Positions 1 through 64,000 of a DNA stretch of 64,000 nucleotides are shown piece after piece. The notes under the pieces were generated by a model, which was not told the DNA's origin, did no database searches, and was given only the letters and a program-made list of their open reading frames with translations. Each line of letters starts with the position of its first letter. The stretch's first letter is position 1. Source of the DNA: Treponema sp. (GTDB taxonomy: Bacteria > Spirochaetota > Spirochaetia > Treponematales > Breznakiellaceae); NCBI GenBank assembly GCA_031266775.1, contig JAISAQ010000011.1, positions 1-64,000 on the forward strand, written 5' to 3'. The position numbers and the translations under genes were made by a program.

Positions 1-234
1 CTGAAACATTATGAAAATATAGCGAATACATTTGATCCGGGGAAGAAACCAAAACAGGAAGCATTGGAAGAAGGATTTATAAAAATAATAGAATATGCGG
101 AAAAGACCCGTTTGCCGCCTATGGCGAACGGGCAAGAAAAAAAATGCATAACAGGCATGTCTCCGCTTCACCGCCCGTTGAACGGCTCAGCCTCCAGAAC
201 GTTATGTGCAGTTTTTACTTTTCTTCTTTTATAA
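1..234 (+). CDS. 3' fragment of an unrecognised protein
   Basis: This is the only plus frame open at the left edge. It runs to a TAA at 232-234 without a visible start, so the gene begins outside the window. The first ~45 residues are charged and look like a genuine protein tail. The last ~30 residues are read through an attC-like inverted sequence (145-210) and overlap the end of the convergent gene, so the native stop may have been lost or the reading frame shifted. I recognise no family. Confidence 0.35.
   Translation: MKHYENIANTFDPGKKPKQEALEEGFIKIIEYAEKTRLPPMANGQEKKCITGMSPLHRPLNGSASRTLCAVFTFLLL
145..210. repeat. attC-like imperfect inverted sequence
   Basis: TGCATAAC at 145-152 faces GTTATGTGCA at 201-210, with a partly complementary interior (AGGC and GCCT next to the arms). 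On the minus strand it sits directly after the stop of the YARHG gene, where an integron cassette recombination site would lie. The spacing between inner and outer arms is asymmetric, so it does not fit the attC model cleanly and no integrase gene is visible. It may be only a terminator-like inverted repeat. Confidence 0.3.
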
Positions 235-943
235 TTTGTTCTAACAACCATTTTTCATTTTCGGGCATTTGATCCATTGCTATTTGTTCTGTGTTAATAT
301 TTCCTGTAATGTCATAATTATTATATTTTCCAAAAAAATCTATCCACTCGTTGTTTTTAAAACAATATCCATTTCTTTTGAAAATATAATTCCGAAAGAT
401 TGATAACTCTTCCTTGTTAAAATATCTTAACGCATCTGGCCATCCAATGATGTGTTTTGTATTGGAATCATATTCTTCTGTAAATAATTCACCATAAATA
501 ATTATTCCCTGGTCGTCTTGGGTTATATTTTTACTTTCTATTTTTAGCCGAATGGTTCCATCATATTCATTTAAATATTCATAATTCCAGTTAACCAGTC
601 TGACATTTTCCATTTCATATCCTATTTTATAAGAATCCATTCCAGGATGATTCCATAAACAGGAATGCTTATCCAGGTTATCATTATAATCAGAATAGAA
701 TACTAAATCATGTAATGACAATGTATTAATGCCTAATCCATTGACATACAAAGAAGCACTGTCTTCATACCCGCCGGGAAAAATTGTACGTTCGTTATAA
801 AAATAACATCCTGTTTTATCGTTAATTGAGCACGTATTAAAACCAAAAGAAACAAAATCCAACTGTATGTTTTTGACATCCTGGGCATATAAATTGGAAA
901 ATCCCGCGAACAATATAACTACTAATAGTTTTTTTCTGTTCAT
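215..943 (-). CDS. secreted YARHG-domain protein
   Basis: The 242-residue product has an N-terminal signal peptide (basic MNRKK, hydrophobic core, likely cleavage after LYA). Residues from about 180 to 215 resemble the YARHG domain, with LSIFRNYIFKRNGYCF followed by an aromatic FFGKY segment. YARHG domains occur in extracellular or envelope proteins of many bacteria and their function is unknown. The rest matches nothing I know. Codon use is AT-rich, unlike the GC-rich genes from 2.5 kb onward, which suggests acquired DNA. The Shine-Dalgarno site before the ATG at 943 is weak. Confidence 0.7.
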   Translation of the reverse strand: MNRKKLLVVILFAGFSNLYAQDVKNIQLDFVSFGFNTCSINDKTGCYFYNERTIFPGGYEDSASLYVNGLGINTLSLHDLVFYSDYNDNLDKHSCLWNHPGMDSYKIGYEMENVRLVNWNYEYLNEYDGTIRLKIESKNITQDDQGIIIYGELFTEEYDSNTKHIIGWPDALRYFNKEELSIFRNYIFKRNGYCFKNNEWIDFFGKYNNYDITGNINTEQIAMDQMPENEKWLLEQIIKEEK

Positions 944-1258
944 TCCATGATTCTACAGAGAAAATTTATTTTTGCCAAGTCATTAATTGTATTCCTGTTA
1001 AAATACCGCCTAACAGTCTGCCGCGTCATTATGCCTAACGTTCCGGCTGTTTAGAGGACGCTGCCTTCGCAGCAATCAGAAAGCTTGCGCGGCAATCAGA
1101 AAGCGGGAATGGATCGCGACGGAATGACCTGGGCAAACCGCAGTCCGAGCCGCCTACTGACCCGGCAAGGCCTGCAGGGCAAAAAAGCGTAAACAGTCTT
1201 GTTCTGCGGCGTAAAATCTACTACAAGACCGTCTTCCACCATTCGTCAATAATCTGGA
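944..1258. other. non-coding gap between two minus-strand genes
   Basis: I see no convincing gene. The gap contains one copy of a ~37-bp imperfect repeat (1006-1042, second copy at 2350-2386) ending in GCCTAACGTT. It also holds a GC-rich stretch with a 13-bp direct repeat, GCAATCAGAAAGC, at 1072-1084 and 1092-1104. It may contain scraps of degraded coding sequence. Confidence 0.4.
1006..1042. repeat. imperfect intergenic repeat, copy A (GCCTAAC-type)
   Basis: This 37-bp unit matches 2350-2386 at 32 of 37 positions. Both copies end in GCCTAACGTT and carry a second GCCTAAC or GCCTGAC near the left end. GCCTAAC is the complement of the GTTRRRY core of integron attC sites, which is suggestive but not proof. 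Confidence 0.5.
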
Positions 1259-1702
1259 TTAATTACCAACGACATTATTAAGGTCGGTACGCAAGGTTTC
1301 TATAGCCCTTGTGTCATACCCGCTCACCCATCCGCCTTTCACACGATACTCTGCCTCTGCTTTTACTATTAACTGAGTCCGGGCAGGATTAAAGTTGCAA
1401 ATAATACGCACCCTGTACGCATCAATAGTTGTGGTACTATCCCAGCTACTCCAGCGAGTGCGTATATAACCGACCTCTGGCTGTATCGTCTCCGTTTCAA
1501 AGCCGTGCCTGTTAAGAAGAAAGGCAACTTCACGAAAAGCCAGATCAAAGTCTATGCCATTACGAAGTAAAACAGTAGTATCGCCGACACTGCCTTTTAT
1601 AAAGCTTTTTGGAGTACTGGAGCACCCAAGAACCGTCATTCCGAGTACCAGAACTATTACCAGTACTCCCAACCAGACCCTTTTGTTTACCATTGTTTTC
1701 AC
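1259..1702 (-). CDS. small predicted lipoprotein, function unknown
   Basis: The ORF track begins at 1756, but the best start is the GTG at 1702. It is preceded by AAGGGGG at a 5-base spacing and gives a 147-residue product beginning VKTMVNKR. A hydrophobic segment ends in the lipobox VLGCSS, so this is probably an envelope lipoprotein. The mature part (~120 residues) is mixed alpha/beta by composition and I recognise no family. It is divergent from an XRE regulator and shares an AT-rich intergenic region with an 11-bp inverted repeat, so it is probably controlled by that regulator (inference). Confidence 0.65.
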   Translation of the reverse strand: MKTMVNKRVWLGVLVIVLVLGMTVLGCSSTPKSFIKGSVGDTTVLLRNGIDFDLAFREVAFLLNRHGFETETIQPEVGYIRTRWSSWDSTTTIDAYRVRIICNFNPARTQLIVKAEAEYRVKGGWVSGYDTRAIETLRTDLNNVVGN

Positions 1703-1767
1703 AGTGGCCCCCTTGATTGACGCCTTCATGTATCTTTTTTTATACAACATATACAAAAAAGCCTCAA

Positions 1768-1807
1768 ATTTGATATAAATTCCGGTAAAACCAAAATTAT
1801 ATCAAAT
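1768..1807. promoter_or_regulatory. operator-like inverted repeat between lipoprotein and XRE gene
   Basis: ATTTGATATAA at 1768-1778 is perfectly inverted as TTATATCAAAT at 1797-1807, with an 18-bp spacer. A third half-like site, TTATATCAAT, lies at 1851-1860, just before the XRE start. The placement suits a regulator controlling both itself and the divergent lipoprotein gene. Confidence 0.6.
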
Positions 1808-1872
1808 ATAATACATAAGTATATCATATTTGTCAATAAATATTCAGATTTTATATCAATAATAATATAACA

Positions 1873-2178
1873 ATGTACTTGGAACGGCTTGTTATAGATA
1901 ACATTAAGCGTATACGCAAAGAAAAAGGTATTTCACAAGAAAAACTGGCTGAAGCCTGTAATACGGCTACCAGCTATATTGGGCTCATGGAAATTTATAA
2001 AAATGTCCCAAAATTATCCACAATCGAAAGAATAGCCAATGCTCTTGATGTCGATCCTTTAGATTTTTTTAAAGATAAAAATAAATTCCCCCTGGAACAG
2101 GAGGCAAAAATACAGACCAAAAAGAAATCAATTTTGCTGCTTATCGAAAAAGAATTGGATACTATTTTACACAATTAA
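1873..2178 (+). CDS. XRE-family transcriptional regulator
   Basis: This is a 101-residue protein with an N-terminal HTH_3 domain (about residues 8-65). It shows KGISQEKLAEACNT as the first half of the helix-turn-helix, then SYIGLMEIYKNVPKLSTIERIANAL, and the usual closing LDVDPLDFF. The short C-terminal tail is basic and helical and might mediate dimerisation. It is divergent from the small lipoprotein and followed immediately by a hairpin terminator. The gene is AT-rich like its neighbours. A cognate operator is probably the inverted repeat in the divergent promoter region. Confidence 0.8.
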   Translation: MYLERLVIDNIKRIRKEKGISQEKLAEACNTATSYIGLMEIYKNVPKLSTIERIANALDVDPLDFFKDKNKFPLEQEAKIQTKKKSILLLIEKELDTILHN

Positions 2179-2179
2179 T

Positions 2180-2218
2180 AGAGGCTGTTCCAAAACTTCA
2201 GTTTTTGGAACAGCTTCT
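2180..2218 (+). terminator. hairpin after XRE gene (loop CTTCAGT)
   Basis: GCTGTTCCAAAA at 2184-2195 pairs perfectly with TTTTGGAACAGC at 2203-2214, and the stem extends outward by a few more pairs. It starts 2 bases after the XRE stop, so it may act as a terminator. It also belongs to a dispersed family of hairpins with AA before and TT after a CTTCAG or CTGAAG loop. Confidence 0.65.
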
Positions 2219-2224
2219 TGCCCC

Positions 2225-2281
2225 GGAGAAAATTGCATGAGAGGCAAATGCCTGCTTTACAAGAAATTGGCAATTTTCTCC
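2225..2281. repeat. nested inverted repeat
   Basis: GGAGAAAATTGC at 2225-2236 is inverted as GCAATTTTCTCC at 2270-2281, with a small AGGCA/TGCCT palindrome inside. The architecture resembles the nested repeat at 57192-57235, which also lies beside a CGGTT-loop hairpin. Confidence 0.55.
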
Positions 2282-2283
2282 AA

Positions 2284-2322
2284 GAGCTTGTTTCAAAACC
2301 AACCGGGTTTTGGAACAAGCTC
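2284..2322. repeat. dispersed hairpin, CCAACCGGG loop class
   Basis: Two 17-base arms (2284-2300 and 2306-2322) pair with one G-T wobble around the loop. The element is almost the reverse complement of the hairpin at 43195-43233, and its right arm matches that of 32676-32708. It could also terminate transcription. Confidence 0.6.
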
Positions 2323-2349
2323 AATAATATTATGATTTTGGATTTTATG

Positions 2350-2386
2350 CCGCCTGACAGCCTGCCGGGTCATTGCGCCTAACGTT
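2350..2386. repeat. imperfect intergenic repeat, copy B (GCCTAAC-type)
   Basis: Second copy of the repeat at 1006-1042 (32 of 37 identical), again ending in GCCTAACGTT. It continues into AAGCGGAAGTTG, a motif repeated at 57242-57253 and, reversed, at 31629-31640. Confidence 0.5.
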
Positions 2387-2397
2387 TTTAAGCGGAA

Positions 2398-2427
2398 GTT
2401 GTTCAATAACTTCAGTTATTGAACAAC
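2398..2427. repeat. dispersed hairpin, CTTCAG loop class
   Basis: GTTGTTCAATAA at 2398-2409 pairs perfectly with 2416-2427 around the loop CTTCAG. The stem is identical to that at 57250-57279, where the loop is reversed to CTGAAG. Both copies follow AAGCGGAA. It lies downstream of the activase gene on the minus strand, so it could terminate that transcript. Confidence 0.6.
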
Positions 2428-2488
2428 CATGGCATTGACGAACCCATTCGGCGGTTCCGGATTTAACCGGCGGCCCGGGCGCTCTTTT

Positions 2489-5400
2489 CTATTTTCCCGA
2501 GGCGATCTTTTCCCGCTCCGCTTCAACGGGGGTGCTTTTTCCGCCGTCAAAAGATTCGTCCGCAACTCCGCGGGAAAGGGCGCCTTGCGCGGGGGGATCT
2601 TCCGGAGCGGATTTTGAAACCTCAGGCGCGCCTGTCGCGGTAAAGCGCCGGTTGCGGCTTCCGGCCCTGTCGACAAGGCCGGAAAGATCGCCTCCCCCCC
2701 TGAAGCGGAGCACGTTCACCATGAAGATATTAAGCTTGTTTACAATATTGGGGGGAAGCAGGTTGCCGTCGACTTCCACCGACAATATGGGGTAGTTGCG
2801 TTCGCGGGCCCAGGGGGTAAAGAGCCCCTCGATGACGCGGCCTATGAGGCAGGCGAAGGGGCTGATGTTGACGATGCCCGAATAGCCGTGCTCCATGGCG
2901 GCCGCGGCGGAGCCGGAAGAGACGGCGATTTCCGAATTGAGTTCCAGGTTCACAAAGTGTTCCTGGGTGTACTTCATGATCTCGCGCATGTCGTGGGGCG
3001 TTTCGGGAATAAGGGCCGTGGGCTCCAAAATTGAAAGCACCTTTTCTTCAACCGAATGCTTCCACCATTCCTCTATATTCAGCTTTTTAAGATCCCGCCA
3101 GGGCTTTGAGAAAAGCCGCCTTCCGGGCCCCCGGAGCTTTATCAGTTTTTTAAGGGCGTATTCACGCACAAAATCAAGGTAGTGAATCCACTCGGAAATG
3201 CCGGCTACCTTGACGGCGATGCCCCGTTCGCTCATGAGGTCTATGAGTTCTCCTACGGCAAAATCATCGCGCCTTACGTAGATCTCCCCGACAATAAGAA
3301 CGCGGGGGCAGGAGGCAAGCGTCCTTTTAAGCGGTATCTTCTTTACATCGTCCGCGACTTTTTGCAGCCCCTTCCACAGATCCCCGGGATTATGTTCCAC
3401 CACGTCCATGAGACCCCGCCAGGATTTTTCATAACCGGCAAGGGCCTGTACAGGATCGGAAGCGACGGCCTTGAGGCTGGTCTGTATGTCCTTGAGATAA
3501 TCCGAAAGGACCACCCCCTTCCACATCTGCTTCGCGAAATCAGGACCAAGTTCCGTGTAGGAATTGTCCGCGGAAAGGATAAAGACCACCACGTTTTCAA
3601 GGCGCATGTCGCGGAAAAGATTTTCGTAGTACACATAGTACTGACCGGTACGGCAGGGACCTGTGGTAATGGGCACGAAGAGCAGATAGAGTTCATCCTT
3701 GCGGTATTTTTCGCTCATAAAAAACTGCAGGGCGCTTCCAAGCACCAGATGGCTTGGCACGCACTCCTTGCCCGACGCGTGCGCCCGCGCCACCTGTATG
3801 GTTTTGGCGGTCGCCACGGGCATGGCCTCGGCATTGACCCCTATGGAGCGCACCGCGGCCGCCATGTACTCGGTGGCAATGGCCCCCATGTTGGAAAGGA
3901 GCACCTTTACCCGGCTATTCCCCGCGACGGGAACCTTCTCGCCCGTCTTGAGGTTGTCGATGCGCAGATCAAAACCGCCGCCGCTCTTTTTCTCGCTGAC
4001 GAATTTCCAGCCGTTGTCGTAGCGCTCCCCTTCAATGGCGGACTTCTTTGCGCGGTAGCCGTCAATGATGTCAAGAAAAGCCTCCACCCGCGTATCGACG
4101 CCGGCGTCGGCGGAATGGGAATCGAGCTCCAGCACAAGGAAAGGCTTTTGCCCCATCATCCATTTAATGTAATGAAGAATAAAGGAATCAGGCGCGCATG
4201 AAAAATTGGTGATGTAGGTAACGTAGACGTTCTCCTCGTTTTTGAGGAACTTCGCCGACTTGACATCCTGCTGGCCGTAGTACCAGTACATGTTGGGAAA
4301 TATCTGTTCGCCGTCAAAGGGAAGTATGTCGAAGGGCACAATGGAGTAGCCCCGGCTTGTAAATTTCCGGGGAATGCCCATGTTGGCTTCCGGGGTAAAG
4401 GCGTTGTAGGGCCGGCCAAGAATCGCGATCACGGGCCTGTCCGCCCTGCGGGCATCCTCAATGGCCGCCTCTCCGAGTTCCTTTGCCGCCCTGAAATATC
4501 CGGTTTGTTTTGCAAGCGCCTTTTCAAAGGCCGCCCTTGTTTCCGCGGGATCTATTCCAAGCCTTGAAGTCATGACGGTAAAAAGCTCAAGCGCCTTTTC
4601 ATTGCCGAATTTAAAACTTACCACAAGCGGAAGAAAACGGTTCTTTCCGGTTTCGGGAAACGCCTTTTCAATATAGTAGGGAAGGCTCTGGGTAATGGGG
4701 CAGAAGTTGGCGTGGACATCTTCCTCGTAACTGGGCATGTCGCGGAAATGGGCAAGAAGCACGTAATCCGCGCCTTTGTCAAGGCAGTCCTGCACCGCCC
4801 CATGCGCTATTTCCGCGGGGAAGCAGTAGGTCGATTCGGCCCGCGCCACCCCCGCGTGGACCACTTCGTCCGAAAGGAAGGTCTTTATCCCCAGTTCATA
4901 AAAGAACCACGAATAAAGGGGATACAGGGTATGCGTTGAAAAACAGCGGGGAATGCCGACGACATAATCGTGTTTTCGCGCCGCGGGTTCGCAAGGCGCG
5001 GCGTATTCTTCAAACATGAGCTTCTGCCGCTTTTCGACATAATCGAAAACGGGCACGTCCTTTACCTGTTTTCTCATGTTGGTGTATTTATTGCAGCGGC
5101 CCCCGAACATGTACTTGTGCCCGTTGACAGTGAGCACCTGTATGGGGCAGCGGTTATCGCAGGCATTGCAGGTAAAGACCCTTTCATAACCTATTTCGCG
5201 GTTCAAAAGATCGTCTATTACCACGGCCCTTTCCTCAAGAAGCCCGTCTGAGTGTTTGCGCTTTGCCAGCAGCGCCACGCCGAAACAGCCCATGAGCTCA
5301 GGCGAAGGGGGAACAAGGATCTCCTTGTCAAGCATCATGGCAAAGGCAAGGGGCACCGCGGGGTTCTTTGCCACGCCGCCCTGAAGGAATATCTTCCCGC

Positions 5401-6937
5401 CTATGGTGCGGTTCCCGACTACGCGGTTAAGGTAATTGGCGACAATGGAACAGGCAATGCCCGCCGTGATGTTTTCCCGCGTGGCTCCCTGCTGAACCGC
5501 CTTTCGTATGTCCGAATTGATAAAGGCCGAACAGTGCTCGCCGAATTTGAGCGGGGCATCCGCGCCGAGCGCTATGGGGCCAATGTCCTTTGCCGAATGA
5601 ATCGAAAGATCGCCGGAGGCCGATTCCTCAAGAAACGAACCTGTCCCCGCCGAACACGCCTCGTTCATTGCGTAATCAATGGGAACGCCGTTTTTAAGCA
5701 GCACATATTTGGCGTCCTGCCCGCCTATTTCAAAGATCGTTTCAACTTCCGAATCAAAGAACGTGGTTCCCGCCGAATGAGCGATGATCTCGTTGTACAC
5801 GCCGGGGGTTTCAAGAAACACGCCGAGTATTTCCCGTGAAGATCCGGTGGTGGAAACAAGGCGTATGTCTATTTCCTTTCCGCCCGTATCGGCAACAACC
5901 TGTTCCTGTATTATGGCAAGACATTCCTTGAGCGCCTTGACAGGATCGCCGTGCGTGCGCCCGTAATGGTTTGCCGTAATTTCGTCGGTTTCCATGTCCA
6001 CAAGGCATGCCTTGGTAGTGGTGGAACCGCCGTCCACACCGAGTATGTAGGCGCGGCCGGCCTTGACCTTCCCGCCGGGCTTCTCGAAACTCTTTACCTT
6101 GTGCCGCCAGTCCCGCAGCGCGGAAAGCGCGCCGAAACGTATCTCGTTGGGCTTAAGAAGCCGCGCGACGGGGGGAAGCGGGCTTCCCGATCCGGGGGCC
6201 AGCACCGCGGCGCCCAGCGCCTCAAAAACCGGGGCCTCCTCCGGAATGATAAACTCGATATGCGGGGCTTTCTCCCTGATAAAACGGATGATATGGCGGT
6301 TCAGCGTTATTCCCCCCGTCAAAACGACCCGGCCCGAAGAAATTTTCGCCCTTTTAAGGAAGTCAATAACCTTGACGGCCATTACGTCGGAAAGGGAAAG
6401 GACTATGTCGTTTTTGGTCGCCTCCCGTTTGTTGAGCCGGTGGGTACAATCACTCTTCATGAATACCGAACAGCGGGTTGAAAGGGGGTACACCTTCGCG
6501 TCGTCGGGCACCTTGTCTATGTCCTCAAGAGTCATGTCCATGCGGGCAAGCTGCTGTTTAAGAAATTCCCCCGTACCCGAGGCGCATTTATTACCGGAAA
6601 AGTTGTTGATTATCTTCCCCGACGAGTCAAGCGAATAAACGACAAGATCCTCGCCGCCCATGCTGACAACCGCGTCCGCCCGCATATCCAGCGCCCTGAG
6701 GGCCGCCTCCACGCAGAGAGGTTCAAGGGTGCCGGCCGCGTTAAACATGAACCGGCCTTCATTGCCGGTAACAAGGACCGGAATGCCTTCCGAAACGCGG
6801 CCCTCGGAAAGGAGTTTGCGTACCGCCGCGCCGAAATCCCCCTCGTGGGGGACCGAAGCGGACCACCGCGTCTTTCCGTCTTCCGCCACAACCATCTTCA
6901 AGCTGGTAGATCCGATATTGATTCCTAATGACTGCAT
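2489..6937 (-). CDS. tandem acyl-CoA dehydratase activase / DUF2229 / dehydratase-like fusion
   Basis: The product is 1482 residues if started at the ATG at 6937. That start is preceded by AGAGG and begins MQSLGINIGSTSLKMV. The longer ORF-track start overlaps the PerR gene and is unlikely. Residues ~1-260 and ~300-560 are two BcrAD/BadFG ASKHA ATPase domains, each with a glycine-rich phosphate loop (NIGSTSLK, DGGSTTTK) and iron-sulphur-ligand cysteines (CASGTGEFL, CSAGTGSFL). Near residue 590 a cysteine cluster (CNACDNRC) begins the DUF2229 region. The C-terminal half resembles 2-hydroxyacyl-CoA dehydratase subunits. Members of this large family are presumed ATP-driven electron activators, but their substrate is usually unknown. 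No separate dehydratase subunits lie nearby. The C-terminal ~50 residues are low-complexity. Confidence 0.85.
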   Translation of the reverse strand: MQSLGINIGSTSLKMVVAEDGKTRWSASVPHEGDFGAAVRKLLSEGRVSEGIPVLVTGNEGRFMFNAAGTLEPLCVEAALRALDMRADAVVSMGGEDLVVYSLDSSGKIINNFSGNKCASGTGEFLKQQLARMDMTLEDIDKVPDDAKVYPLSTRCSVFMKSDCTHRLNKREATKNDIVLSLSDVMAVKVIDFLKRAKISSGRVVLTGGITLNRHIIRFIREKAPHIEFIIPEEAPVFEALGAAVLAPGSGSPLPPVARLLKPNEIRFGALSALRDWRHKVKSFEKPGGKVKAGRAYILGVDGGSTTTKACLVDMETDEITANHYGRTHGDPVKALKECLAIIQEQVVADTGGKEIDIRLVSTTGSSREILGVFLETPGVYNEIIAHSAGTTFFDSEVETIFEIGGQDAKYVLLKNGVPIDYAMNEACSAGTGSFLEESASGDLSIHSAKDIGPIALGADAPLKFGEHCSAFINSDIRKAVQQGATRENITAGIACSIVANYLNRVVGNRTIGGKIFLQGGVAKNPAVPLAFAMMLDKEILVPPSPELMGCFGVALLAKRKHSDGLLEERAVVIDDLLNREIGYERVFTCNACDNRCPIQVLTVNGHKYMFGGRCNKYTNMRKQVKDVPVFDYVEKRQKLMFEEYAAPCEPAARKHDYVVGIPRCFSTHTLYPLYSWFFYELGIKTFLSDEVVHAGVARAESTYCFPAEIAHGAVQDCLDKGADYVLLAHFRDMPSYEEDVHANFCPITQSLPYYIEKAFPETGKNRFLPLVVSFKFGNEKALELFTVMTSRLGIDPAETRAAFEKALAKQTGYFRAAKELGEAAIEDARRADRPVIAILGRPYNAFTPEANMGIPRKFTSRGYSIVPFDILPFDGEQIFPNMYWYYGQQDVKSAKFLKNEENVYVTYITNFSCAPDSFILHYIKWMMGQKPFLVLELDSHSADAGVDTRVEAFLDIIDGYRAKKSAIEGERYDNGWKFVSEKKSGGGFDLRIDNLKTGEKVPVAGNSRVKVLLSNMGAIATEYMAAAVRSIGVNAEAMPVATAKTIQVARAHASGKECVPSHLVLGSALQFFMSEKYRKDELYLLFVPITTGPCRTGQYYVYYENLFRDMRLENVVVFILSADNSYTELGPDFAKQMWKGVVLSDYLKDIQTSLKAVASDPVQALAGYEKSWRGLMDVVEHNPGDLWKGLQKVADDVKKIPLKRTLASCPRVLIVGEIYVRRDDFAVGELIDLMSERGIAVKVAGISEWIHYLDFVREYALKKLIKLRGPGRRLFSKPWRDLKKLNIEEWWKHSVEEKVLSILEPTALIPETPHDMREIMKYTQEHFVNLELNSEIAVSSGSAAAAMEHGYSGIVNISPFACLIGRVIEGLFTPWARERNYPILSVEVDGNLLPPNIVNKLNIFMVNVLRFRGGGDLSGLVDRAGSRNRRFTATGAPEVSKSAPEDPPAQGALSRGVADESFDGGKSTPVEAEREKIASGK

Positions 6938-7115
6938 CCAGTACCTCTGCGTTTCAAGTTGGTCACATGAGCCGGCTCGGAAACCACAGCCCCCAAGGCT
7001 TTCAGAAAGCCCGGGCTGCCGGATTTCGGAACCGCCTCTCATGATAACAGGCGCCGCCGTATGGTTCAAGCGCCGTTCCGCCATCCAAAAATTTTCAATT
7101 TTTTTCAAAAAACAC

Positions 7116-7146
7116 TTGACATAATAATAATAACTATTATTATTAT
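7116..7146 (+). promoter_or_regulatory. promoter with overlapping PerR/Fur-like palindrome
   Basis: TTGACA at 7116-7121 and TATTAT at 7138-7143 are spaced by 16 bp. Overlapping them at 7121-7146 is a perfect 12-bp inverted repeat of ATAATAATAATA around a 2-bp centre. This AT-rich alternation is typical of Fur/PerR operators, so autoregulation is likely. The -10 element ends 6 bp before the ATG, which points to a leaderless or nearly leaderless transcript. Confidence 0.7.
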
Positions 7147-7149
7147 AGT

Positions 7150-7617
7150 ATGTCAACAGGGAAATTATCAAGGAAACACAGCGGCAAACGGGACGCCATT
7201 CTCGAGGCCATAAAGACCACGGATGAACATCCCAGCGCCCAGCGGGTGTATGAGAGGCTCAAACCCCGCATTCCCGGCCTTTCCCTGGGTACGGTGTACC
7301 GCAATATCGGCGTTTTCAGGGACGAAGGGAACGTTGTTTCGGTCGGCGTGGTAAACAGGGAAGAACGTTTCGACGGTAAAACCGCGCCTCATCCCCACCT
7401 GGTCTGCGGGCGCTGCGGCGCCATTGTCGATCTTCCCTGTCCGGACGAAGGCGCCCTGCGGCGCACCGGGGAAAAAATTGCCGATCCGGTTTCCCGCGCC
7501 GGTTTTGTCATTGATTACCGTAAAACGGTGTTTTACGGCCTGTGCGAAGCATGCGCGGAACATTCCGGCGCGGCGCTCCAGGAAGGCGGAGAGGCGCCTT
7601 CCAATAATACAGCATGA
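7150..7617 (+). CDS. perR: Fur-family regulator, PerR-like
   Basis: This 155-residue protein has the Fur winged-helix domain (residues ~10-80, with HPSAQRVYERLK and LSLGTVYRNIGVF). It also has the metal-binding dimerisation domain with HPHLVCGRCG and the second cysteine pair CEAC, the structural zinc site of PerR/Fur proteins. PerR proteins repress peroxide-defence genes and are inactivated by metal-catalysed oxidation. A reverse rubrerythrin gene lies 49 bp downstream in the same orientation, which strongly supports a peroxide-stress role. No Shine-Dalgarno site is visible before the ATG, consistent with the promoter placement. PerR rather than Fur is an inference from context. Confidence 0.85.
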   Translation: MSTGKLSRKHSGKRDAILEAIKTTDEHPSAQRVYERLKPRIPGLSLGTVYRNIGVFRDEGNVVSVGVVNREERFDGKTAPHPHLVCGRCGAIVDLPCPDEGALRRTGEKIADPVSRAGFVIDYRKTVFYGLCEACAEHSGAALQEGGEAPSNNTA

Positions 7618-7666
7618 TTCGGCGTCTGCCGGATAATATATCTTCAGATCACGAATGGAGGATTGT

Positions 7667-8209
7667 ATGAAGAAATGGGTATGTTCAGTGTGCGGTTATG
7701 TATACACCGGGGATAAGCCTCCGGAAGCCTGCCCGCAGTGCAAGGCGCCGGCCGCCAAATTCAAGGAACAAACGTCGGGCGGAGGCTTTGCCGCCGAACA
7801 CGTCGTTGGAGTTGCCAAGGGCGCCGAACAGGATATTCTTGAGGATCTCAGGGCCCACTTCAACGGCGAATGTTCCGAAGTCGGCATGTACCTTGCCATG
7901 AGCCGGGTCGCCGAGAGGGAGGGGTATCCCGAAGTCGCCGAGGCCTACAAACGCTACGCGTTTGAAGAGGCGGAGCACGCGGCGAAATTTGCCGAACTTC
8001 TGGGGGAAGTGATAACCGACAGCACAAAGAAAAACCTTGAAATGCGCATCGAAGCCGAACACGGCGCCTGCGCCGGCAAGACCGACATTGCCAAAAGGGC
8101 CAAGGAACGCGGCTACGACGCCATTCACGACACCGTCCACGAAATGGCCCGCGACGAGGCCCGTCACTGCTGCGGTTTCAAGGGACTGCACAAAAGGTTC
8201 TTTGAGTAA
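7667..8209 (+). CDS. reverse rubrerythrin (N-terminal rubredoxin domain)
   Basis: The start is the ATG at 7667 behind GGAGG, giving 180 residues. Residues 1-35 form a rubredoxin-like iron site (CSVCGY and CPQC). The remainder is a ferritin-like di-iron domain with [35 protein letters not shown] and a later DEARHCCGF. In classical rubrerythrin the rubredoxin domain is C-terminal; this order matches the reverse rubrerythrins of anaerobes, which act as NADH-linked peroxidases or oxygen reductases through electron-transfer partners. Position directly after a PerR-like regulator fits oxidative-stress defence in an anaerobe. No reductase is adjacent. Confidence 0.9.
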
Positions 8210-8237
8210 CCGCGCGGTTTACCACAGCCTTTTGTCC

Positions 8238-8279
8238 GGGGCGCCGGCCGGTTAGCCGCACGTTAACCGGCGGCGCCCC
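8238..8279 (+). terminator. GC-rich hairpin after rubrerythrin
   Basis: GGGGCGCCG at 8238-8246 pairs with CGGCGCCCC at 8271-8279, and the inner CCGGTTA pairs with TAACCGG after a one-base bulge. No T-tract follows, so termination may be factor-assisted, or the hairpin may protect the 3' end. Confidence 0.55.
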
Positions 8280-8379
8280 AAAGGGTCCTGCGGAACCCGC
8301 GGGACCTCCCCTTCTTCCCGCGGCCCGGCGATGATTGCCGCTCTGGAGTTTTATCGCAACCTTTCATATACTTGTAATA

Positions 8380-9618
8380 ATGAACATAAGAATGGATCAG
8401 CTTATCCGGGCGATAGCGGCGGCCCTTGACATTGTAGAAGGGAATCTATTGGGGGCAAGTACGCACCACGGCAAACGCATCTCGGCGCTCTGCGCGGCTA
8501 TGGGGCGGACCTTCGGCATGAACGAAGAGGAACTTTCGGCATTGACTACCTGCGCCCTGCTCCACGATTCGGCCCTTACCGAATACATACGGGCCGAAAA
8601 ACAGGGGGAACAGGTGGCCCTTCCCCTGCACTGCGGCTACGGCCAGCGCAACGCCGAAAGCCTCCTCTCGGGCCGGGACATACAGGGTTTTATTCAGTAC
8701 CACCACGAATGGGCCGACGGCACAGGCCCCTTTGGGAAAAAAGAAGGGGAATTTCCCCTGGGAGCGGAGCTTATCGCGATTGCCGACATGCTTGACGTTC
8801 ATCATCACCTTGAAACGCTGAACCCCGATTACCTTCCCGTATTGAGGAACGAGATACAGGAGGCGGCGGGAAAGCAGTACACCAAACGGGCCTCAGGCGC
8901 GATGCTCGCCATTCTTGACGAAGACATGCTTGAAAGCCTTGGGAGCGGCCGTATCATCGACTCGGCGGAAAAGGCCATTCCGTCCTGGTACGCCGATATA
9001 GACGATGAGGTGATCTTCCGGGTTGCCCGCATGGCGATGCGCATTATCGACTATAAATCGGCCTTTACCCGCAGCCATACGTCGCAGATTGCCAACAGGA
9101 GCTGGCTCATGGCAAAACACTACCATTACGGCCCGGCCGAATGTGCGGAGATCTACCTCGCGGCGGCGCTTCACGACATAGGCAAGCTTGCCGTTCCTGA
9201 TGAGATACTTGAAAAACCGGGAAAACTTGACAAAGAGGAATTCCGCATCATTCAGAATCATGTAAGAGATACCGACGTGATCCTTCAGAATATCGAAGGC
9301 TTCGATCATATATGCCGGTGGGCGGCCAGCCACCATGAAAAACTCGACGGTTCAGGATACCACCGGGGGAAAAAAGCGGACGAGCTTGATTTTAATTCGC
9401 GCCTTTTGGCCTGCATAGACATCTACCAGGCGGTAAGCGAAGAGCGCCCGTACCATCCCCGGCGCAGCCACGGGGAAACCCTCCCCATACTCTACGACAT
9501 GGCGGATCACGGGCTTATCGACGCGGGAATAGTAAGGGATCTCGATGAAGTAATGTTCCCCTTTTCAAATCAGGATCTGCCTTTTCCCGAACAGGCCGGA
9601 GAAGCGCCGGCCCGGTAG
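8380..9618 (+). CDS. tandem HD / HD-GYP domain protein
   Basis: The product is about 412 residues from the ATG at 8380; an earlier start at 8335 or a later one at 8392 is possible, and no site has a strong ribosome-binding sequence. The C-terminal domain has HD-GYP hallmarks: LHDIGKLAVP, then HHEKLDGSGYH. This class hydrolyses cyclic di-GMP or related nucleotides. The N-terminal half looks like a second, divergent HD domain (LLHDSALTEYI, YHHEWADGTGPFG). No receiver or membrane segment is visible, so the input signal is unknown. The proline of GYP is replaced by histidine, which may alter specificity. Confidence 0.75.
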   Translation: MNIRMDQLIRAIAAALDIVEGNLLGASTHHGKRISALCAAMGRTFGMNEEELSALTTCALLHDSALTEYIRAEKQGEQVALPLHCGYGQRNAESLLSGRDIQGFIQYHHEWADGTGPFGKKEGEFPLGAELIAIADMLDVHHHLETLNPDYLPVLRNEIQEAAGKQYTKRASGAMLAILDEDMLESLGSGRIIDSAEKAIPSWYADIDDEVIFRVARMAMRIIDYKSAFTRSHTSQIANRSWLMAKHYHYGPAECAEIYLAAALHDIGKLAVPDEILEKPGKLDKEEFRIIQNHVRDTDVILQNIEGFDHICRWAASHHEKLDGSGYHRGKKADELDFNSRLLACIDIYQAVSEERPYHPRRSHGETLPILYDMADHGLIDAGIVRDLDEVMFPFSNQDLPFPEQAGEAPAR

Positions 9619-9656
9619 GAAACGTTCCTCCGGCCGCGCCCCTCCGGCGTGCGGGT

Positions 9657-11027
9657 TTACGAAACGGCGGGCAGCGAAGCGAAGCTCTTTTCCAGATCCG
9701 CGTCGGTGGGAATATAATCGCTCATGGTCTTCGCGTTATAGTCCATGTAAGCCGACAGATCGAAATAGCCGGTTCCGGTCAATCCGAAAAGTATCACCTT
9801 TTTTTCTCCCGTGCGTTTACATTCAAGCGCCTCGTCAATGGCCGCCTTTATCGCGTGGGCCGATTCGGGCGCGGGCAGTATGCCTTCCGCCTTCATGAAA
9901 CGGACCGCGGCGTCAAAGACCCCCGTCTGTACTTCGGCCCTTGCCTCAATGTACCCGTCCCTGTACAGCTTTGACAGAACCGAATTCATCCCGTGGTAAC
10001 GGAGCCCTCCGGCGTGATTCGCGGACGGAATGAAACTGTTGCCCAGCGTGCACATCTTGATAAGGGGCGTGGTCTTCGCTGTATCGCCGAAATCGTAGGC
10101 ATAGCGGCCCCGTGTAAAGGAAGGGCAGGAGGCGGGCTCAACGGCGATAAAACGGGTCTTTGATTTTCCCGCCAGCTTTTCGCCCATGAACGGCGCGATA
10201 AGGCCGCCGAAATTTGATCCCCCTCCGGCGCAGCCGATGATGATGTCGGGCGTCACGCCGTACTTGTCCAGCGCCGCCTTTGCCTCCTGTCCTATAACGG
10301 ACTGGTGAAGCAGCACGTGGTTGAGCACGCTTCCCAAAACATAACGGCACTTGTCCGTCTTCACGGCCTTTTCAATGGCCTCCGAAATGGCGCACCCCAG
10401 GGAACCGCCGGTACCGGGATCATTCTCAAGGATCTTCTTCCCCGATTCGGTGGTTGTTGAAGGCGAAGGGACAAGACGCGCCCCGTAGGTTTCGATAAGC
10501 GCCTTGCGGCCGGGTTTCTGCACGGAACTGACTTTCACCATAAAAACCGTCAGGTCAAGGCCGTAAAAGGCACAGGCCATGGCCATGGCGGTGCCCCACT
10601 GCCCCGCCCCGGTCTCCGTGGTAAGGTTCGTGAGCCCTTCCTCTTTGGCGTAGAAAGCCTGGGCGGCCGCGGAATTGAGCTTGTGGCTCCCCGACGTATT
10701 GGTCCCCTCGAATTTATAGTAAATCTCCGCCTGAGTCCCCAGGGCTTTTTCCAGAAAATAGGCCCGGACAAGCGGCGCCGGCCTGTAGGCCCGGTAAAAT
10801 TCCCCTATACCGTCCGGAATGGGAATGAGGCGGGTAGCGTCGTCCAGTTCCTGCCTTACAGGCTCCCTGCAAAAAACGGCTTCCAGATCCGCCGCCGCCA
10901 CGGGTTTAAGGGTTCCCGGATGAAGCATGGGGTCCGGTTTTTCCTTCATATCGGCCCGTATGTTGTACCAGTACCTGGGGATCTCGTCTTCGGAAAGATA
11001 CAAACGGGCCGGAATTTTCGCTGCCAT
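9657..11027 (-). CDS. trpB2: tryptophan synthase beta-like, TrpB2 type
   Basis: The start is set at the ATG at 11027 behind AAGGAG, giving 456 residues, typical of the long TrpB2 subgroup. Features are the PLP-binding lysine in GSHKLNSA, the active-site TETGAGQWG and the phosphate-binding glycine run CAGGGSNFGG. TrpB2 enzymes convert indole plus serine to tryptophan and often act without a TrpA partner. No trpA or other tryptophan gene is nearby, so a salvage role is plausible. The gene is convergent with the HD-GYP gene and has a long upstream gap without a recognised leader or T-box. Confidence 0.85.
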   Translation of the reverse strand: MAAKIPARLYLSEDEIPRYWYNIRADMKEKPDPMLHPGTLKPVAAADLEAVFCREPVRQELDDATRLIPIPDGIGEFYRAYRPAPLVRAYFLEKALGTQAEIYYKFEGTNTSGSHKLNSAAAQAFYAKEEGLTNLTTETGAGQWGTAMAMACAFYGLDLTVFMVKVSSVQKPGRKALIETYGARLVPSPSTTTESGKKILENDPGTGGSLGCAISEAIEKAVKTDKCRYVLGSVLNHVLLHQSVIGQEAKAALDKYGVTPDIIIGCAGGGSNFGGLIAPFMGEKLAGKSKTRFIAVEPASCPSFTRGRYAYDFGDTAKTTPLIKMCTLGNSFIPSANHAGGLRYHGMNSVLSKLYRDGYIEARAEVQTGVFDAAVRFMKAEGILPAPESAHAIKAAIDEALECKRTGEKKVILFGLTGTGYFDLSAYMDYNAKTMSDYIPTDADLEKSFASLPAVS

Positions 11028-11433
11028 GATGCGCTCCTTGTAAAAACATTCGTTGTCCGCGCGTATAACACACGCGGCGGCATACGTTTCTGTATATAGA
11101 AACATATGTTACTATCAATAGAAACACAAGCGGATAGTTTTGTCAAGGGAATTTGGGAAAAATGCGGTAATTTCGAATTCAGAAAAACCACGGACCACAC
11201 GGACCAACGCGGACAAAATATACATTTGAAACTGAAACAGATTATGCCTGTCCGGTCCAAAACCCGGCCGGCTCTGCCTGTGAGGATTTCCGCATTTTTG
11301 AAATATAATCCCGCAATTTATAACAAACTCCCGTTCCTTTTACCCCGGACGATCAAGAATTTAATCCAGAGGAAGAAAAGTTCCGTAAACTGAAGTTTTT
11401 GGAATTTGGGATGTAAAAACACGGGGGACTGCC
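11028..11433. other. gap upstream of TrpB2 and RsmE region
   Basis: I see no gene. It contains three tandem units of a 9-10 bp repeat (CACGGACCA, CACGGACCAA, CGCGGACAA) at 11189-11216. Near the right end is a degenerate CTGAAG-loop hairpin (11381-11404). No T-box or tryptophan leader peptide is evident upstream of TrpB2. Confidence 0.45.
11381..11404. repeat. degenerate dispersed hairpin, CTGAAG loop
   Basis: TTCCGTAAA and TTTTTGGAA flank a CTGAAG loop, pairing at 7 of 9 positions. The loop and the AA/TT closing pairs match the hairpins at 2180, 2398 and 57250. Confidence 0.35.
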
Positions 11434-11625
11434 ATGGCGGAGATCTTTCAATTCGAGTTATATGAAAACAGATTTTCAAGGAGAATCCGAAGGCTGTACA
11501 GAACGGCGGCCAAAGGTCTTGCCGGAATCAGAAAGCGCCTTCTGCATTTTCTTAAAGACTCTGGATCTGTCACGGCGGCCGCGGAAGAAAAAAAGATCAT
11601 CAATTTCCACGCCACCTTCCGGTAA
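11434..11625 (+). CDS. possible small basic protein, unrecognised
   Basis: The 63-residue ORF begins at an ATG preceded by CGGGGGA at a suitable distance and ends 41 bp before rsmE in the same orientation. The predicted product is basic and helical (RFSRRIRRLY, GIRKRLLHFLK), as expected of a small nucleic-acid-binding or membrane-surface peptide. It matches no family I know and could be a chance ORF. Confidence 0.3.
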   Translation: MAEIFQFELYENRFSRRIRRLYRTAAKGLAGIRKRLLHFLKDSGSVTAAAEEKKIINFHATFR

Positions 11626-11666
11626 ACGCATTGCAAGTTTATCTTCTATAATATACAACAATACCC

Positions 11667-12413
11667 ATGAACCTCATCTTGATAGAGGAACATGAACTGG
11701 GAAAGACTTTGTCCCGGCGGGACGAAAGGACGGTTCATCTTGTCAAGGTACTGCACAAAAAAACAGGAGACACGTTTGACGCGGGGGTCGTAGGCGGCGG
11801 CCGGGGCAGGGGGCGCATTGAAAAGATCAACCTTGACGGATCGCTGCGCATTTCCCTGCGCCTTGATGAAGATGCCCCGGCGCGGCTGCCTTTGCGCGCG
11901 GCGGTGGGTTTTCCCAGGCCCATTCAGCTGAGGCGGCTCCTGCGGGATCTTTCCAGCCTGGGGATATGCGCGGTCGATCTTCTGGGGACAGACCTTGGGG
12001 ATAAAAACTACCGCAATACAAGGCTCCTTGAGGACGGGGGCGCCAGGGCCGCGCTTGTCGAAGGCGCGTCGCAGTCGCGCGACACCACCATTCCGCCTGT
12101 CTCGTTTTTCGCGCCGCTTGACCAATGGCTCGCCGGGCGTCCCTGGGAAAAGGAGAACGCGGGGCCCGCCGCCCTTCCCCTGCTCATTGCCGCCGATAAT
12201 GTCCGGCCCGAAGGAGCCGTGTCGCGGCTTACCCCCACAAGACGGCCTGTGGTACTGGCCGTAGGGCCGGAACGGGGCTGGTCGGACCGGGAGCGGGACA
12301 TACTGGAAGACTCGGGCTTTCTGCGGCTGTCGCTGGGGGAACGCGCCCTGCGTACCGAAACTGCCTGTGTCGCCGCGGCGGTTTTGACGCTGGAAAAAAT
12401 GGGCGAATTATAA
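11667..12413 (+). CDS. rsmE: 16S rRNA m3U1498 methyltransferase RsmE
   Basis: The 248-residue product has the N-terminal PUA-like domain (RDERTVHLVKVLHKKTGD) and the C-terminal SPOUT knot with GPERGWSDRE and LGERALRTETA, the S-adenosylmethionine-binding motifs of RsmE. The enzyme methylates N3 of U1498 in 16S rRNA. A gene for a putative peptidase follows after 15-18 bases, so the two are probably co-transcribed. No strong Shine-Dalgarno site precedes the ATG. Confidence 0.92.
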   Translation: MNLILIEEHELGKTLSRRDERTVHLVKVLHKKTGDTFDAGVVGGGRGRGRIEKINLDGSLRISLRLDEDAPARLPLRAAVGFPRPIQLRRLLRDLSSLGICAVDLLGTDLGDKNYRNTRLLEDGGARAALVEGASQSRDTTIPPVSFFAPLDQWLAGRPWEKENAGPAALPLLIAADNVRPEGAVSRLTPTRRPVVLAVGPERGWSDRERDILEDSGFLRLSLGERALRTETACVAAAVLTLEKMGEL

Positions 12414-12431
12414 CAACCGGAGGTTTCCGTG

Positions 12432-13256
12432 ATGAACCAGGATCAGGTAAAGGCAAAACTGCTTGCCATAGAAGACGCGCCGCTGGAATTTTCCCTTGTC
12501 TTCTCGGGCAAGTCAAGCAAAAAGGTCAACGGGCTTTACAAGCCCGAAAGCCGGGAGATCATCATACATAACAGAAATTTTATCTCCGGGGACGGACAGA
12601 ACGAAAACCTGCTTCTCTACACGGCAATACACGAATACGCGCATCATCTTCACGCCTGTTCCCGGGGCGGAACGCTGCAGGCGCGGGCGCATACCTCGGA
12701 ATTCTGGGCGATCTTTCACGGCCTCCTTGAAAAAGCCGAGTCGAAAAAAATCTACCGTGACGTTTTTCAGGGTTCACCTGAACTTGAAAAGCTGACTGAA
12801 ATAATCAGGGAAAAATTCCTCCTTAGAAACGGCAGCATCGTCAAGGAAATGGGAAAAGAACTCCTCAAGGCGCACGATCTGTGCACGTCCCTGGGGGTCC
12901 GTTTCGAGGACTATGTGGACCGGGTACTGTGCATACCGCGCACGGCGGCGAACATGGCGATAAGGATGCACCAGTACGACCTTGAACCGGCGGTGGGGGC
13001 GGACAACATGCGCTTCCTTGCGGGAATCAGAAACGAAGGGGACAGGGAAGAGGCCGAAAAGGCGCTCCTTGCGGGAAAAAGCCCCGACACGGTAAAGACG
13101 GCCTTCCGCCTTAAAAACTCAGGAGAAGATCCGGGCGGATCTCCGGGCGGAGATTCCGCGAAACTCCGCCTCGAAAAGGAAAAGACCAGGCTGGAGCGGA
13201 CCATTGAAACGCTGACAAAACGGCTTGCCGAAGTAAAAAAGGAACTTGCAGAGTAA
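12432..13256 (+). CDS. SprT-like putative zinc metallopeptidase
   Basis: The start may be either adjacent ATG (12429 or 12432) behind GGAGG. The ~275-residue protein contains HEYAHHLH near residue 75, an HExxH zinc-binding motif. It is followed by HTSEFW, whose histidine is a plausible third ligand as in SprT/WLM-type peptidases. The C-terminal ~40 residues form a charged coiled coil (KEKTRLERTIETLTKRLAEVKKEL). The middle part is unrecognised. Substrate is unknown. It follows rsmE closely and is convergent with tatD, whose stop lies 11 bp away. Confidence 0.6.
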   Translation: MNQDQVKAKLLAIEDAPLEFSLVFSGKSSKKVNGLYKPESREIIIHNRNFISGDGQNENLLLYTAIHEYAHHLHACSRGGTLQARAHTSEFWAIFHGLLEKAESKKIYRDVFQGSPELEKLTEIIREKFLLRNGSIVKEMGKELLKAHDLCTSLGVRFEDYVDRVLCIPRTAANMAIRMHQYDLEPAVGADNMRFLAGIRNEGDREEAEKALLAGKSPDTVKTAFRLKNSGEDPGGSPGGDSAKLRLEKEKTRLERTIETLTKRLAEVKKELAE

Positions 13257-13267
13257 AACGTTCTTTT

Positions 13268-14053
13268 CTATGGCTCGAGCCCGAAAAATTTATTCGAATT
13301 TTCCCACAGCTGGGCCGCAAGCTCTTCAAGGTCAACTTCCAGCATTTCGGCAAGAAAGGCCGCGGTCAGAGGCAGATACCTGGGCATGTTGCGCTTGCCC
13401 CGGTAATCCGCCGGCACCATGAAAGGACTTTCCGACTCAATAAGAATACGATCAAGGGGCAGCACGCCGGCCGTTTCGTGGAGGTTCCGGGCGTTGCGGT
13501 AGGTCAGATTTCCCGCAAAGGAAAAATAGATGTTAAGATCGAGGGCTTTTTTGGCATATTCGGCATTTTCCGAGTAGCAGTGAAAAACCCCTCCCCTGGG
13601 CGGCAGCCTGTCCCGCAGTATGTCCAGCACATCGTGCCCCGCGTCCCGGTTGTGGATAACAACAGGCAGGTTAAGTTTCGCCGCCATATCCAGCTGCGTT
13701 ATAAAAAGTTCAATCTGGGACTTTTTGTCCCCGAATTTGCGGTAATAATCCAGGCCAATTTCCCCTATGGCAACAACACGGGGAAGCTGGACATTCCGTT
13801 CTATAATCCCCTGCCAGTCCCTGCCGGGATTTTGAACCTCCGACGGGCTTACCCCAATGGCGTGATACACGTTTACCGACGATTTCAGATTGTCATAGAT
13901 CCTGCCAAAATCGTGAAGGCTGTTGCAAATAGAGACAATACGGTTCACCGAGGCCTGCCGGGCCTCCTGAATAACTATAAGCTGCTCGATAGGGTCATCA
14001 ACTATGAGCCCTATATGGGCGTGAGTATCAAAATACTGCATGGCTTTGTCCAC
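13268..14053 (-). CDS. tatD: TatD-family metal-dependent hydrolase
   Basis: A 261-residue TIM-barrel hydrolase of the TatD DNase family. The track uses a GTG at 14053; an ATG at 14041 (MQYFDTHAHIG) is equally possible, and neither has a good ribosome-binding site. Metal-ligand motifs are present: DTHAHIG, GEIGLDYY, VVIHNRDA and HCYSENAE. The usual ETDAP motif is replaced by ESESP, so the conserved aspartate is a glutamate. Family members are 3'-5' exonucleases or general phosphodiesterases. The substitution leaves activity uncertain. Confidence 0.85.
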   Translation of the reverse strand: MDKAMQYFDTHAHIGLIVDDPIEQLIVIQEARQASVNRIVSICNSLHDFGRIYDNLKSSVNVYHAIGVSPSEVQNPGRDWQGIIERNVQLPRVVAIGEIGLDYYRKFGDKKSQIELFITQLDMAAKLNLPVVIHNRDAGHDVLDILRDRLPPRGGVFHCYSENAEYAKKALDLNIYFSFAGNLTYRNARNLHETAGVLPLDRILIESESPFMVPADYRGKRNMPRYLPLTAAFLAEMLEVDLEELAAQLWENSNKFFGLEP

Positions 14054-14158
14054 AAGGTTAGATAGTAACTTTTTCCAAACTGGATATGGTTAGTATAGCA
14101 CAAAAAAAGACAGCCGTCAATCAAATATCCGGTAAATTATTTATGAATGAAATACCGC

Positions 14159-14188
14159 TTGACAGCGGGCATGTTTCGCCTGGATACT
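14159..14188 (+). promoter_or_regulatory. promoter of the oxidoreductase/isomerase operon
   Basis: TTGACA at 14159-14164 and GATACT at 14183-14188 are spaced by 18 bp. Transcription would begin near 14195, which lies after the ORF-track start (14147) and just before the ATG at 14201, favouring the later start. Confidence 0.55.
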
Positions 14189-14200
14189 ATCCTACATAGT

Positions 14201-15373
14201 ATGATAGAAGGCAGCGCGGATATACGGCCCGCCGTAAAACTCCGTTACGGCATGGTCGGCGGAGGCCCGGGGGCGTTCATAGGCGACGTTCACCGTAAGG
14301 CCATAGCCCTCGACGGGCTGGCGGAAATTGTCTCGGGCTGTTTTTCCCGGTCGCCCGGTAATACCCTCGCGACGGGGCTTGCCCTTGGCATTCAGACGGA
14401 CCGGCTCTATAAAACCTTTGAGGAAATGGCCGAAGAGGAGGCAAAACGCCCCGACCGCATTGATTTTGCGGTCATTGTAACGCCAAACGCCGGTCATTAC
14501 CCCGCGGCAAAGGCCTTTTTAAGCCGGGGCATACCGGTTGTATGCGATAAACCGCTCTGTGTGGAAGAATCCGGCGCCGCTGAACTGGCCGGACTGGCAA
14601 AGCAAAAGGGGCTTCTCTTCGCGGTAACGTATACCTACACGGGAAATCCCGCCGTAAAGCACGCCAGGGAGCTTATCAGACAGGGCGAAATAGGAACAAT
14701 TCACTTTATCAACGCCGAATATCCCCAGGAATGGCTTCTTGCCCCGGCGGAAAAACAGGGAAGCAGGCAGGCCGCCTGGCGCACCGATCCCGCGCTGGCG
14801 GGCAAGTCCAACAGCGTGGGCGATTTGGGTTCCCACATAGAACACATGATCTCCTATCTTACCGGGCTCAGGATGACGTCGCTGTGCGCCAGGCTGGATA
14901 AAATAGGGGAAGGCCGCGTCCTTGACGACAACGCCGTTATCCTCCTTGAATACGAAGGGGGCGCCAAAGGGGTGTTCTGGACCAGCCAGGTCGCTTCAGG
15001 CTATGACAACGCCTTCCGGGTGCGGATCTTCGGCAGCAAGGGTTCCATTGACTGGAACGAAGAAACCTGCAACTACCTTACCCTTTCCCGCTTCGGCCGG
15101 CCTACTGTGCAGCTTTCCCGCGGCAGGGACCCCTTTCATCCCCATGCCCAGGGGTTTTCCCGCATTCCTTCCGGCCATCCGGAAGGCTACTTCGAGGCCA
15201 TGGCGAATATCTACAAAACCTACATAAACGCCCTTGTCAAACAGCGGAAAGGCGGGGCGCTTACCGAAGAAGACCTCGACTTCCCCAATGCCGCAGAAGG
15301 CGTCAACGGGGTCAGATTTATAGGCAAATGCGTTGAAAGCTCAAATAAAGGCGCGGCTTGGGTGAATTTTTAA
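14201..15373 (+). CDS. Gfo/Idh/MocA-family oxidoreductase
   Basis: The start is placed at 14201 because the promoter overlaps the longer ORF. The 390-residue product has an N-terminal Rossmann fold (RYGMVGGGPGAFIG), the family EKP-like motif as CDKPLC, and a C-terminal alpha/beta domain including GDLGSHIEHM with the conserved histidine. These enzymes are NAD(P)-dependent dehydrogenases of sugars, inositols or their derivatives. The gene is followed after 10 bp by a sugar isomerase/epimerase, a pairing common in inositol and keto-sugar catabolism. The specific substrate cannot be read from the sequence. No strong ribosome-binding site is seen. Confidence 0.88.
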   Translation: MIEGSADIRPAVKLRYGMVGGGPGAFIGDVHRKAIALDGLAEIVSGCFSRSPGNTLATGLALGIQTDRLYKTFEEMAEEEAKRPDRIDFAVIVTPNAGHYPAAKAFLSRGIPVVCDKPLCVEESGAAELAGLAKQKGLLFAVTYTYTGNPAVKHARELIRQGEIGTIHFINAEYPQEWLLAPAEKQGSRQAAWRTDPALAGKSNSVGDLGSHIEHMISYLTGLRMTSLCARLDKIGEGRVLDDNAVILLEYEGGAKGVFWTSQVASGYDNAFRVRIFGSKGSIDWNEETCNYLTLSRFGRPTVQLSRGRDPFHPHAQGFSRIPSGHPEGYFEAMANIYKTYINALVKQRKGGALTEEDLDFPNAAEGVNGVRFIGKCVESSNKGAAWVNF

Positions 15374-15383
15374 GGAGGCTGGC

Positions 15384-16376
15384 ATGTCACGACCTGTCAC
15401 ACTGTTTTCAGGACAATGGGCGGATCTTCCGTTTGATGAACTATGCGGAAAGGCGAAATCTTTCGGCTACGACGGCCTGGAAATCGCCTGTTGGGGCGGG
15501 CATCTGGACCTTAAAAAGGCGGCACTGGACCCTTCCTATGTTGAAGAACGCAAACAAATACTTGCCAAACACGGCCTTAAAACCTGGGCGCTGGGGACAC
15601 ACCTCATAGGCCAGTGCGTAGGGGATCTCTGGGACCCGCGCCTCGACGGGTTTGCACCGCCGGCGCTGGCCGGACAGCCCGAAAAGATCCGCGAATGGGC
15701 CATAGAATACATGAAGTACGCCCCCCGCGCCGCCAAAAACATGGGCGTCAAGGTGACGACGGGTTTCATGGGAAGCCCTGTGTGGAAATACTGGTATTCC
15801 TTTCCCCAGACCAGCGAGGAAATGATAGACGGCGCCTTTAAGGAGATCGTAAACCTGTGGACCCCCATCTTTGACGAATACGACAAATACGGAATCAAAT
15901 TCGCCCTTGAGGTACACCCCACGGAAATAGCTTACGACTACTACACCGCCGGGCGGCTTCTTGAGGAATTCAATTTCAGGCCGGTTCTCGGCTTTAACTT
16001 CGATCCGTCGCATCTTATTTGGCAGGGCGTTACCCCGCACGTCTTCCTCCGGGATTTCGCCACACATATTTACCACGTCCACATGAAGGACGCCGCGGTA
16101 ACGCTGGACGGCAAGGCGGGCATACTCGGATCGCACATTGCCTTCGGCGACACCCGCCGGGGGTGGAACTTCCGTTCCCTGGGCCACGGCAACGTCGATT
16201 TTGAAAACATCATCAGGGAACTCAACGCGGCCGGCTACGAAGGCCCCCTTTCGGTAGAATGGGAAGACTCCGGAATGGAGCGCGAATACGGCGCCAGGGA
16301 AGCCTGCGAATTTGTGCGGAAGATTGATTTTGCCCCTTCCGGCGTAGCCTTTGACGCCGCGCTGAAATCGGGCTGA
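15384..16376 (+). CDS. sugar phosphate isomerase/epimerase (AP2Ec TIM barrel)
   Basis: This 330-residue protein belongs to the xylose-isomerase-like TIM-barrel family. It starts behind AAGGAGG at 15384. Likely metal ligands are the glutamate in ALEVHPTEIA, the aspartate and histidine in NFDPSHL, the histidine in HVHMKDA, and the terminal SVEWED. Relatives include inosose dehydratase/isomerase and ketose epimerases. With the preceding Gfo/Idh/MocA gene it probably forms a two-step oxidation and isomerisation of a cyclitol or sugar (inference). No transporter is adjacent. Confidence 0.88.
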   Translation: MSRPVTLFSGQWADLPFDELCGKAKSFGYDGLEIACWGGHLDLKKAALDPSYVEERKQILAKHGLKTWALGTHLIGQCVGDLWDPRLDGFAPPALAGQPEKIREWAIEYMKYAPRAAKNMGVKVTTGFMGSPVWKYWYSFPQTSEEMIDGAFKEIVNLWTPIFDEYDKYGIKFALEVHPTEIAYDYYTAGRLLEEFNFRPVLGFNFDPSHLIWQGVTPHVFLRDFATHIYHVHMKDAAVTLDGKAGILGSHIAFGDTRRGWNFRSLGHGNVDFENIIRELNAAGYEGPLSVEWEDSGMEREYGAREACEFVRKIDFAPSGVAFDAALKSG

Positions 16377-16576
16377 GGGGCAGGAAGAGGCCGCACGCGC
16401 CAACCGGAAAGCTCCCTTACGCCTGTTTGGCGGCGGGTCCGAAATGAAGAACCCCGCTGTTCCCCGCAGGCGGCTCATTTCCCTGTTGCTCCCGCCCTGA
16501 CAACAACGAAAGCCTCATACAACCGGTTTTTCGTGACGCAATGTCAGTCACTTTTTGCCTTTCCGCTTTGCCGTCT

Positions 16577-17128
16577 TCATTTTGTTGTATAGACGTAAGC
16601 TGTTGTTTGGTCTTCAGTTTTGAACCAAATATAAGCATTTACGCTGTCTGGAAGTCTCACAAAGTATACGGAATCCTTAAATGTAGAATATTTGTCCCTC
16701 TCTTTAACCGCGTCGCGGGCTTGCCGGGAGTAAGTAGTAAATTCTTCACCTTCGATCACGGTCCCTGATACTCCGGATAAAGCTTCTTCAAGAATTGAAG
16801 CAAATTTCTCTTGTGTTTCACAAGAAGCAGACACGACATTGATCTTAATATCGGAAAATGCATTCCGAATACCATTAACCGCAAGTCCGATAAGTCCAAT
16901 AATAATCATAATTATGATAATCGGAATTGCAAGTTTAATTCCTCCGATGTTGTCTTTGAGATTGACAGAAGTACCGCGGCTTATAGGTGAAGCTCCACCG
17001 CTTGAAGACAAGCCTTGTGCTGCTCGCGATTTTCGCTCACATCCTGCTGAACAATAAAGAGTTCCGTTGGGAGCGCTAGATCTCGCCGTCTCATACGTTC
17101 TACCACACTCTCTACAAGTGTGCACCAT
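16577..17128 (-). CDS. zinc-ribbon membrane protein, unknown function
   Basis: The ATG at 17128 follows AAAGGAG, giving 183 residues. An N-terminal zinc ribbon (CRECGRTYE and YCSAGC) is followed by a serine/glycine-rich linker. A single hydrophobic segment (AIPIIIIMIIIGLIGLAV, about residues 66-85) precedes an extracytoplasmic domain of ~95 residues with no recognised motif. The arrangement suggests a cytoplasmic ribbon anchoring a periplasmic or outer domain. It sits 110 bp from the end of the PD-(D/E)XK gene on the same strand, possibly by chance. Confidence 0.6.
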   Translation of the reverse strand: MVHTCRECGRTYETARSSAPNGTLYCSAGCERKSRAAQGLSSSGGASPISRGTSVNLKDNIGGIKLAIPIIIIMIIIGLIGLAVNGIRNAFSDIKINVVSASCETQEKFASILEEALSGVSGTVIEGEEFTTYSRQARDAVKERDKYSTFKDSVYFVRLPDSVNAYIWFKTEDQTTAYVYTTK

Positions 17129-17238
17129 TGTTTTCTCCTTTATTTTGACAACCAATGTTTTATGCGTATGTATTCATAAAGATTGCCTCCGCATACGCGG
17201 CACGCAAAAGTTTCGGCACAAGGCCGGTAACTTTCCAT

Positions 17239-18411
17239 TCACGCCCTCACGCTTTCCAGTGCTTTTACGATTGCGATGATCCGATCCGCGGCTTCCTGCG
17301 GATGCCCGGCATAGAGCTTATACAGATGAAACTGGTACAAGTTGTCTTTGGCAAAACCAGGCCATGCGATGTCTCCGCTATACCACGCGAAGCCTTTTTG
17401 AGAAGACGGCCTCACCCCGAACAACTCGCTCGTCTTTTCGTAGAGAGCTTTCCCCTCGGCACCGGCGGCATCTGCGGCATTAGCAGCCTGTACACACGTT
17501 TTGTCCCAGAGGTAGTTCATCTCAAACCAATATCTGCCACCCTTGATGGGAACATTGAGGTAATACCATCCGTCTTCCTCAAGGTACTCGGTATCAGTAC
17601 ATGCTTTTCCCACCAGCGCCGTAATAGGGCCTTTGAAAGCCTCCCAAGCCCGTTTGTCAAAATCCGTGGCGCCGCTTATCGCCAGCGCCGCCCGCACTGC
17701 GTCATCGTCCCTGGCGACCAATTTAAAAATCGCGTCTTCCATCTCCACATCCTCAGATTTTCCGCACAGCGACTTTATCGCCGCGATGAGTTGTTTCAGG
17801 TTTTCCCGCACGGGGATAACCATTTCCGTTGCGTTCTCCCGCGCACACGCTTCAAGCCAGGCGAGAATATCCTGCTTGAAGGAGAGCAGAATGTAGTCGT
17901 TTTTGCCAACGCCGGCCTTCGAGAAGTCTGACGGCTCGTGCCCGTCAACGGTGAGGTAGAGTACCGGTATGTGAACGCCGTGATTTTTCGTTTGGACAAA
18001 GGCGAAGTAGTCGGCCACCTGTCTTGGCTGGTCTCCTGCCCAAATTTTTACCTCGATGGGCACAAAAACCTTGCCGTCTTCAAGGGCGATGTCAATGCGG
18101 CGGTTTTCGTCAAGGACATACTCCACTGTCACCTTCGTATGCTCAGCGTCAAGCGGGAGTTTCTCCGGCAATTTGGGAGCAATGGTTTCCCAAAACAGGC
18201 GGAGATAACGGCTACCCTGGCAGTGCTTGCCCTGCGGATTCATCAGATCCGCGAGCACACGGCACATTATTACCTCTTTGTGCGCGATGCCGGAGACCTT
18301 GAAGATGTTGTATTTCTCCCCGGTCTTTTGCCACCGCTCCTCGAAGTCTTTGATGATGCCCGTAACATAAGTCAATAACTGACCGGCATTTTTTTCCGGC
18401 GATTGGTTCAT
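17239..18411 (-). CDS. PD-(D/E)XK nuclease-superfamily protein
   Basis: A 390-residue soluble protein. Around residues 105-130, RRIDIALEDG followed by VPIEVKIWAGDQPRQV matches the D...(D/E)xK core of PD-(D/E)XK nucleases, in the style of the PDDEXK_4 group. An N-terminal helical region (KYNIFKVSGIAHKEVIMCRVLADLMNP) is also typical of that group. The C-terminal ~150 residues are unrecognised. Members are often encoded alone in accessory regions and suspected in nucleic-acid restriction or mobile-element biology. No methyltransferase or helicase is adjacent. Confidence 0.7.
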   Translation of the reverse strand: MNQSPEKNAGQLLTYVTGIIKDFEERWQKTGEKYNIFKVSGIAHKEVIMCRVLADLMNPQGKHCQGSRYLRLFWETIAPKLPEKLPLDAEHTKVTVEYVLDENRRIDIALEDGKVFVPIEVKIWAGDQPRQVADYFAFVQTKNHGVHIPVLYLTVDGHEPSDFSKAGVGKNDYILLSFKQDILAWLEACARENATEMVIPVRENLKQLIAAIKSLCGKSEDVEMEDAIFKLVARDDDAVRAALAISGATDFDKRAWEAFKGPITALVGKACTDTEYLEEDGWYYLNVPIKGGRYWFEMNYLWDKTCVQAANAADAAGAEGKALYEKTSELFGVRPSSQKGFAWYSGDIAWPGFAKDNLYQFHLYKLYAGHPQEAADRIIAIVKALESVRA

Positions 18412-18445
18412 ACCATCACCGTCTTGACCAAGCTCTTAAAGCCAA

Positions 18446-19945
18446 TCATCTCATTCCTCCTGCTGATATTCGGATATAGCCGGTTTTTCCGATTGTCTCA
18501 GCGTCAATGTCATTGACGCTGACAATTTTCACCGTCATGTTGTCGGTAATGTCGTTGGCGTTGACATTCTTGAATGTAACTTTTACACGCTCAATATCTG
18601 TTAAGATATGATCATTACGAATGAGGCGGAAAACATCGCTACTACTATACTCTCTGTAACCTTTTTGGGGTAAATCTTTCCATGCTGTGTTAAAAAAACT
18701 GCTGTTATCAAACCTTGCTTTACTTATACAGATGATTGTTTCCGAAGCAAGCAATTTTCCTTTTTCGTTAAGCAAATCACAAGTAATACTTGTTTGTTTT
18801 GCGGACCTATCAGATCTATACAGTTGGCTACTCGCACTTGGATAATCAGCAAAAACCCTTGAGGTCAAAGGCCATCCTGTAAGCCCCCATTCATCTCGTT
18901 TTCCGGTTGCATCCAAACCGTCAATCAAGTTTTGGACAATTTTCCAGCCGTCTGTCGGGCGAACTTCAATAATAAAAGACATGTCCACTGTCTCACGCGA
19001 GTAATCCACTCTGCCTTGAGTTAACGTAGGGTAATAAACAATTTCCCAAGGAATATGTTTGCTGAAATAATCCTCGGCCTCGGTTAAGAGTTTCTGCCAC
19101 TCTCTGCGACGCTGGATGTCATTCCGCACATCCGCGCCAATGTTGCCGCTGGAAATAGCGGCGCTCGTCACGCTGGCGCGGTTGGCCGCTTCAAGGAGCG
19201 ATGAATCAAATGAAGCGGCTTGGTAATAGCAAGACAAGGCTTCCACCACAGTCCCGCCCTGCTGGGCGGTAATGCCCTGCGCCAAAGCAGTCTGGGCGTT
19301 CACATGATTCGCTGCCGCCGCTCCGGCAAGTTCCGTCTTTGTCCGCTCCGTGGGTTCCACACCCATCTTTTGAAGCAGGTCAAGCGTAGCCCGCCTGACC
19401 CCGGAGAGGTTGTCCAGTTCCGCGAAGGTGCAGGTTCCCGAATACGAGGCCGTCGTCATTTTATCGGCGGTTTTAGTAATCTGAATTTGCAAGGCGTAGC
19501 CCGTGGCGGTTTTGGTGATGTTCCCGCCCATGATGTAATCCGTGGGTGTGAGATGGCCCAAATCCATGCCCTTTTCCGCATTGTCATCATAGTAGCCGGA
19601 AAAAAGTTCGTCGTACTGGTTCTCCAGTTGTACCCTGTCCAATACGCTGATGGCGGAATAACCCGAAAAGTTGCTTACAAATTCGCCCTGTACAAGGGCG
19701 GGCAGGTAGTCCTGATTCGCCGCAAGCCCTTTGCCCTGCGGGGCAAGGATAGCAATACTCAAGCTCTTGCCGCCTTCTCCGGTGTAGTAGGGGTTCGGGG
19801 GCGGCGCGGCTTGGGCTTCCACCACCGTCTGCACCGCCTGAACCGGGGCCTCCGCCCCGTCCGAAACCGCCCCGCTTGGGGTCCCACATCCGCCTATGAG
19901 CAGGGTCAAGGCGGCCAAACCAATGAGGATATGTCTTTTTTTCAT
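18446..19945 (-). CDS. CsgG-like predicted lipoprotein
   Basis: Started at the ATG at 19945 (499 residues, MKKRHIL); an ATG six codons upstream (19963) is possible. The signal sequence ends in LLIGGCGTP, a lipobox. A proline/alanine-rich linker leads to a domain from about residue 60 to 200 (LSIAILAPQGKGL, ISVLDRVQLENQYDE, DYIMGGNITKTATGYALQIQI). It resembles the periplasmic nucleotide-binding-like fold of CsgG/LpoB lipoproteins. Similar proteins in treponemes are envelope-associated with no defined role. The C-terminal ~200 residues are beta-rich and unrecognised. It is downstream of a gap carrying a G9 tract. Confidence 0.65.
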   Translation of the reverse strand: MKKRHILIGLAALTLLIGGCGTPSGAVSDGAEAPVQAVQTVVEAQAAPPPNPYYTGEGGKSLSIAILAPQGKGLAANQDYLPALVQGEFVSNFSGYSAISVLDRVQLENQYDELFSGYYDDNAEKGMDLGHLTPTDYIMGGNITKTATGYALQIQITKTADKMTTASYSGTCTFAELDNLSGVRRATLDLLQKMGVEPTERTKTELAGAAAANHVNAQTALAQGITAQQGGTVVEALSCYYQAASFDSSLLEAANRASVTSAAISSGNIGADVRNDIQRRREWQKLLTEAEDYFSKHIPWEIVYYPTLTQGRVDYSRETVDMSFIIEVRPTDGWKIVQNLIDGLDATGKRDEWGLTGWPLTSRVFADYPSASSQLYRSDRSAKQTSITCDLLNEKGKLLASETIICISKARFDNSSFFNTAWKDLPQKGYREYSSSDVFRLIRNDHILTDIERVKVTFKNVNANDITDNMTVKIVSVNDIDAETIGKTGYIRISAGGMR

Positions 19946-19963
19946 ACCAAACTCGGTAAGCAT

Positions 19964-20474
19964 AAAAAACTTACCCGCCTCCTTAATGAAAATACCGGCA
20001 ACCAGTACCGTTTAGCATCGTTTTTTAGTAATAGAATATACCCATTGGAACAATCAAGATCGTTACTGGAAGTGGAGCCAAAAGAGCGGTTGGCGGTTTT
20101 ATGCCAATACCTGTCCGGCCCGGAATACGCTTTATATGGGGTATACTCTGAAGAACCTATACTATATGCGGGGGGGGGTAACGGATAAAAACCTGAAAGC
20201 GGGACATGGAAAGAAGGCACCGGAGAAAGAAGAGGCATACTCTGCCCGGATACGTTCCCTGTCATGGCGTCAGGATATAGTCTGCCGGGAAAATATGCAA
20301 GGGGGCGCATTGAGCCACGTTAAATGAATTCCGCCAGCGCACCGGTATTCCGTCCGAGTCCTCTCCCCCTGTTATAAAAATCAGTACCAACAGAAACCAC
20401 GGCACAACCGATGCTTCCGGCAATCATCTCCGGATAGCGCCTGGCCAGGCTGCACACCAACGGCGCCAGACAGT
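19964..20474. other. gap with ORF debris and a G9 tract
   Basis: No intact gene is convincing. A plus-strand open stretch (about 20010-20188) encodes a coding-like segment including ERLAVLCQYLSGPEYALYG. It stops just after a run of nine G (20170-20178), beyond which another plus frame continues to about 20327. On the minus strand, 20262-20474 is open without a start. The region may contain decayed genes. Confidence 0.4.
20262..20474 (-). pseudogene. possible gene remnant after the ABC operon
   Basis: An open frame of 70 codons ends at a TGA at 20262-20264 and has no ATG, GTG or TTG near its beginning. It abuts the stop codon of the upstream ATPase gene. The translation contains a coding-like stretch (CSLARRYPEMIAGSIGCAVV). 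Its position suggests the 3' remains of another operon gene, but I cannot name a family. Confidence 0.3.
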
Positions 20475-21596
20475 TTATTTAATCGCCGCCCCCGTTTCGG
20501 CATCGAAAAGATGGGTTTTTTCAGAATTAAATTCCAGGTGAATTATCTCGCCGCGCCTGAAAAACACCTCTTCCACAGTAGTAAGATTCAGATGTTCCTC
20601 TCCAACCCTGATACTGACCCGGCGTTCATCCCCAAAGTTCTCATAAACTGCCACAGGAACGGGTGTGCTGGAAGCCTTGCCGGTAATAAGGACATCTACC
20701 GGCCTAACGCCGAGGGTCAGCTTCATACCGTCGGAAACAGCATTATTGTACCGCTCGGGAACCCTTACCCGCAGATCGCTTCCAATAAAAGTAAAGAAGA
20801 AACCTTCCTGGGTTTTTGCGATAACTGAACAGAGCAGATTCATCGGCGGTTCCCCAATAAACCCCGCCACAAATTCGTTTACCGGATCATCGTAAACTTC
20901 AAGGGGAGTTCCCATTTGCTGCAATTCACCGTCCTTCATAATGACAATCGTATCCGCCAGGGACATGGCTTCGATCTGATCGTGGGTAACAATGATTGTG
21001 GTACATTCGATTTCCCGGTGCATACGCTTGATTTCCTGCCTCAGAGTCTGCCTCATCTTGCCGTCAAGATGCGAAAGGGGTTCGTCAAGCAGCAGGAGTC
21101 CCGGCTGCCGTATAATGGCCCGGGCAATGTTTACCCGCTGTTTTTGCCCGCCCGACAGGGCGCTCGGTTTCATGGCCAATAGTTCATCGACCTTGAGCAG
21201 GGGCGCTACCCGGTCTATGGACTTCTTTATGTCACCGGAGTGCATCCCCTTTGCTTTAAGATTAAACGCCAAGTTTTCATAAACCGAAAGGGGCGGATAA
21301 AGGGCGTAATCCTCAAAGGCCAGGCCAATATGCCGGTCTTTGGGCAAAAGTTCATTGATGCACACATCATCAATAAACATCTTCCCCGTGGTTATTTTTT
21401 CAAGACCCGCAATCATACGCAGGGTTGTTGATTTTCCGCAGCCTGAAGGACCCAGAATGCCGATGAACGAATGATCGCCGCACGCGAAAGAAAGATCCTT
21501 TACCGCGTAATCATTTACCTTTTGGGGTTTCCCAAATATTTTTTTGGTATTGTCTTCGTATCGTTTATAGATGTTTTGCAGGGTTAAACGCGCCAC
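20475..21596 (-). CDS. sugar ABC importer ATPase, MalK/UgpC type (second of pair)
   Basis: The 373-residue protein has Walker A GPSGCGKST, Q-loop region FEDYALYP, signature LSGGQKQR, Walker B LLLLDEP and the H-loop IVTHD. It also has a C-terminal TOBE/OB-like regulatory domain (about 240-373) typical of carbohydrate importers. It is the last intact gene of a minus-strand operon (SBP, two permeases, two ATPases). Having two different MalK-like ATPases recalls glpSTPQV-type importers, where they may form a heterodimer. Substrate is not evident from the ATPase. Confidence 0.9.
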   Translation of the reverse strand: MARLTLQNIYKRYEDNTKKIFGKPQKVNDYAVKDLSFACGDHSFIGILGPSGCGKSTTLRMIAGLEKITTGKMFIDDVCINELLPKDRHIGLAFEDYALYPPLSVYENLAFNLKAKGMHSGDIKKSIDRVAPLLKVDELLAMKPSALSGGQKQRVNIARAIIRQPGLLLLDEPLSHLDGKMRQTLRQEIKRMHREIECTTIIVTHDQIEAMSLADTIVIMKDGELQQMGTPLEVYDDPVNEFVAGFIGEPPMNLLCSVIAKTQEGFFFTFIGSDLRVRVPERYNNAVSDGMKLTLGVRPVDVLITGKASSTPVPVAVYENFGDERRVSIRVGEEHLNLTTVEEVFFRRGEIIHLEFNSEKTHLFDAETGAAIK

Positions 21597-21622
21597 TCTT
21601 TTCTCCTTTGCGGGTTTCGCGT

Positions 21623-22750
21623 TTACGCGTACCGCTGTATGCCGCTCCGGGTTATAAACGCCTCTGTTTCCGCGTTGAAATACAGCGCGTTTTTCATGTT
21701 GAATTTGAGGTACACCGTCTGGTCAAGATCGGCGCTGATGTTGTTAGCGGCGGCGATCCGAATTCTTGAACCTTTTATATCAACGGTCATAATTACCTTG
21801 TTTCCGATTGGTTCAAAAGCATAAATATTCCCTTTAATCCAGTTTGAATCCTGAGAAGAAAAGTTAAAGGAAATATCGACACCCCGTATACCCATATCAA
21901 CTTTTGTTATGTTTGCGTTTTTCAATGCTTCAGCCGCGTCCGCTTCGGGCATCAGCAATGTTTTCTGATCCTGAACACGCAGCTTTATCGTACCGCCTTC
22001 CGAAACAAGTTCCGCCGGAACAAGATTAATCTCAGGCTCGCCAAAAAGCCGGGCGACAAATTCATTTTTCGGCGTGTAGTACATTTGCAGCGAAGTTCCA
22101 AGCTGTTCGATTTTCCCCTTATTGAGGACCGCGATACGATCCGCCAAAGACATGGCTTCCATAAAATCATGGGTAACATAGATAGTCGTCGTGTTAAAAG
22201 CGCTTTGCATTTCCTTTAGTTCGCTGCGCATAAAATGCCGCAGTTTCGCGTCCAGGTGTGCAAGGGGTTCATCCATAAGAAATACCACCGGGTCCCGTAC
22301 CAGACAACGGCCGATTGCTACCCGCTGCCTTTGGCCGTTGGAAAGCTGGCTTGGTTTCCGTTCATAGAGCCCGTCTATATGCAGCATTGTAACAACCTTT
22401 TCAACTGCCTGTTTTATATACGCCTCGTCCTTGCGGTACAGCTTGCTCCGCAGGGGAAAGGCGATATTGTCATAGACGCTCATGTGCGGATAAAGAGCAT
22501 AATTTTCAAAAACCATCGACACATTACGGTACATAGGTTCTATAAGGTTGACAATGTTGCCGCCTATCTTTACGAGTCCTTCCTGGGGGAATTCAATACC
22601 CGCGATGATTTTAAGTGTTGTGGTCTTTCCCGCCCCGGCCTGGCCAAAGAGAACAAAAAACTCGTAGTCTTTTATATGCAGGCTCAATTTGTCTACCGCG
22701 ACAGTATCTTTATACTTTTTGGTAATATCTATCAGTTCAATTTCCGCCAT
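21623..22750 (-). CDS. sugar ABC importer ATPase, MalK/UgpC type (first of pair)
   Basis: The 375-residue protein has Walker A GQAGAGKTT, signature LSNGQRQR (asparagine instead of the usual first glycine), Walker B VFLMDEPLAHLD, and a C-terminal TOBE-like domain. It differs clearly from the downstream partner, and the altered signature suggests the pair is functionally asymmetric (inference). It follows the MalG-type permease by 11 bp. Because two other importers in this window lack ATPases, one or both of these may be shared. Confidence 0.9.
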   Translation of the reverse strand: MAEIELIDITKKYKDTVAVDKLSLHIKDYEFFVLFGQAGAGKTTTLKIIAGIEFPQEGLVKIGGNIVNLIEPMYRNVSMVFENYALYPHMSVYDNIAFPLRSKLYRKDEAYIKQAVEKVVTMLHIDGLYERKPSQLSNGQRQRVAIGRCLVRDPVVFLMDEPLAHLDAKLRHFMRSELKEMQSAFNTTTIYVTHDFMEAMSLADRIAVLNKGKIEQLGTSLQMYYTPKNEFVARLFGEPEINLVPAELVSEGGTIKLRVQDQKTLLMPEADAAEALKNANITKVDMGIRGVDISFNFSSQDSNWIKGNIYAFEPIGNKVIMTVDIKGSRIRIAAANNISADLDQTVYLKFNMKNALYFNAETEAFITRSGIQRYA

Positions 22751-22761
22751 AGATCCTCCTG

Positions 22762-23628
22762 TTAACCTTTAACCGCACCGAAACTTAAGCCCCGAACCAA
22801 GTGCTTCTGAATAAAAAGACAAATGACTATTTCAGGCAGTACGGCAATAATCGCCGCTACCGCGACCTGCCCATAATGTACAGAATCGGACGCTAAAAAC
22901 CTGAGAGACGTGATAGTAATGGTTTGTACATGAACGCCCGAAAGGATAAGCGGAAAAGTAAAACTGTTCCACGCAAAAATAAAGGCAAGCAGGCTCGCCG
23001 CCACCAGTCCCGGTTTGATGAGGGGAAGCAGGATTCTAAAAAAAACCTCATACCAGGCATATCCGTCAAGCTGGGCGGCTTGTTCTATTTCCACATTGAT
23101 ATCTTCGAAATAACCCCGTACAACCCAGATGAGCAGGGGCATGGTAATAAGCTGATACACCCATATAAGGCCAAAATACGTATCGTAAAGACCGATGCGC
23201 TGGAAAATCATAAATACCGGGAGTATTACTAAAATCTCCGGCGCAAATTTAAAAGAGAGAATCTGGAAGGCCCAGCCTTCCTTGTTTTTGAAATCATACC
23301 GGGCAAAGGCATAGGCCGCAGGCACTCCGGCAATCGCGGTTAAAAGGATAGCGCCGCCCGAAACAACAAAATTCTGGAAAAATGCCTTGATATAATTGGA
23401 ATCCGGGCGGAAAAGCACTATTGAATAATTTGAAAGAGTCGGCGTAAATTTAAACACCGTACTTACTACTTCCGCATCGGACTTGAGGGAACAGATAAAC
23501 ATCCAGAACAAAGGAAAAACGGCAAATATCAGCCAAACGGTCAATACCAAATAGCGAAAGATATTTGCTACCCTGCCAATGGTTTTCTTTCTTTTTGTCG
23601 CCTTTTCCAACATGGTAATATTGTCCAT
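22762..23628 (-). CDS. sugar ABC importer permease, MalG type
   Basis: A 288-residue inner-membrane protein with about six hydrophobic segments. It has the cytoplasmic coupling loop EQAAQLDGYAWYEVFFRILLPLIKPG, which contacts the ATPase (EAA motif). The N-terminal helix follows a basic stretch (KATKRKKTIGR). It is located between the MalF-type permease and the first ATPase with short spacing, so it is one half of the membrane channel. Confidence 0.92.
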   Translation of the reverse strand: MDNITMLEKATKRKKTIGRVANIFRYLVLTVWLIFAVFPLFWMFICSLKSDAEVVSTVFKFTPTLSNYSIVLFRPDSNYIKAFFQNFVVSGGAILLTAIAGVPAAYAFARYDFKNKEGWAFQILSFKFAPEILVILPVFMIFQRIGLYDTYFGLIWVYQLITMPLLIWVVRGYFEDINVEIEQAAQLDGYAWYEVFFRILLPLIKPGLVAASLLAFIFAWNSFTFPLILSGVHVQTITITSLRFLASDSVHYGQVAVAAIIAVLPEIVICLFIQKHLVRGLSFGAVKG

Positions 23629-23637
23629 ACCCGCTCC

Positions 23638-24567
23638 TTACAGACCCGCCGCTTCTTTGGCGTACTTGCGCTGTTTTTTAACTATCCAGTTAGCTGTAAT
23701 ATTTACGACCAGCCAAAGTATCAAAAGATACGGCATGGCCCGGGCAAGCCTCTGATAGGTAAAGGCCGTCAGATAACTCGTAATCGATATGTTCATTAGG
23801 GTATTGCCGGGCCCGCCTTTTGTAGTTGCAAAGATAATGCCGAATTCCTGCAAAGAGGCCATTGCCCGGAACAGGACGGCGATATATATATAGGGCTTTA
23901 ACATGGGAAGCGTTAATGTCTTAAAGGTAAACCATCCGCCTGCCCCGTCCACCTGCGCAGCCTCAAAAGGAGACTTTGGAAGGGACTGGATACCCGCAAG
24001 TACGAGGAGCATCATAAAAGGAGTGTTTACCCAGGCGTCTATAAACACAACGGTAAACATGGCGGTTTTTGGAGAAGCGGCCCAGGGAAAGTTGAAAATT
24101 CCCAGGATATTTAAAAATTTTTCCACAACGCCAACCGAGTTGGAGAGCATAAGCTGCCAGATAAGGACCGCTATGGCAGGGGCCACCATAAGGGGAAACA
24201 TAAATACCACTTTAAGAATACGGCTGTACCGGTTGTCCTTCCGCAAAAGGAAAGCTATCCCCATCCCCAGGAGGAGTTCCGCCCCTGTGGAACTGCCCGC
24301 ATAAACAAGGGTCACAAAAAACGCGTGATAAAATTCAGGATCCGTAAACATATTGATCCAGTTTCCCAGCCCAATAAGCCGCCACCGGTCCATCGGCAGC
24401 CTGTATGACGCATTGGTAAACGAAAGAATTATAGCGATAATAAAAGGGATCATGATCCCTATCAGAATAATCATCCCCGGCAGTATAATATAGTATGGCC
24501 GCATTCGTATCTTTTTGGGTAATTCGTTGTAGTTTATTGTTGCGGCGTCCGGTTTGCTTTTTCCCAT
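23638..24567 (-). CDS. sugar ABC importer permease, MalF type
   Basis: A 309-residue inner-membrane protein with six predicted helices and the EAA-type loop EAAQVDGAGGWFTFKTLTLPMLKP. It is spaced 9 bp from the MalG-type partner. It is separated from the upstream SBP gene by ~190 bp containing a strong 17-bp hairpin, so it is probably expressed at a lower level than the SBP. Confidence 0.92.
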   Translation of the reverse strand: MGKSKPDAATINYNELPKKIRMRPYYIILPGMIILIGIMIPFIIAIILSFTNASYRLPMDRWRLIGLGNWINMFTDPEFYHAFFVTLVYAGSSTGAELLLGMGIAFLLRKDNRYSRILKVVFMFPLMVAPAIAVLIWQLMLSNSVGVVEKFLNILGIFNFPWAASPKTAMFTVVFIDAWVNTPFMMLLVLAGIQSLPKSPFEAAQVDGAGGWFTFKTLTLPMLKPYIYIAVLFRAMASLQEFGIIFATTKGGPGNTLMNISITSYLTAFTYQRLARAMPYLLILWLVVNITANWIVKKQRKYAKEAAGL

Positions 24568-24610
24568 GTAAATCCCCTTTAACAGGCCCGATAATAACGT
24601 TTTTTATAAG

Positions 24611-24648
24611 AGCCGGTTTTAAAACTCAGGCGAGTTTTAAAACCGGCT
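24611..24648 (-). terminator. attenuating hairpin between SBP and permease genes
   Basis: A perfect 17-bp stem (24611-24627 with 24632-24648) closes a 4-base loop. It lies between the SBP gene and the permease genes of one operon. A partial terminator or mRNA-stabilising hairpin here is the usual way to make more binding protein than membrane components. Confidence 0.65.
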
Positions 24649-24759
24649 TAAGGAAACGCGATCTAAAAATTGACCTTTTCCACCCAATAATGATACCTTG
24701 AGGCTACAGCCGGGGCATCATCATTCTCTCTGGCTCTCAGCCATACAGAGAAAACTGAT

Positions 24760-26154
24760 TTATTCCTGGACCATTCTGTCCTGAAGGACTTTCAAGGCGT
24801 CTAACCCATCCTTTACCGTTCGGTATTTACCGCCGGCCACAAGGTCCTGGAGGGTGGCGGCCCATTCATAGGTAGTCTGGAAAAAGGCCGGCTGCGGGGT
24901 GAACTGAATCGTGGTGTTGGGAACGGTCTTCTGCCACGCCTCGTACCAGCCCGGCAGCCTGGAGATTTTCGCCTGGAAGGCGGGATCGTTGTACACGGAG
25001 GTCCGGGTGGGATCCATGTTGTTTGAATCAACGGACGCGGAACGGAGAAACTCCTTGCTGCTGAAATACTGCAGGAAGAGCCATGCGGCGACTTTGTTCT
25101 TGGAATAGGAATTCATCGCCATCGACCAGATCCAGTAGTTGGAATTCAATTTGTCCCCCGGCCTTGCAACCGGTGAAGTAGCATAGGCGATATAAGGAGA
25201 TTCAGGCATATTCTTCAGGACGGTCTGGGCCATGACGTTGGAAGCGTCCCAGAACATAGCGGCCTGCCCGTTCTCCAGATCGACTTCGCAGTCATACCAG
25301 TACTTGCTCGACCACTGGGAAGAACCGCCGCGTTTCACCAGATCGACAAAAAATTCGTTCATCCTCACCGACTCGGGGGAATTCACCCTGGATACCAGTT
25401 TTCCGCCTTCAGCGACAAAGTCTTTGGCGCCGAAACTTACGGAGGTACTCATATACGCGGGATGAATAGTTCCCCAGTCACGGGCGCCCCGGACGGCGAT
25501 AGCATAGGAACCGGGCCCATTCCAGCCCTGGAGCTTGTCACAGGCGGCCAGAAGCTCGTTGTAGGTTTCGGGAACCTTGGTGATGCCGGCCTTCTCGAAG
25601 GCCCTTTTGTTGTACCCAAGCAGGTAAAGCTCCATCCCCAGAGGAATAGCCAGGTGTGCTCCGGAACCCACCGCATGACCGGCCACGCCGTCCCATTTCA
25701 GGGAATTAAAGGCGCTTTGCACGAAATCACCCGCGTCATAATTGCTGTTGGTAAGGGACGAATTGTTAAGGTAATTATCAAGCGGTTCGACATTGCCGGC
25801 AGTGTAATAGTCCCACAACTGATAGACCCCCGACATAAAGAGATCGGGCGTACCCGAGCGGCTGGACAGAGCATTGGAGACCTGATCAAAATAGTTGGCC
25901 TCCGGCGTAACCTGGGTGTTTACCTTGATACCGGTAAGGGTCTGGAAATCGTTGAGTTTCGCGACAATGGATTCCTGGGTGGGGTGCTGGACCATATATA
26001 CGGTGATTTCCGCACCCGCCGCCCGTTTCCAGTCAAAAGCCCCCGTGGCTGAAACTGCCGCATTGCTGCCGCCGCTGCCCTGTCCTCCGCCGGCGGCAAA
26101 CACTACGCCTGCCATAACCAGCAGAAGGAATCCGACCATCAATACTTTCTTCAT
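24760..26154 (-). CDS. ABC importer solute-binding protein (family 1)
   Basis: The 464-residue protein has a signal peptide ending in VFAAGGGQ and no lipobox cysteine, followed by a glycine/serine linker. The body looks like a type-I sugar-binding protein: AAGAEITVYMVQHPTQES, then RSGTPDLFMSG and the hinge-type segments of extracellular solute-binding family 1. It is the first gene of the importer operon, below a histidine kinase gene on the same strand. Its ligand is not predictable by eye. Confidence 0.9.
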   Translation of the reverse strand: MKKVLMVGFLLLVMAGVVFAAGGGQGSGGSNAAVSATGAFDWKRAAGAEITVYMVQHPTQESIVAKLNDFQTLTGIKVNTQVTPEANYFDQVSNALSSRSGTPDLFMSGVYQLWDYYTAGNVEPLDNYLNNSSLTNSNYDAGDFVQSAFNSLKWDGVAGHAVGSGAHLAIPLGMELYLLGYNKRAFEKAGITKVPETYNELLAACDKLQGWNGPGSYAIAVRGARDWGTIHPAYMSTSVSFGAKDFVAEGGKLVSRVNSPESVRMNEFFVDLVKRGGSSQWSSKYWYDCEVDLENGQAAMFWDASNVMAQTVLKNMPESPYIAYATSPVARPGDKLNSNYWIWSMAMNSYSKNKVAAWLFLQYFSSKEFLRSASVDSNNMDPTRTSVYNDPAFQAKISRLPGWYEAWQKTVPNTTIQFTPQPAFFQTTYEWAATLQDLVAGGKYRTVKDGLDALKVLQDRMVQE

Positions 26155-26205
26155 CTTTTACCCCTTTGCCCGCTCTTTTTATTCCGCGGACTTACGAATA
26201 AATTT

Positions 26206-26234
26206 ATGATAAACCTTCCCTTACAACCAAACAA
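26206..26234 (-). promoter_or_regulatory. putative promoter of the ABC operon
   Basis: On the minus strand TTGTTT (26229-26234) and TATCAT (26206-26211) are separated by 17 bp and lie about 50 bp before the SBP start. The surrounding AT-rich region could hold sites for the neighbouring AraC-type regulator. Confidence 0.4.
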
Positions 26235-26376
26235 CTAAAATCTTTTTCTATTTTTTAGCTGTTTTTTTCAACCGGCGGAAAAAACGGGGAATAACGAAGG
26301 ATATTTTTATAATTTTTTTCAATAATTTATCTGATTTAACAAAAACCAGAAAAAATTTACGAATTTCCGCAAATTT

Positions 26377-28128
26377 CTATTTTACCGGCTGATACCGCCG
26401 TACCGGAAAACGTAAATACGCTACGGTTTCCATACCGGTACCTCCAGAATATATCAAAGTAGCCTGATCCCCAAACTGGAGACGGATCCGTTCGCGGATA
26501 TTGTTGATCCCTATGCTGCTAAAAGGCTTGTCCTGTTCCATACCCCGGTTTACCTTGTCCAGAGTTTCCCGGTCCATATAGTTGCCGTTGTTGATTACCT
26601 CAAGGCAAAGGATTTCTCCGTTTATAGCGGAACGAATAATTATTTTACCGCCGCTTTCTATATCGTCAAAACCGTGGATAAGACAGTTTTCCACCAGCGG
26701 CTGAAGAATAAAACGGGACACCTCGCAGTGTTCGGTTTCTTTTGTGATTTCGGTTTTGAATTCAAAAATATCGCCATAGCGGTATTTTTGTATACCCACA
26801 TAGTTGCCGACGCTTTCAACTTCCTCGCCCAGAGTCGCCAGAGTGCTGGAAGACAAGTTGTACTTTAACAGGTTAATAAGCGAAGAACACATGGACGCAA
26901 TATTATGTATTTCCTGAAGATTTGCGAGAAATTTTATGGAATCAAGGGTGTTATATAAAAAATGCGGGTTTATCTGGGAACGTAATATTTCAAGCTTTAG
27001 TTCATTCTGCCGTTTTTGCTCAATCAGTTCCCGCTCCAAATTGGCATTTATCTGATCCATGACCAGATTGAAGGTATGTCCAAGCTGTCCCATCTCATCA
27101 TTTGTCCGGATGGCAACCCGGAAGGACAGATCCCCGCTTTCGATGCGTTTGCAGGCGTCAAAGAGGAGCTTTACCGGCTTGGTCAATATGTGCGACATAA
27201 AGATGCTGAATATAAGAATAATAATAATTGAGATGATAAAAACAATGGTAAAAAACCGCTGGGTTTTAAGGGTATCCGCGGTTATATATTTAGTATCCGC
27301 AATTTTAATAAAACGCCAGCTAACAACCCCGGATGTCTGGGAGACAATAAAACTATCGGTATCAAAAACTTTTCCCTCAATCACGATCTCGTCCGCGGTA
27401 ATAAGCTCGGGATAATCGGCAAGTACGGAATCAAAGGATATAAACGCCGGATAATGATAAATGATCCTTCCTGATGGATCGATGAGAAGAATTTTTTCGT
27501 TATTACTGGTGGGCGTAAGGATAAACATCTCCTGAAACAGCGAATAATTAAGACCCATATAAAGTTGTCCAAGCAGCTTTTCTTCTTTAACATTATAGAT
27601 TGGCCAGACACCGGTTAAAATGTCCCGGGGGGCATAGGGAGGGGAAAAATCGGAATCATAGGTATCAACAAAATAGCTTTTGTACATGCCGGAATTAAAA
27701 TAGTGTTCGTAATTCCGGTAGAGATCCTCAAAAAAAACACGTTTAAGGGCAACATTGCTTGATTGGAACTGTCCTCCGTCCCCGGCAATGCTTATGTTTC
27801 CCAGAAACGGCTGGATCTCCTTTAAGGATTGAAGATATACGTTCATGGAAAAATCATCCCGGCCGGGCGGCGGTTGTTCGTCTGAGGTAAGCGCCTTAAT
27901 AACCTCCGGCCTTGAACCAATAATTCTGGCAGTATCGTCGATAATGCCCATGATAAAGTCAAACTGCTCCCTAGTCCGGGTTGACGCCTGTATAAGAGAA
28001 TTAATCTCGTTGCGTTTGAGGGAACTGGCGTAAGAAGTCATGACCACAATGGACATGATCATCAAAATCATGCTGCTTAGGGCAAGAAACCCTAAAAATA
28101 TTTTATGACTTACCCTGCGTATTTGCAT
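26377..28128 (-). CDS. YesM-like sensor histidine kinase
   Basis: A 583-residue membrane kinase. A first transmembrane helix (about 12-33) and a second (about 293-312) enclose a ~260-residue extracytoplasmic sensor. A HAMP domain follows (LTKPVKLLFDACKRIESGDLSFRV). The phospho-accepting histidine is His389 in QINPHFLYNTLDSI, and a HATPase domain with FILQPLVENCLIHG and GIGINNIRERI closes the protein. Such kinases pair with AraC-type regulators to control sugar importers. The partner is the divergent gene at 28299 and the likely target is the ABC operon just downstream. Confidence 0.9.
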   Translation of the reverse strand: MQIRRVSHKIFLGFLALSSMILMIMSIVVMTSYASSLKRNEINSLIQASTRTREQFDFIMGIIDDTARIIGSRPEVIKALTSDEQPPPGRDDFSMNVYLQSLKEIQPFLGNISIAGDGGQFQSSNVALKRVFFEDLYRNYEHYFNSGMYKSYFVDTYDSDFSPPYAPRDILTGVWPIYNVKEEKLLGQLYMGLNYSLFQEMFILTPTSNNEKILLIDPSGRIIYHYPAFISFDSVLADYPELITADEIVIEGKVFDTDSFIVSQTSGVVSWRFIKIADTKYITADTLKTQRFFTIVFIISIIIILIFSIFMSHILTKPVKLLFDACKRIESGDLSFRVAIRTNDEMGQLGHTFNLVMDQINANLERELIEQKRQNELKLEILRSQINPHFLYNTLDSIKFLANLQEIHNIASMCSSLINLLKYNLSSSTLATLGEEVESVGNYVGIQKYRYGDIFEFKTEITKETEHCEVSRFILQPLVENCLIHGFDDIESGGKIIIRSAINGEILCLEVINNGNYMDRETLDKVNRGMEQDKPFSSIGINNIRERIRLQFGDQATLIYSGGTGMETVAYLRFPVRRYQPVK

Positions 28129-28298
28129 GTTTTCAACCTCCTGCCTGTATGATATACTGATTTCAGAAATTTTTCACCTTGTTTTTTATTCAATAGGGCC
28201 TAATACCCAAAGCCCGCTTATGCGGGAGAACCTCTTGACCGGTTCAATTCGTGCGCCGGCGACGGGGGCAGGAATTGAAAATTGAGGGGTAATTAAGG

Positions 28299-29888
28299 AT
28301 GAAACATATTCTGATTGTTGATGATGAGTATCTGGTCCGCCTCGGGCTAAAGACCATAATTGATTGGACGGAATATGGCTATGTCATCGCCGGAGAGGCT
28401 TCTAACGGCAGGGAAGCCCTTGAATTGTTTAACCATACCGGCGCCGATGTCATCCTGACGGATATCAAGATGCCGGTTATGGACGGCCTTGAACTTATCC
28501 GGGCCGTCAAAGAAAAAAACAAAAAAGTCAAGATTATCATCCTCAGCCATTATGATGAGTTTTCTTACGCTCAGGAGGCAATAAACCTGGGCGCTTCCCG
28601 CTATATTCTGAAATCGGAGCTGACCAAGACAAACCTTCTTAATGTATTGAAATCGCTCTTTTATTCCGCGGGGGAAGAAGACGCCGCTTTAATGGAAGCC
28701 GGCGGGGCGGAAGATATAGCCATACAACGGGAACGTTATATAGAAAACTGTCTTTTTCCGTCTTTGCCCGATGTGAGCGCTCTGGGCCTGTGCCCTCAGT
28801 ACCCCGAAGAAACCGGCGGCAAAAAAGAAAAACACATCGTTCTTTGCGCCGTATGCCGCCTTACAACACGCCTGCGTGAAGCGGGAAACATGTTTCCAAA
28901 AACGGTAAAAGTGCTTTTTATTGAATCTTTTGCCGATTCAGCAAATTTTGCAGGATACCATCACGAAAATTTTGAGTTTATCACGGTTTTATCCTTTACT
29001 GAAAACGATTTTCCGCCGGAAAATAAAATCGCCGAAGCCTGTATGCGCATTGTAAGAAATATCCATCAGTACTATGATGCCAATCTTTTTATCGGCATGA
29101 GCCCGGCCGGCGGCGCCGGCGACATGGCCCGGCTTTTTATCGAAGCGGTCCGGTCAGTTGATCTGTGTTTCTTCTCTGAAAAAAAATTTGTCTGTACTTA
29201 TGACCGGAAAGCGCCGCAGCTTTCGGGATTACCGCCAAGGATCAGTTATGAAAAGCTCGGTTCCTTTATTGAGACAAATCAGGAAGGCGCGATGCTTGAA
29301 TATATACAAAATATTTTTCTGAGGTTACGCGAGCTTGAAAATTACGCGGCAGTACATAATGCCTTTATAGATTTTCTTTCAAACGGGAAAGTTATCTGCG
29401 AAAAATACCACTTGAATGATAAAATGGTCCTGAACGAAAGTAAATTCGATTATCACATTTTTTATGATCTGCTTTTTATTGGCGATGTGGAGCTTTATAT
29501 AAACAATCTTTTTCTTGAATTATTGTCGGGCAAACAGAGCGGCGGAATTACATATTCGTTTATCGTGAAAAAAAGCATTACATTTATTCAGCAAAATTAT
29601 ACAAAAAATATCACGCTGTCCGACGCGGCGGAAAACGCGGAGGTAAGCCATAGCTATCTGTCCTTTATTTTTAAGCAGGAAACCGGCATCAATTTTAACA
29701 CATGGCTGTCCAAATACCGCGTCGAGGAGGCGAAAAAGCTGTTACAGGGAACAAACCTGCGGATTTATCAGGTAGCCGAAAGAGTCGGGTTTTCAAATCC
29801 TTATTATTTTAGTAAGGTTTTTAAGGAATTTGCGGGACAAAACTGCAAGGAATTCCGTAACACCATTTCGCCGGGGAACGGGCCGTAA
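28299..29888 (+). CDS. YesN-like response regulator with AraC-type DNA-binding domain
   Basis: The 529-residue protein has a receiver domain at residues 1-120, with Asp55 in VILTDIKMPVMDG as phosphoacceptor. A long middle region of no clear motif precedes a C-terminal AraC-type double helix-turn-helix (SYLSFIFKQETGINFNTWLSKYRVEEAKKLL then VAERVGFSNPYYFSKVFKEF). A GAGGGG sequence precedes the ATG. It is divergent from the YesM-like kinase and presumably activates the adjacent SBP-permease-ATPase operon when the ligand is sensed. Confidence 0.92.
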   Translation: MKHILIVDDEYLVRLGLKTIIDWTEYGYVIAGEASNGREALELFNHTGADVILTDIKMPVMDGLELIRAVKEKNKKVKIIILSHYDEFSYAQEAINLGASRYILKSELTKTNLLNVLKSLFYSAGEEDAALMEAGGAEDIAIQRERYIENCLFPSLPDVSALGLCPQYPEETGGKKEKHIVLCAVCRLTTRLREAGNMFPKTVKVLFIESFADSANFAGYHHENFEFITVLSFTENDFPPENKIAEACMRIVRNIHQYYDANLFIGMSPAGGAGDMARLFIEAVRSVDLCFFSEKKFVCTYDRKAPQLSGLPPRISYEKLGSFIETNQEGAMLEYIQNIFLRLRELENYAAVHNAFIDFLSNGKVICEKYHLNDKMVLNESKFDYHIFYDLLFIGDVELYINNLFLELLSGKQSGGITYSFIVKKSITFIQQNYTKNITLSDAAENAEVSHSYLSFIFKQETGINFNTWLSKYRVEEAKKLLQGTNLRIYQVAERVGFSNPYYFSKVFKEFAGQNCKEFRNTISPGNGP

Positions 29889-29937
29889 CCGCCAGGGTTT
29901 TCAGATCCTGCCGGTCCGGGAACTCCCATTGGTTCCA

Positions 29938-29965
29938 GGCCGGGGGTCAAGGCAATTCCCCGGCC
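29938..29965 (+). terminator. GC-rich hairpin after the regulator gene
   Basis: GGCCGGGG at 29938-29945 pairs with CCCCGGCC at 29958-29965, followed by CAATTTCTT. It sits 50 bp after the regulator stop and before the methionine importer operon. Confidence 0.5.
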
Positions 29966-30094
29966 CAATTTCTTCGCGGCCGCCAAAAAACCCAAAAGCA
30001 AACGCCAGTACCCCGTTAAAAACCATTGAAAAGCATCCCTTTTTCCAATAATCTGACAAAATGTCCCGTACCGGAAAAATTCCGTCAAAACCCC

Positions 30095-30123
30095 TTGTCA
30101 AGAAGACGGTTTCCTGTTATTGT
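30095..30123 (+). promoter_or_regulatory. putative promoter of metNI
   Basis: TTGTCA at 30095-30100 and TATTGT at 30118-30123 are separated by 17 bp, about 60 bp before the metN start. I looked for a SAM riboswitch or S-box upstream and found none. Confidence 0.35.
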
Positions 30124-30185
30124 ATGATTATTATTCCTACGGTTTTTATATGTTATGGGACGGGAAGAAACAAAAGGAGCGTTCC

Positions 30186-30908
30186 ATGATATCGCTTAAG
30201 GGAATATCGAAAACATACGGCGGGGTCCGCGCCCTTAAGGATGTGGACCTCACGGTTCCCGGGGGGAGCATTTACGGCATAATAGGGAAAAGCGGGGCGG
30301 GAAAATCGACGCTGCTCCGCATCATGAGCCTTCTTGAGGCCCCGGACGGGGGTACGGTACACTACCGGAACGAACGGGTGGATACCCTGCGCGGCGTGGA
30401 ACTGCTTGAACAGCGGAGGAAAATGGGAATGATCTTTCAGAATTTCAACCTCTTTGCCTCACGAAACGCCGCGGGCAATATCGCCTATCCCCTGGAAATA
30501 GCGGGCATGCACCACAGACAAATCGAAAAAAGGGTGGACGAACTTCTGGAGATGGTGGACACCAGGGACAAGCGGAAGGCCCGCCTCAGGGAACTTTCGG
30601 GCGGGCAGAAACAGCGGGTCGCCATAGCCCGCGCGCTGGCGGCGGAGCCGGAGATCCTCTTCTGCGACGAGGCTACAAGCGCCCTTGATCCCCAGACGAC
30701 AAGGTCCATCCTTTCCCTGATACGGGAACTGCACGACAGGCTCAAGTTTACCGTCGTGCTCATTACCCATCAAATGGAAGTAATCAGGGCGATTTGCGAC
30801 GAGGTTGCCGTACTGAGCGAAGGAAGCGCCGCCGAAACGGGAACGGTAGGGAGCGTGTTTGAATCCCCCCGGACAGGGGCGGCCAGGGAGCTTTTGTATG
30901 TCAAGTGA
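30186..30908 (+). CDS. metN: methionine ABC importer ATPase MetN (short form)
   Basis: The start at 30186 is chosen because AAAGGAG precedes it; the ORF-track start is 66 bases earlier. The 240-residue product carries Walker A GKSGAGKST, signature LSGGQKQR, Walker B ILFCDEATSALD and the H-loop LITHQ. It lacks the C-terminal NIL/ACT regulatory domain present in E. coli-type MetN (about 343 residues), so transinhibition by methionine through that domain is not expected. It overlaps metI by 11 bp, and the NlpA-type binding protein follows. Confidence 0.85.
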   Translation: MISLKGISKTYGGVRALKDVDLTVPGGSIYGIIGKSGAGKSTLLRIMSLLEAPDGGTVHYRNERVDTLRGVELLEQRRKMGMIFQNFNLFASRNAAGNIAYPLEIAGMHHRQIEKRVDELLEMVDTRDKRKARLRELSGGQKQRVAIARALAAEPEILFCDEATSALDPQTTRSILSLIRELHDRLKFTVVLITHQMEVIRAICDEVAVLSEGSAAETGTVGSVFESPRTGAARELLYVK

Positions 30909-31566
30909 AGATATAAACATTCTTCTGGTAAAACTTCCCTCGGCGGCGGCCGAGACGGCGTACATGATCTTCGCTTCCACGGTATTCGCCTGTGTCATGG
31001 GTTTTCCCCTTGGAGCCCTGCTCTACAGCGCGTCTCCGGCGGGACTCCGGCCCAGACGGATTTTTTACAACGTCATGTCGCGGGTGGTGAATCTTCTGCG
31101 TTCCCTTCCCTTTATCATCCTTATGATAATGATCATCCCCTTTACCCGTTTCCTTGTCCATACCAGCATAGGCCCCACCGCGGCCATTGTCCCCCTTTCC
31201 ATCGCGGCGGCGCCCTTTGTGGCCCGCGTCGCCGAATCGGCCCTTTCGGAGGTGGACATGGGGGTAATTACCGCCGCGAAGGCCATGGGATCTTCGGTCC
31301 CGCAGATCATACTAAAAGTCCTTGTCCCCGAGGCCCTTCCTTCCCTTGTTTCGGGCCTCGCGCTCACCGTCATTAACCTCATCGGTTATTCCGCCATGGC
31401 GGGGGCCATAGGCGGCGGGGGGCTGGGGAGCCTTGCCATCAACTACGGCTACTACCGCTTCCACCCCTCGGTGATGCTGGCGGCGGTCCTGGTTATTCTG
31501 GCGCTGGTCGAGGCGGTCCAGCTTGCGGGAACGGCGTTAAGCCGCGGCCTGCTTTCAAAACGGTAG
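30898..31566 (+). CDS. metI: methionine ABC importer permease MetI
   Basis: The ATG at 30898 overlaps the end of metN, and GGGAG lies upstream within metN, giving 222 residues. It has about five hydrophobic segments and the EAA-type coupling loop (LSEVDMGVITAAKAMGSSVPQIILKVLVPEALP) characteristic of MetI-type permeases. It works with MetN and the binding protein to import methionine or a related amino acid. Confidence 0.88.
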   Translation: MSSEDINILLVKLPSAAAETAYMIFASTVFACVMGFPLGALLYSASPAGLRPRRIFYNVMSRVVNLLRSLPFIILMIMIIPFTRFLVHTSIGPTAAIVPLSIAAAPFVARVAESALSEVDMGVITAAKAMGSSVPQIILKVLVPEALPSLVSGLALTVINLIGYSAMAGAIGGGGLGSLAINYGYYRFHPSVMLAAVLVILALVEAVQLAGTALSRGLLSKR

Positions 31567-31673
31567 ATCCCGCCGGGCGTTTCCGGCGGAGTCTTATACG
31601 GGGTTGCCCGCTAACGTATGTTACCGGACAACTTCCGCTTGAAATATTTGAGGTTCTTTGAGGAGGAATCATC

Positions 31674-32480
31674 ATGAAGAAAATCATCGCGGCCCTGCTT
31701 GTCTCAGGCGCCCTGATTGCGGCCCGAAGCCCCGTCCTTTATGCCGGGGCGGCGCGGGAGGGCGCCAAAACCATTACCGTGGGAGCCACTCCGGTTCCCC
31801 ACGCGGAACTCCTTAACCTGATAGCGGGGGATCTTGCCGCGGCGGGGTACACGCTGAAGGTGGTTGAGTACAACGACTATGTGCAGCCCAACGCCGCCCT
31901 TGCGGCGGGGGATCTTGACGCGAACTTCTTTCAGCATCTTCCCTATCTGGAATCCAACGCCGAATGGAAAAGCGCCCTTGCCGCCGTTACGGGCGTTCAT
32001 GTGGAGCCCTTTGGCCTCTATTCAAACAGGCTGAAGAGTATCGCCGATCTTCCCAACGGGGCAACCATCGCCATTCCCAACGATCCTACCAACGGCGGCC
32101 GGGCCTTCCTGCTTCTACAGGCCAATGGGCTCCTTACCCTTAAACCGGGCACGGGCCTTGAAGCGACCACCCTGGACATAAGCGCGAATCCGAAAAATCT
32201 CCGTTTCCACGAGCTTGAGTCCGCCCAGCTTCCCCTGGCCCTGCCCGATGTGGACGCCGCGGCAATCAACGGAAACTACGCCCTTAGGGCGGGCCTTAAT
32301 CCGGTGCGGGATTCCCTTATTATCGAAGGCGCCGATTCACCCTATGTGAATTATCTTGTCGTGAAGAAGGGAAGTGAAAACGATCCCCGCATACAGGCCC
32401 TTTCCCGCGCGCTTACGTCACAAAAGGTAAAGGACTATATTCTTTCCCATTACGACGGCGGAGTAGTCGCGGTATTTTAA
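31674..32480 (+). CDS. metQ: NlpA/MetQ-family binding protein without lipobox
   Basis: A 268-residue binding protein started behind GAGGAGG. The mature region shows the NlpA/MetQ family signatures (ITVGATPVPHAELLNL, NDYVQPNAALAAGDLDANFFQHLPYL, IAIPNDPTNGGRAFLLLQ). The signal sequence ends near LYAGAA and contains no cysteine, so the protein should be released by signal peptidase I rather than lipid-anchored, unlike typical MetQ. A ~107-bp gap separates it from metI and includes a reversed copy of the AAGCGGAAGTTG motif. Confidence 0.87.
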   Translation: MKKIIAALLVSGALIAARSPVLYAGAAREGAKTITVGATPVPHAELLNLIAGDLAAAGYTLKVVEYNDYVQPNAALAAGDLDANFFQHLPYLESNAEWKSALAAVTGVHVEPFGLYSNRLKSIADLPNGATIAIPNDPTNGGRAFLLLQANGLLTLKPGTGLEATTLDISANPKNLRFHELESAQLPLALPDVDAAAINGNYALRAGLNPVRDSLIIEGADSPYVNYLVVKKGSENDPRIQALSRALTSQKVKDYILSHYDGGVVAVF

Positions 32481-32542
32481 GGCGGGCCCGGACGGCGGAT
32501 TTTTAAGGCAACGCTGATTAACGTGGACGCCCCGTCCGGGGC

Positions 32543-32653
32543 TCAGGCCTGGCTCTGTCCCTTTTTCTTGTTTTTCTTCTCTTCCCGTTTTTCCTTCAGG
32601 GTTTTTTGCGGAACTTTTTTAGACTCTTTCTTGTACTGTACGTGCTCGCCCAT
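32543..32653 (-). CDS. tiny highly basic protein
   Basis: The ORF track gives 68 residues from 32749, but that extension crosses a hairpin repeat. A GGGAGGAG sequence immediately before the ATG at 32653 supports a 36-residue product beginning MGEHVQYKK. It is extremely lysine-rich (KEKREEKKNKKKG) and probably binds nucleic acid or the ribosome. I cannot assign it to a named family. Composition and the strong ribosome-binding site favour a real gene. Confidence 0.5.
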   Translation of the reverse strand: MGEHVQYKKESKKVPQKTLKEKREEKKNKKKGQSQA

Positions 32654-32675
32654 ATCTCCTCCCGGTTTTGACATA

Positions 32676-32708
32676 CTTGGTACAAAACCAGCCAGGTTTT
32701 GGAACAAG
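32676..32708. repeat. dispersed hairpin (degenerate left arm)
   Basis: The arms pair at 12 of 14 positions around an AGCCA loop. The right arm GGTTTTGGAACAAG matches the hairpin at 2284-2322. It lies in the 5' region of the tiny basic-protein gene. Confidence 0.5.
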
Positions 32709-32760
32709 CTCACTTCTTTTATCATAAAGCGGCGCGGGTTTTTCGTCAACGCAAAGGCTG

Positions 32761-32789
32761 TTGAATTGCCCGGCTCTTTGTGTTATTCT
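32761..32789 (+). promoter_or_regulatory. promoter of the DRTGG gene cluster
   Basis: TTGAAT at 32761-32766 and TATTCT at 32784-32789 are separated by 17 bp. The predicted start of transcription falls about 18 bp before the ATG at 32813, leaving room for the GGGGGAG ribosome-binding site. Confidence 0.55.
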
Positions 32790-32812
32790 TAAAGTATGAA
32801 TGGGGGAGACCT

Positions 32813-33169
32813 ATGATTGTAGAGGAAGCGGTTAAATTGGTGGACGGACAGTTTTTTTCCGGGGAAAAGGAGGCCGGGCTGGAGATAATTTCCGCCTGCG
32901 GCGCGGATCTGATGAGCGACGTAATGGCCTTTGTCAAAGACCGCGTGCTTCTCCTTACGGGGCTGGTCAATCCCCAAGTCATACGGACGGCGGAACTATT
33001 GGACATACACTGCATTATCTTTGTCAGAGGAAAAACCCCCAGCCGGGATATGATAGACATGGCCGAAGAAGCCGGCATTATCCTCGCGGGGACAAAGCTC
33101 CCCATGTTTATTTCCTGCGGCAAACTGTACGAGGCGGGCCTTAAAGGCGGAGGCACGCGGCGTATCTAG
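32813..33169 (+). CDS. DRTGG-domain protein
   Basis: The start at 32813 follows GGGGGAG at good spacing and gives 118 residues. The sequence matches the small DRTGG domain: LLTGLVNPQVIRTAELLDI, then CIIFVRGKTPSRDMIDMAEEAGI and a closing SCGKLYEAGL. DRTGG domains are also found in phosphotransacetylases and near serine kinases in anaerobes, and may sense nucleotides. The gene runs directly into a cyclo-ligase reading frame that lacks a normal start codon. Confidence 0.8.
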   Translation: MIVEEAVKLVDGQFFSGEKEAGLEIISACGADLMSDVMAFVKDRVLLLTGLVNPQVIRTAELLDIHCIIFVRGKTPSRDMIDMAEEAGIILAGTKLPMFISCGKLYEAGLKGGGTRRI

Positions 33170-33171
33170 GA

Positions 33172-33825
33172 GACAAAGAGAGCCTTAGGCGGCGCATAAA
33201 AAGCCGTCTTGCGGCCGTTTCCGCCGAAGAGTTTCGCGCCGGGGGGAAAAAGGCGCTGGAATCGCTTCTGGTTTCCCCGCTGTGGGCCTCTGTTGATACC
33301 CTTTTTCTTTTTCTTTCCATAAAAGATGAAATAGACACCCAGCCTTTTCTTGAGGCGGCTTTTTCCCTGGGGAAGAATGTCTTTGTTCCCCGCGTCGAAG
33401 GGAAGGAACTTGTCTTTTGCCGGCCGCCGTCTCCCGACGGTCCCTGGCGGCGCGGCCCTTTCGGTATACGGGAACCGGATCCGGCGGCGTTTCCTTTGGC
33501 GGCAGGGCTTCCTTCGGAGGCCGGGCTTCCCGCCGCGGACGGGCCTCCCGGCGCCCTTATCCTGGTTCCCGGCCTTGCCTTTGACCGCGGCGGGAGGCGG
33601 CTCGGGCGGGGCGGCGGCTATTACGACCGTTTTCTTTCAAAAAGAGGCAATCCGGCTTCCGGCGGAAAACGCGGAATGTACGCCGTGGGGCTCTGCATGG
33701 AGTGCCAGCTTGTAAAGCGCGTTCCCGCCGGAAGGGACGATCAGAACATGGACGGCGTGCTGACCGAAAAGGGCTTGCTGATTTTCGGGAATTTTCATTA
33801 TACTGTGGACCATGGGACGAATTAA
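33172..33825 (+). CDS. 5-formyltetrahydrofolate cyclo-ligase, start codon not canonical
   Basis: The frame translates to a complete 5-FCL/MTHFS-like protein. It has the N-terminal basic helix (KESLRRRIKSRLAAVSAEEF), a central FVPRVEGKELVF, and the C-terminal nucleotide-binding signature GRGGGYYDRFL. It converts 5-formyl-THF to 5,10-methenyl-THF with ATP. The frame opens at 33145 after a TAA, but no ATG, GTG or TTG occurs before 33493, far inside the conserved domain. The ORF track therefore shows only a fragment. The 5' end overlaps the DRTGG stop, with AGGAG at 33168-33172. An unusual start, frameshifting from the upstream gene, or a sequence error are the options. The coordinate given is approximate. 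Confidence 0.75.
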   Translation, partial: DKESLRRRIKSRLAAVSAEEFRAGGKKALESLLVSPLWASVDTLFLFLSIKDEIDTQPFLEAAFSLGKNVFVPRVEGKELVFCRPPSPDGPWRRGPFGIREPDPAAFPLAAGLPSEAGLPAADGPPGALILVPGLAFDRGGRRLGRGGGYYDRFLSKRGNPASGGKRGMYAVGLCMECQLVKRVPAGRDDQNMDGVLTEKGLLIFGNFHYTVDHGTN

Positions 33826-34399
33826 AAGCGCGCTTGAAATAGCACTGGAAAGGACCGAATCGGTCAAGAGCGACAAGGCCAGCATCGATTTGTACGGGGC
33901 GAAACAGCTTGGGAAAAAGCTGGCGAACGAATACCTGGGCGATTCCCGGAAGAACCTTGAAGGTGAACTTGCAAAAGCGCCGAAGGAACAGAGGGCAAGC
34001 CTTAAACAGGGGATCTTCGACGTGCTTGTCTCCCAGCTTACCCTTCCGCTTTCCGGGGACGACCAGGCGCGCATTGAGGCGGCGGGCCGGGGCCTTCAAA
34101 CCGTGATAAACGATCCCCGCTTTTCCGCCGCGGTAAAGCAGCTGCGGGAGCTTGTTTCCCGTTACCTTGGCGAAGTTACCCGCTACGAAGAGGCAATCAC
34201 CAGGCAGTACGAGCCCAAGCTCCGGGCAAAAGAAGAAGAGCTTTCCCGCCGCATGGGAAGGCAGGTCAAGCTGGATCCTTTCCAGGACCCGGAATTCGCC
34301 GCCTTCTACAACCAAAACATGAACGCCCTTAAGGGCAATTACCAGGCTCTTATTGACGGGATCGCGTCGGAGGCCCGGCGGCTTTTTAAGGCCGAATGA
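33812..34399 (+). CDS. conserved-type hypothetical coiled-coil protein
   Basis: The 195-residue soluble product overlaps the end of the cyclo-ligase gene by 14 bp, indicating translational coupling. It is rich in charged helices (ALERTESVKSDKASIDLYGAKQLGKKLANEYL near the N-terminus; EEAITRQYEPKLRAKEEELSRRMGRQV later) with no signal peptide or membrane segment. I recognise no functional motif. Composition suggests a helical scaffold. Confidence 0.6.
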   Translation: MGRIKSALEIALERTESVKSDKASIDLYGAKQLGKKLANEYLGDSRKNLEGELAKAPKEQRASLKQGIFDVLVSQLTLPLSGDDQARIEAAGRGLQTVINDPRFSAAVKQLRELVSRYLGEVTRYEEAITRQYEPKLRAKEEELSRRMGRQVKLDPFQDPEFAAFYNQNMNALKGNYQALIDGIASEARRLFKAE

Positions 34400-34465
34400 G
34401 CCTCCGGGAATCCCCGAAGCCCGGCCGGGTTTCGGAACGTCCGCGTTGAATGGCGGGAACCTCTG

Positions 34466-36463
34466 TTACGAAAGCCTCGCGCCGTCCCTGGTAAAGACGG
34501 GAATCCTGTCCAGCGGCGCTTCGGCGGCAACGCTCCTTCCCCCGTCAATCTTTTCACCCGTCCAGGCGTTGGTCCACGAAGATCCGGCGGGAAGATACAC
34601 GTTCCGTTCGCGGGCCCCTTCGTACAGTACGGGGGCCACAAGGTAATTGGGGCCGAACATGTACTGATCCTCAACTTCCCAGGCCGCCCTGTCGGCGGGA
34701 AAATCGTAGAAGAGGGGCCTCATAACGGGGCTCCCTTTTTCGCTTGCCTCCTTCATCAGATCCGTGATATACGGGCGGAGTTTTTCGCGGAGGAAAAGGT
34801 ACTTCCTGCAAATTTCGTATACTTCATCCGTGTACGACCAGACTTCGTTGCCGGCGCCCGAAGCGACGGCGGCGCTGCCCGATGTTCCCAGCGGGGGCCC
34901 GTGCGGTTCGCGGTCGCCGTGAAGCCTCATGACCGGACAAAAAGCGCCGTACGCAAACCAGCGTACAAACAGTTCGTGAAAACGCGGATCGTCAAGGCGT
35001 CCGCCGTGAAATCCCCCTATGTCGGTGGTCCACCAGGGAATGCCGGCGATTCCCATGTTAAGCCCCGCGGCAAGCTGATTCCTGAGGCTTTCAAACCCTG
35101 AATGAATGTCGCCCGACCATACCAGCGCGCCGTAACGCTGGCTTCCCGCCCACGCGCAGCGGAGAAGGTTGAGTATGTTCTCCTGCCCGGCGGCCTTCAT
35201 TCCGTCGAAGAACGTTTTCGCGTACATCACGGGGTAGATGTTGCCTATCTCCAGATCCGGTCCCAGATGATAGCGGTAATTGTCAAAATCATACACCGAA
35301 TATTCAGGCTCCGCCTCATCGAGCCAGAAGATCTTTATTCCCTTGTCGTAATAATTCTTCTTCGCCTTTTCCCACACAAAGGCCCGCGCGTCAGGATGTG
35401 TGGCGTCATAGTGAATAACGGGAGACCTATAGCCCATGGCAACCCTCATGCCGCGCTCGGTACGGATAAGATAGCCCTTCCGCAGCATCTCTTCGTAATT
35501 TTCGCTTTTTTGCTCCACGGTAGGCCAGATTGAAACCATCAGTTCTATGCCCATTTGTGTAAGCTCCGCGACCATGGCGGCGGGATCGGGCCAGTAGACA
35601 GGATCGAATTTCCATTCACCCTGATAAGGCCAGTGGAAAAAATCAACAACAATCACGGAGATGGGCAGCCCCCGCTTTTTGTACTCGCGGGCTACCCCAA
35701 GGAGTTCTTCCTGTGTCTGGTAACGGAGCTTGCACTGCCAGAAGCCCATGGCGTAACCGGGCATCATGGGGACAGTCCCCGCCGCCCGCGCGTACGCTTC
35801 TTCGATCTCCTGAGGACTGTCTCCCGCGGTGATCCAGTAGTCTATCAGTTTGGACGATTTCGCTTCCCAGCTTGTAACATTCTTCCCGAATACGGCCCGG
35901 CCCACCGCGGGATTGTTCCAGAGGAAACCGTAGCCCAGAGAGGAAAGCGCGAAGGGAACGCTCGCCTGCGAATTGCGGTGGGCCAGTTCCAGATCGGCGC
36001 CCTTGAGGTTGAGGAACGGCTGCTGGTACTGCCCCATGCCGTAGATCCTTTCTCCGGCGTCAGGCGATTCAAAACGCACGGTAATTTCGTAGCCGCCCCC
36101 GATAATGGGCCTGTATTCCCGCGCCTCTATTTCAAGGGCGCTGCACGTCTTTGACGTGATATCCCTGCGGTTGCGGACGTACTCATCCAGAAGCAGGACG
36201 CCCCCGGAATTGTACACGGAAATTTTCCCCGCGGAATTTATCCGCGCTTCTATTTTCCCGTTCCGTATGGACGCCCCTTCTTCCCCTATGGTAATACCGG
36301 CGGCGCACGGACGGGGCGGAAGAAGGGCCCAGTCGCATTCGGGCATTTCCGCCATCTTCGTGCCCCTGACCCTGAGGCTGTTTTCGCCCCAGCTTTCGAT
36401 CCACAGCTTCTCGGCGTCATACCGGTACACGAGCCTGTTTCCTTCCCTTGTAAAATCACTCAT
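34466..36463 (-). CDS. glycoside hydrolase family 31 alpha-glycosidase
   Basis: Started at 36463, where GGAGG precedes the ATG; the product has 665 residues. GH31 hallmarks are IFWLDEAEPE with the catalytic nucleophile aspartate, the downstream RWFAYGAFCPVMRLHG, WSGDIHSGF, and the N-terminal beta-sandwich. The overall form resembles alpha-xylosidase/alpha-glucosidase members. No signal peptide is seen, so it probably acts on imported oligosaccharides in the cytoplasm. It overlaps the start of its operon partner (CapA-like gene) by 8 bp. No transporter is directly adjacent on this strand. Confidence 0.88.
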   Translation of the reverse strand: MSDFTREGNRLVYRYDAEKLWIESWGENSLRVRGTKMAEMPECDWALLPPRPCAAGITIGEEGASIRNGKIEARINSAGKISVYNSGGVLLLDEYVRNRRDITSKTCSALEIEAREYRPIIGGGYEITVRFESPDAGERIYGMGQYQQPFLNLKGADLELAHRNSQASVPFALSSLGYGFLWNNPAVGRAVFGKNVTSWEAKSSKLIDYWITAGDSPQEIEEAYARAAGTVPMMPGYAMGFWQCKLRYQTQEELLGVAREYKKRGLPISVIVVDFFHWPYQGEWKFDPVYWPDPAAMVAELTQMGIELMVSIWPTVEQKSENYEEMLRKGYLIRTERGMRVAMGYRSPVIHYDATHPDARAFVWEKAKKNYYDKGIKIFWLDEAEPEYSVYDFDNYRYHLGPDLEIGNIYPVMYAKTFFDGMKAAGQENILNLLRCAWAGSQRYGALVWSGDIHSGFESLRNQLAAGLNMGIAGIPWWTTDIGGFHGGRLDDPRFHELFVRWFAYGAFCPVMRLHGDREPHGPPLGTSGSAAVASGAGNEVWSYTDEVYEICRKYLFLREKLRPYITDLMKEASEKGSPVMRPLFYDFPADRAAWEVEDQYMFGPNYLVAPVLYEGARERNVYLPAGSSWTNAWTGEKIDGGRSVAAEAPLDRIPVFTRDGARLS

Positions 36464-38051
36464 TGTTATCCTCCGTATTTTGCAGTTCCCGCGAAAGGCG
36501 GTAAAATGTTTCAAGTTCCCCGGCGGGCGCGATGTCCGTCCGCGTGTGGGTAAGGGAAAGGGCGAAGGGTTCAAAATACACAAGCCGGTTCCCCGCGTAA
36601 CCCAGAGTGATAAAGAGCCCTTCTTCTCCCCCGTCGGTATTCTCCATGCCGCCGAACACGTAGTTCCCCAGCGACCAGAAGACCGCCTTCCCTTCTATCC
36701 ACTCGAACCCCTGCACCACATGGGGATGGGAACCTATGACAAGATCGGCCCCGCTTTTTACCAGATCCGTATACAGACGCCGCGTGGCCTCGTCCGGCCG
36801 CCGTGACCATTCATGTCCGCCGTGAAAAAGTACGATGTACAGAGGCGGCGCGCCGTCCCGGTTTTCCGAAAAACGCGCCGCGAGTTTTTCGGCGCCGCCT
36901 TTTCCCGCGTGCAGTATGCCCGCCTTTTCACGTTCCGCGGCAACGGAAAGCCCGTCCCAGCCGTTTCTTTCGCGCGGGTAGGAGGCAAGGCCGTACACCC
37001 TGATTTCAGTCCCGTCCGCCTCAAACACGGCGGGCCGCGAAGCCTCCTCGTCGCTGAGCCCCGCGCCGAGTACGCCCAGACGGGCGTCCCTGAGGTGGTC
37101 AAGGGTGTCAAGAAAGGCGGTTTCGCCGTAATCGTAAATATGGTTGTTCGCAACAAGCACCGCGTCAATGCCGGCGCCCGCAAGGGCCTTTGCCGTTTTC
37201 GGTTCAAAGCGGAAATTGAAGGACTTCGCCACCTTCTCTCCCCGGCTGCTCAGGCAGCCTTCAAGGTTGATGAGGGCAAGATCCGATCCGGCAAGTTTTT
37301 CGGCCGTGCCGCCAAAGATCCCCGCCGGCCCTTCGTCAAAAAGAATGCCGCCCGCCCCCCTGTCAAGCATGACGTCTCCCCCGGCGGCAATCCAGGTAAC
37401 GCGGGGCGCCGTCCGGGGAAGGGAAGAAGGGGTTTCCCGTATCAGCGCCGCAAGCGCTTCGATTTTTTTCGCGATGCGGGTGGCGGCCCTGCCCCTGACG
37501 GGCCTCCCTTCTTCGCCTGAATCCATTCTAAAACGAAGAGCGCGGAGCCTTACCAGGGGATACCCTTTATCCTCAACGGAAAGGCCGTCAACCCGCAGGG
37601 CTGTATCCGGCGGCTGTAAATCCGAAAGGGGGACGAGCGCCTCCCCGCCTGAAAGGCAGTCCGCAAGGGACGTCCCGGTTCTGCCTGAAAGGGCATTGTC
37701 CTTCGGCACAAACCAGGCAAGCGAAAGGGGGATGCCGTCAAACCCCTCCGGCGCGTCAAACACATCAGGCGCGTTAAACGCGCCCGGCGCCTTTTCGCCG
37801 CCCCCGGCCCAGGAAGAAACCAGCTCCATGACGATAAAGGGCCCCTTCTCCCCGTCCCGGGAAACAAGGCGGAGCGCGGGGCCTTCATCTTCCGTCCCGG
37901 CAAAAAACGATTCAACAAAAGCCCGTTCCGCCGCGTAAAAACCGGAAAGGTTCCCGGAGGCAAACCCGTCGTCGGTAATCACAACGGAATCAACAACGGG
38001 ACCGCAGGAACACAGCGCAAGGACCGCGCAGAAAACGGGCGGAAACTTCAT
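36456..38051 (-). CDS. CapA/PgsA-family metallophosphatase-fold lipoprotein
   Basis: The 531-residue product starts with a lipoprotein signal (VLALCSCGP). Residues from ~215 match the CapA family: AAGGDVMLDRG, LINLEGCLS, VLVANNHIYDYG, FHGGHEWSRRP and VIGSHPHVVQGFE, which supply the metal-binding residues of the calcineurin-like fold. CapA homologues take part in poly-gamma-glutamate or capsule export, although many orphan copies have no known polymer. The N-terminal 200 residues are unrecognised. Translationally coupled to GH31 downstream. Confidence 0.82.
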   Translation of the reverse strand: MKFPPVFCAVLALCSCGPVVDSVVITDDGFASGNLSGFYAAERAFVESFFAGTEDEGPALRLVSRDGEKGPFIVMELVSSWAGGGEKAPGAFNAPDVFDAPEGFDGIPLSLAWFVPKDNALSGRTGTSLADCLSGGEALVPLSDLQPPDTALRVDGLSVEDKGYPLVRLRALRFRMDSGEEGRPVRGRAATRIAKKIEALAALIRETPSSLPRTAPRVTWIAAGGDVMLDRGAGGILFDEGPAGIFGGTAEKLAGSDLALINLEGCLSSRGEKVAKSFNFRFEPKTAKALAGAGIDAVLVANNHIYDYGETAFLDTLDHLRDARLGVLGAGLSDEEASRPAVFEADGTEIRVYGLASYPRERNGWDGLSVAAEREKAGILHAGKGGAEKLAARFSENRDGAPPLYIVLFHGGHEWSRRPDEATRRLYTDLVKSGADLVIGSHPHVVQGFEWIEGKAVFWSLGNYVFGGMENTDGGEEGLFITLGYAGNRLVYFEPFALSLTHTRTDIAPAGELETFYRLSRELQNTEDNNE

Positions 38052-38117
38052 AACGGGAGTATACCACGGGGCGGCCCGGATTCCAATACGGAAAGGGGGA
38101 AGACGGTTAGAGGTTCT

Positions 38118-39644
38118 TCATTTTTCGGAAAATTCGCGGTATTCGGTTGGAAGCATGCCGGTCTCCTGCCTGAAAAGCCGGCTGAAATAGCCGGGATCGG
38201 AAAACCCCACCGCCCTTGCGACATCACAGACGTTAATGTTCTTCGCGTGTACAATAAGTTCTATGGCCTTCGCCACGCGCACCTGGGTAAGGTATTCGCC
38301 GGGGGAAACGCCCTTGTACTCCCTGAACAGCCTGCTTATATAGGAAGGCACAAAACCAAAACGTTTGGAAAGCGTTTGATTGGTAATGTGCCCCGCGTAA
38401 TGATCGCGGATGTATTTGTCTATCATCTTCATCATGTCCTCCGCCCTGCCCGCGGTTTCCCGATCCGAAAAGAGGCCGATGAAAATCTCAAGGAGCGCGT
38501 CGTGGAGTTTTTCCCATGAAGGGGACTGCGAAAAAGCCCTGTCAAAGGAATCTTCCCAGTCAACGCGGAGAGGGGCTCCCAGTTCCCTTCCGGCGGAAAG
38601 GTACTGGTATTTAACGATATTCAGTATGGCTTCCGACGGAAAGCCCTTTTCCCTCCAGTATCCGGCCATATCGCCGAGTACCAGATGAAGGGAAGGAATG
38701 TTTCCCGGCCGCAGCGCGCCTGAAAGTTTTTCCCCGTAAATGACGCACTCGTTGAAAAATTCCTGCATCGACGCGCCTGCGGAGAGGTCCTCCGTCAGGC
38801 AAATCCCCCTGCCGAATACCCCGTTGTGCCTCATCCGCCGCAGCAAATTTCCGGCAAGGCCGGCGGGTGTTTCCTTTTCCCGCAGTTCCCCGGCTGCAAC
38901 AGACACCGGACATTCTTTCCGGTTAACCGCCTCGTGGAATTTCATGATGAACTCATTGGCAAAGTCCCCGCCGGAACAGCCCAAAAGGCCGTACCAGTAC
39001 CGGTTCCCCCGCCGCTTTGACATCCATATCTTTCCGCCGTCAGAGGCCAGGGATTCGGCAATCCGGGCAAAGTCCTCCGTACAGGAAAAGGGATCGCCGT
39101 CATGTTCCCCGCCGGAAGAAAAAACAAAATTGCCGCAGTGTACGAGAAAAAGAACGTAACGGGAAAAACCCGGCGGGAACCTGCACGCGCTTCCGGCAAG
39201 CGCCGTGTCCAGGCTGAACGCCTTTCCGTCATGCTCCGGGGAAGGGGAAAGGGGATCTTCCCTTCCCTCAAGGAAAAGCCTTACTTCATTCAGCGAACGC
39301 TTAAGCTGCGCCTGGGTTACCGGCTTCAAAAGATAATCCCGCGCGCCGTAACGCAGGGCTTCCCGCGCGTAATTAAAATAATCAAAGCTCGTAACAATAA
39401 CGGACACGGTAGCAAGACGGTTTTCGCGTATGAACCTGAGGATCTCAAGCCCGTCCGCCCTGGGCATTCGTATGTCGGTTATCAAAAGATGGGGCCTGAG
39501 CTTTTCCACATAGTCCATGGCTTCCCTGCCGTTTACAGCCCTTGCGGCGACTTCCCAGCCGCCGCATTCCGTTTCAACCATGGAAGCGAGGTTTTTCAGA
39601 ATCAGCGTCTCATCTTCCGCTATTACTACCGTATACTTCCCCAT
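38118..39644 (-). CDS. YesN-like response regulator with AraC-type domain (partner kinase displaced)
   Basis: The start is taken as the ATG at 39644 (MGKYTVVIAEDE). The five extra residues in the track belong to the upstream kinase frame. The 508-residue protein has a receiver domain with Asp57 in LLITDIRMPRADG, a long linker, and a C-terminal AraC-type domain (YISRLFREYKGVSPGEYLTQVRVAKAIEL and VARAVGFSDPGYFSRLFRQETG). Directly upstream lies only a frameshifted fragment of a histidine kinase gene. The intact kinase with an identical 3'-end sequence sits ~9.8 kb away at 49427-51241, so that is probably its partner. Confidence 0.9.
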   Translation of the reverse strand: MGKYTVVIAEDETLILKNLASMVETECGGWEVAARAVNGREAMDYVEKLRPHLLITDIRMPRADGLEILRFIRENRLATVSVIVTSFDYFNYAREALRYGARDYLLKPVTQAQLKRSLNEVRLFLEGREDPLSPSPEHDGKAFSLDTALAGSACRFPPGFSRYVLFLVHCGNFVFSSGGEHDGDPFSCTEDFARIAESLASDGGKIWMSKRRGNRYWYGLLGCSGGDFANEFIMKFHEAVNRKECPVSVAAGELREKETPAGLAGNLLRRMRHNGVFGRGICLTEDLSAGASMQEFFNECVIYGEKLSGALRPGNIPSLHLVLGDMAGYWREKGFPSEAILNIVKYQYLSAGRELGAPLRVDWEDSFDRAFSQSPSWEKLHDALLEIFIGLFSDRETAGRAEDMMKMIDKYIRDHYAGHITNQTLSKRFGFVPSYISRLFREYKGVSPGEYLTQVRVAKAIELIVHAKNINVCDVARAVGFSDPGYFSRLFRQETGMLPTEYREFSEK

Positions 39645-39686
39645 GTATCTCCCCTCCAAACCGGACTATGGCGCCGCGGTACAAGG
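39638..39686. repeat. 49-bp direct repeat, left copy
   Basis: Identical over 49 bp to 49440-49488. It spans the start of the response-regulator gene and the 3' end of a kinase gene. The identity breaks off at 39637/39638 and at 39686/39687. Confidence 0.9.
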
Positions 39687-39793
39687 GACCCGCTTTGGGC
39701 GATTATGTCCTCCATGCGTACAGAGCCCACTCCCGTTCCGTTATCAATGACTTCGGCCGTCCATTTTTTCCCTTCGGCAAAAATATTGACGCT
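39638..39793 (-). pseudogene. frameshifted remnant of a histidine kinase 3' end
   Basis: Read on the minus strand, 39793-39687 encodes a HATPase fragment (FAEGKKWTAEVIDNGTG) that matches 49608-49714 at 85 of 107 bases without gaps. It then jumps directly to the 49-bp segment encoding LYRGAIVRFGGEIHG. The intact kinase has 119 more bases at this junction, and 119 is not a multiple of three, so the remnant is out of frame. No kinase sequence is recognisable upstream of 39793. Confidence 0.85.
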
Positions 39794-39886
39794 TGCCGGA
39801 CACTATTGAACAAGTCCATTGCCGGCCTATGCATGAATATAGTTGGCGAACAGCGCGTCGGGATTTTCCAGTGGGGTAAAGTCCAA

Positions 39887-40729
39887 TCAGGATTTTAATC
39901 CCGAAATATTCGCTCCGCTCAAGAGATACTTCTGTCCGAAGACATATAACAGCAGCGGAAAGATCATGGATATCATGATCCCCGCGATAACGACGGCGGG
40001 GCTGCCGGTACCCTGGTATCCTTTGAGAAGGTTCAGCCCCAGGGGGAGGGTCATAACCTCGGGCTTGTAAAGAAAAATAAGCGCGTTAAGAAAATCGTTC
40101 CAGGTTCCCAAAAAATGAAGCACCGCCACGACGGCCAGCGCGGGAACCGACATGGGAGCTATGACATGCAAGAAAATCCGGAGGTGGTTTGCGCCGTCCA
40201 TATAAGCGGCTTCGTCATAACTTGCGGGTATGGTTTTCATATATTGACGAGTCAGAAAAATACCCATGGGATAAATCAATGCCGGCAGAACAAGCGCCAA
40301 AGGAGTGTTGACCAGCCCTAAACGGGAAATCACCATAAACCGGGGAATCAGGGTTGACTGCGCCGGTATCATAATTCCCGAAAGAAAAAATAAAAAAACA
40401 ATATCCCGTCCGGGGAACTTTATGCGGGAGAACGAATAGGACGCCATGGCGGTTATAATAAGGGTTACGGTAACCGCCGTGACGGAGATAGTCAGGCTGT
40501 TGGTGATAAACCGGCCGTATGGAACCGAAAGCCATGCTGTGATGTAATTGTGCCACTGCCAGTCGTCGGGTAAAAACGCCGGCGGCAGTTTAAACGAATC
40601 CTGCGGCGCCCTGAGTGAGGTAGAAAACATCCAGAGGATAGGCATGAGCATTAAAAGTGAAAAAGCGGCCATAAAAAGGATAAATAAAAGTCTTTTTGTT
40701 CCGGCGGCAGTCTTGTTAACGTTTATCAT
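39887..40729 (-). CDS. sugar ABC importer permease, MalG type (cassette)
   Basis: A 280-residue membrane protein with six predicted helices and the EAA-type loop DEAAYMDGANHLRIFLHVIAPMSVPAL. It ends near the left boundary of the cassette defined by the 49-bp repeats. It is downstream of the MalF-type partner with 14 bp between them. No ATPase follows, so it must use one encoded elsewhere. Confidence 0.92.
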   Translation of the reverse strand: MINVNKTAAGTKRLLFILFMAAFSLLMLMPILWMFSTSLRAPQDSFKLPPAFLPDDWQWHNYITAWLSVPYGRFITNSLTISVTAVTVTLIITAMASYSFSRIKFPGRDIVFLFFLSGIMIPAQSTLIPRFMVISRLGLVNTPLALVLPALIYPMGIFLTRQYMKTIPASYDEAAYMDGANHLRIFLHVIAPMSVPALAVVAVLHFLGTWNDFLNALIFLYKPEVMTLPLGLNLLKGYQGTGSPAVVIAGIMISMIFPLLLYVFGQKYLLSGANISGLKS

Positions 40730-40743
40730 TATTTATCCCCCGG

Positions 40744-41658
40744 CTATTCATAATCATAAACAACCCATTTGTTTTGAAGCCTGAACTGAATAAATGTGAT
40801 TATAAATATGATGAAAAAAAGACAAAAAGCTATAGCCGCGGCAAACCCCATGTCCTGTGACTGGAACGCGGTTTCGTAGATATAAAGTGAAATGGTGCGC
40901 GAGGAATTGCCCGGTCCTCCCTGGGTGATGAGGTATGGCTCCTCGAAAATCTGGAAACACCCGGCGAATTGCGTGATTGTGACAAAAAAGATGGTGGGAG
41001 ACAGCAACGGAAGCGTTACATGGAAAAAAACCTGAAATGAATTTGCGCCGTCGATGGACGCCGCCTCTTTATATGAAGCCGGTATGTTCTGCAGACCGAT
41101 AAGATAATACAAAAACGAGATGCCTACCCATTTCCAGATACTGAACATTGAGATTGCGGGGACAGACCATTTTGTCGAAACAAGCCAGGGAATTGAAGGG
41201 CCGCCCACACGGGACAGGAGCCAGTTGATGACGCCGTAATCCTTGTGCAGGAGGAAACCCCAGGCGATAGCGACCGCCGAGGTTGTAAGTATCGATGGAA
41301 AATAAATGCAGGTGCGATAGATATAGCGTAAAGACGATCTCGATTCGGCGTTCACCATGGACGCCAGAAAAAGGCTGAATATGGCGTGCAGAGGCACGAG
41401 TACCGCAACGTATTTAAAGGTGTTGCCGAATATTACCCAGCTTTTGGGTGTGGAAAAAAGCCTTAAGAAATTTTTAATGCCGATGAACTGCGGCGATATC
41501 AGGGCGTTGTATTTTGAAAAACTGAGAATAAGCGTCGCCACCACCGGACCGCCGAGAAATACGATAAACATGACGAGCGCGGGAGTCAGAAAAAGATACC
41601 CCGCCAAAGTGTTCATGACCGCTTTTTTACGCTGATAACGGTTCTTTTTATTTGACAA
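40744..41658 (-). CDS. sugar ABC importer permease, MalF type (cassette)
   Basis: A 304-residue inner-membrane permease with six predicted helices and the coupling loop KEAASIDGANSFQVFFHVTLPLLSP. The N-terminus is basic (NKKNRYQRKK). It lies between the cassette SBP (53 bp upstream) and the MalG-type permease. Confidence 0.92.
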   Translation of the reverse strand: MSNKKNRYQRKKAVMNTLAGYLFLTPALVMFIVFLGGPVVATLILSFSKYNALISPQFIGIKNFLRLFSTPKSWVIFGNTFKYVAVLVPLHAIFSLFLASMVNAESRSSLRYIYRTCIYFPSILTTSAVAIAWGFLLHKDYGVINWLLSRVGGPSIPWLVSTKWSVPAISMFSIWKWVGISFLYYLIGLQNIPASYKEAASIDGANSFQVFFHVTLPLLSPTIFFVTITQFAGCFQIFEEPYLITQGGPGNSSRTISLYIYETAFQSQDMGFAAAIAFCLFFIIFIITFIQFRLQNKWVVYDYE

Positions 41659-41711
41659 GTCTTATGCTCCGGAAAAAATCCGGGCCGCCCGATGACGGCC
41701 CGGTACTGGAA

Positions 41712-43028
41712 TCAGTATGCGTAATTGGTTATGGCGTCGTTAATTTCCCTCTCTGCCGCCGCCCAGGCTCTGGCATAGTCCGTGGTTTCACCGGCATAAA
41801 TGCTGGTTCTGTAGGACTTTATGATATTGGAAACATCCGCGAAGGCGGGCGGAGCCTGCGGCGAAGTGCAGCCTTTCACATATTTCATATCGTAGAAAAG
41901 CTCCCAGTTTTTGGGGACGCCGGATTTCCCGCAGATTTCCGCGAATATGGCCTGGTTGCAGGGGATGTTTCCGGTGGTGAGGTACTGGCGCAGGAATTCA
42001 GGCGTCGAAGTCCACACAGCAAGACCGGCGGCTTCATCAAAATGTTTGGTCTTGCTTATAACTACATAGCCGTCCGCACCGTAGGTCATCACTTCCTTTT
42101 TGAAATGGGGAATGGTGGTGATATACACGTCGGTAAAATTATTGTTGGCATAGGATGCCGTGGGCCACCTGCCGGCAAGGGTCATGGCCACGCGGCCGTC
42201 AACCAACAACTGGTTGTAGTCGTCGTTGGCCTGGGGAATGGGCGAGTACCCCCAAGTGTGGATCATATCGTAACAGAACTTGCTGAACTCGATCATCGCG
42301 GGAGTATTGAGATTCGCCTTTTTCATATCGGGCGCAAGAAAATCGACGCCCCAGGTTGCCGCAAGGGCGCTGTACATAAAATGATCATTAGTGAGATAAA
42401 AAGCGTACTGTTTTTCCCCATTTGCCTTTGTTTTGGTGAGTTTTCTGCACACCTCAAGGAATTCTTGCAGGCCCCAGGAACCCGCGGGAGGAAGCGGAAT
42501 TCCCGCCTCGGCAAACAGCTTTGTGTTACAGTGGACCACCACGTTGTTCTGCGACATGAGGGTCGAATAGATGCTGCCGTCCGCGCCCCGGAAAGGACCA
42601 ATCAGCTCTTCCGGCGTATTGGTAAAAATGTAGTCCTTCATGTCCGGTCTTGCGTTCAGGTACGGGTTAAGCGGCGCCGCCAGACCCGAAGAGACAAGTG
42701 TCGAGATGCCTTCCAGTGCCATAAGCACCACGTCAGGAGGATCCCCGGCGGCCACCATGGTGGATACGGATGTTACAAAGTCCGCCCACAAGTTGTTGAC
42801 CGAAATGTACGTTGCCTCGACTTTCACATTTGGGTTTGATTTTGTGTAGACCGAAAAAATTTCGTTCAGTCTTTCGATGCTGTTGGCCTCATTCATCATC
42901 TGGGCGACTTTAAGCGTTACCGCTCCGCCACTTCCGGCAGCCTTGTCGCCCCCTCCCCCCGCGAAGACCGGAGACGCCGCGATTGCCAACGCCAACAGTG
43001 CCGGCAACAAAATTTTCATCAGTCTCAT
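41712..43028 (-). CDS. ABC importer solute-binding protein (cassette)
   Basis: The ATG at 43028 follows AGGAGG, giving 438 residues. The signal sequence ends at VFAGGGGD with no cysteine. The body resembles family 1 extracellular solute-binding proteins, with VTLKVAQMMNEANSIERLNEIFSVY and GDPPDVVLMALEG near the N-terminus. It begins the minus-strand importer operon, divergent from the catabolic operon, so importer and enzymes are probably co-regulated. Ligand not identifiable by eye. Confidence 0.9.
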   Translation of the reverse strand: MRLMKILLPALLALAIAASPVFAGGGGDKAAGSGGAVTLKVAQMMNEANSIERLNEIFSVYTKSNPNVKVEATYISVNNLWADFVTSVSTMVAAGDPPDVVLMALEGISTLVSSGLAAPLNPYLNARPDMKDYIFTNTPEELIGPFRGADGSIYSTLMSQNNVVVHCNTKLFAEAGIPLPPAGSWGLQEFLEVCRKLTKTKANGEKQYAFYLTNDHFMYSALAATWGVDFLAPDMKKANLNTPAMIEFSKFCYDMIHTWGYSPIPQANDDYNQLLVDGRVAMTLAGRWPTASYANNNFTDVYITTIPHFKKEVMTYGADGYVVISKTKHFDEAAGLAVWTSTPEFLRQYLTTGNIPCNQAIFAEICGKSGVPKNWELFYDMKYVKGCTSPQAPPAFADVSNIIKSYRTSIYAGETTDYARAWAAAEREINDAITNYAY

Positions 43029-43058
43029 TCTTGTCCTCCTAAAAAATAGTGATTTCAA

Positions 43059-43087
43059 ATCATAAGCCCTATTTTGCAAAATGTCAA
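43059..43087 (-). promoter_or_regulatory. promoter of the cassette ABC operon
   Basis: On the minus strand TTGACA (43082-43087) and TATGAT (43059-43064) are separated by 17 bp, placing transcription start about 25 bp before the SBP ATG. Confidence 0.65.
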
Positions 43088-43149
43088 TAAAATTTTGTAA
43101 TTTTTTTAGTAAAAAAGCTAAACTAACTATGATTTTTTAGTTTTTTTTA

Positions 43150-43179
43150 TTGACAAGCGGAAAAATACTCATTTATTAT
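43150..43179 (+). promoter_or_regulatory. promoter of the cassette catabolic operon
   Basis: TTGACA at 43150-43155 and TATTAT at 43174-43179 are separated by 18 bp. It faces away from the SBP promoter; the ~60 bp between the two promoters are A/T-tract-rich and could hold the operator. The 5' leader would contain the hairpin at 43195-43233. Confidence 0.6.
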
Positions 43180-43194
43180 AGTACTGTTGTACTG

Positions 43195-43233
43195 GAGCTT
43201 GTTCCAAAACCCGGTTGGTTTTGAAACAAGCTC
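43195..43233. repeat. dispersed hairpin, CCCGGTTGG loop class, in the operon leader
   Basis: Two 17-base arms (43195-43211, 43217-43233) pair with one wobble. It is nearly the reverse complement of 2284-2322. It lies between the predicted promoter and the first gene of the catabolic operon, so it could attenuate transcription or stabilise the message. Confidence 0.65.
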
Positions 43234-43263
43234 ACTGATTTACAGCGTTATCAGGTGGTATTC

Positions 43264-44343
43264 ATGGAAACAGCCGAAAAAACCTATAATATAGATGAAA
43301 AAGACTTGGCGCGTCTTGGCGCTGTTGTTTTTGAGGCATACGGTGTTCCCCGGGAAGACGCCGAGATACTTTCCCTTTCGCTGGCGGAAGCGGATATCAG
43401 GGGGATCAAGAGCCATGGCATGGTTCGGGTGCCTATCTATATTGATCAGTTTGTAAACGGAAAATTTTCAAAAGAAACTAAACTTACCGTTAAAAAAGAA
43501 ACGCCCGTATCCCTGGTTCTGGACGGCAATAATGGTCCCGGGGCTGTTGTCAGCGCCAGGGCTGTTATGATGACCAGAAAAAAAGCGGAACAGTCGGGTT
43601 TCGCTTTTGCCGCCGTACACGGGAGCAATCATTTTGGAACCGCTGGATACTGGTCCGAAATGCTGGCCGGGGATGACATGATAGGTTTCGCGTCAACCAA
43701 TAGCATCCCGATTGTGGCTGCCCCCGCGGGGACGGGACGCGGGATAGGCAGCAATCCCTTTTCGTATACCATACCGGCAAATAAATACGCGTCTGTATGC
43801 CTTGATGTCTCCGTGGGCGTAATGGCCCAGGGTAAAATTTACGAATACGCCCGCTTGGGAAAGCCACTCCCCGAAAACGCCTGGCTTGGGCCTGACGGCC
43901 AGGTTACCAGGGATCCCAAACAATGGGACCCGATGGATTACGTTATGATACCTTTCGGGATGCACAAGGGTTTTGGCTTGGGCGTGGTCATGGAAATGCT
44001 TACCAGCGGTCTGGCGGGCGCGGAATTTCACCGGCAGTACCAGGGTCTTAACGCCAAAATGACGGAAAACAGCCACTGTTTCTGGGCGATGAGGATTGAC
44101 GCTTTTACGGATGTGAAAAAATACCGGGACCAGGTGGACGCTTATATCGAATATCTTCACTCCCTGCCCGTAACGAATCCCGGTGACAAAGTATATTATC
44201 CGGGCGAAATTGAAGCCGTGCTTAAGGCAAAATACCTCCGGGAAGGCGTGCCGGTAGCCGCGAAAGTGGTGGAAGATATGCTGGGTTTGGCCGCCGGAGC
44301 CTCAGCGGATGTCTCGTTTATAAAGTCTAAATACCATATTTAA
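43264..44343 (+). CDS. Ldh2-family malate/lactate/ureidoglycolate-type dehydrogenase
   Basis: Started at the ATG at 43264 behind AGGTGG, giving 359 residues. Family features are SHGMVRVPIY with the catalytic histidine, DGNNGPGAVVSARAV, HGSNHFGTAGYW, and NPFSYTIPA. This fold is distinct from Rossmann dehydrogenases; members oxidise 2-hydroxy acids such as malate, lactate, ureidoglycolate, 2,3-diketogulonate or sulfolactate with NAD(P). It is the first gene of a five-gene plus-strand operon with SDR, M24-like, amidohydrolase and glycosidase-like genes. Substrate unknown. Confidence 0.9.
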   Translation: METAEKTYNIDEKDLARLGAVVFEAYGVPREDAEILSLSLAEADIRGIKSHGMVRVPIYIDQFVNGKFSKETKLTVKKETPVSLVLDGNNGPGAVVSARAVMMTRKKAEQSGFAFAAVHGSNHFGTAGYWSEMLAGDDMIGFASTNSIPIVAAPAGTGRGIGSNPFSYTIPANKYASVCLDVSVGVMAQGKIYEYARLGKPLPENAWLGPDGQVTRDPKQWDPMDYVMIPFGMHKGFGLGVVMEMLTSGLAGAEFHRQYQGLNAKMTENSHCFWAMRIDAFTDVKKYRDQVDAYIEYLHSLPVTNPGDKVYYPGEIEAVLKAKYLREGVPVAAKVVEDMLGLAAGASADVSFIKSKYHI

Positions 44344-44379
44344 GCGGAAAAGCGATCTGAATTTTCGGGGAGAAAGAAG

Positions 44380-45267
44380 ATGAACAGAAATTACCGGGAA
44401 ATGACGGAAAACACTATCTTTATCAGAAGCAGAAAGGCTTGGCCGGATCGATTTAAGGACAAGGTTGCTATCGTGACGGGAGGCAGCCAGGGAATCGGTA
44501 AAGCCATCGTCCAGGAGCTGTGCCGGGAAGGGGCAAAAGTCAGTTTTACCGGCAGGGGAGAAGCGGAGGGCAAAAAAACCGCCGGGGAACTGCTGGACGC
44601 CGGTTTCGATGCGCTTTACATCCAGGCGGATATGATAAAGGAAGACGACTGCAAGAGGGTGGTGGAGAACACGGCCGCCAAATGGGGCAAAGTCAACCAT
44701 CTGGTAAACAATGCGTATCGCTTTATTGACAAAGGCGCCTCCGCCGGGGAAGAGGACTGGTACAACATTTTGTTTACCGGTCCGGTGGCTTACGCCCGGA
44801 TGATGAAATACTGTGAGCCGTACATGAAAAAGGAAGGCGGCGGATCTATTGTCAACATTTCGAGCATCGCAGCTCATGTGGCCTTCCCCAACCGCTGGAC
44901 CTATAACGCGTCCAAAGGCGCGGTCACTATGCTCACCATGTGCGCGGCCATAGACTTCGCGGCCGAAAATATCCGGGTAAACACGGTGACGCCCGGCACG
45001 GTGTGGACCCGCGAAACCCTGCGCGGGGTGTGGGACCTTGACGCCGGCGAAAAGGAATGGTATTTCCACGAACTCAACAGGCGGCAGATGATGCAGCGAT
45101 GCGGCGAACCGGTGGAAATCGCCGGCGCCGTTCTTTACATGCTGTCTGACGATGCGTCCTATACGACAGGCCACGAACTGGTGGCTGACGGTGGATATAT
45201 CAATATGGGCCAGCAGGGCGTCAAGGAAACGGCGCTGATACAGGACGCGGAGAGTGGAAAAAAATGA
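44380..45267 (+). CDS. short-chain dehydrogenase/reductase
   Basis: A 295-residue SDR with the nucleotide-binding motif TGGSQGIGKA, the NNAY segment, catalytic serine in NISSIAA, and YNASK supplying Tyr and Lys. The C-terminus carries SDDASYTTGHELVADGGY, the standard SDR ending. A GGGGAG precedes the ATG. The stop overlaps the next ATG by 4 bp, so the genes are translationally coupled. It presumably catalyses an alcohol/ketone step in the same pathway as the Ldh2-type enzyme. Confidence 0.92.
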   Translation: MNRNYREMTENTIFIRSRKAWPDRFKDKVAIVTGGSQGIGKAIVQELCREGAKVSFTGRGEAEGKKTAGELLDAGFDALYIQADMIKEDDCKRVVENTAAKWGKVNHLVNNAYRFIDKGASAGEEDWYNILFTGPVAYARMMKYCEPYMKKEGGGSIVNISSIAAHVAFPNRWTYNASKGAVTMLTMCAAIDFAAENIRVNTVTPGTVWTRETLRGVWDLDAGEKEWYFHELNRRQMMQRCGEPVEIAGAVLYMLSDDASYTTGHELVADGGYINMGQQGVKETALIQDAESGKK

Positions 45268-46358
45268 AAAACCCGGAATTGGAAGAAAAGCTCTCACGAG
45301 TAAGAGCTTTTATGGAAAAAGAAAAATACGATGCCGTTTTGTTCCGCAGAAACGACTCCTTCTCGTGGCTGACCTGCGGCGGGTGCGCGTTTGTCGATAA
45401 AGGGGCCGAACTGGCCAATGCCAGTCTCCTGGTGACTCTGGCAAAGGTTACGGCACTCTACAATTCGAGCGAAAAATTCAGAATACCCGAAGAAGAGCTG
45501 GCGGATCTGCCTTTTGAGATGGAGGATTATACCTGGAACCAGGACCCCGGCGTTTCCATGGGGAAGTATCTTGACGGGAAAAGAACCGCTTCCGATACCG
45601 CCGGCTTTGGCGCCGAGTACCGCGGGGAAGATCTCTCCAGGCTGTTCTATGTTCTTACTCCTGAAGAAATGGAACGTTACCGGAAAATAGGCGTCCAAAG
45701 TACCGTGTTGCTTGAAGACGCGGCGAGACAGGTACGGCCGGGGCAGACCGAGTACCAGATAGCCGGGCGCACAACTGCCGCGCTGATGGCCGCGGGATTC
45801 CAGGTCCCGGTGTGCCTTGTGGCGTCGGATGAACGGCTCCTGCGTTACCGCCATCCTGTTCCGGCGGCCAGGACCGTCGAACGCATGGTGATGGTCGCGG
45901 TAACGGTCCGTAAATACGGCCTCAATGTTTCGATAAGCAGAATAGTAAGCTTTGGCCCCCTGGACGAACTGACCAGGAGTAAACAGAATGCCGTGGCGTT
46001 CATCGATGCCCACCTTATTTCCGCAACGATACCGGGCGCGGTGACCGGCGAAATAGTAAGATCCGCCGGGAAGCTCTACAAAGACGCCGGATTTGGCGGC
46101 GACTACGAGTTGCACCACCAGGGCGGCGCCATGGGTTATGCCGTCAGGTATTATTGTGCCCCGGAAAGTCAAAAGGACAAGGTGGAGGATCGCATGGCTT
46201 TTTCGTGGAATCCGACCATTGCGGGCGTAAAAAGCGAAGATACCCTGATTGTGACGGACGGGAAGCCGGCGGTCATTTCGAAAGGCGGAAGCTGGCCGCA
46301 GATTCCGGTACATATTGGAAATAAAACCGTCGAAAGACCTGACATTCTTGTTTTTTAG
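45264..46358 (+). CDS. M24-fold (creatinase/aminopeptidase P-like) protein lacking most metal ligands
   Basis: A 364-residue protein with an N-terminal creatinase-type domain and a C-terminal pita-bread domain. The first metal-ligand strand, normally a DxG...GYxxDxTR pattern, reads VMVAVTVRKYGLNVSISRIV, so both aspartates are lost. The first glutamate (usually IEPG) is asparagine in SWNPTIAG, while KSEDT keeps the last one. Three of five ligands are therefore missing, resembling metal-free creatinase more than aminopeptidase P. It may hydrolyse a C-N bond in a small molecule rather than a peptide (inference). It overlaps the SDR gene by 4 bp. Confidence 0.75.
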   Translation: MKNPELEEKLSRVRAFMEKEKYDAVLFRRNDSFSWLTCGGCAFVDKGAELANASLLVTLAKVTALYNSSEKFRIPEEELADLPFEMEDYTWNQDPGVSMGKYLDGKRTASDTAGFGAEYRGEDLSRLFYVLTPEEMERYRKIGVQSTVLLEDAARQVRPGQTEYQIAGRTTAALMAAGFQVPVCLVASDERLLRYRHPVPAARTVERMVMVAVTVRKYGLNVSISRIVSFGPLDELTRSKQNAVAFIDAHLISATIPGAVTGEIVRSAGKLYKDAGFGGDYELHHQGGAMGYAVRYYCAPESQKDKVEDRMAFSWNPTIAGVKSEDTLIVTDGKPAVISKGGSWPQIPVHIGNKTVERPDILVF

Positions 46359-46370
46359 CGGAGATAATTA

Positions 46371-47285
46371 ATGAAGATAATTGACGCCCATGTTCATCTG
46401 ATTGAATTTATGGCCGGGTTTAACAGACGGGGTGAAATGCGGCCTATCGGCGGAGGCAAGGCTAGATGGGCTTCCGGAGAAGTATGGAATCTCGTTCCGC
46501 CCGGATTGGGGGAATACGGCTTTACCGGCGAGAAGATGCTGGAAATAATGGATGCCCACGGTGTGGAAAAAGCGGTTCTTGTGCAGGGAAACGCTTCGGG
46601 GTATCAGAACGAATACTCTTACGAGATGATGAAAAAGTATCCCGGAAGATTCACCGCGGCGTGTACTTTCGATCCGTTCATGCTTGACGCGGAAAAAATA
46701 AAAAACCGTTTTTTCTATGAGATGCGTTTTCCAATCGTAAAGTTCGAAGTCGGAACCGACTGCGGGCTTATGAGCTATCACCGGCCTTTTCCGCTTGACG
46801 GAGAACCGATGAGTCCCATTTATGACGAGATAGAGAAGAACGGGCAGGTACTGGTGATGGACGTGGGGCGCTTTACCGACGCCAGCCACCAGCATGGCGC
46901 CCTGGTGAATATCGCCAAAGGGCATCCGGCGATGAAGTTTGTCATCTGCCATATACTTCTGCCTTCGAAAGGCGACGATGCGGAACTGGAACGCCAGATG
47001 AAGGCCCTTGATTTTGACAATGTCTGGTTCGATCTCGCCGCGCTTCCCCTGCTGCTCCAGGGCGAGCCGAATCCTGACGCTCTTGTGCTTCACTTTATCG
47101 AAATCGCCAGAAAAATTGCCGGACCAAAGCGGCTTATGTGGGGAAGCGATGTGCCTTCGACCCTTCAGTATAACAGTTACGCCGATCTTATCAACATGAT
47201 TGTCAGGTCGGGCATCTTTACCGACAGCGAATTTGAGGATGTGTTTTACAACAACGCCGCGCTGGTATATCCGTTTGGAAAATAA
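46371..47285 (+). CDS. amidohydrolase-2-family TIM-barrel hydrolase
   Basis: A 304-residue member of the amidohydrolase_2 group. The first strand gives DAHVHL with two metal-binding histidines, then a mid-chain CHILLPS histidine and the late WGSDVPS aspartate. Members are hydrolases of lactones or amides, or metal-dependent decarboxylases, and all use one metal ion. It begins 12 bp after the M24-like gene and precedes the glycosidase-like gene. It is a candidate ring-opening or decarboxylating step in the unknown cassette pathway. Confidence 0.85.
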   Translation: MKIIDAHVHLIEFMAGFNRRGEMRPIGGGKARWASGEVWNLVPPGLGEYGFTGEKMLEIMDAHGVEKAVLVQGNASGYQNEYSYEMMKKYPGRFTAACTFDPFMLDAEKIKNRFFYEMRFPIVKFEVGTDCGLMSYHRPFPLDGEPMSPIYDEIEKNGQVLVMDVGRFTDASHQHGALVNIAKGHPAMKFVICHILLPSKGDDAELERQMKALDFDNVWFDLAALPLLLQGEPNPDALVLHFIEIARKIAGPKRLMWGSDVPSTLQYNSYADLINMIVRSGIFTDSEFEDVFYNNAALVYPFGK

Positions 47286-47327
47286 ACGCAGACGATGATA
47301 AAAAGGAACCAGAGGAGGATGCAATTA

Positions 47328-49391
47328 ATGAAAAATAAACAGCCCATAACCCGTGTCTTTTTTGACACCCAGTTTCCGGAATGGAACGACAAAAAAGTCG
47401 CTTCTCGTTTTAATCCTGATGAAGTTGCCGGGATTTTCGCCGAGTCAGGCGTCGAATCGGCGGTGGTTTTCGCCAAATGTCAGTACGGCAATTTTTATTA
47501 TGATACCAAAAGGGGCCATAAACACGCGGGGCTCGGAAACCTCGATCTGCTGCGGTCGATGACGGAAAAGTTCCACCGTCATTCGATAGAAGTACTGGCC
47601 TATTATTCCACAGCCTGGGACGAGTTGCAGGGGACGCTCCATCCGGACTGGCTCACCGAGGATTTTTCCGGCAAAAGGACCCGCGGGGCGTTCCGCTGGA
47701 AAACCCTCTGTATCAATTCGCCGTACCGGGCGCTGGTTAAGGAGGACCTTTGCGAGATTGCGGCGGAAACTGATGTCGATGGTTTCTGGATAGACATGAC
47801 CATCATCGGGAAGGATCGTTGTTATTGCCCGTATTGCGACAAGAAATTCAGGGCGCTCTACGGAAAAGGCATTCGGGAAGCCCGGGGCGCCGGCATGGAT
47901 ATAGAACTGGCAGAATTCCGTTACAATTACATCGAAGAATTCTATGATGAGATTTATAAGGAACTGAGGCGTATCAAACCGTCCCTTAATATCACCAATA
48001 ATTACTGGGGCTATCCGTATCAGTCCAGAAACATGGGGAGCCGGGCCGTGGGGGCGCTTAAACAGGCGGATTTTATCACCGGCGAGGCGTATGTGGATTG
48101 GACCGGTCTTGAGGCGCCGTCGTTCTTTTCGCGATTTCTCTCCGGCGCGGCCGGAGGCCGGCCCTTTGAAGCCCTGGTAGGGCGATTCATCAATACCTGG
48201 GACTTTACCAGGAAAACTCCCGATCAGATGTTCTTTGAGGCGATGACTATTTTCTCCCTCGGAGGAACGGTTACCATCGATGATGAACCGTTTTATGACG
48301 GAACGATAGACCTTACGGTGTACCGGACCCTGATAGGCCCCGCGTTCCGGGCGATCAAAAAACTGTCCCATACAATCCGCGGGGAAAGCCTTAAATTCGC
48401 CGCCATTTTCCATTCCCAGGCGACAAAAGATCTTATTCCCGAAGACGCGCCATCTCCTTTCATCAGAAACATATCAGGCGCGTATAAACTGCTCCAGGAA
48501 CGGCACATCCCTGTGAATTTTGTTTTTGATGAGAGCCTTACGGAAGAAGAAATCAGACGCTACAGGGTCATTTTGCTTCCGGGCGCCGCGGCCCTCGGTG
48601 AAAAAACGCGGAAAATACTGGAAGACTATGTGCGAAACGGCGGCGTTGTTACGGGATTCGGGCGGAACGCCTTTTTTGAAAACCTGTTCTCAGGCAGCGT
48701 CGTATACAAAGGTCTTTCGGAATACAGCCTTTCGTATATTCCCCTGGAAGGCGAAAAAACTCTCGTCAGGGGCGCCTACTGCCGTTATGTGCAATCAGGC
48801 GCTGGATGCTCCGGCTGGGAAACTGGCGCGCCCGTCATCGACCCTATTGCCGAAACAAGCGTCGAGGTCTTTTTTCACAACAACCTTCCGTCTCCGTATC
48901 TGGAAAGCAGCGTACCCTCATATTACATCGTTCCCCTGGGCAAAGGATGGGTCATCCAGTACAACCAGCCGATATCGGAGAGTTACGCGAAACAGCGCGG
49001 CTTTGCCGTCAGGGACGCCGTCATCGCGCAGATCCTGCGCCGCACGGGAAAGCCGGATTTCTGGATTGACGCCCCGGCCAGGGTGGATACGGTCGCGTAT
49101 CACGATAAGGAGGCGCGCCGTTTTTACATACACCTGTCCGCCTTCGCCGCCGAGGCAAGTCTTGCGTGCGGCCTGTTTGACACCACGAATGGTAATTTTG
49201 AACGGCCTTACGCGATGATGGAAAACCGGGACCCGGTGAAGGAAATAACCGTCCACCTGGCGGCAGAAAAAGAAATAAAATCCGTCATTTCACTTTACGA
49301 AAAGAATGAACCGCGCTGGGAACAAACGGCGGAAACGCTCGTCATCCGTACACCCTTGGAACTATGGGACGTCATTGAGGCAGAATATTAA
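47328..49391 (+). CDS. glycosidase-like protein with trimerisation-type domain
   Basis: The ATG at 47328 has AGAGGAGG at proper spacing and is preferred to the track start at 47295; the product has 687 residues and no signal peptide. The N-terminal half is a TIM barrel like hypothetical glycosyl hydrolase 6 or GH29/GH42-related proteins (VLAYYSTAWDEL, DVDGFWIDMTIIG, CPYCDKKF). A domain near residues 370-460 resembles the beta-galactosidase trimerisation fold (RRYRVILLPGAAALGEKTRKILEDYVRNGG). Activity is unproven; the two cysteines in YCPYCDKKF are typical of this uncharacterised group. It is the last gene of the operon and converges on the kinase gene 35 bp away. Confidence 0.75.
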   Translation: MKNKQPITRVFFDTQFPEWNDKKVASRFNPDEVAGIFAESGVESAVVFAKCQYGNFYYDTKRGHKHAGLGNLDLLRSMTEKFHRHSIEVLAYYSTAWDELQGTLHPDWLTEDFSGKRTRGAFRWKTLCINSPYRALVKEDLCEIAAETDVDGFWIDMTIIGKDRCYCPYCDKKFRALYGKGIREARGAGMDIELAEFRYNYIEEFYDEIYKELRRIKPSLNITNNYWGYPYQSRNMGSRAVGALKQADFITGEAYVDWTGLEAPSFFSRFLSGAAGGRPFEALVGRFINTWDFTRKTPDQMFFEAMTIFSLGGTVTIDDEPFYDGTIDLTVYRTLIGPAFRAIKKLSHTIRGESLKFAAIFHSQATKDLIPEDAPSPFIRNISGAYKLLQERHIPVNFVFDESLTEEEIRRYRVILLPGAAALGEKTRKILEDYVRNGGVVTGFGRNAFFENLFSGSVVYKGLSEYSLSYIPLEGEKTLVRGAYCRYVQSGAGCSGWETGAPVIDPIAETSVEVFFHNNLPSPYLESSVPSYYIVPLGKGWVIQYNQPISESYAKQRGFAVRDAVIAQILRRTGKPDFWIDAPARVDTVAYHDKEARRFYIHLSAFAAEASLACGLFDTTNGNFERPYAMMENRDPVKEITVHLAAEKEIKSVISLYEKNEPRWEQTAETLVIRTPLELWDVIEAEY

Positions 49392-49426
49392 GAATTTAAT
49401 TTGTTCAATATATGTATCGGAGCATT

Positions 49427-51241
49427 TCAAGATACTTTGTCCCCATGTATCTCCCCTCCAAACCGGACTATGGCGCCGCGGTACAAGGATTTTGCCGAAA
49501 AATGGATATTGTTGTTGTAAAGGAGGCGCAGCCTGGCAAGCGAATTCAAAAGGCCGAGGCCTCCCGGATGCAGCCCGCCTATTCCCCTGAGGGCATCCTC
49601 AAAAAGGGATTCGCTTTGGGCGATTATTTCTTCTACCCGCGAGGCGTCGATTCCAGTCCCGTTATCGATAACCTCGGCCGTCCATTTTTCCCCTTCGGCA
49701 AAAATATTGATGCTCACCTGCCAGGGAAACGGCGCGTTGACAAAGGCGTGCCTGAAGCAGTTTTCCACGACGGTCTGCAGCATAAGCCGGGGAATGGGGA
49801 AGTCGCCGCAGATTTCGTCCATGTGAACGGAAAAAATAAATTCATCGGAATAGCGTATCCTCATAAGATTGAGGTAATTGCAGGTATACTCAAGTTCCCC
49901 GCGTATGGTGCTGCTGTCGCGGTCAAATTTCATGACATAGCGCAGCATGTTTGAAAGCAATTCGCATATATCGGCAATCTGGGGAACGCCGTTTTCATAG
50001 GCAATCGCGTTGATAGTGCTGATGCAGTTATACATAAAATGCGGGGAAATCTGGGACTGCAGCGCCAGATAATAGGCTTCCCGTTCGTTCAGCTTTGATT
50101 GCAGCGTCTGATTCATCGCTTCGCGCACCCGCGCAATCATTTCGTTGTAAAACTGCTGAAGCTGCCGTATATCCCCGGTGGAAGAATGAAAATCGACGTT
50201 CATTTCCAGATTGTCGCGGGTAACATTCCGCATGGCCCCGATGATCTCTTCCAGGGGCCTTGTAAGGTAACGGCTGACAAGGAGGTTAAGGCTCACGGCG
50301 ACTATCATGAGAAACAAAACGGCAATCAGCATGATCCCAAGGTACACCATGAAAAAGCCCGAACCGTACTTCTGCATGACAAGAACGCCGTAGTCAAGGC
50401 CTTCTATATGCTTCAAACTTGCCAGATAGCCCCTCCCCGCGGCCCCCCTGTGAAAACCGTTTTTGAAGCCGTTCCGGTATGCGCCAAGGATGAATTCCGC
50501 GTCGGAAGTAAAGGGATCTTTTACCGCCGGATAATTGATGATCGATTTTTCCCCGTCAAAAAGAAAAACGCGGATTGTTTCATCGGAACTAACGCAGATG
50601 CTTTCTATTTCGGATCTCTTTTTCAAAACCTGAAGTATTCCCATGTCCCTTCCGGTAGGGGGATCGTACAGCCTCCGCGACAGTGAAAAATACTCGGAAG
50701 CGGCGCCGGACCCTGTTACCCAGTACGAACGGTGGGGGCCCAGAAGCAGGGGGGAAGGCGGATTCAGGGCGAGCCTTCTTTTTACGCCGGCCATTACCCC
50801 CTGTTCGGCGTCGCTGCGTATTGTCCCCCAGTCGGTGCTGCTTTGGGCGGTTGTTATAAAGGCCCTGTCGCTGTAAATGTTGACGACAGTATTGGAAATA
50901 TCAAGCCCCAGTATGACAAGCAGATTCTGAAAAACAACGCTGAGTTTGTCCCTGTTCTGATCAAAATAATTCCGGCCGCCCCCGTAACCGGCAATGCTTT
51001 CGCCGATGATGTCCATGATGCCCTGGCTGAAGAAAATCCTCGTGCCGATGCGGTCCATCTGCCGGAATTTCTCCCTTATCTGGCTGGCGACATTTTCCGA
51101 GTAGGCGTCAAGGCCCGCCTCCGCCCCGGCGCTGACGCTGCCTGAAACATACACGCCTATCATGATAAAGGCAATGGTGATGATAAAAATAAAAAGGAGC
51201 GAATACACAAGAAAAATGCGTCTGTGAAGACTTGAGGGCAT
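49427..51241 (-). CDS. YesM-like sensor histidine kinase (separated from its regulator)
   Basis: Taken from the ATG at 51241 (604 residues); the track start is 12 codons earlier and no strong ribosome-binding site is visible. It has two transmembrane helices (near residues 10-32 and 280-303), a large extracytoplasmic sensor between them, a HAMP domain, the phosphorylated histidine in QISPHFMYNCISTI and a C-terminal HATPase (LMLQTVVENCFRHAF, GGLGLLNSLARL). The last 15 codons lie in the 49-bp repeat also found at the start of the regulator gene at 38118-39644. It is divergent from the SBP gene at 51404 and probably controls that importer. Confidence 0.9.
   Translation of the reverse strand: MPSSLHRRIFLVYSLLFIFIITIAFIMIGVYVSGSVSAGAEAGLDAYSENVASQIREKFRQMDRIGTRIFFSQGIMDIIGESIAGYGGGRNYFDQNRDKLSVVFQNLLVILGLDISNTVVNIYSDRAFITTAQSSTDWGTIRSDAEQGVMAGVKRRLALNPPSPLLLGPHRSYWVTGSGAASEYFSLSRRLYDPPTGRDMGILQVLKKRSEIESICVSSDETIRVFLFDGEKSIINYPAVKDPFTSDAEFILGAYRNGFKNGFHRGAAGRGYLASLKHIEGLDYGVLVMQKYGSGFFMVYLGIMLIAVLFLMIVAVSLNLLVSRYLTRPLEEIIGAMRNVTRDNLEMNVDFHSSTGDIRQLQQFYNEMIARVREAMNQTLQSKLNEREAYYLALQSQISPHFMYNCISTINAIAYENGVPQIADICELLSNMLRYVMKFDRDSSTIRGELEYTCNYLNLMRIRYSDEFIFSVHMDEICGDFPIPRLMLQTVVENCFRHAFVNAPFPWQVSINIFAEGEKWTAEVIDNGTGIDASRVEEIIAQSESLFEDALRGIGGLHPGGLGLLNSLARLRLLYNNNIHFSAKSLYRGAIVRFGGEIHGDKVS
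49440..49488. repeat. 49-bp direct repeat, right copy
   Basis: Identical to 39638-39686. Here it is the 3' end of the intact kinase gene. Homology to the regulator locus stops exactly at 49440, after which the kinase terminates within four codons. Confidence 0.9.
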
Positions 51242-51371
51242 ACAGAAAATGATACACCCCGGAAAGGGCTTTGTCAAAATAAATCATTGGAACCGGTTTT
51301 GCCCGCTTCGAGTTTAAAATTTTACCAGAGAAATTTTAATTTTTTCACTTTTCCGCACGGGGAAGCTCCCG

Positions 51372-51377
51372 TATAAT
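51372..51377 (+). promoter_or_regulatory. -10 element for the rhamnoside-type importer operon
   Basis: A consensus TATAAT lies 27 bp before the SBP ATG. No good -35 sequence is found at 16-18 bp spacing, which suits an activator-dependent promoter under the neighbouring AraC-type system. Confidence 0.5.
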
Positions 51378-51403
51378 GAGGTATCTTTTACGGAGGAATA
51401 TTT

Positions 51404-52696
51404 ATGAAGAAAACGTTTGTGGTTTTGATTTCCCTGTCCGTTTTCATGTTGCTTTCCTGCGGGAACAGCGGCGGGACGGGCGCGCAGAACGAGAAGATTA
51501 CCCTGAGCGTGTACTGCTCAAAGGACTTGTGGAGGGATATATACCTTCCTGTGGCGCAAAAAATCGAGGAAGATCACGGCATCGCCATTGATCTTGTAAC
51601 TCTGCCCAATGAACAGCTGGAGCCTGTGATCAGCGTAAAGCTCGCCACCAACGATCCCCCCGATCTTTTCACTACAAACACACCCCAAGCGGTGGACCAG
51701 TACAACGCCACCCAGATGTGCCTTCCCCTCGACGGAGAGGCGTGGGTCTCCCGTCTTGCGGCCCCCGATCTTCTGCGGTACAAGGGAGACGGAAAGATCT
51801 ACGCCATGCCTGTCCGCGAGTCTTCAACTTTCTTCGGCGGCGCTTACTACAACAAGGCGCTGATGGAACAGTGCGGCATATACAACCCGGAGCCCAAAAC
51901 ATTCAGGGAATTTCTTGATATTCTTGAAAAAATAAAACAGGCCGGGCACACCCCCATTTACATGACCGACAAGGACGGCTGGTGCACCCAGGTATGGACC
52001 ACCCTCGGCTGGGGAGTAGCCCTTGACGCCAAAAAGGACACCGTGTACGAACAGCTCAATTCCAACCGGATTAAATTCGCCGCCATTCCCGAACTCGTAA
52101 CGGTGCTCCGGCAGATGGGAGACCTCTACAAGGCGGGCTACGTGAACGAGGATCATATGTCCCAGACCTACGACACCGCCAAGGTTGCGGTAGGCGAAGG
52201 CCGGGCCGTCATGGCCATTCAGGGGGAATGGTTCGCCACGGATCTGAACGTGGTGTACCCCGATGTCGAACTGGGTTCCTTTGCCATTCCCTTCCTTGAC
52301 AAAATGATGATAGGCACCGGCGCCTATGTCTCAGGCTGGTATGTGCCCAAAGGGAAAAATTCCCCAAAGGCGCTGGAATTCCTCAACTACTGGAGCCAGA
52401 GCGAATACCAGAATATAATCTTCCGGGAAACCCCCGGATTCCCCGGCTTTGTTGACGCCGACGGCGGCGACGTGCTTCCCGGCATAAAGAACATAGTGGA
52501 AAAATACATAGACACCGGGAAATACACGCCCGAATTCGACGCGTATTTTGATTCGGCCCGGCCCATCATGAACGACTACCTCTTCGGCAACATCCAGGAA
52601 GTCGCGGCCGGTTCCAAGACCGCGGAGGAAGCCCTTGCCGACTGGGACAGCAAATTTTCCCAGTTCATGAAAGACAAGGAAGTACCCGGCTTCTAG
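51404..52696 (+). CDS. ABC importer solute-binding lipoprotein
   Basis: A 430-residue protein started behind GGAGG. The signal ends in FMLLSCGNSG, a lipobox, so unlike the other two SBPs here it is lipid-anchored. The body is a family 1 solute-binding protein (ITLSVYCSKDLWRDIYLPVAQKIEED, NDPPDLFTTNTPQAV). It starts a plus-strand operon with two permeases, a GH78 rhamnosidase and an RpiB-like isomerase, so its ligand is likely a plant or bacterial glycan fragment containing rhamnose (inference). Confidence 0.9.
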   Translation: MKKTFVVLISLSVFMLLSCGNSGGTGAQNEKITLSVYCSKDLWRDIYLPVAQKIEEDHGIAIDLVTLPNEQLEPVISVKLATNDPPDLFTTNTPQAVDQYNATQMCLPLDGEAWVSRLAAPDLLRYKGDGKIYAMPVRESSTFFGGAYYNKALMEQCGIYNPEPKTFREFLDILEKIKQAGHTPIYMTDKDGWCTQVWTTLGWGVALDAKKDTVYEQLNSNRIKFAAIPELVTVLRQMGDLYKAGYVNEDHMSQTYDTAKVAVGEGRAVMAIQGEWFATDLNVVYPDVELGSFAIPFLDKMMIGTGAYVSGWYVPKGKNSPKALEFLNYWSQSEYQNIIFRETPGFPGFVDADGGDVLPGIKNIVEKYIDTGKYTPEFDAYFDSARPIMNDYLFGNIQEVAAGSKTAEEALADWDSKFSQFMKDKEVPGF

Positions 52697-52792
52697 TCAC
52701 ACATCGGGGAAGCTGTCCGGGCGGGTTTTGAAATTCGAGGACGCTTCCCGGGGAACCGGGAAGATCCCGGCTCCCGGCCTTTGGGGGAACAC

Positions 52793-53689
52793 ATGCGGAA
52801 AACCGGAACCGGGGGAAACGGCAGTTTTATACGGCAGGCCTATCCCTATTATCTTTTGCTGCCCGCGATTATTCTCTTTACGGTGTTCTTTATCGTCCCC
52901 GCCGCAGGCGGCGTTTTTATCTCCCTTACCAACTGGGACATCACAAGGCCCGCAATCCGCTTTAACGGCATTGACAACTACATATACATGTTCGGCGACG
53001 CGGATTTCATCCTTGCCATATCGAACACCCTTGCCTTCATGGCCTCCATCGTTATTCTGCGGAACACCATTGCCATACTGCTTGCGCTGGCCCTTACTTC
53101 CAACCTGAAAACATCGACATACCTCCGCACCGCGTTTTACATTCCGTCGGTACTAAGCTACGTCGTAGTGGGGATCATGTTTACCGCCCTTTTTCAGATG
53201 AACGGCACGGTAAACCAGGGGCTCCGCCTTTTGGGTTTTGCCGTAAAGCATGAATGGCTTGCCAGCCAAAAGACCGCGCTCCTTACGGTAATCGCCGAAG
53301 ACGTATGGAAATGGACGGGCTTTCACATGATCATCTACATCGCGGGGATCAACGCCATTCCCTCCGATTTTTACGAATCGGCCCGCATCGACGGCGCGTC
53401 TTACCCCCAGCGCTTCTTTCACATTACCCTGCCCCTTCTTGTCCCGGCCCTGACCGTCAACGTAACGCAGTCTGTCATAGGCGGCTTCCGCGTGTTTGAG
53501 CAGGTGCTGACCCTTACCAAGGGAGGACCCGGCCACAAGTCGACCGTCATAGGGATGATGATATACGAATATTTCGGCAGGGGTTTCTACGGCAGATCAA
53601 CGGCAATGAGCATGTTTCTTTCGGTTATTGTCATCATTGTTACCGTTCTCATACGAAGGGCGTTCAGAAAAGGGGAAATGGAATTATGA
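52793..53689 (+). CDS. sugar ABC importer permease, MalF type
   Basis: The ATG at 52793 follows GGGGGAA, giving 298 residues. Six predicted helices and the coupling loop YESARIDGASYPQRFFHITLPLLVPAL identify it as a carbohydrate ABC permease. The stop overlaps the next ATG by 4 bp. No ATPase gene occurs in this operon. Confidence 0.92.
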   Translation: MRKTGTGGNGSFIRQAYPYYLLLPAIILFTVFFIVPAAGGVFISLTNWDITRPAIRFNGIDNYIYMFGDADFILAISNTLAFMASIVILRNTIAILLALALTSNLKTSTYLRTAFYIPSVLSYVVVGIMFTALFQMNGTVNQGLRLLGFAVKHEWLASQKTALLTVIAEDVWKWTGFHMIIYIAGINAIPSDFYESARIDGASYPQRFFHITLPLLVPALTVNVTQSVIGGFRVFEQVLTLTKGGPGHKSTVIGMMIYEYFGRGFYGRSTAMSMFLSVIVIIVTVLIRRAFRKGEMEL

Positions 53690-54519
53690 TGAACGGTAAA
53701 GGCAGATACAGGCCCTGTGATTTTGTCCTTGAAATTATCATGCTGGCGGCAAGCCTCGTTGTCGTGGTTCCGCTGCTCCTCGCGCTGTTCGGCTCGTTCA
53801 AGTCTCCGGCGGAAGCCCTTCATTACAACATACTTCCCCCGTCACGGTGGCATCCTGAAAATTATTACGAAGTAGTGCGGAAAAGCAATATTCTTGCCGC
53901 CTTCAAAAACAGCGTGATCATAACGGCGGCGGTTGCAAGCGTCACCATCATCATCTGTTCCCTTGCGTCGTTTATCATCGCCCGCCGGGGAGACAGGATC
54001 TGCCGTTTTCTTGCTTCCTATTTTAACCTTGCCCTCATAGTGCCCATGGCAATAGTGCCGACCATACTGCTGCTTCAGCGCATGCATTTAATGAACACCA
54101 AAACCGGCATGATCTTCGTGATGATAGCGTCGAATATTTCCTGGGGCATGTTCATCATGACCAGTTTCATGCACACCATTCCCCGCGAAATGGACGAGGC
54201 CGCCATTATAGACGGCTGCGGGCCCGTGCGGCTGTTTTACTTGGTGATCTTCCCCCTGCTTAAACCCGTAATAATGACGAACATTGTCATCATAGGCATG
54301 GGCACATGGAACGATCTGCAGACGCCCCTTTACATGCTTAACTCAAGCAGAAACCTCACCATGCCCCTTACCGTGTACAATTTCATGGGCCGCTATTTTT
54401 CCCAGTGGAACCTGATCTTCGCCGACCTTGTGCTGGTAGGGCTTCCCATGGTTTTAATGTACGCTTTTCTTCAGAAATATATTGTATCAGGCATTACCGC
54501 GGGCGCGGTAAAAGGCTGA
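53686..54519 (+). CDS. sugar ABC importer permease, MalG type
   Basis: A 277-residue membrane protein with six predicted helices and the loop DEAAIIDGCGPVRLFYLVIFPLLKPV. It is coupled to the upstream permease by a 4-bp overlap, and the rhamnosidase gene follows after 11 bp. It forms the other half of the membrane channel. Confidence 0.92.
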   Translation: MMNGKGRYRPCDFVLEIIMLAASLVVVVPLLLALFGSFKSPAEALHYNILPPSRWHPENYYEVVRKSNILAAFKNSVIITAAVASVTIIICSLASFIIARRGDRICRFLASYFNLALIVPMAIVPTILLLQRMHLMNTKTGMIFVMIASNISWGMFIMTSFMHTIPREMDEAAIIDGCGPVRLFYLVIFPLLKPVIMTNIVIIGMGTWNDLQTPLYMLNSSRNLTMPLTVYNFMGRYFSQWNLIFADLVLVGLPMVLMYAFLQKYIVSGITAGAVKG

Positions 54520-54530
54520 AAGGAGACGGC

Positions 54531-57182
54531 ATGAACGAATTTATTCCCGACACTCACAAAGGCGTCCGCTCTGTGTTAAGCTGTTCCGGCGCGGGGTTTC
54601 CCGGCATGCTTGCGGAGGCTCCCTTTTTTTCATGGAAGACCTGCGGCCTTGAAGGAAGGCAGTCGGCGTACCGCCTTATCGTCTCATCGAGCCGGGAAGC
54701 CGCCTCCCGGGGAACGGGCGATCTCTGGGATTCGCTGTGGGTACAGTCCCCGGACGACACGGGGATTCCCTACGGGGGAAGCGCCCTTGAAAGCAACCGC
54801 GACTATTACGCGGCGGTCAGCGTAAAAGGCGGCGCGGAAAACGGGATTTCACTGAGTGAACCCGTCCCCTTTTCAACGGGCTTCCTCGACCCTTCGGAAT
54901 GGAAGGCGCCGTGGCTCTGCGCGCCTGTAGCCTCCGATGTAAATCCCATGTTCCGCAGGGACTTCAGCCTTCAAGGCGCTCCTACAAGGGCCCGCCTTTT
55001 TATCTGCGGGCTTGGCTATTACGAGGCGTATATAAACGGTACAAAAGCGGGGGACATGATGCTTGCCCCAAGCTGGACCGATTACGGCAAACGGGTGTGC
55101 TATGCCGCCCATGACGTTACCGCCCTGCTCAAAAAAGACAACGCCATAGGCGTCATGCTCGGTTCAGGATGGTACAGTAACGCATACTGTACGCCCCGCC
55201 CTGTTTTTACCGCGCAGCTGATGCTGGAATACGAGGACGGGAGCGCCGAAACAATTCTTTCGGCCGCCCATAACGGATGGTATGTGCACAACGACGGCCC
55301 CATGCGGAAGGCCAGCATATATATTGGGGAACTGTACGACGCCCGCCTTGAAAAGCCAGGCTGGGCCGAATACGGATTCGGCATGAAGGCCCCTTCGTCA
55401 GGCGCATGGAAGCCGGCGATAGAAACGGAGCCTCCCGCCGGGAAGATGACGCCCATGACCGAAGAACCCATCCGCGCGATAGGGGAAATCGAACCGGTAT
55501 CGATCAACGAAATAAACGGCATGGCGATCATCGACTTCGGACAGAACATCGCGGGGGTCCTGCGTCTTGCCATGCACGCTCCCCGCGATACCCGCGTCCG
55601 CATACGGTATTCCGAACTCTTGTGGAAAGACGGAAGCCTCAACACCGGCAATCTGCGCACGGCCCAGGAAACCGACGAATATATCTGCCGGGGCGGCGGC
55701 GAGGAATACATGCCCCGCTTTACCTACCATGGTTTCCGTTATGCCGGGATATGCGGCATTTCCGGCCTCAAAAAAGAAGATGTCAGGGCGGTAGTGCTGA
55801 GAAACGATGTCGCGGTAAGGGGCCGTTTCCGCTGTTCAAGCGATCTCCTTAACAGCATACAGCGGATCTGCGTGTGGACCGAAAGCAACAACCTCCACGG
55901 GGTGCCCACCGATTGTCCCCAGCGGGATGAAAGGCTGGGGTGGCTTAACGACCTTACCGTGCGGGCCGAAGAAGCGGTTTACAATTTTGACATGAGCCGC
56001 TTCTACAGGAAATTCCTCATGGATATTGCCGACGGGCAGGGGCCCGGAACAGGGGCCATTACCGACACGGCGCCCTACCGGAATTTCGGGGGACAGCCCG
56101 CCGACGCGGTGTGTTCCAGCTACCTCGTGCTGCCCTGGCTCCTCTATATGCACCACGGAGACAGGGAGGCGTTAAGGCGGCATTACGGGGGGCTTGCCGC
56201 GTGGACGCGTTACCTTGAAAGCCAGTGCGAAGACGGCATTGTAAACTACAGCTACTACGGCGACTGGGCGGCGCCCATCGCGGGCAACGACGCGGAAAGC
56301 TACGGTTCGGGCGCGGTATCGGTTATTACCCCCGGCCTTCTGATGTCGACAGGATTCCTCTATATGAACGCCGCCCTCATGAAAAAAATCGCGGGCGTTT
56401 TGGGAAAGGTGGACGATGTCAAACACTACGAAGATCTCGCGGCCTCTACAAAAGACGCGCTTAACAGGACGTTCCTTAACCGTGAAAAAGGATATTACGG
56501 GACAGGCAGCCAGGCGGCGAATGTTTTCATGTTGTACCTGGGCATAGTGCCTGGAGAACTGAGGAACGCCGTTATGCAAAACCTCGTAAAGGACATTCGT
56601 GATCACGGCACCCACCTGACCACGGGCAACCTTTGTTCCCGCTATATCTTTGACGTCCTTGCGGACGGCGGGCAGATCGATCTGGCCTTTGAACTCGCAG
56701 GCCAAAGGACCTACCCAAGCTGGGGCTACATGCTTGACAACGGCGCCACTACTACCTGGGAAAGGTGGGAATACGTGGATTCAGGCCCCCTTCTCGGCAT
56801 GGCTTCCCACGATCATCCCATGTACGCGACAATAAGCGGCTGGTTTTATTCGTACCTTCTGGGCATACGCCCCCTTGAGGCCGGATTCAAAACCTTCGCC
56901 TTCAAGCCGCATATTCCCGTGGCGCTGCAAAGCGCGGAAGGCGCGGTTAAAACCGTCAAAGGGGACATCGAAGCCTCATGGACACAGGAAGGGGGACGTG
57001 TTACAATGAAAGTCGCCGTTCCCTTTAACTCGCTCTGCCGCGCCGTGCTGCCTGAGGACGGCCAGGTTACCGTAAACGGCGTTACAAGGGAAACGCAAAA
57101 ACAAAACGGCGAGGCTTTTATTATGCTTGAAAGCGGCCGTTACGAAATAACGGCCATGTTTAGTAACCCGGTTGGTTACTAA
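54531..57182 (+). CDS. glycoside hydrolase family 78 alpha-L-rhamnosidase
   Basis: The ATG at 54531 follows AAAGGAGA; the product has 883 residues. It shows the GH78 architecture: an N-terminal domain (FSWKTCGLEGRQSAYRLIV), a carbohydrate-binding-type region (FICGLGYYEAYINGTKAGD), and the catalytic (alpha/alpha)6 barrel with DCPQRDERLGWLND. A C-terminal beta-sandwich ends the protein. No signal peptide is visible, so it probably cleaves imported rhamnosides in the cytoplasm. The last residues (NPVGY) are encoded by a hairpin repeat that contains the stop codon, so the original C-terminus may have been altered by insertion of that element. Confidence 0.92.
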   Translation: MNEFIPDTHKGVRSVLSCSGAGFPGMLAEAPFFSWKTCGLEGRQSAYRLIVSSSREAASRGTGDLWDSLWVQSPDDTGIPYGGSALESNRDYYAAVSVKGGAENGISLSEPVPFSTGFLDPSEWKAPWLCAPVASDVNPMFRRDFSLQGAPTRARLFICGLGYYEAYINGTKAGDMMLAPSWTDYGKRVCYAAHDVTALLKKDNAIGVMLGSGWYSNAYCTPRPVFTAQLMLEYEDGSAETILSAAHNGWYVHNDGPMRKASIYIGELYDARLEKPGWAEYGFGMKAPSSGAWKPAIETEPPAGKMTPMTEEPIRAIGEIEPVSINEINGMAIIDFGQNIAGVLRLAMHAPRDTRVRIRYSELLWKDGSLNTGNLRTAQETDEYICRGGGEEYMPRFTYHGFRYAGICGISGLKKEDVRAVVLRNDVAVRGRFRCSSDLLNSIQRICVWTESNNLHGVPTDCPQRDERLGWLNDLTVRAEEAVYNFDMSRFYRKFLMDIADGQGPGTGAITDTAPYRNFGGQPADAVCSSYLVLPWLLYMHHGDREALRRHYGGLAAWTRYLESQCEDGIVNYSYYGDWAAPIAGNDAESYGSGAVSVITPGLLMSTGFLYMNAALMKKIAGVLGKVDDVKHYEDLAASTKDALNRTFLNREKGYYGTGSQAANVFMLYLGIVPGELRNAVMQNLVKDIRDHGTHLTTGNLCSRYIFDVLADGGQIDLAFELAGQRTYPSWGYMLDNGATTTWERWEYVDSGPLLGMASHDHPMYATISGWFYSYLLGIRPLEAGFKTFAFKPHIPVALQSAEGAVKTVKGDIEASWTQEGGRVTMKVAVPFNSLCRAVLPEDGQVTVNGVTRETQKQNGEAFIMLESGRYEITAMFSNPVGY

Positions 57183-57189
57183 ACATGGC
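57153..57189. repeat. dispersed hairpin, CGGTT loop, spanning the rhamnosidase stop codon
   Basis: Perfect 16-bp arms (57153-57168 and 57174-57189) surround CGGTT. The stop codon at 57180-57182 lies in the right arm. The loop and closing pairs match the hairpins at 2284 and 43195, while the distal stem sequence differs. Confidence 0.7.
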
Positions 57190-57191
57190 TT

Positions 57192-57235
57192 GCGATTTTT
57201 CAGGCTAAAGCATGGCTTTAGCCTTGCAAAATCGC
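57192..57235. repeat. nested inverted repeat
   Basis: GCGATTTT at 57192-57199 pairs with AAAATCGC at 57228-57235, and an inner GGCTAAAGC (57203-57211) pairs with GCTTTAGCC (57215-57223). It separates two dispersed hairpins and mirrors the layout at 2225-2281. Confidence 0.6.
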
Positions 57236-57249
57236 GTTTTTAAGCGGAA

Positions 57250-57279
57250 GTTGTTCAATAACTGAAGTTATTGAACAAC
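57250..57279. repeat. dispersed hairpin, CTGAAG loop class
   Basis: GTTGTTCAATAA (57250-57261) pairs perfectly with 57268-57279. Stem and flank (AAGCGGAA) are the same as at 2398-2427, with the loop inverted. Confidence 0.65.
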
Positions 57280-57334
57280 TCTAATACATTCCTGAAACCC
57301 GGACGGGCCGGGAATGCAAAAAGGAGGCGGATAC

Positions 57335-57913
57335 ATGAAAACGGTTAAAGACAAACACGTGCTTGTCGGCGCGGATTTTGCGGGCTTCCCCCTCAAGGAA
57401 GCAGTGGTAAAACACCTCACATCAAAGGGCTGGAACATAACCGACATTGGGGTAAAATCCGCCGGCGAAGAAAATCCCGAGATGTTTCACCGCATCGGCC
57501 TGAAGGTTGGATCGAAGATCTCCGAAGGCGAATTTGAACGGGCCCTTGTCTTCTGCGGAACCGGCATGGGCATACACATAGCGGCAAGCAAGTGTCCCCG
57601 CGTCCACTCTGGCGTTGTAGAAAGCGTTCCCGCGGCGCTCAGGGCCATTACCGGAAACGGCGTTAACGTTCTTTCCATGGGCGCCTTCTATGTTGCGCCG
57701 CAGATGGGAATGGATATTGCCGACGCCTTTCTTGAACACAACCTTGGCGGCGGCTATGAAAACTGGGAAAATTTTTATGAATTCCACAAGCTTGCCATAG
57801 ACGAACTTGACGCCTTTGATTACGGGGAATTCAAAAAGAACGGATTCGAGGTAAAGAAACTGGGAGAAGTGGCCCTTGCGTCTCCCAAATACGGAGTCCT
57901 GGCGCGCTGCTAA
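57335..57913 (+). CDS. RpiB/LacA/LacB-family sugar-phosphate isomerase
   Basis: The ATG at 57335 follows AAGGAGG, giving 192 residues. The RpiB fold is shown by VLVGADFAGFPLKEAVVKHL and the catalytic cysteine in VFCGTGMGIHIAASK, followed by VHSGVVESVPAALRAI. Typical RpiB proteins have about 150 residues; here a ~40-residue C-terminal extension is present. The family interconverts aldose and ketose phosphates (ribose, allose, galactose, and erythrulose phosphates in the EryI branch). Last gene after the rhamnosidase, separated from it by the hairpin cluster. Exact substrate unknown. Confidence 0.85.
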   Translation: MKTVKDKHVLVGADFAGFPLKEAVVKHLTSKGWNITDIGVKSAGEENPEMFHRIGLKVGSKISEGEFERALVFCGTGMGIHIAASKCPRVHSGVVESVPAALRAITGNGVNVLSMGAFYVAPQMGMDIADAFLEHNLGGGYENWENFYEFHKLAIDELDAFDYGEFKKNGFEVKKLGEVALASPKYGVLARC

Positions 57914-57918
57914 ACGGC

Positions 57919-57961
57919 CTGTCCGCCGCCGGCGAACCAATGGTTATTCGCCGGCGGACAG
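57919..57961. terminator. bidirectional hairpin terminator
   Basis: CTGTCCG and CCGGCGAA on the left pair with TTCGCCGG and CGGACAG on the right, with a small bulge. It lies between the convergent RpiB-like and OadG-like genes and can serve both. Confidence 0.6.
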
Positions 57962-57972
57962 CCTCCATAAGC

Positions 57973-58221
57973 TTACTTTCTTTCGCGGTATTCCGTAACC
58001 GCCGCGCTTATTGCCGCGGTAACTTCAGGCGCCGGTGTTTTTCCTCCCTTTTTCGGCTCTTCCTTTTTCAGCGCCTGTATATCCTTGTCCATTCCAAGAG
58101 CACGGATCAGTTTTCCCACACAGGAAACACAAATAATCATAAGCCATAAAAAGGCAAAAACAATAGCCATGCCAAGTACCGTTAGAATCGTGCTTTGTTC
58201 AAGCATTTCAACAATAGTCAT
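57973..58221 (-). CDS. OadG-like small membrane protein
   Basis: Start at the ATG at 58221 behind AAGGAG; 82 residues. One N-terminal transmembrane helix (ILTVLGMAIVFAFLWLMIICVSCVG) is followed by a short charged and proline-rich cytoplasmic tail. This is the pattern of the gamma subunit of sodium-pumping decarboxylases (OadG/MmdC type), which anchors the complex and binds zinc through its tail. No alpha or beta subunit is adjacent; its neighbour upstream is a PTS IIA gene. The assignment rests on topology and motif style. Confidence 0.6.
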   Translation of the reverse strand: MTIVEMLEQSTILTVLGMAIVFAFLWLMIICVSCVGKLIRALGMDKDIQALKKEEPKKGGKTPAPEVTAAISAAVTEYRERK

Positions 58222-58237
58222 GATACGCTCCTTCTGG

Positions 58238-58684
58238 TTAAAAACGGCGCAGAACATCGTAGATTTCACGCGCGTTTGCGGCCGCCTCTATTTCCGCAAT
58301 ATCCTTTGAATTAAACAATTCAAGAAGACGGCCCAAAATGTACAGGTGATTTTCACGGGACTCCCCGCCCAGGAGGATAAGGAATATACAGCGAACCGGG
58401 CAGTGATCATCCGCGCCGTATTCGATACCCCTCCGGGAAACGCCGACCGCCCCGGCGGCGCCGTTAAATAGACGGCAGTATCCGTGCGGCACGGCAATGC
58501 CGGGCATGACGGCGGTGTTCATCAGGTTTTCTCTTGAACGTACCGCGTCAATCATCTCCCGGCGCTCAAGTTCCGGGTGCAGGACGGCGATTGCCTCAAC
58601 CAGCTCTTCCAGCGCCCCGCCTTTTGTCTCACTTTCAAGATCCGGTTTAATATGCCGGATATCAAAAATATCACTCAACCGCAT
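58238..58684 (-). CDS. PTS IIA domain protein, PtsN/fructose type
   Basis: The ATG at 58684 is preceded by GGGGA, giving 148 residues. The EIIA fold of the mannitol/fructose/PtsN class is indicated by VMPGIAVPHGYCRLF with His67 as phosphorylation site and by the helix AVLHPELERREMIDAVRSRENL near residues 33-53. No IIB or IIC component is nearby, so a regulatory (nitrogen-PTS-like) role is more likely than sugar transport. The OadG-like gene starts 16 bp downstream. Confidence 0.85.
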   Translation of the reverse strand: MRLSDIFDIRHIKPDLESETKGGALEELVEAIAVLHPELERREMIDAVRSRENLMNTAVMPGIAVPHGYCRLFNGAAGAVGVSRRGIEYGADDHCPVRCIFLILLGGESRENHLYILGRLLELFNSKDIAEIEAAANAREIYDVLRRF

Positions 58685-58814
58685 TGTTATTCCCCGTGTT
58701 TCCTGTATGGAAAAGAATCCCCGCCCACCAGGACTTTCGGGAATTCCCATAGTTTTTTAAGGAAAGAAAAGCGGAAAAAATCAACATGCCGCGCGGTATG
58801 TTGTTCTCAACGAA

Positions 58815-59198
58815 TCAAATTCTGAGTTTAAGAAGAATAGTGTCTTTTACATTGATACACGATATTTTTGCGCCTGATGAAAACGGCGGTTTTGACAAAG
58901 CGTTTCCCCAGCCCGGCGGGCAGAACAGGGAAACAATACGCTGAAGCCCCATGCGAAACGGGGAGAAGCGCCCGGTATCCGCCGTGGCATACACGGCCGC
59001 CTCGTCCGCCTGATACAGCATATAATAATCGCCGGGAGAAACCAAGACCTTGTCCTGAACAGGGTTTTCCATTTCATATTTGATAATGCACAGGGGCTCC
59101 ACCGCCCCAAGAAGAAAAGATCCCGTTACGGAAAGAACAACATACGCGGTGAGAACAAGAAGAGGCAGCCTTTTCCGTAAAAGCCTATCCATGGGCAC
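58815..59198 (-). CDS. small membrane-anchored protein, unknown
   Basis: About 125-127 residues; the start is either a GTG at 59198 or the ATG at 59192, neither with a clear ribosome-binding site. A basic N-terminus (RLLRKRLP) and one hydrophobic segment (LLVLTAYVVLSVTGSFLLG) act as an anchor or signal. The outer part (~90 residues) is unrecognised. It is divergent from the lipoprotein operon beginning at 59300. Confidence 0.5.
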   Translation of the reverse strand: MPMDRLLRKRLPLLVLTAYVVLSVTGSFLLGAVEPLCIIKYEMENPVQDKVLVSPGDYYMLYQADEAAVYATADTGRFSPFRMGLQRIVSLFCPPGWGNALSKPPFSSGAKISCINVKDTILLKLRI

Positions 59199-59246
59199 AC
59201 TGTATCAAAAAACAAAAAAGTAAACAAGCTCAACGTCCGTCAATAA

Positions 59247-59276
59247 TTGACAGAAAGCCCCCCGGCGGGATATAAT
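59247..59276 (+). promoter_or_regulatory. near-consensus promoter of the envelope gene cluster
   Basis: TTGACA at 59247-59252 and TATAAT at 59271-59276 are separated by 18 bp. This is the best sigma-70-type promoter in the window and should drive the plus-strand genes from 59300. Confidence 0.8.
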
Positions 59277-59299
59277 CCCCATACAAGGGGCATTTATAT

Positions 59300-60715
59300 A
59301 TGAAAAAACCAATCCCTTTCATGGCGGCGGTTTTTCTTGCCGCGGCGGCCCTTTCCTGCGATTTTCCCCAAAGTCCGGACGGCGGAAAGGGGTATCTTAC
59401 CGTGCTCATGGCGGCGGAAGCCCCCAGCGGCCTCTACAGCAAGTCCAGTTCGATTTTGTCAGGCGGCAGTATCGCCTCCTTTACCTACAAACTCACCTTT
59501 ACCGGGCCGGGGGGGATAGTCGAACAGACGGCGCGGGGCGGAAGCGCGAGCGTTGCCCTTGATCCGGGGGAATGGAACATCGAGGCCAAGGCCTACGATT
59601 CCTCGGACAGGCTTGTCGGGACGGGGAACGCGGCGGCGTCCATAGCGGCGGGCCAGCCGAATACCGTGGCTCTTAAAATGTACGTTGATTCCGCCTACGC
59701 GGCGTCACTAACGGACATTTACGTTCACAGTGAAACCGAACTGCGGGACTATATAAGCCTGTACGACGATCCTCTGGGAACGGTAACCTTCCATCTGGAA
59801 AACGACATAACGGTAAACGCCCCTGTTGAAGATCTTCAGGGGAGCTTTGACGGGCACGGGCATACCATTACCCTTGCCATTTCCGCCGCCGATGACACCC
59901 AGTTCCGGGTTGGTCTTTTCAGGGTGAACAGCGGCACGATCAGGAACCTGAGGCTGGAAGGATCGGTAACCGCACGGAATGAGAGTGTTAATGGCACACT
60001 TTCTGTGGGAGCTGTAGCCTCCCTCAATAGCGGAACCATCATGCAGGTGGCTTCCGGTGTAACCGTTACGGTGAAAGCCAGGGAGCCCTATTTTTTTATG
60101 GCCGGGGGCATAGCGGGACTCAATACGGGGACTATCGAGGACTGTTCTGCCGGCGGTGATGTAACCGGTGAACAGATACTTACCGCCCTTTCGGGAAACC
60201 CCCCGGCCGGCGGCATTGCCGGAACGAACAGGGGGACCATTACCCGCTGTTACGCCTGGGGCAAGGTATTCTGCGGGAATATAGACGGGTACATTGGCGG
60301 TATTGCGGGAGAGAATATCTCAGGCGGGACGATTTCCTTTTGCGCGGCCCTCAATACTAGCGTGAGTAACGATACCGGTAATCCCTCCCCGTTGCACCGG
60401 ATAACCAATAACTCCGGTTATTCATTAAACAACAACTATGCGTATGAGGATATGCAAGTTATAAGTTCACCCGTTACCGGAGGAGTACCCGGAAATGAAG
60501 ATGGAGGGGATATACTCGTCACAATATTGCAGGACCCCGGTTCGAGGACGACATTCTGGAACGCGCCTAGCCCAGGACTGGACTGGCCGGCGCTCCAGAC
60601 GACCCCTCCCGCGGGCGAGGGCTGGTACTGGGGCAAAACCATTACCATTCCTTCCCCAGGTGGCTTTTCGCCACCCGTATCACCGGTCTATGTACCGGCT
60701 TTGTGGTTTGAATAG
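59300..60715 (+). CDS. lipoprotein with GLUG-type repeats
   Basis: A 471-residue protein with a lipoprotein signal (AALSCDFP). Residues ~30-130 form a beta-sandwich-like region (FTYKLTFTGPGGIVEQTARG). From ~200 onward GLUG-like repeats occur (GGIAGLNTGTIEDCSAGGDV, GGIAGTNRGTITRCYAWGKV, GGIAGENISGGTISFC), as in bacterial surface beta-helix proteins. It is probably a surface-exposed adhesin-like or structural lipoprotein. It is the first gene after the strongest promoter in the window. Confidence 0.75.
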   Translation: MKKPIPFMAAVFLAAAALSCDFPQSPDGGKGYLTVLMAAEAPSGLYSKSSSILSGGSIASFTYKLTFTGPGGIVEQTARGGSASVALDPGEWNIEAKAYDSSDRLVGTGNAAASIAAGQPNTVALKMYVDSAYAASLTDIYVHSETELRDYISLYDDPLGTVTFHLENDITVNAPVEDLQGSFDGHGHTITLAISAADDTQFRVGLFRVNSGTIRNLRLEGSVTARNESVNGTLSVGAVASLNSGTIMQVASGVTVTVKAREPYFFMAGGIAGLNTGTIEDCSAGGDVTGEQILTALSGNPPAGGIAGTNRGTITRCYAWGKVFCGNIDGYIGGIAGENISGGTISFCAALNTSVSNDTGNPSPLHRITNNSGYSLNNNYAYEDMQVISSPVTGGVPGNEDGGDILVTILQDPGSRTTFWNAPSPGLDWPALQTTPPAGEGWYWGKTITIPSPGGFSPPVSPVYVPALWFE

Positions 60716-60724
60716 GAGGCCGTC

Positions 60725-61324
60725 ATGAAATACACCGGCGCAGGGGCGTTACCGGGCATGCTGGCCCTTGTTGTGATCTTCACGGCGGGGGCCGTCACTG
60801 TCCGGGGAGAGACCGCGGCGGACATGGAAAGGCTCCTTGACGCGGGGGAAATTACCTGCGGGGAGGCGGCGTACTTTACCCTTGCCTCCACGGAAGACGA
60901 TCCGCCGCAGGGGCGCGCCGCCGCTTTCGCGCTGGCGGCGGGGCGGGGTATGTTCCCCAAAAACGCGGAACAAGACGGGCCCCTTACAATGGGGGGCCTT
61001 TCCCTTCTTATGATGAAGACCTTCAACCTTAAAGGCGGCCTCATGTACAGGCTCTTTCCGGGGGTCCGCTACGCCTACAGGGAAATGACAAGGCAGGGCT
61101 TTCTGGAAGGCCGCGCGTACCCCAACCTCAAAGTTTCAGGCGGGCAGTTCCTGCTTGTTTTGGGGACCTTTCTTTCCCGTTCGGGTGACGCCGAAAAGCT
61201 GGAGGCCGCCGCGGCGCAGAGGGCGGCCGTGGAATCGCTTATGGACAACGCCGCGGATCACCAGGGAATGTCCGCCGGCGCGGAGCCTGTACAGGATTAC
61301 GGATACGAATTTGAACTCGAATAA
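60725..61324 (+). CDS. secreted protein of unknown function
   Basis: 199 residues with a signal peptide (MLALVVIFTAGAVTVRG). The mature part is helical, with segments such as MERLLDAGEITCGEAAYFTLAS and GGLMYRLFPGVRYAYREMTRQGFLEGRAYP. I know no family. It starts 10 bp after the GLUG lipoprotein behind an AGGAGG sequence and overlaps the next gene by 14 bp, so it is part of the envelope operon. Confidence 0.65.
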   Translation: MKYTGAGALPGMLALVVIFTAGAVTVRGETAADMERLLDAGEITCGEAAYFTLASTEDDPPQGRAAAFALAAGRGMFPKNAEQDGPLTMGGLSLLMMKTFNLKGGLMYRLFPGVRYAYREMTRQGFLEGRAYPNLKVSGGQFLLVLGTFLSRSGDAEKLEAAAAQRAAVESLMDNAADHQGMSAGAEPVQDYGYEFELE

Positions 61325-62540
61325 AAAAGCGGCGGCCGGCAACATACGCCGCGCGCGCCGGGCGTTTTTACTTCCCCTTTTGCTCGCCGCCCCGGCGGTT
61401 TTTTCCCAGGATTTCGGCCTTGCGCTGCGGCAGAGCGCCGTTTTTACGGACGGCGAAAAATCCTACGGCGGCATTGAATATACCGGGACGGCGCTCCCCT
61501 GGTTTGCCGCTCCCCTGGGCGAACAGTGGGATCTGTACATTTCAGGGGGAATCTCCGCCCAGATGACAATTGAGACCTGGAAAGCCCTGCCGGAACTGTA
61601 CCGTACCGAAGCCGTCTTCCGCCCGGCCCCGGGGCTCAGGCTCAGGGCGGGCCGCGTTCCCTTTACGGGGAGCCTTCCCTACACCATGGCGGGCCTCTTC
61701 GACGGCGTTTCCGCGCAGCTTGCCTCAGGCGGCGGGCAGCTTCGCGCCGGGATCTTTTACACCGGGCTGCTCTACAAAAAAGCCGCGTACATCGTCATAA
61801 CCCCGGAAGACAGGGCCGATTATAACGACAAAGACGTATATTTTGCCTCCCGGCGGCTTGCGGCGGGGATCACCTGGGAACAAACAGGCGTTTTTGAAAC
61901 GCCGGCCAATTTTTCGGCAAGCGGCCTCTGCCAGATTGATCTTAACGGCGGGGACGCGCCTGTTCATTCCCAGTACCTCGAAGCGAAATTTGACACGCCT
62001 CTGGGAACGTCCGTCAATACCGGATTCGGCGCGGTCCTTGAGCTGGTTGAACAGAAGGGAAAAAGTCCCCGCGCCGCCTTTGCCGCCTCGGCGGAATTCC
62101 GGTGGCTGGTTCCCGGCGCGTTCCCCGACATGCTTTCCGCCGCCGGGCACGTTTCTTCAGGCGCGTGGAACGGAAAGGCGGGAGTTTTTCTTCCCGTTAC
62201 ATCCCAGGCTGTGGGGAAAATTCTCAGGCCCGATCTTGCGGGAATTGCCCTTGCCGAAGTCTCCTATACCGCAAGGTTTCACCGCGCGGTGTCGGCGGAT
62301 CTTTCCGGCGCCTATTATTTCAGAACCGACAGAGTAACGTACAGCGATCCCGGCGTGGATGCCAGTTCCGTTTCGCCGCTTTTGGGATCGGAAGTGTACG
62401 GCGGCTTCAAGCTGGCGCCCTTTTCGGACATACTGCTCGGCTTTGGAGGCGGGGTCTTCTTCCCCCGGACAGGAAAGGTTTTTAAGGACAACGCGGGCAT
62501 AAAATACCGCGTAACGCTGGAAGCGGACATTTCTTTTTAA
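61311..62540 (+). CDS. predicted outer-membrane beta-barrel protein
   Basis: No ATG lies near the expected N-terminus; a TTG at 61311, inside the end of the previous gene and behind GGAT, is the best start and gives 409 residues. A signal peptide follows (AFLLPLLLAAPAVFSQ). The rest alternates polar and hydrophobic residues in short strands with many glycines and aromatics (LRAGIFYTGLLYKKAAYIV, VYGGFKLAPFSDILLGFGGGVFF), ending in aromatic F, as outer-membrane barrels do. Function unknown. It is translationally coupled to the upstream secreted protein gene. Confidence 0.7.
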   Translation: MNSNKKAAAGNIRRARRAFLLPLLLAAPAVFSQDFGLALRQSAVFTDGEKSYGGIEYTGTALPWFAAPLGEQWDLYISGGISAQMTIETWKALPELYRTEAVFRPAPGLRLRAGRVPFTGSLPYTMAGLFDGVSAQLASGGGQLRAGIFYTGLLYKKAAYIVITPEDRADYNDKDVYFASRRLAAGITWEQTGVFETPANFSASGLCQIDLNGGDAPVHSQYLEAKFDTPLGTSVNTGFGAVLELVEQKGKSPRAAFAASAEFRWLVPGAFPDMLSAAGHVSSGAWNGKAGVFLPVTSQAVGKILRPDLAGIALAEVSYTARFHRAVSADLSGAYYFRTDRVTYSDPGVDASSVSPLLGSEVYGGFKLAPFSDILLGFGGGVFFPRTGKVFKDNAGIKYRVTLEADISF

Positions 62541-62551
62541 AGGAGATATAT

Positions 62552-63232
62552 ATGAAAAAGATCATGGGAATTGTTGTATTCCTTGCCGCGGCGGGGTGCG
62601 CCTGTGCCCAGAATGTTGAGGCCCGGCTTGTTGAACTGAACGGCGCCGTGGAAGTAAAGGATTCAGGCGCGTCCGGCTGGAGGCCCGCGGTTGTGAATGA
62701 GGCAATCGTAAAAGACACCGTCATTTCCACGGGCATTAAAAGCACCGCCGTTGTCGTTCTGGGTAATTCAAGGCTTTTGGTAAGGCCCCTGACGCGGCTT
62801 TCCCTTGAGGAACTGCGGCAGCGGGACGGCGGGGAAGAGGTGTCGCTGTACCTGCGTTCGGGGCGGGTCCGGGCGGAAGTTTCGCCGCCCGCCGGGGGAC
62901 GGACCAATTTCACGGTACGAAGCCCCTCGGCAACCGCGTCGGTGCGGGGAACCTCCTTTGAATTTGACACCCGCTACCTTCAGGTTGACAGCGGAACCGT
63001 CCGCCTGTCGGACAACAGGGGCCAGAAGGTATACGTCGCCGGGGGCCAGGCAAGCCGCGTCGATGAATCAGGGCAGCGGGTCGTCCCGCCTTTTGAGGCG
63101 GCGAACGAGCTTTTAACGCCGTCTCTTCCCGAAGTGGCCGTTACCGGAGGAGGAGGAGGAACGCTGGCGCCGAACATTCCCGCGCCCGCGCCTGCTCCGG
63201 TGGACGCGAATGTATTTGTAGAGTGGCAGTGA
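62552..63232 (+). CDS. FecR-domain secreted protein
   Basis: 226 residues with a signal peptide (VFLAAAGCACAQ; a lipobox-like GC is possible) and AAAGGAG before the ATG. The FecR domain runs from about residue 25 to 160 (VELNGAVEVKDSG, DTVISTGIKSTAVVVLGNSRLLVRPLTRL, TVRSPSATASVRGTSFEF). The C-terminal tail is glycine/proline-rich. FecR domains outside iron signalling are envelope beta-domains often encoded beside CHASE2 sensors in spirochaetes. The CHASE2 gene begins 16 bp downstream. Confidence 0.85.
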   Translation: MKKIMGIVVFLAAAGCACAQNVEARLVELNGAVEVKDSGASGWRPAVVNEAIVKDTVISTGIKSTAVVVLGNSRLLVRPLTRLSLEELRQRDGGEEVSLYLRSGRVRAEVSPPAGGRTNFTVRSPSATASVRGTSFEFDTRYLQVDSGTVRLSDNRGQKVYVAGGQASRVDESGQRVVPPFEAANELLTPSLPEVAVTGGGGGTLAPNIPAPAPAPVDANVFVEWQ

Positions 63233-63248
63233 TGCCGGTTTTGCCTGA

Positions 63249-64000
63249 ATGAAAGCCCGCACTATACCCCTTGCGGCGGCGCTGGGGGCGGTTGTTTTTT
63301 TCTCTCTTCTTTATCTCTTGCCCCCTTTCTCTCTTGCCGAAAACAAGATGATCTACGATACCTTTCTCCGGTTCCGCCCCAAACGGGAACGGGCGGACAA
63401 TATTGTTTTCCTGGATGTGGACGACCAGGCCATAGCGCAGGTCGGGGTTTTCCCCTGGCCCCGCTCCGTCATGGCCGAAGGGCTTTTGCGCCTCAAGGAA
63501 TACCGCGCCCGGACGGCGATCTTCGATATTGAGTACATTGACAAGAGCCCCACCCAGGTGGACGAGGTGTACCTGAAGGAAGGCCTTGCCCGGGATTACA
63601 ACAGGCGTTTTTCGGAAATCGGCGTAAACATGGCGGACGTGCTTAACGCAATCAGCGCGGGTTATATTCCTCCGGGGGACGCCTCCGCCTATACGGAAGA
63701 CATAAACGCCCTTATCGCCGCCGAACGGGACGCCCTGTTCGGGGAAACCATGGGCATTACCCGCGACAACGACCGCTTTCTTGGAGAAGCCGCGGCCCTC
63801 TACGGCAGCGCCTGGGGGACCCTTAACCTGCAGGACGAATTTGCCCTTGAGGGGGAACAGGCCCGGCGGCGTCCCGCTGCCGAAGCGCGTTTTTCCTGGC
63901 CCGTTACGGCCGCGCCGGGGGTCACAGGGGGGAACAGCGCCGACATTCTGCCTCCCATCCCGCTTTTTATGGACGCACTGGAGGGGGCCGGTTTTACCAA
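63249..64000 (+). CDS. CHASE2-domain protein, 5' part (cut by window end)
   Basis: An open frame from the ATG at 63249 to the window end, about 250 codons, not listed in the ORF track. A hydrophobic N-terminus (LGAVVFFSLLYLLPPFSL) is followed by CHASE2 features (MIYDTFLRFRP, IVFLDVDDQAIAQVGVFPWPRSV and AIFDIEY). CHASE2 is an extracytoplasmic sensor usually followed by transmembrane helices and an adenylate/guanylate cyclase or kinase domain; the output domain is beyond the window. Together with FecR it probably forms an envelope-sensing unit. Confidence 0.85.
   Translation, partial: MKARTIPLAAALGAVVFFSLLYLLPPFSLAENKMIYDTFLRFRPKRERADNIVFLDVDDQAIAQVGVFPWPRSVMAEGLLRLKEYRARTAIFDIEYIDKSPTQVDEVYLKEGLARDYNRRFSEIGVNMADVLNAISAGYIPPGDASAYTEDINALIAAERDALFGETMGITRDNDRFLGEAAALYGSAWGTLNLQDEFALEGEQARRRPAAEARFSWPVTAAPGVTGGNSADILPPIPLFMDALEGAGFT

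Follow-up and report, generated by a model that had tools for sequence, protein, structure and literature searches.

The GH151 alpha-L-fucosidase ALfuk2 (PDB 6TVK) employs D154 as its nucleophile and E235 as its acid/base (PMC10154630), and an L-KDF dehydrogenase is a component of the L-fucose non-phosphorylative (oxidative) pathway (PMC11199699). We compared these and other described systems with a five-gene cluster found in a 64,000-nucleotide stretch of Treponema DNA (the window), whose source is a 3.1-Mb draft genome, 87% complete and split into 108 contigs.

Layout of the cluster and its importer

Five co-directional genes on the + strand, all with intact open reading frames, follow one another in the order Ldh2, SDR, M24, Amidohydro_2, and GHL6, with intergenic gaps of 36, -4, 12, and 42 bp. 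Each of the encoded proteins matched a Pfam family above the gathering cut-off, with scores far above chance. They are an Ldh_2-family NAD(P)-dependent 2-hydroxy-acid dehydrogenase or 2-keto-acid reductase (43264-44343; Ldh_2, 326 bits), a classical SDR that is a candidate sugar or sugar-acid dehydrogenase (44380-45267; adh_short_C2, 181 bits), a predicted metal-free M24 protein of the pita-bread hydrolase fold (45264-46358; Peptidase_M24, 47 bits), a TIM-barrel protein of a putative lactonase-like clade (46371-47285; Amidohydro_2, 87 bits), and a GHL6/GH151-like protein of glycosidase fold, predicted to be intracellular (47328-49391; GHL6, 79 bits). The best start of the last gene is the ATG at 47328, which has an AGGAGG-like site upstream, and the ATG at 47295 is a possible alternative.

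An operon on the - strand runs divergently from the cluster and encodes an extracellular solute-binding protein (SBP) with a signal-peptide-like N-terminus (41712-43028; SBP_bac_8/SBP_bac_1) and two permeases with BPD_transp_1 domains, one of the UgpA/MalF type (40744-41658) and the other of the UgpE/MalG type (39887-40729). From geometry only, the region between the two operons (43029-43263) is predicted to hold the promoters of both. The first-pass annotation, which had described five tightly spaced genes divergent from an SBP-permease-permease operon, was thus confirmed on this point by the open frames, the gaps, and the Pfam matches. An SBP with two such permeases makes up a CUT1 sugar ABC importer, a class in which the ATPase is often shared. 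The operon has no ATPase gene of its own; two UgpC/MalK-type ATPases are encoded elsewhere in the window (20478-22750), with a score of 368 bits, below the subfamily cut-off of 432. The cluster is bracketed by two further - strand genes on which the annotation was silent, encoding a YesN-type response regulator (receiver and AraC HTH; 38118-39659), a probable regulator, and a YesM-type sensor histidine kinase (HAMP and His_kinase; 49427-51277), its probable partner. The kinase could instead serve an SBP-permease-GH78 operon at 51404-57182.

Active sites of the five proteins

The GHL6 protein aligned with ALfuk2 with an E value of 9e-24 and about 25% identity. The two have the fold and the nucleophile in common, D155 of the GHL6 protein lying opposite Asp154 and being invariant in the family alignment, while the complementing His503 of ALfuk2 aligned with the His of an FFHNN motif (D154 and E235 of ALfuk2 are chain positions 183 and 264 of 6TVK, one common offset of 29 deduced from the alignment). 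They differ at the acid/base, since in both alignments it is A246, with E252 nearby, that stands opposite Glu235 (LELES motif), and the fucosidase motif HLELES..GWGYDHFP, with the substrate-pocket motif, is missing from the GHL6 protein. E252 might substitute for the missing Glu. By these alignments, the protein would be a divergent GH151 relative and a putative glycosidase. An evident signal peptide was not seen on reading its sequence, and cleavage of any glycoside would probably follow import.

The metal site of the M24 protein was largely lost. In an alignment with the Pyrococcus prolidase, the metal ligands D209, D220, H284, and E313 are replaced by T214, S223, G288, and N316, the last of these pairings requiring a small manual gap shift, and only the fifth ligand is kept (E325, corresponding to prolidase E327). 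With four of the five metallopeptidase ligands (D, D, H, E, E) replaced, the earlier description of a metal-poor M24 holds. G288, N316, E325, H197, D189, and R191 were invariant in an alignment of 40 sequences. An AlphaFold2 model (mean pLDDT, 95) has the pita-bread fold and matched prolidases, creatinase, and DoeA in Foldseek, with E values down to 1e-22 for prolidase and creatinase. The fold, the absence of the metal, and the presence of a His and a Glu (H197 and E325, which we take to be the equivalents of creatinase H232 and E358) are those of the creatinase/DoeA type, and the model thus points to a metal-free pita-bread protein with creatinase-type residues.

In the amidohydrolase, H7, H9, H194, and D260, i.e., the HxH motif, a further His, and the barrel-end Asp, were invariant in an alignment with 17 relatives. 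In a profile search, the best PDB matches were 2-pyrone-4,6-dicarboxylate hydrolases and the L-fucono-lactonase group 4dlf, and they suggest that the protein is a member of a lactonase-like clade. Its score against the L-fucono-1,5-lactonase model NF052480 was 20.6 bits, the equivalog cut-off being 400, and its single-sequence fold model had a pLDDT of 41, too low to use. The Ldh2 protein carries the motifs SHG..R (H51) and NHFG (H123) and matched 1v9n, 2x06 (L-sulfolactate dehydrogenase), and 1vbi in the PDB, its closest matches being malate and L-sulfolactate dehydrogenases. It fell under every NCBIfam equivalog cut-off, the best score being 216 of the 500 bits required for L-sulfolactate dehydrogenase (NF040650); matches to ureidoglycolate dehydrogenase models were also well below cut-off and scored lower than that to sulfolactate dehydrogenase. 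The SDR has the TGGSQGIG (TGxxxGxG) and S...YNASK (S-Y-K triad) sequences of classical SDRs, and it gave many similar NCBIfam matches to sugar and alcohol dehydrogenases, including L-fucose dehydrogenase, all below cut-off.

Relatives of the cluster and their neighbourhoods

Conservation of the cluster in other genomes had been set as a test by the first-pass annotation, and here its proposal fared badly: the five-gene set was absent from all other genomes examined in a wide, not exhaustive survey (for GTDB, among the matches listed). The 140 M24 neighbourhoods inspected among the matches listed (40 + 80 + 20, a few counted twice; L148, L185, and L189 of the GTDB collection coincide with G028, G103, and G066) were devoid of amidohydrolase relatives and GH151-like genes; three only had Ldh2 (L041, L052, and L156), and about 17 had an SDR. 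A scan of GTDB contigs with the M24 alignment gave at least 80 loci at 34 to 41% identity, with the partner set absent from those listed; the patterns used there (WNPS.. and HHQGG[ASP][IA]GY) fail on the query M24 itself, and the closest orthologues may have escaped it. Both M24 and amidohydrolase were absent from G434, the only congener searched, no viral contig matched M24, Ldh2, amidohydrolase, or alignment A2, and plasmid searches gave distant relatives only. Ldh2 was common across the family genomes, at identities of up to 38%. The cluster appears to be a compact, real catabolic operon of known enzyme families in an apparently unique combination.

M24 relatives of 28 to 40% identity were found in 52 of the 394 other class genomes searched (a set that includes genomes named Spirochaetes or Spirochaetales in the GTDB collection), in 4 of 79 family genomes, in 29 of 380 Bacilli, and in 2 of 371 Clostridia (E < 1e-60 only), and among the matches listed in all searches none exceeded 41% identity. 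Their neighbours include TctABC with Gfo/Idh and ROK, DctP, sugar ABC, FGGY kinase, galactokinase-type kinase, and fucose-isomerase-like genes. In some lineages they lie beside housekeeping genes, e.g., SMC/FtsY, MreB, and NfeD, so the neighbourhood alone cannot fix their role. A literature search found no paper on this M24 family or on this gene set, and the protein apparently belongs to a large, uncharacterised, and widespread family from which the metal site has disappeared.

Amidohydrolase relatives (37 to 49% identity) occurred in 22 of the 394 class genomes and, as a fragment, in 1 of the 79 family genomes, and sugar importers adjoin them in about 15 of 21 loci. They lie next to PermA-PermB and a histidine kinase/response regulator (HK/RR) pair in 12 Spirochaetia loci and next to the permeases and a response regulator in L100. 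PermA of all these loci, and PermB of the 12, is closer to the cluster importer than to the two other CUT1 systems of the window. Orthology of the HK/RR pairs is not claimed, as they match the other HK/RR of the window about equally well. Elsewhere, one relative lies with a CUT2 importer at a locus (L084) that also encodes a Zn-type sugar dehydrogenase, an SMP-30 lactonase, and an M81 protein, and another adjoins a CUT2-type permease (L087). Occurrence beside PermA-PermB or CUT2 importers ties the clade to sugar import. The GH151-like relatives had at most 28% identity; three paralogues in the host genome adjoin permease genes, and GH151 relatives accompany sugar ABC importers in Cetobacterium (with fucA, a kinase, and fucI) and Rhizobium (with GH95).

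Proposed pathway and comparison with known systems

From the genes and operon geometry observed, the folds, the active-site residues that are kept or altered, and the association of the amidohydrolase clade with sugar importers, we consider the chances about even that the locus is an inducible operon by which a sugar derivative is taken up and oxidised; a small glycoside or a sugar lactone or acid is the most likely candidate. We infer the substrate and the direction and order of every step as follows. The two-component pair would sense the sugar derivative or a breakdown product, and the CUT1-type importer, powered by a shared UgpC/MalK-type ATPase, would take the compound up. The sugar released by the intracellular GH151-like enzyme would be oxidised by the SDR, giving a lactone or a keto-sugar, and opening of the lactone would fall to the amidohydrolase. 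The 2-hydroxy acid and 2-keto acid that result would be interconverted by Ldh2, and a further hydrolysis or lyase step could be catalysed by the metal-free M24 protein with its creatinase-like active site.

Sugar uptake and oxidation are reasonably supported by the operon geometry, the family matches, the lactonase-like profile of the amidohydrolase, and the neighbourhoods of the relatives. Against them stand the absence of the fucosidase acid/base motif, by which the glycosidase activity is only putative, and the failure to find the set again in the genomes searched, which would have argued for joint action of the five genes. The operon has no dehydratase or aldolase to complete an oxidative sugar pathway, and the 87%-complete genome gave a single weak match (33 bits) to the enolase superfamily. 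From the route put forward in the first-pass annotation, uptake, possible glycoside removal, and oxidation, here of a sugar-derived compound, can be retained on the strength of the enzyme families and of the genes that surround their relatives, and the pathway is possibly undescribed.

The same route had included an amide-bearing substrate and C-N cleavage, which now have almost no support. A route in which an amide- or amidine-bearing hydroxy acid is imported, its C-N bond is cleaved by M24 and/or the amidohydrolase, and Ldh2 serves as a dehydrogenase of the ureidoglycolate type is unlikely: creatinase and DoeA, whose fold and matching His and Glu the M24 protein has, both cleave C-N bonds, and Ldh2 does match ureidoglycolate dehydrogenase models, but that score is well under cut-off and below that for sulfolactate dehydrogenase. 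Moreover, amine, urea, and amino-acid genes are absent nearby, M24 relatives adjoin sugar or carboxylate transporters, kinases, and isomerases, and the amidohydrolase, closest to 2-pyrone-4,6-dicarboxylate hydrolase and the 4dlf group, has relatives beside sugar transporters and belongs to a lactonase-like clade, which leaves the creatinase-like fold as the sole support for C-N cleavage.

It is also quite unlikely that sugar-metabolism genes acquired independently of each other, and sharing no substrate, came together here by chance. Relatives lack the set, and the nearest relatives of each gene are in different genomes and contexts, as such an origin would predict, but the genes overlap or nearly touch, have ribosome-binding sites and intact frames, and share a single strand divergent from an importer. 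We give the lowest probability to a fucoside pathway made up of a GH151 alpha-L-fucosidase, the SDR as L-fucose dehydrogenase, the amidohydrolase as L-fuconolactonase, and Ldh2 acting on L-lactate from the non-phosphorylative route. The 6TVK match, the GH151 relatives in fuc operons, the 4dlf-group match, and weak matches of the SDR and lactonase to L-fucose models are in line with it; however, those models are all far below cut-off (163 of 300 and 20.6 of 400 bits), HLELES..GWGYDHFP is absent, no enolase-type fuconate dehydratase was found in the genome beyond the one weak match, and the known route has no place for M24.

Within this locus, only the metal-free M24 family, with its members in sugar and sugar-acid operons, has implications beyond the operon itself. 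Tentatively, and with somewhat less than even confidence, we propose that this family performs a new catabolic step (hydrolysis, retro-aldol, or dehydration) on sugars or sugar acids, here within an undescribed pathway. If so, "M24 family metallopeptidase" annotations in hundreds of environmental genomes would denote sugar or sugar-acid catabolic enzymes, not metallopeptidases, and the operon, with its own SBP, a lactonase-like enzyme, and two dehydrogenases, would be a compact place to find the substrate of the family. If only the modest reading holds, the locus is one more accessory sugar operon in a spirochaete.

Compared with the L-fucose non-phosphorylative pathway, the cluster likewise has an SDR and an amidohydrolase-fold lactonase-like protein, and its glycosidase is of a family associated with fucose operons, but it is without fuconate dehydratase or diketo-fuconate hydrolase and has Ldh2 and the metal-free M24 protein in addition. 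Its Ldh2 shares the fold and catalytic His motifs with ComC (L-sulfolactate dehydrogenase), YiaK, and AllD and differs from them in scoring below all equivalog cut-offs. The M24 protein resembles creatinase and the ectoine hydrolase DoeA in its pita-bread fold (Foldseek TM of about 0.77 to 0.79), in the loss of the metal ligands, and in keeping His197 and Glu325, yet it is only 12 to 16% identical to them, and its relatives lie in operons for sugars or carboxylates instead of creatine or ectoine.

Glycosidase genes around the operon

The window is a hub of glycan utilisation: the operon region lies between a GH31, alpha-xylosidase-like gene (34466-36583, minus strand; 246/606 bits) and a GH78 alpha-L-rhamnosidase gene (54531-57182, plus strand), and a separate SBP and permeases encoded at 51404-54519 belong to the GH78 gene. 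Three further GH151-like paralogues are encoded in the same Treponema sp. genome, G000 (C31:14460-16172, C84:19766-21232, and C108:41484-42914), with permease genes near each. Elsewhere in the window, the gene for a PD-(D/E)XK nuclease-superfamily protein (PDDEXK_4; 17242-18411, minus strand) adjoins that for a 505-aa protein (18449-19963) with zero matches in Pfam.

Sugar operons with metal-free M24 or M81/MlrC proteins

The metal-free M24 family, relatives of the operon's pita-bread protein with four of five metal ligands replaced, recurrently occurs alongside TctABC tripartite transporters that are accompanied by Gfo/Idh and ROK genes (loci L042-L066 and others of the class 40-locus set, L165, L166, and L187). 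The M24 case has a parallel in M81/MlrC "metallopeptidases", which are likewise encoded within sugar operons: a Cetobacterium fucose operon (L271:8021-9487) and a spirochaete sugar ABC operon with a lactonase (L084:11892-13274).

Sulfoquinovose-like loci

In two spirochaete loci, L065 (G113:C147:41000-60900) and L052 (G146:C150:1-15000), a metal-free M24 member sits mid-cluster, among genes including TauE, a GH31 of PRK10426/YihQ type scoring far above the cut-off, and an SQ-isomerase-like protein (157-158/700 bits). L052 also carries an Ldh2 of YiaK type, scoring above the cut-off, and L065 the C-terminal half of a transketolase. Both look like sulfoquinovose clusters, which we infer to be of the sulfo-TK type.
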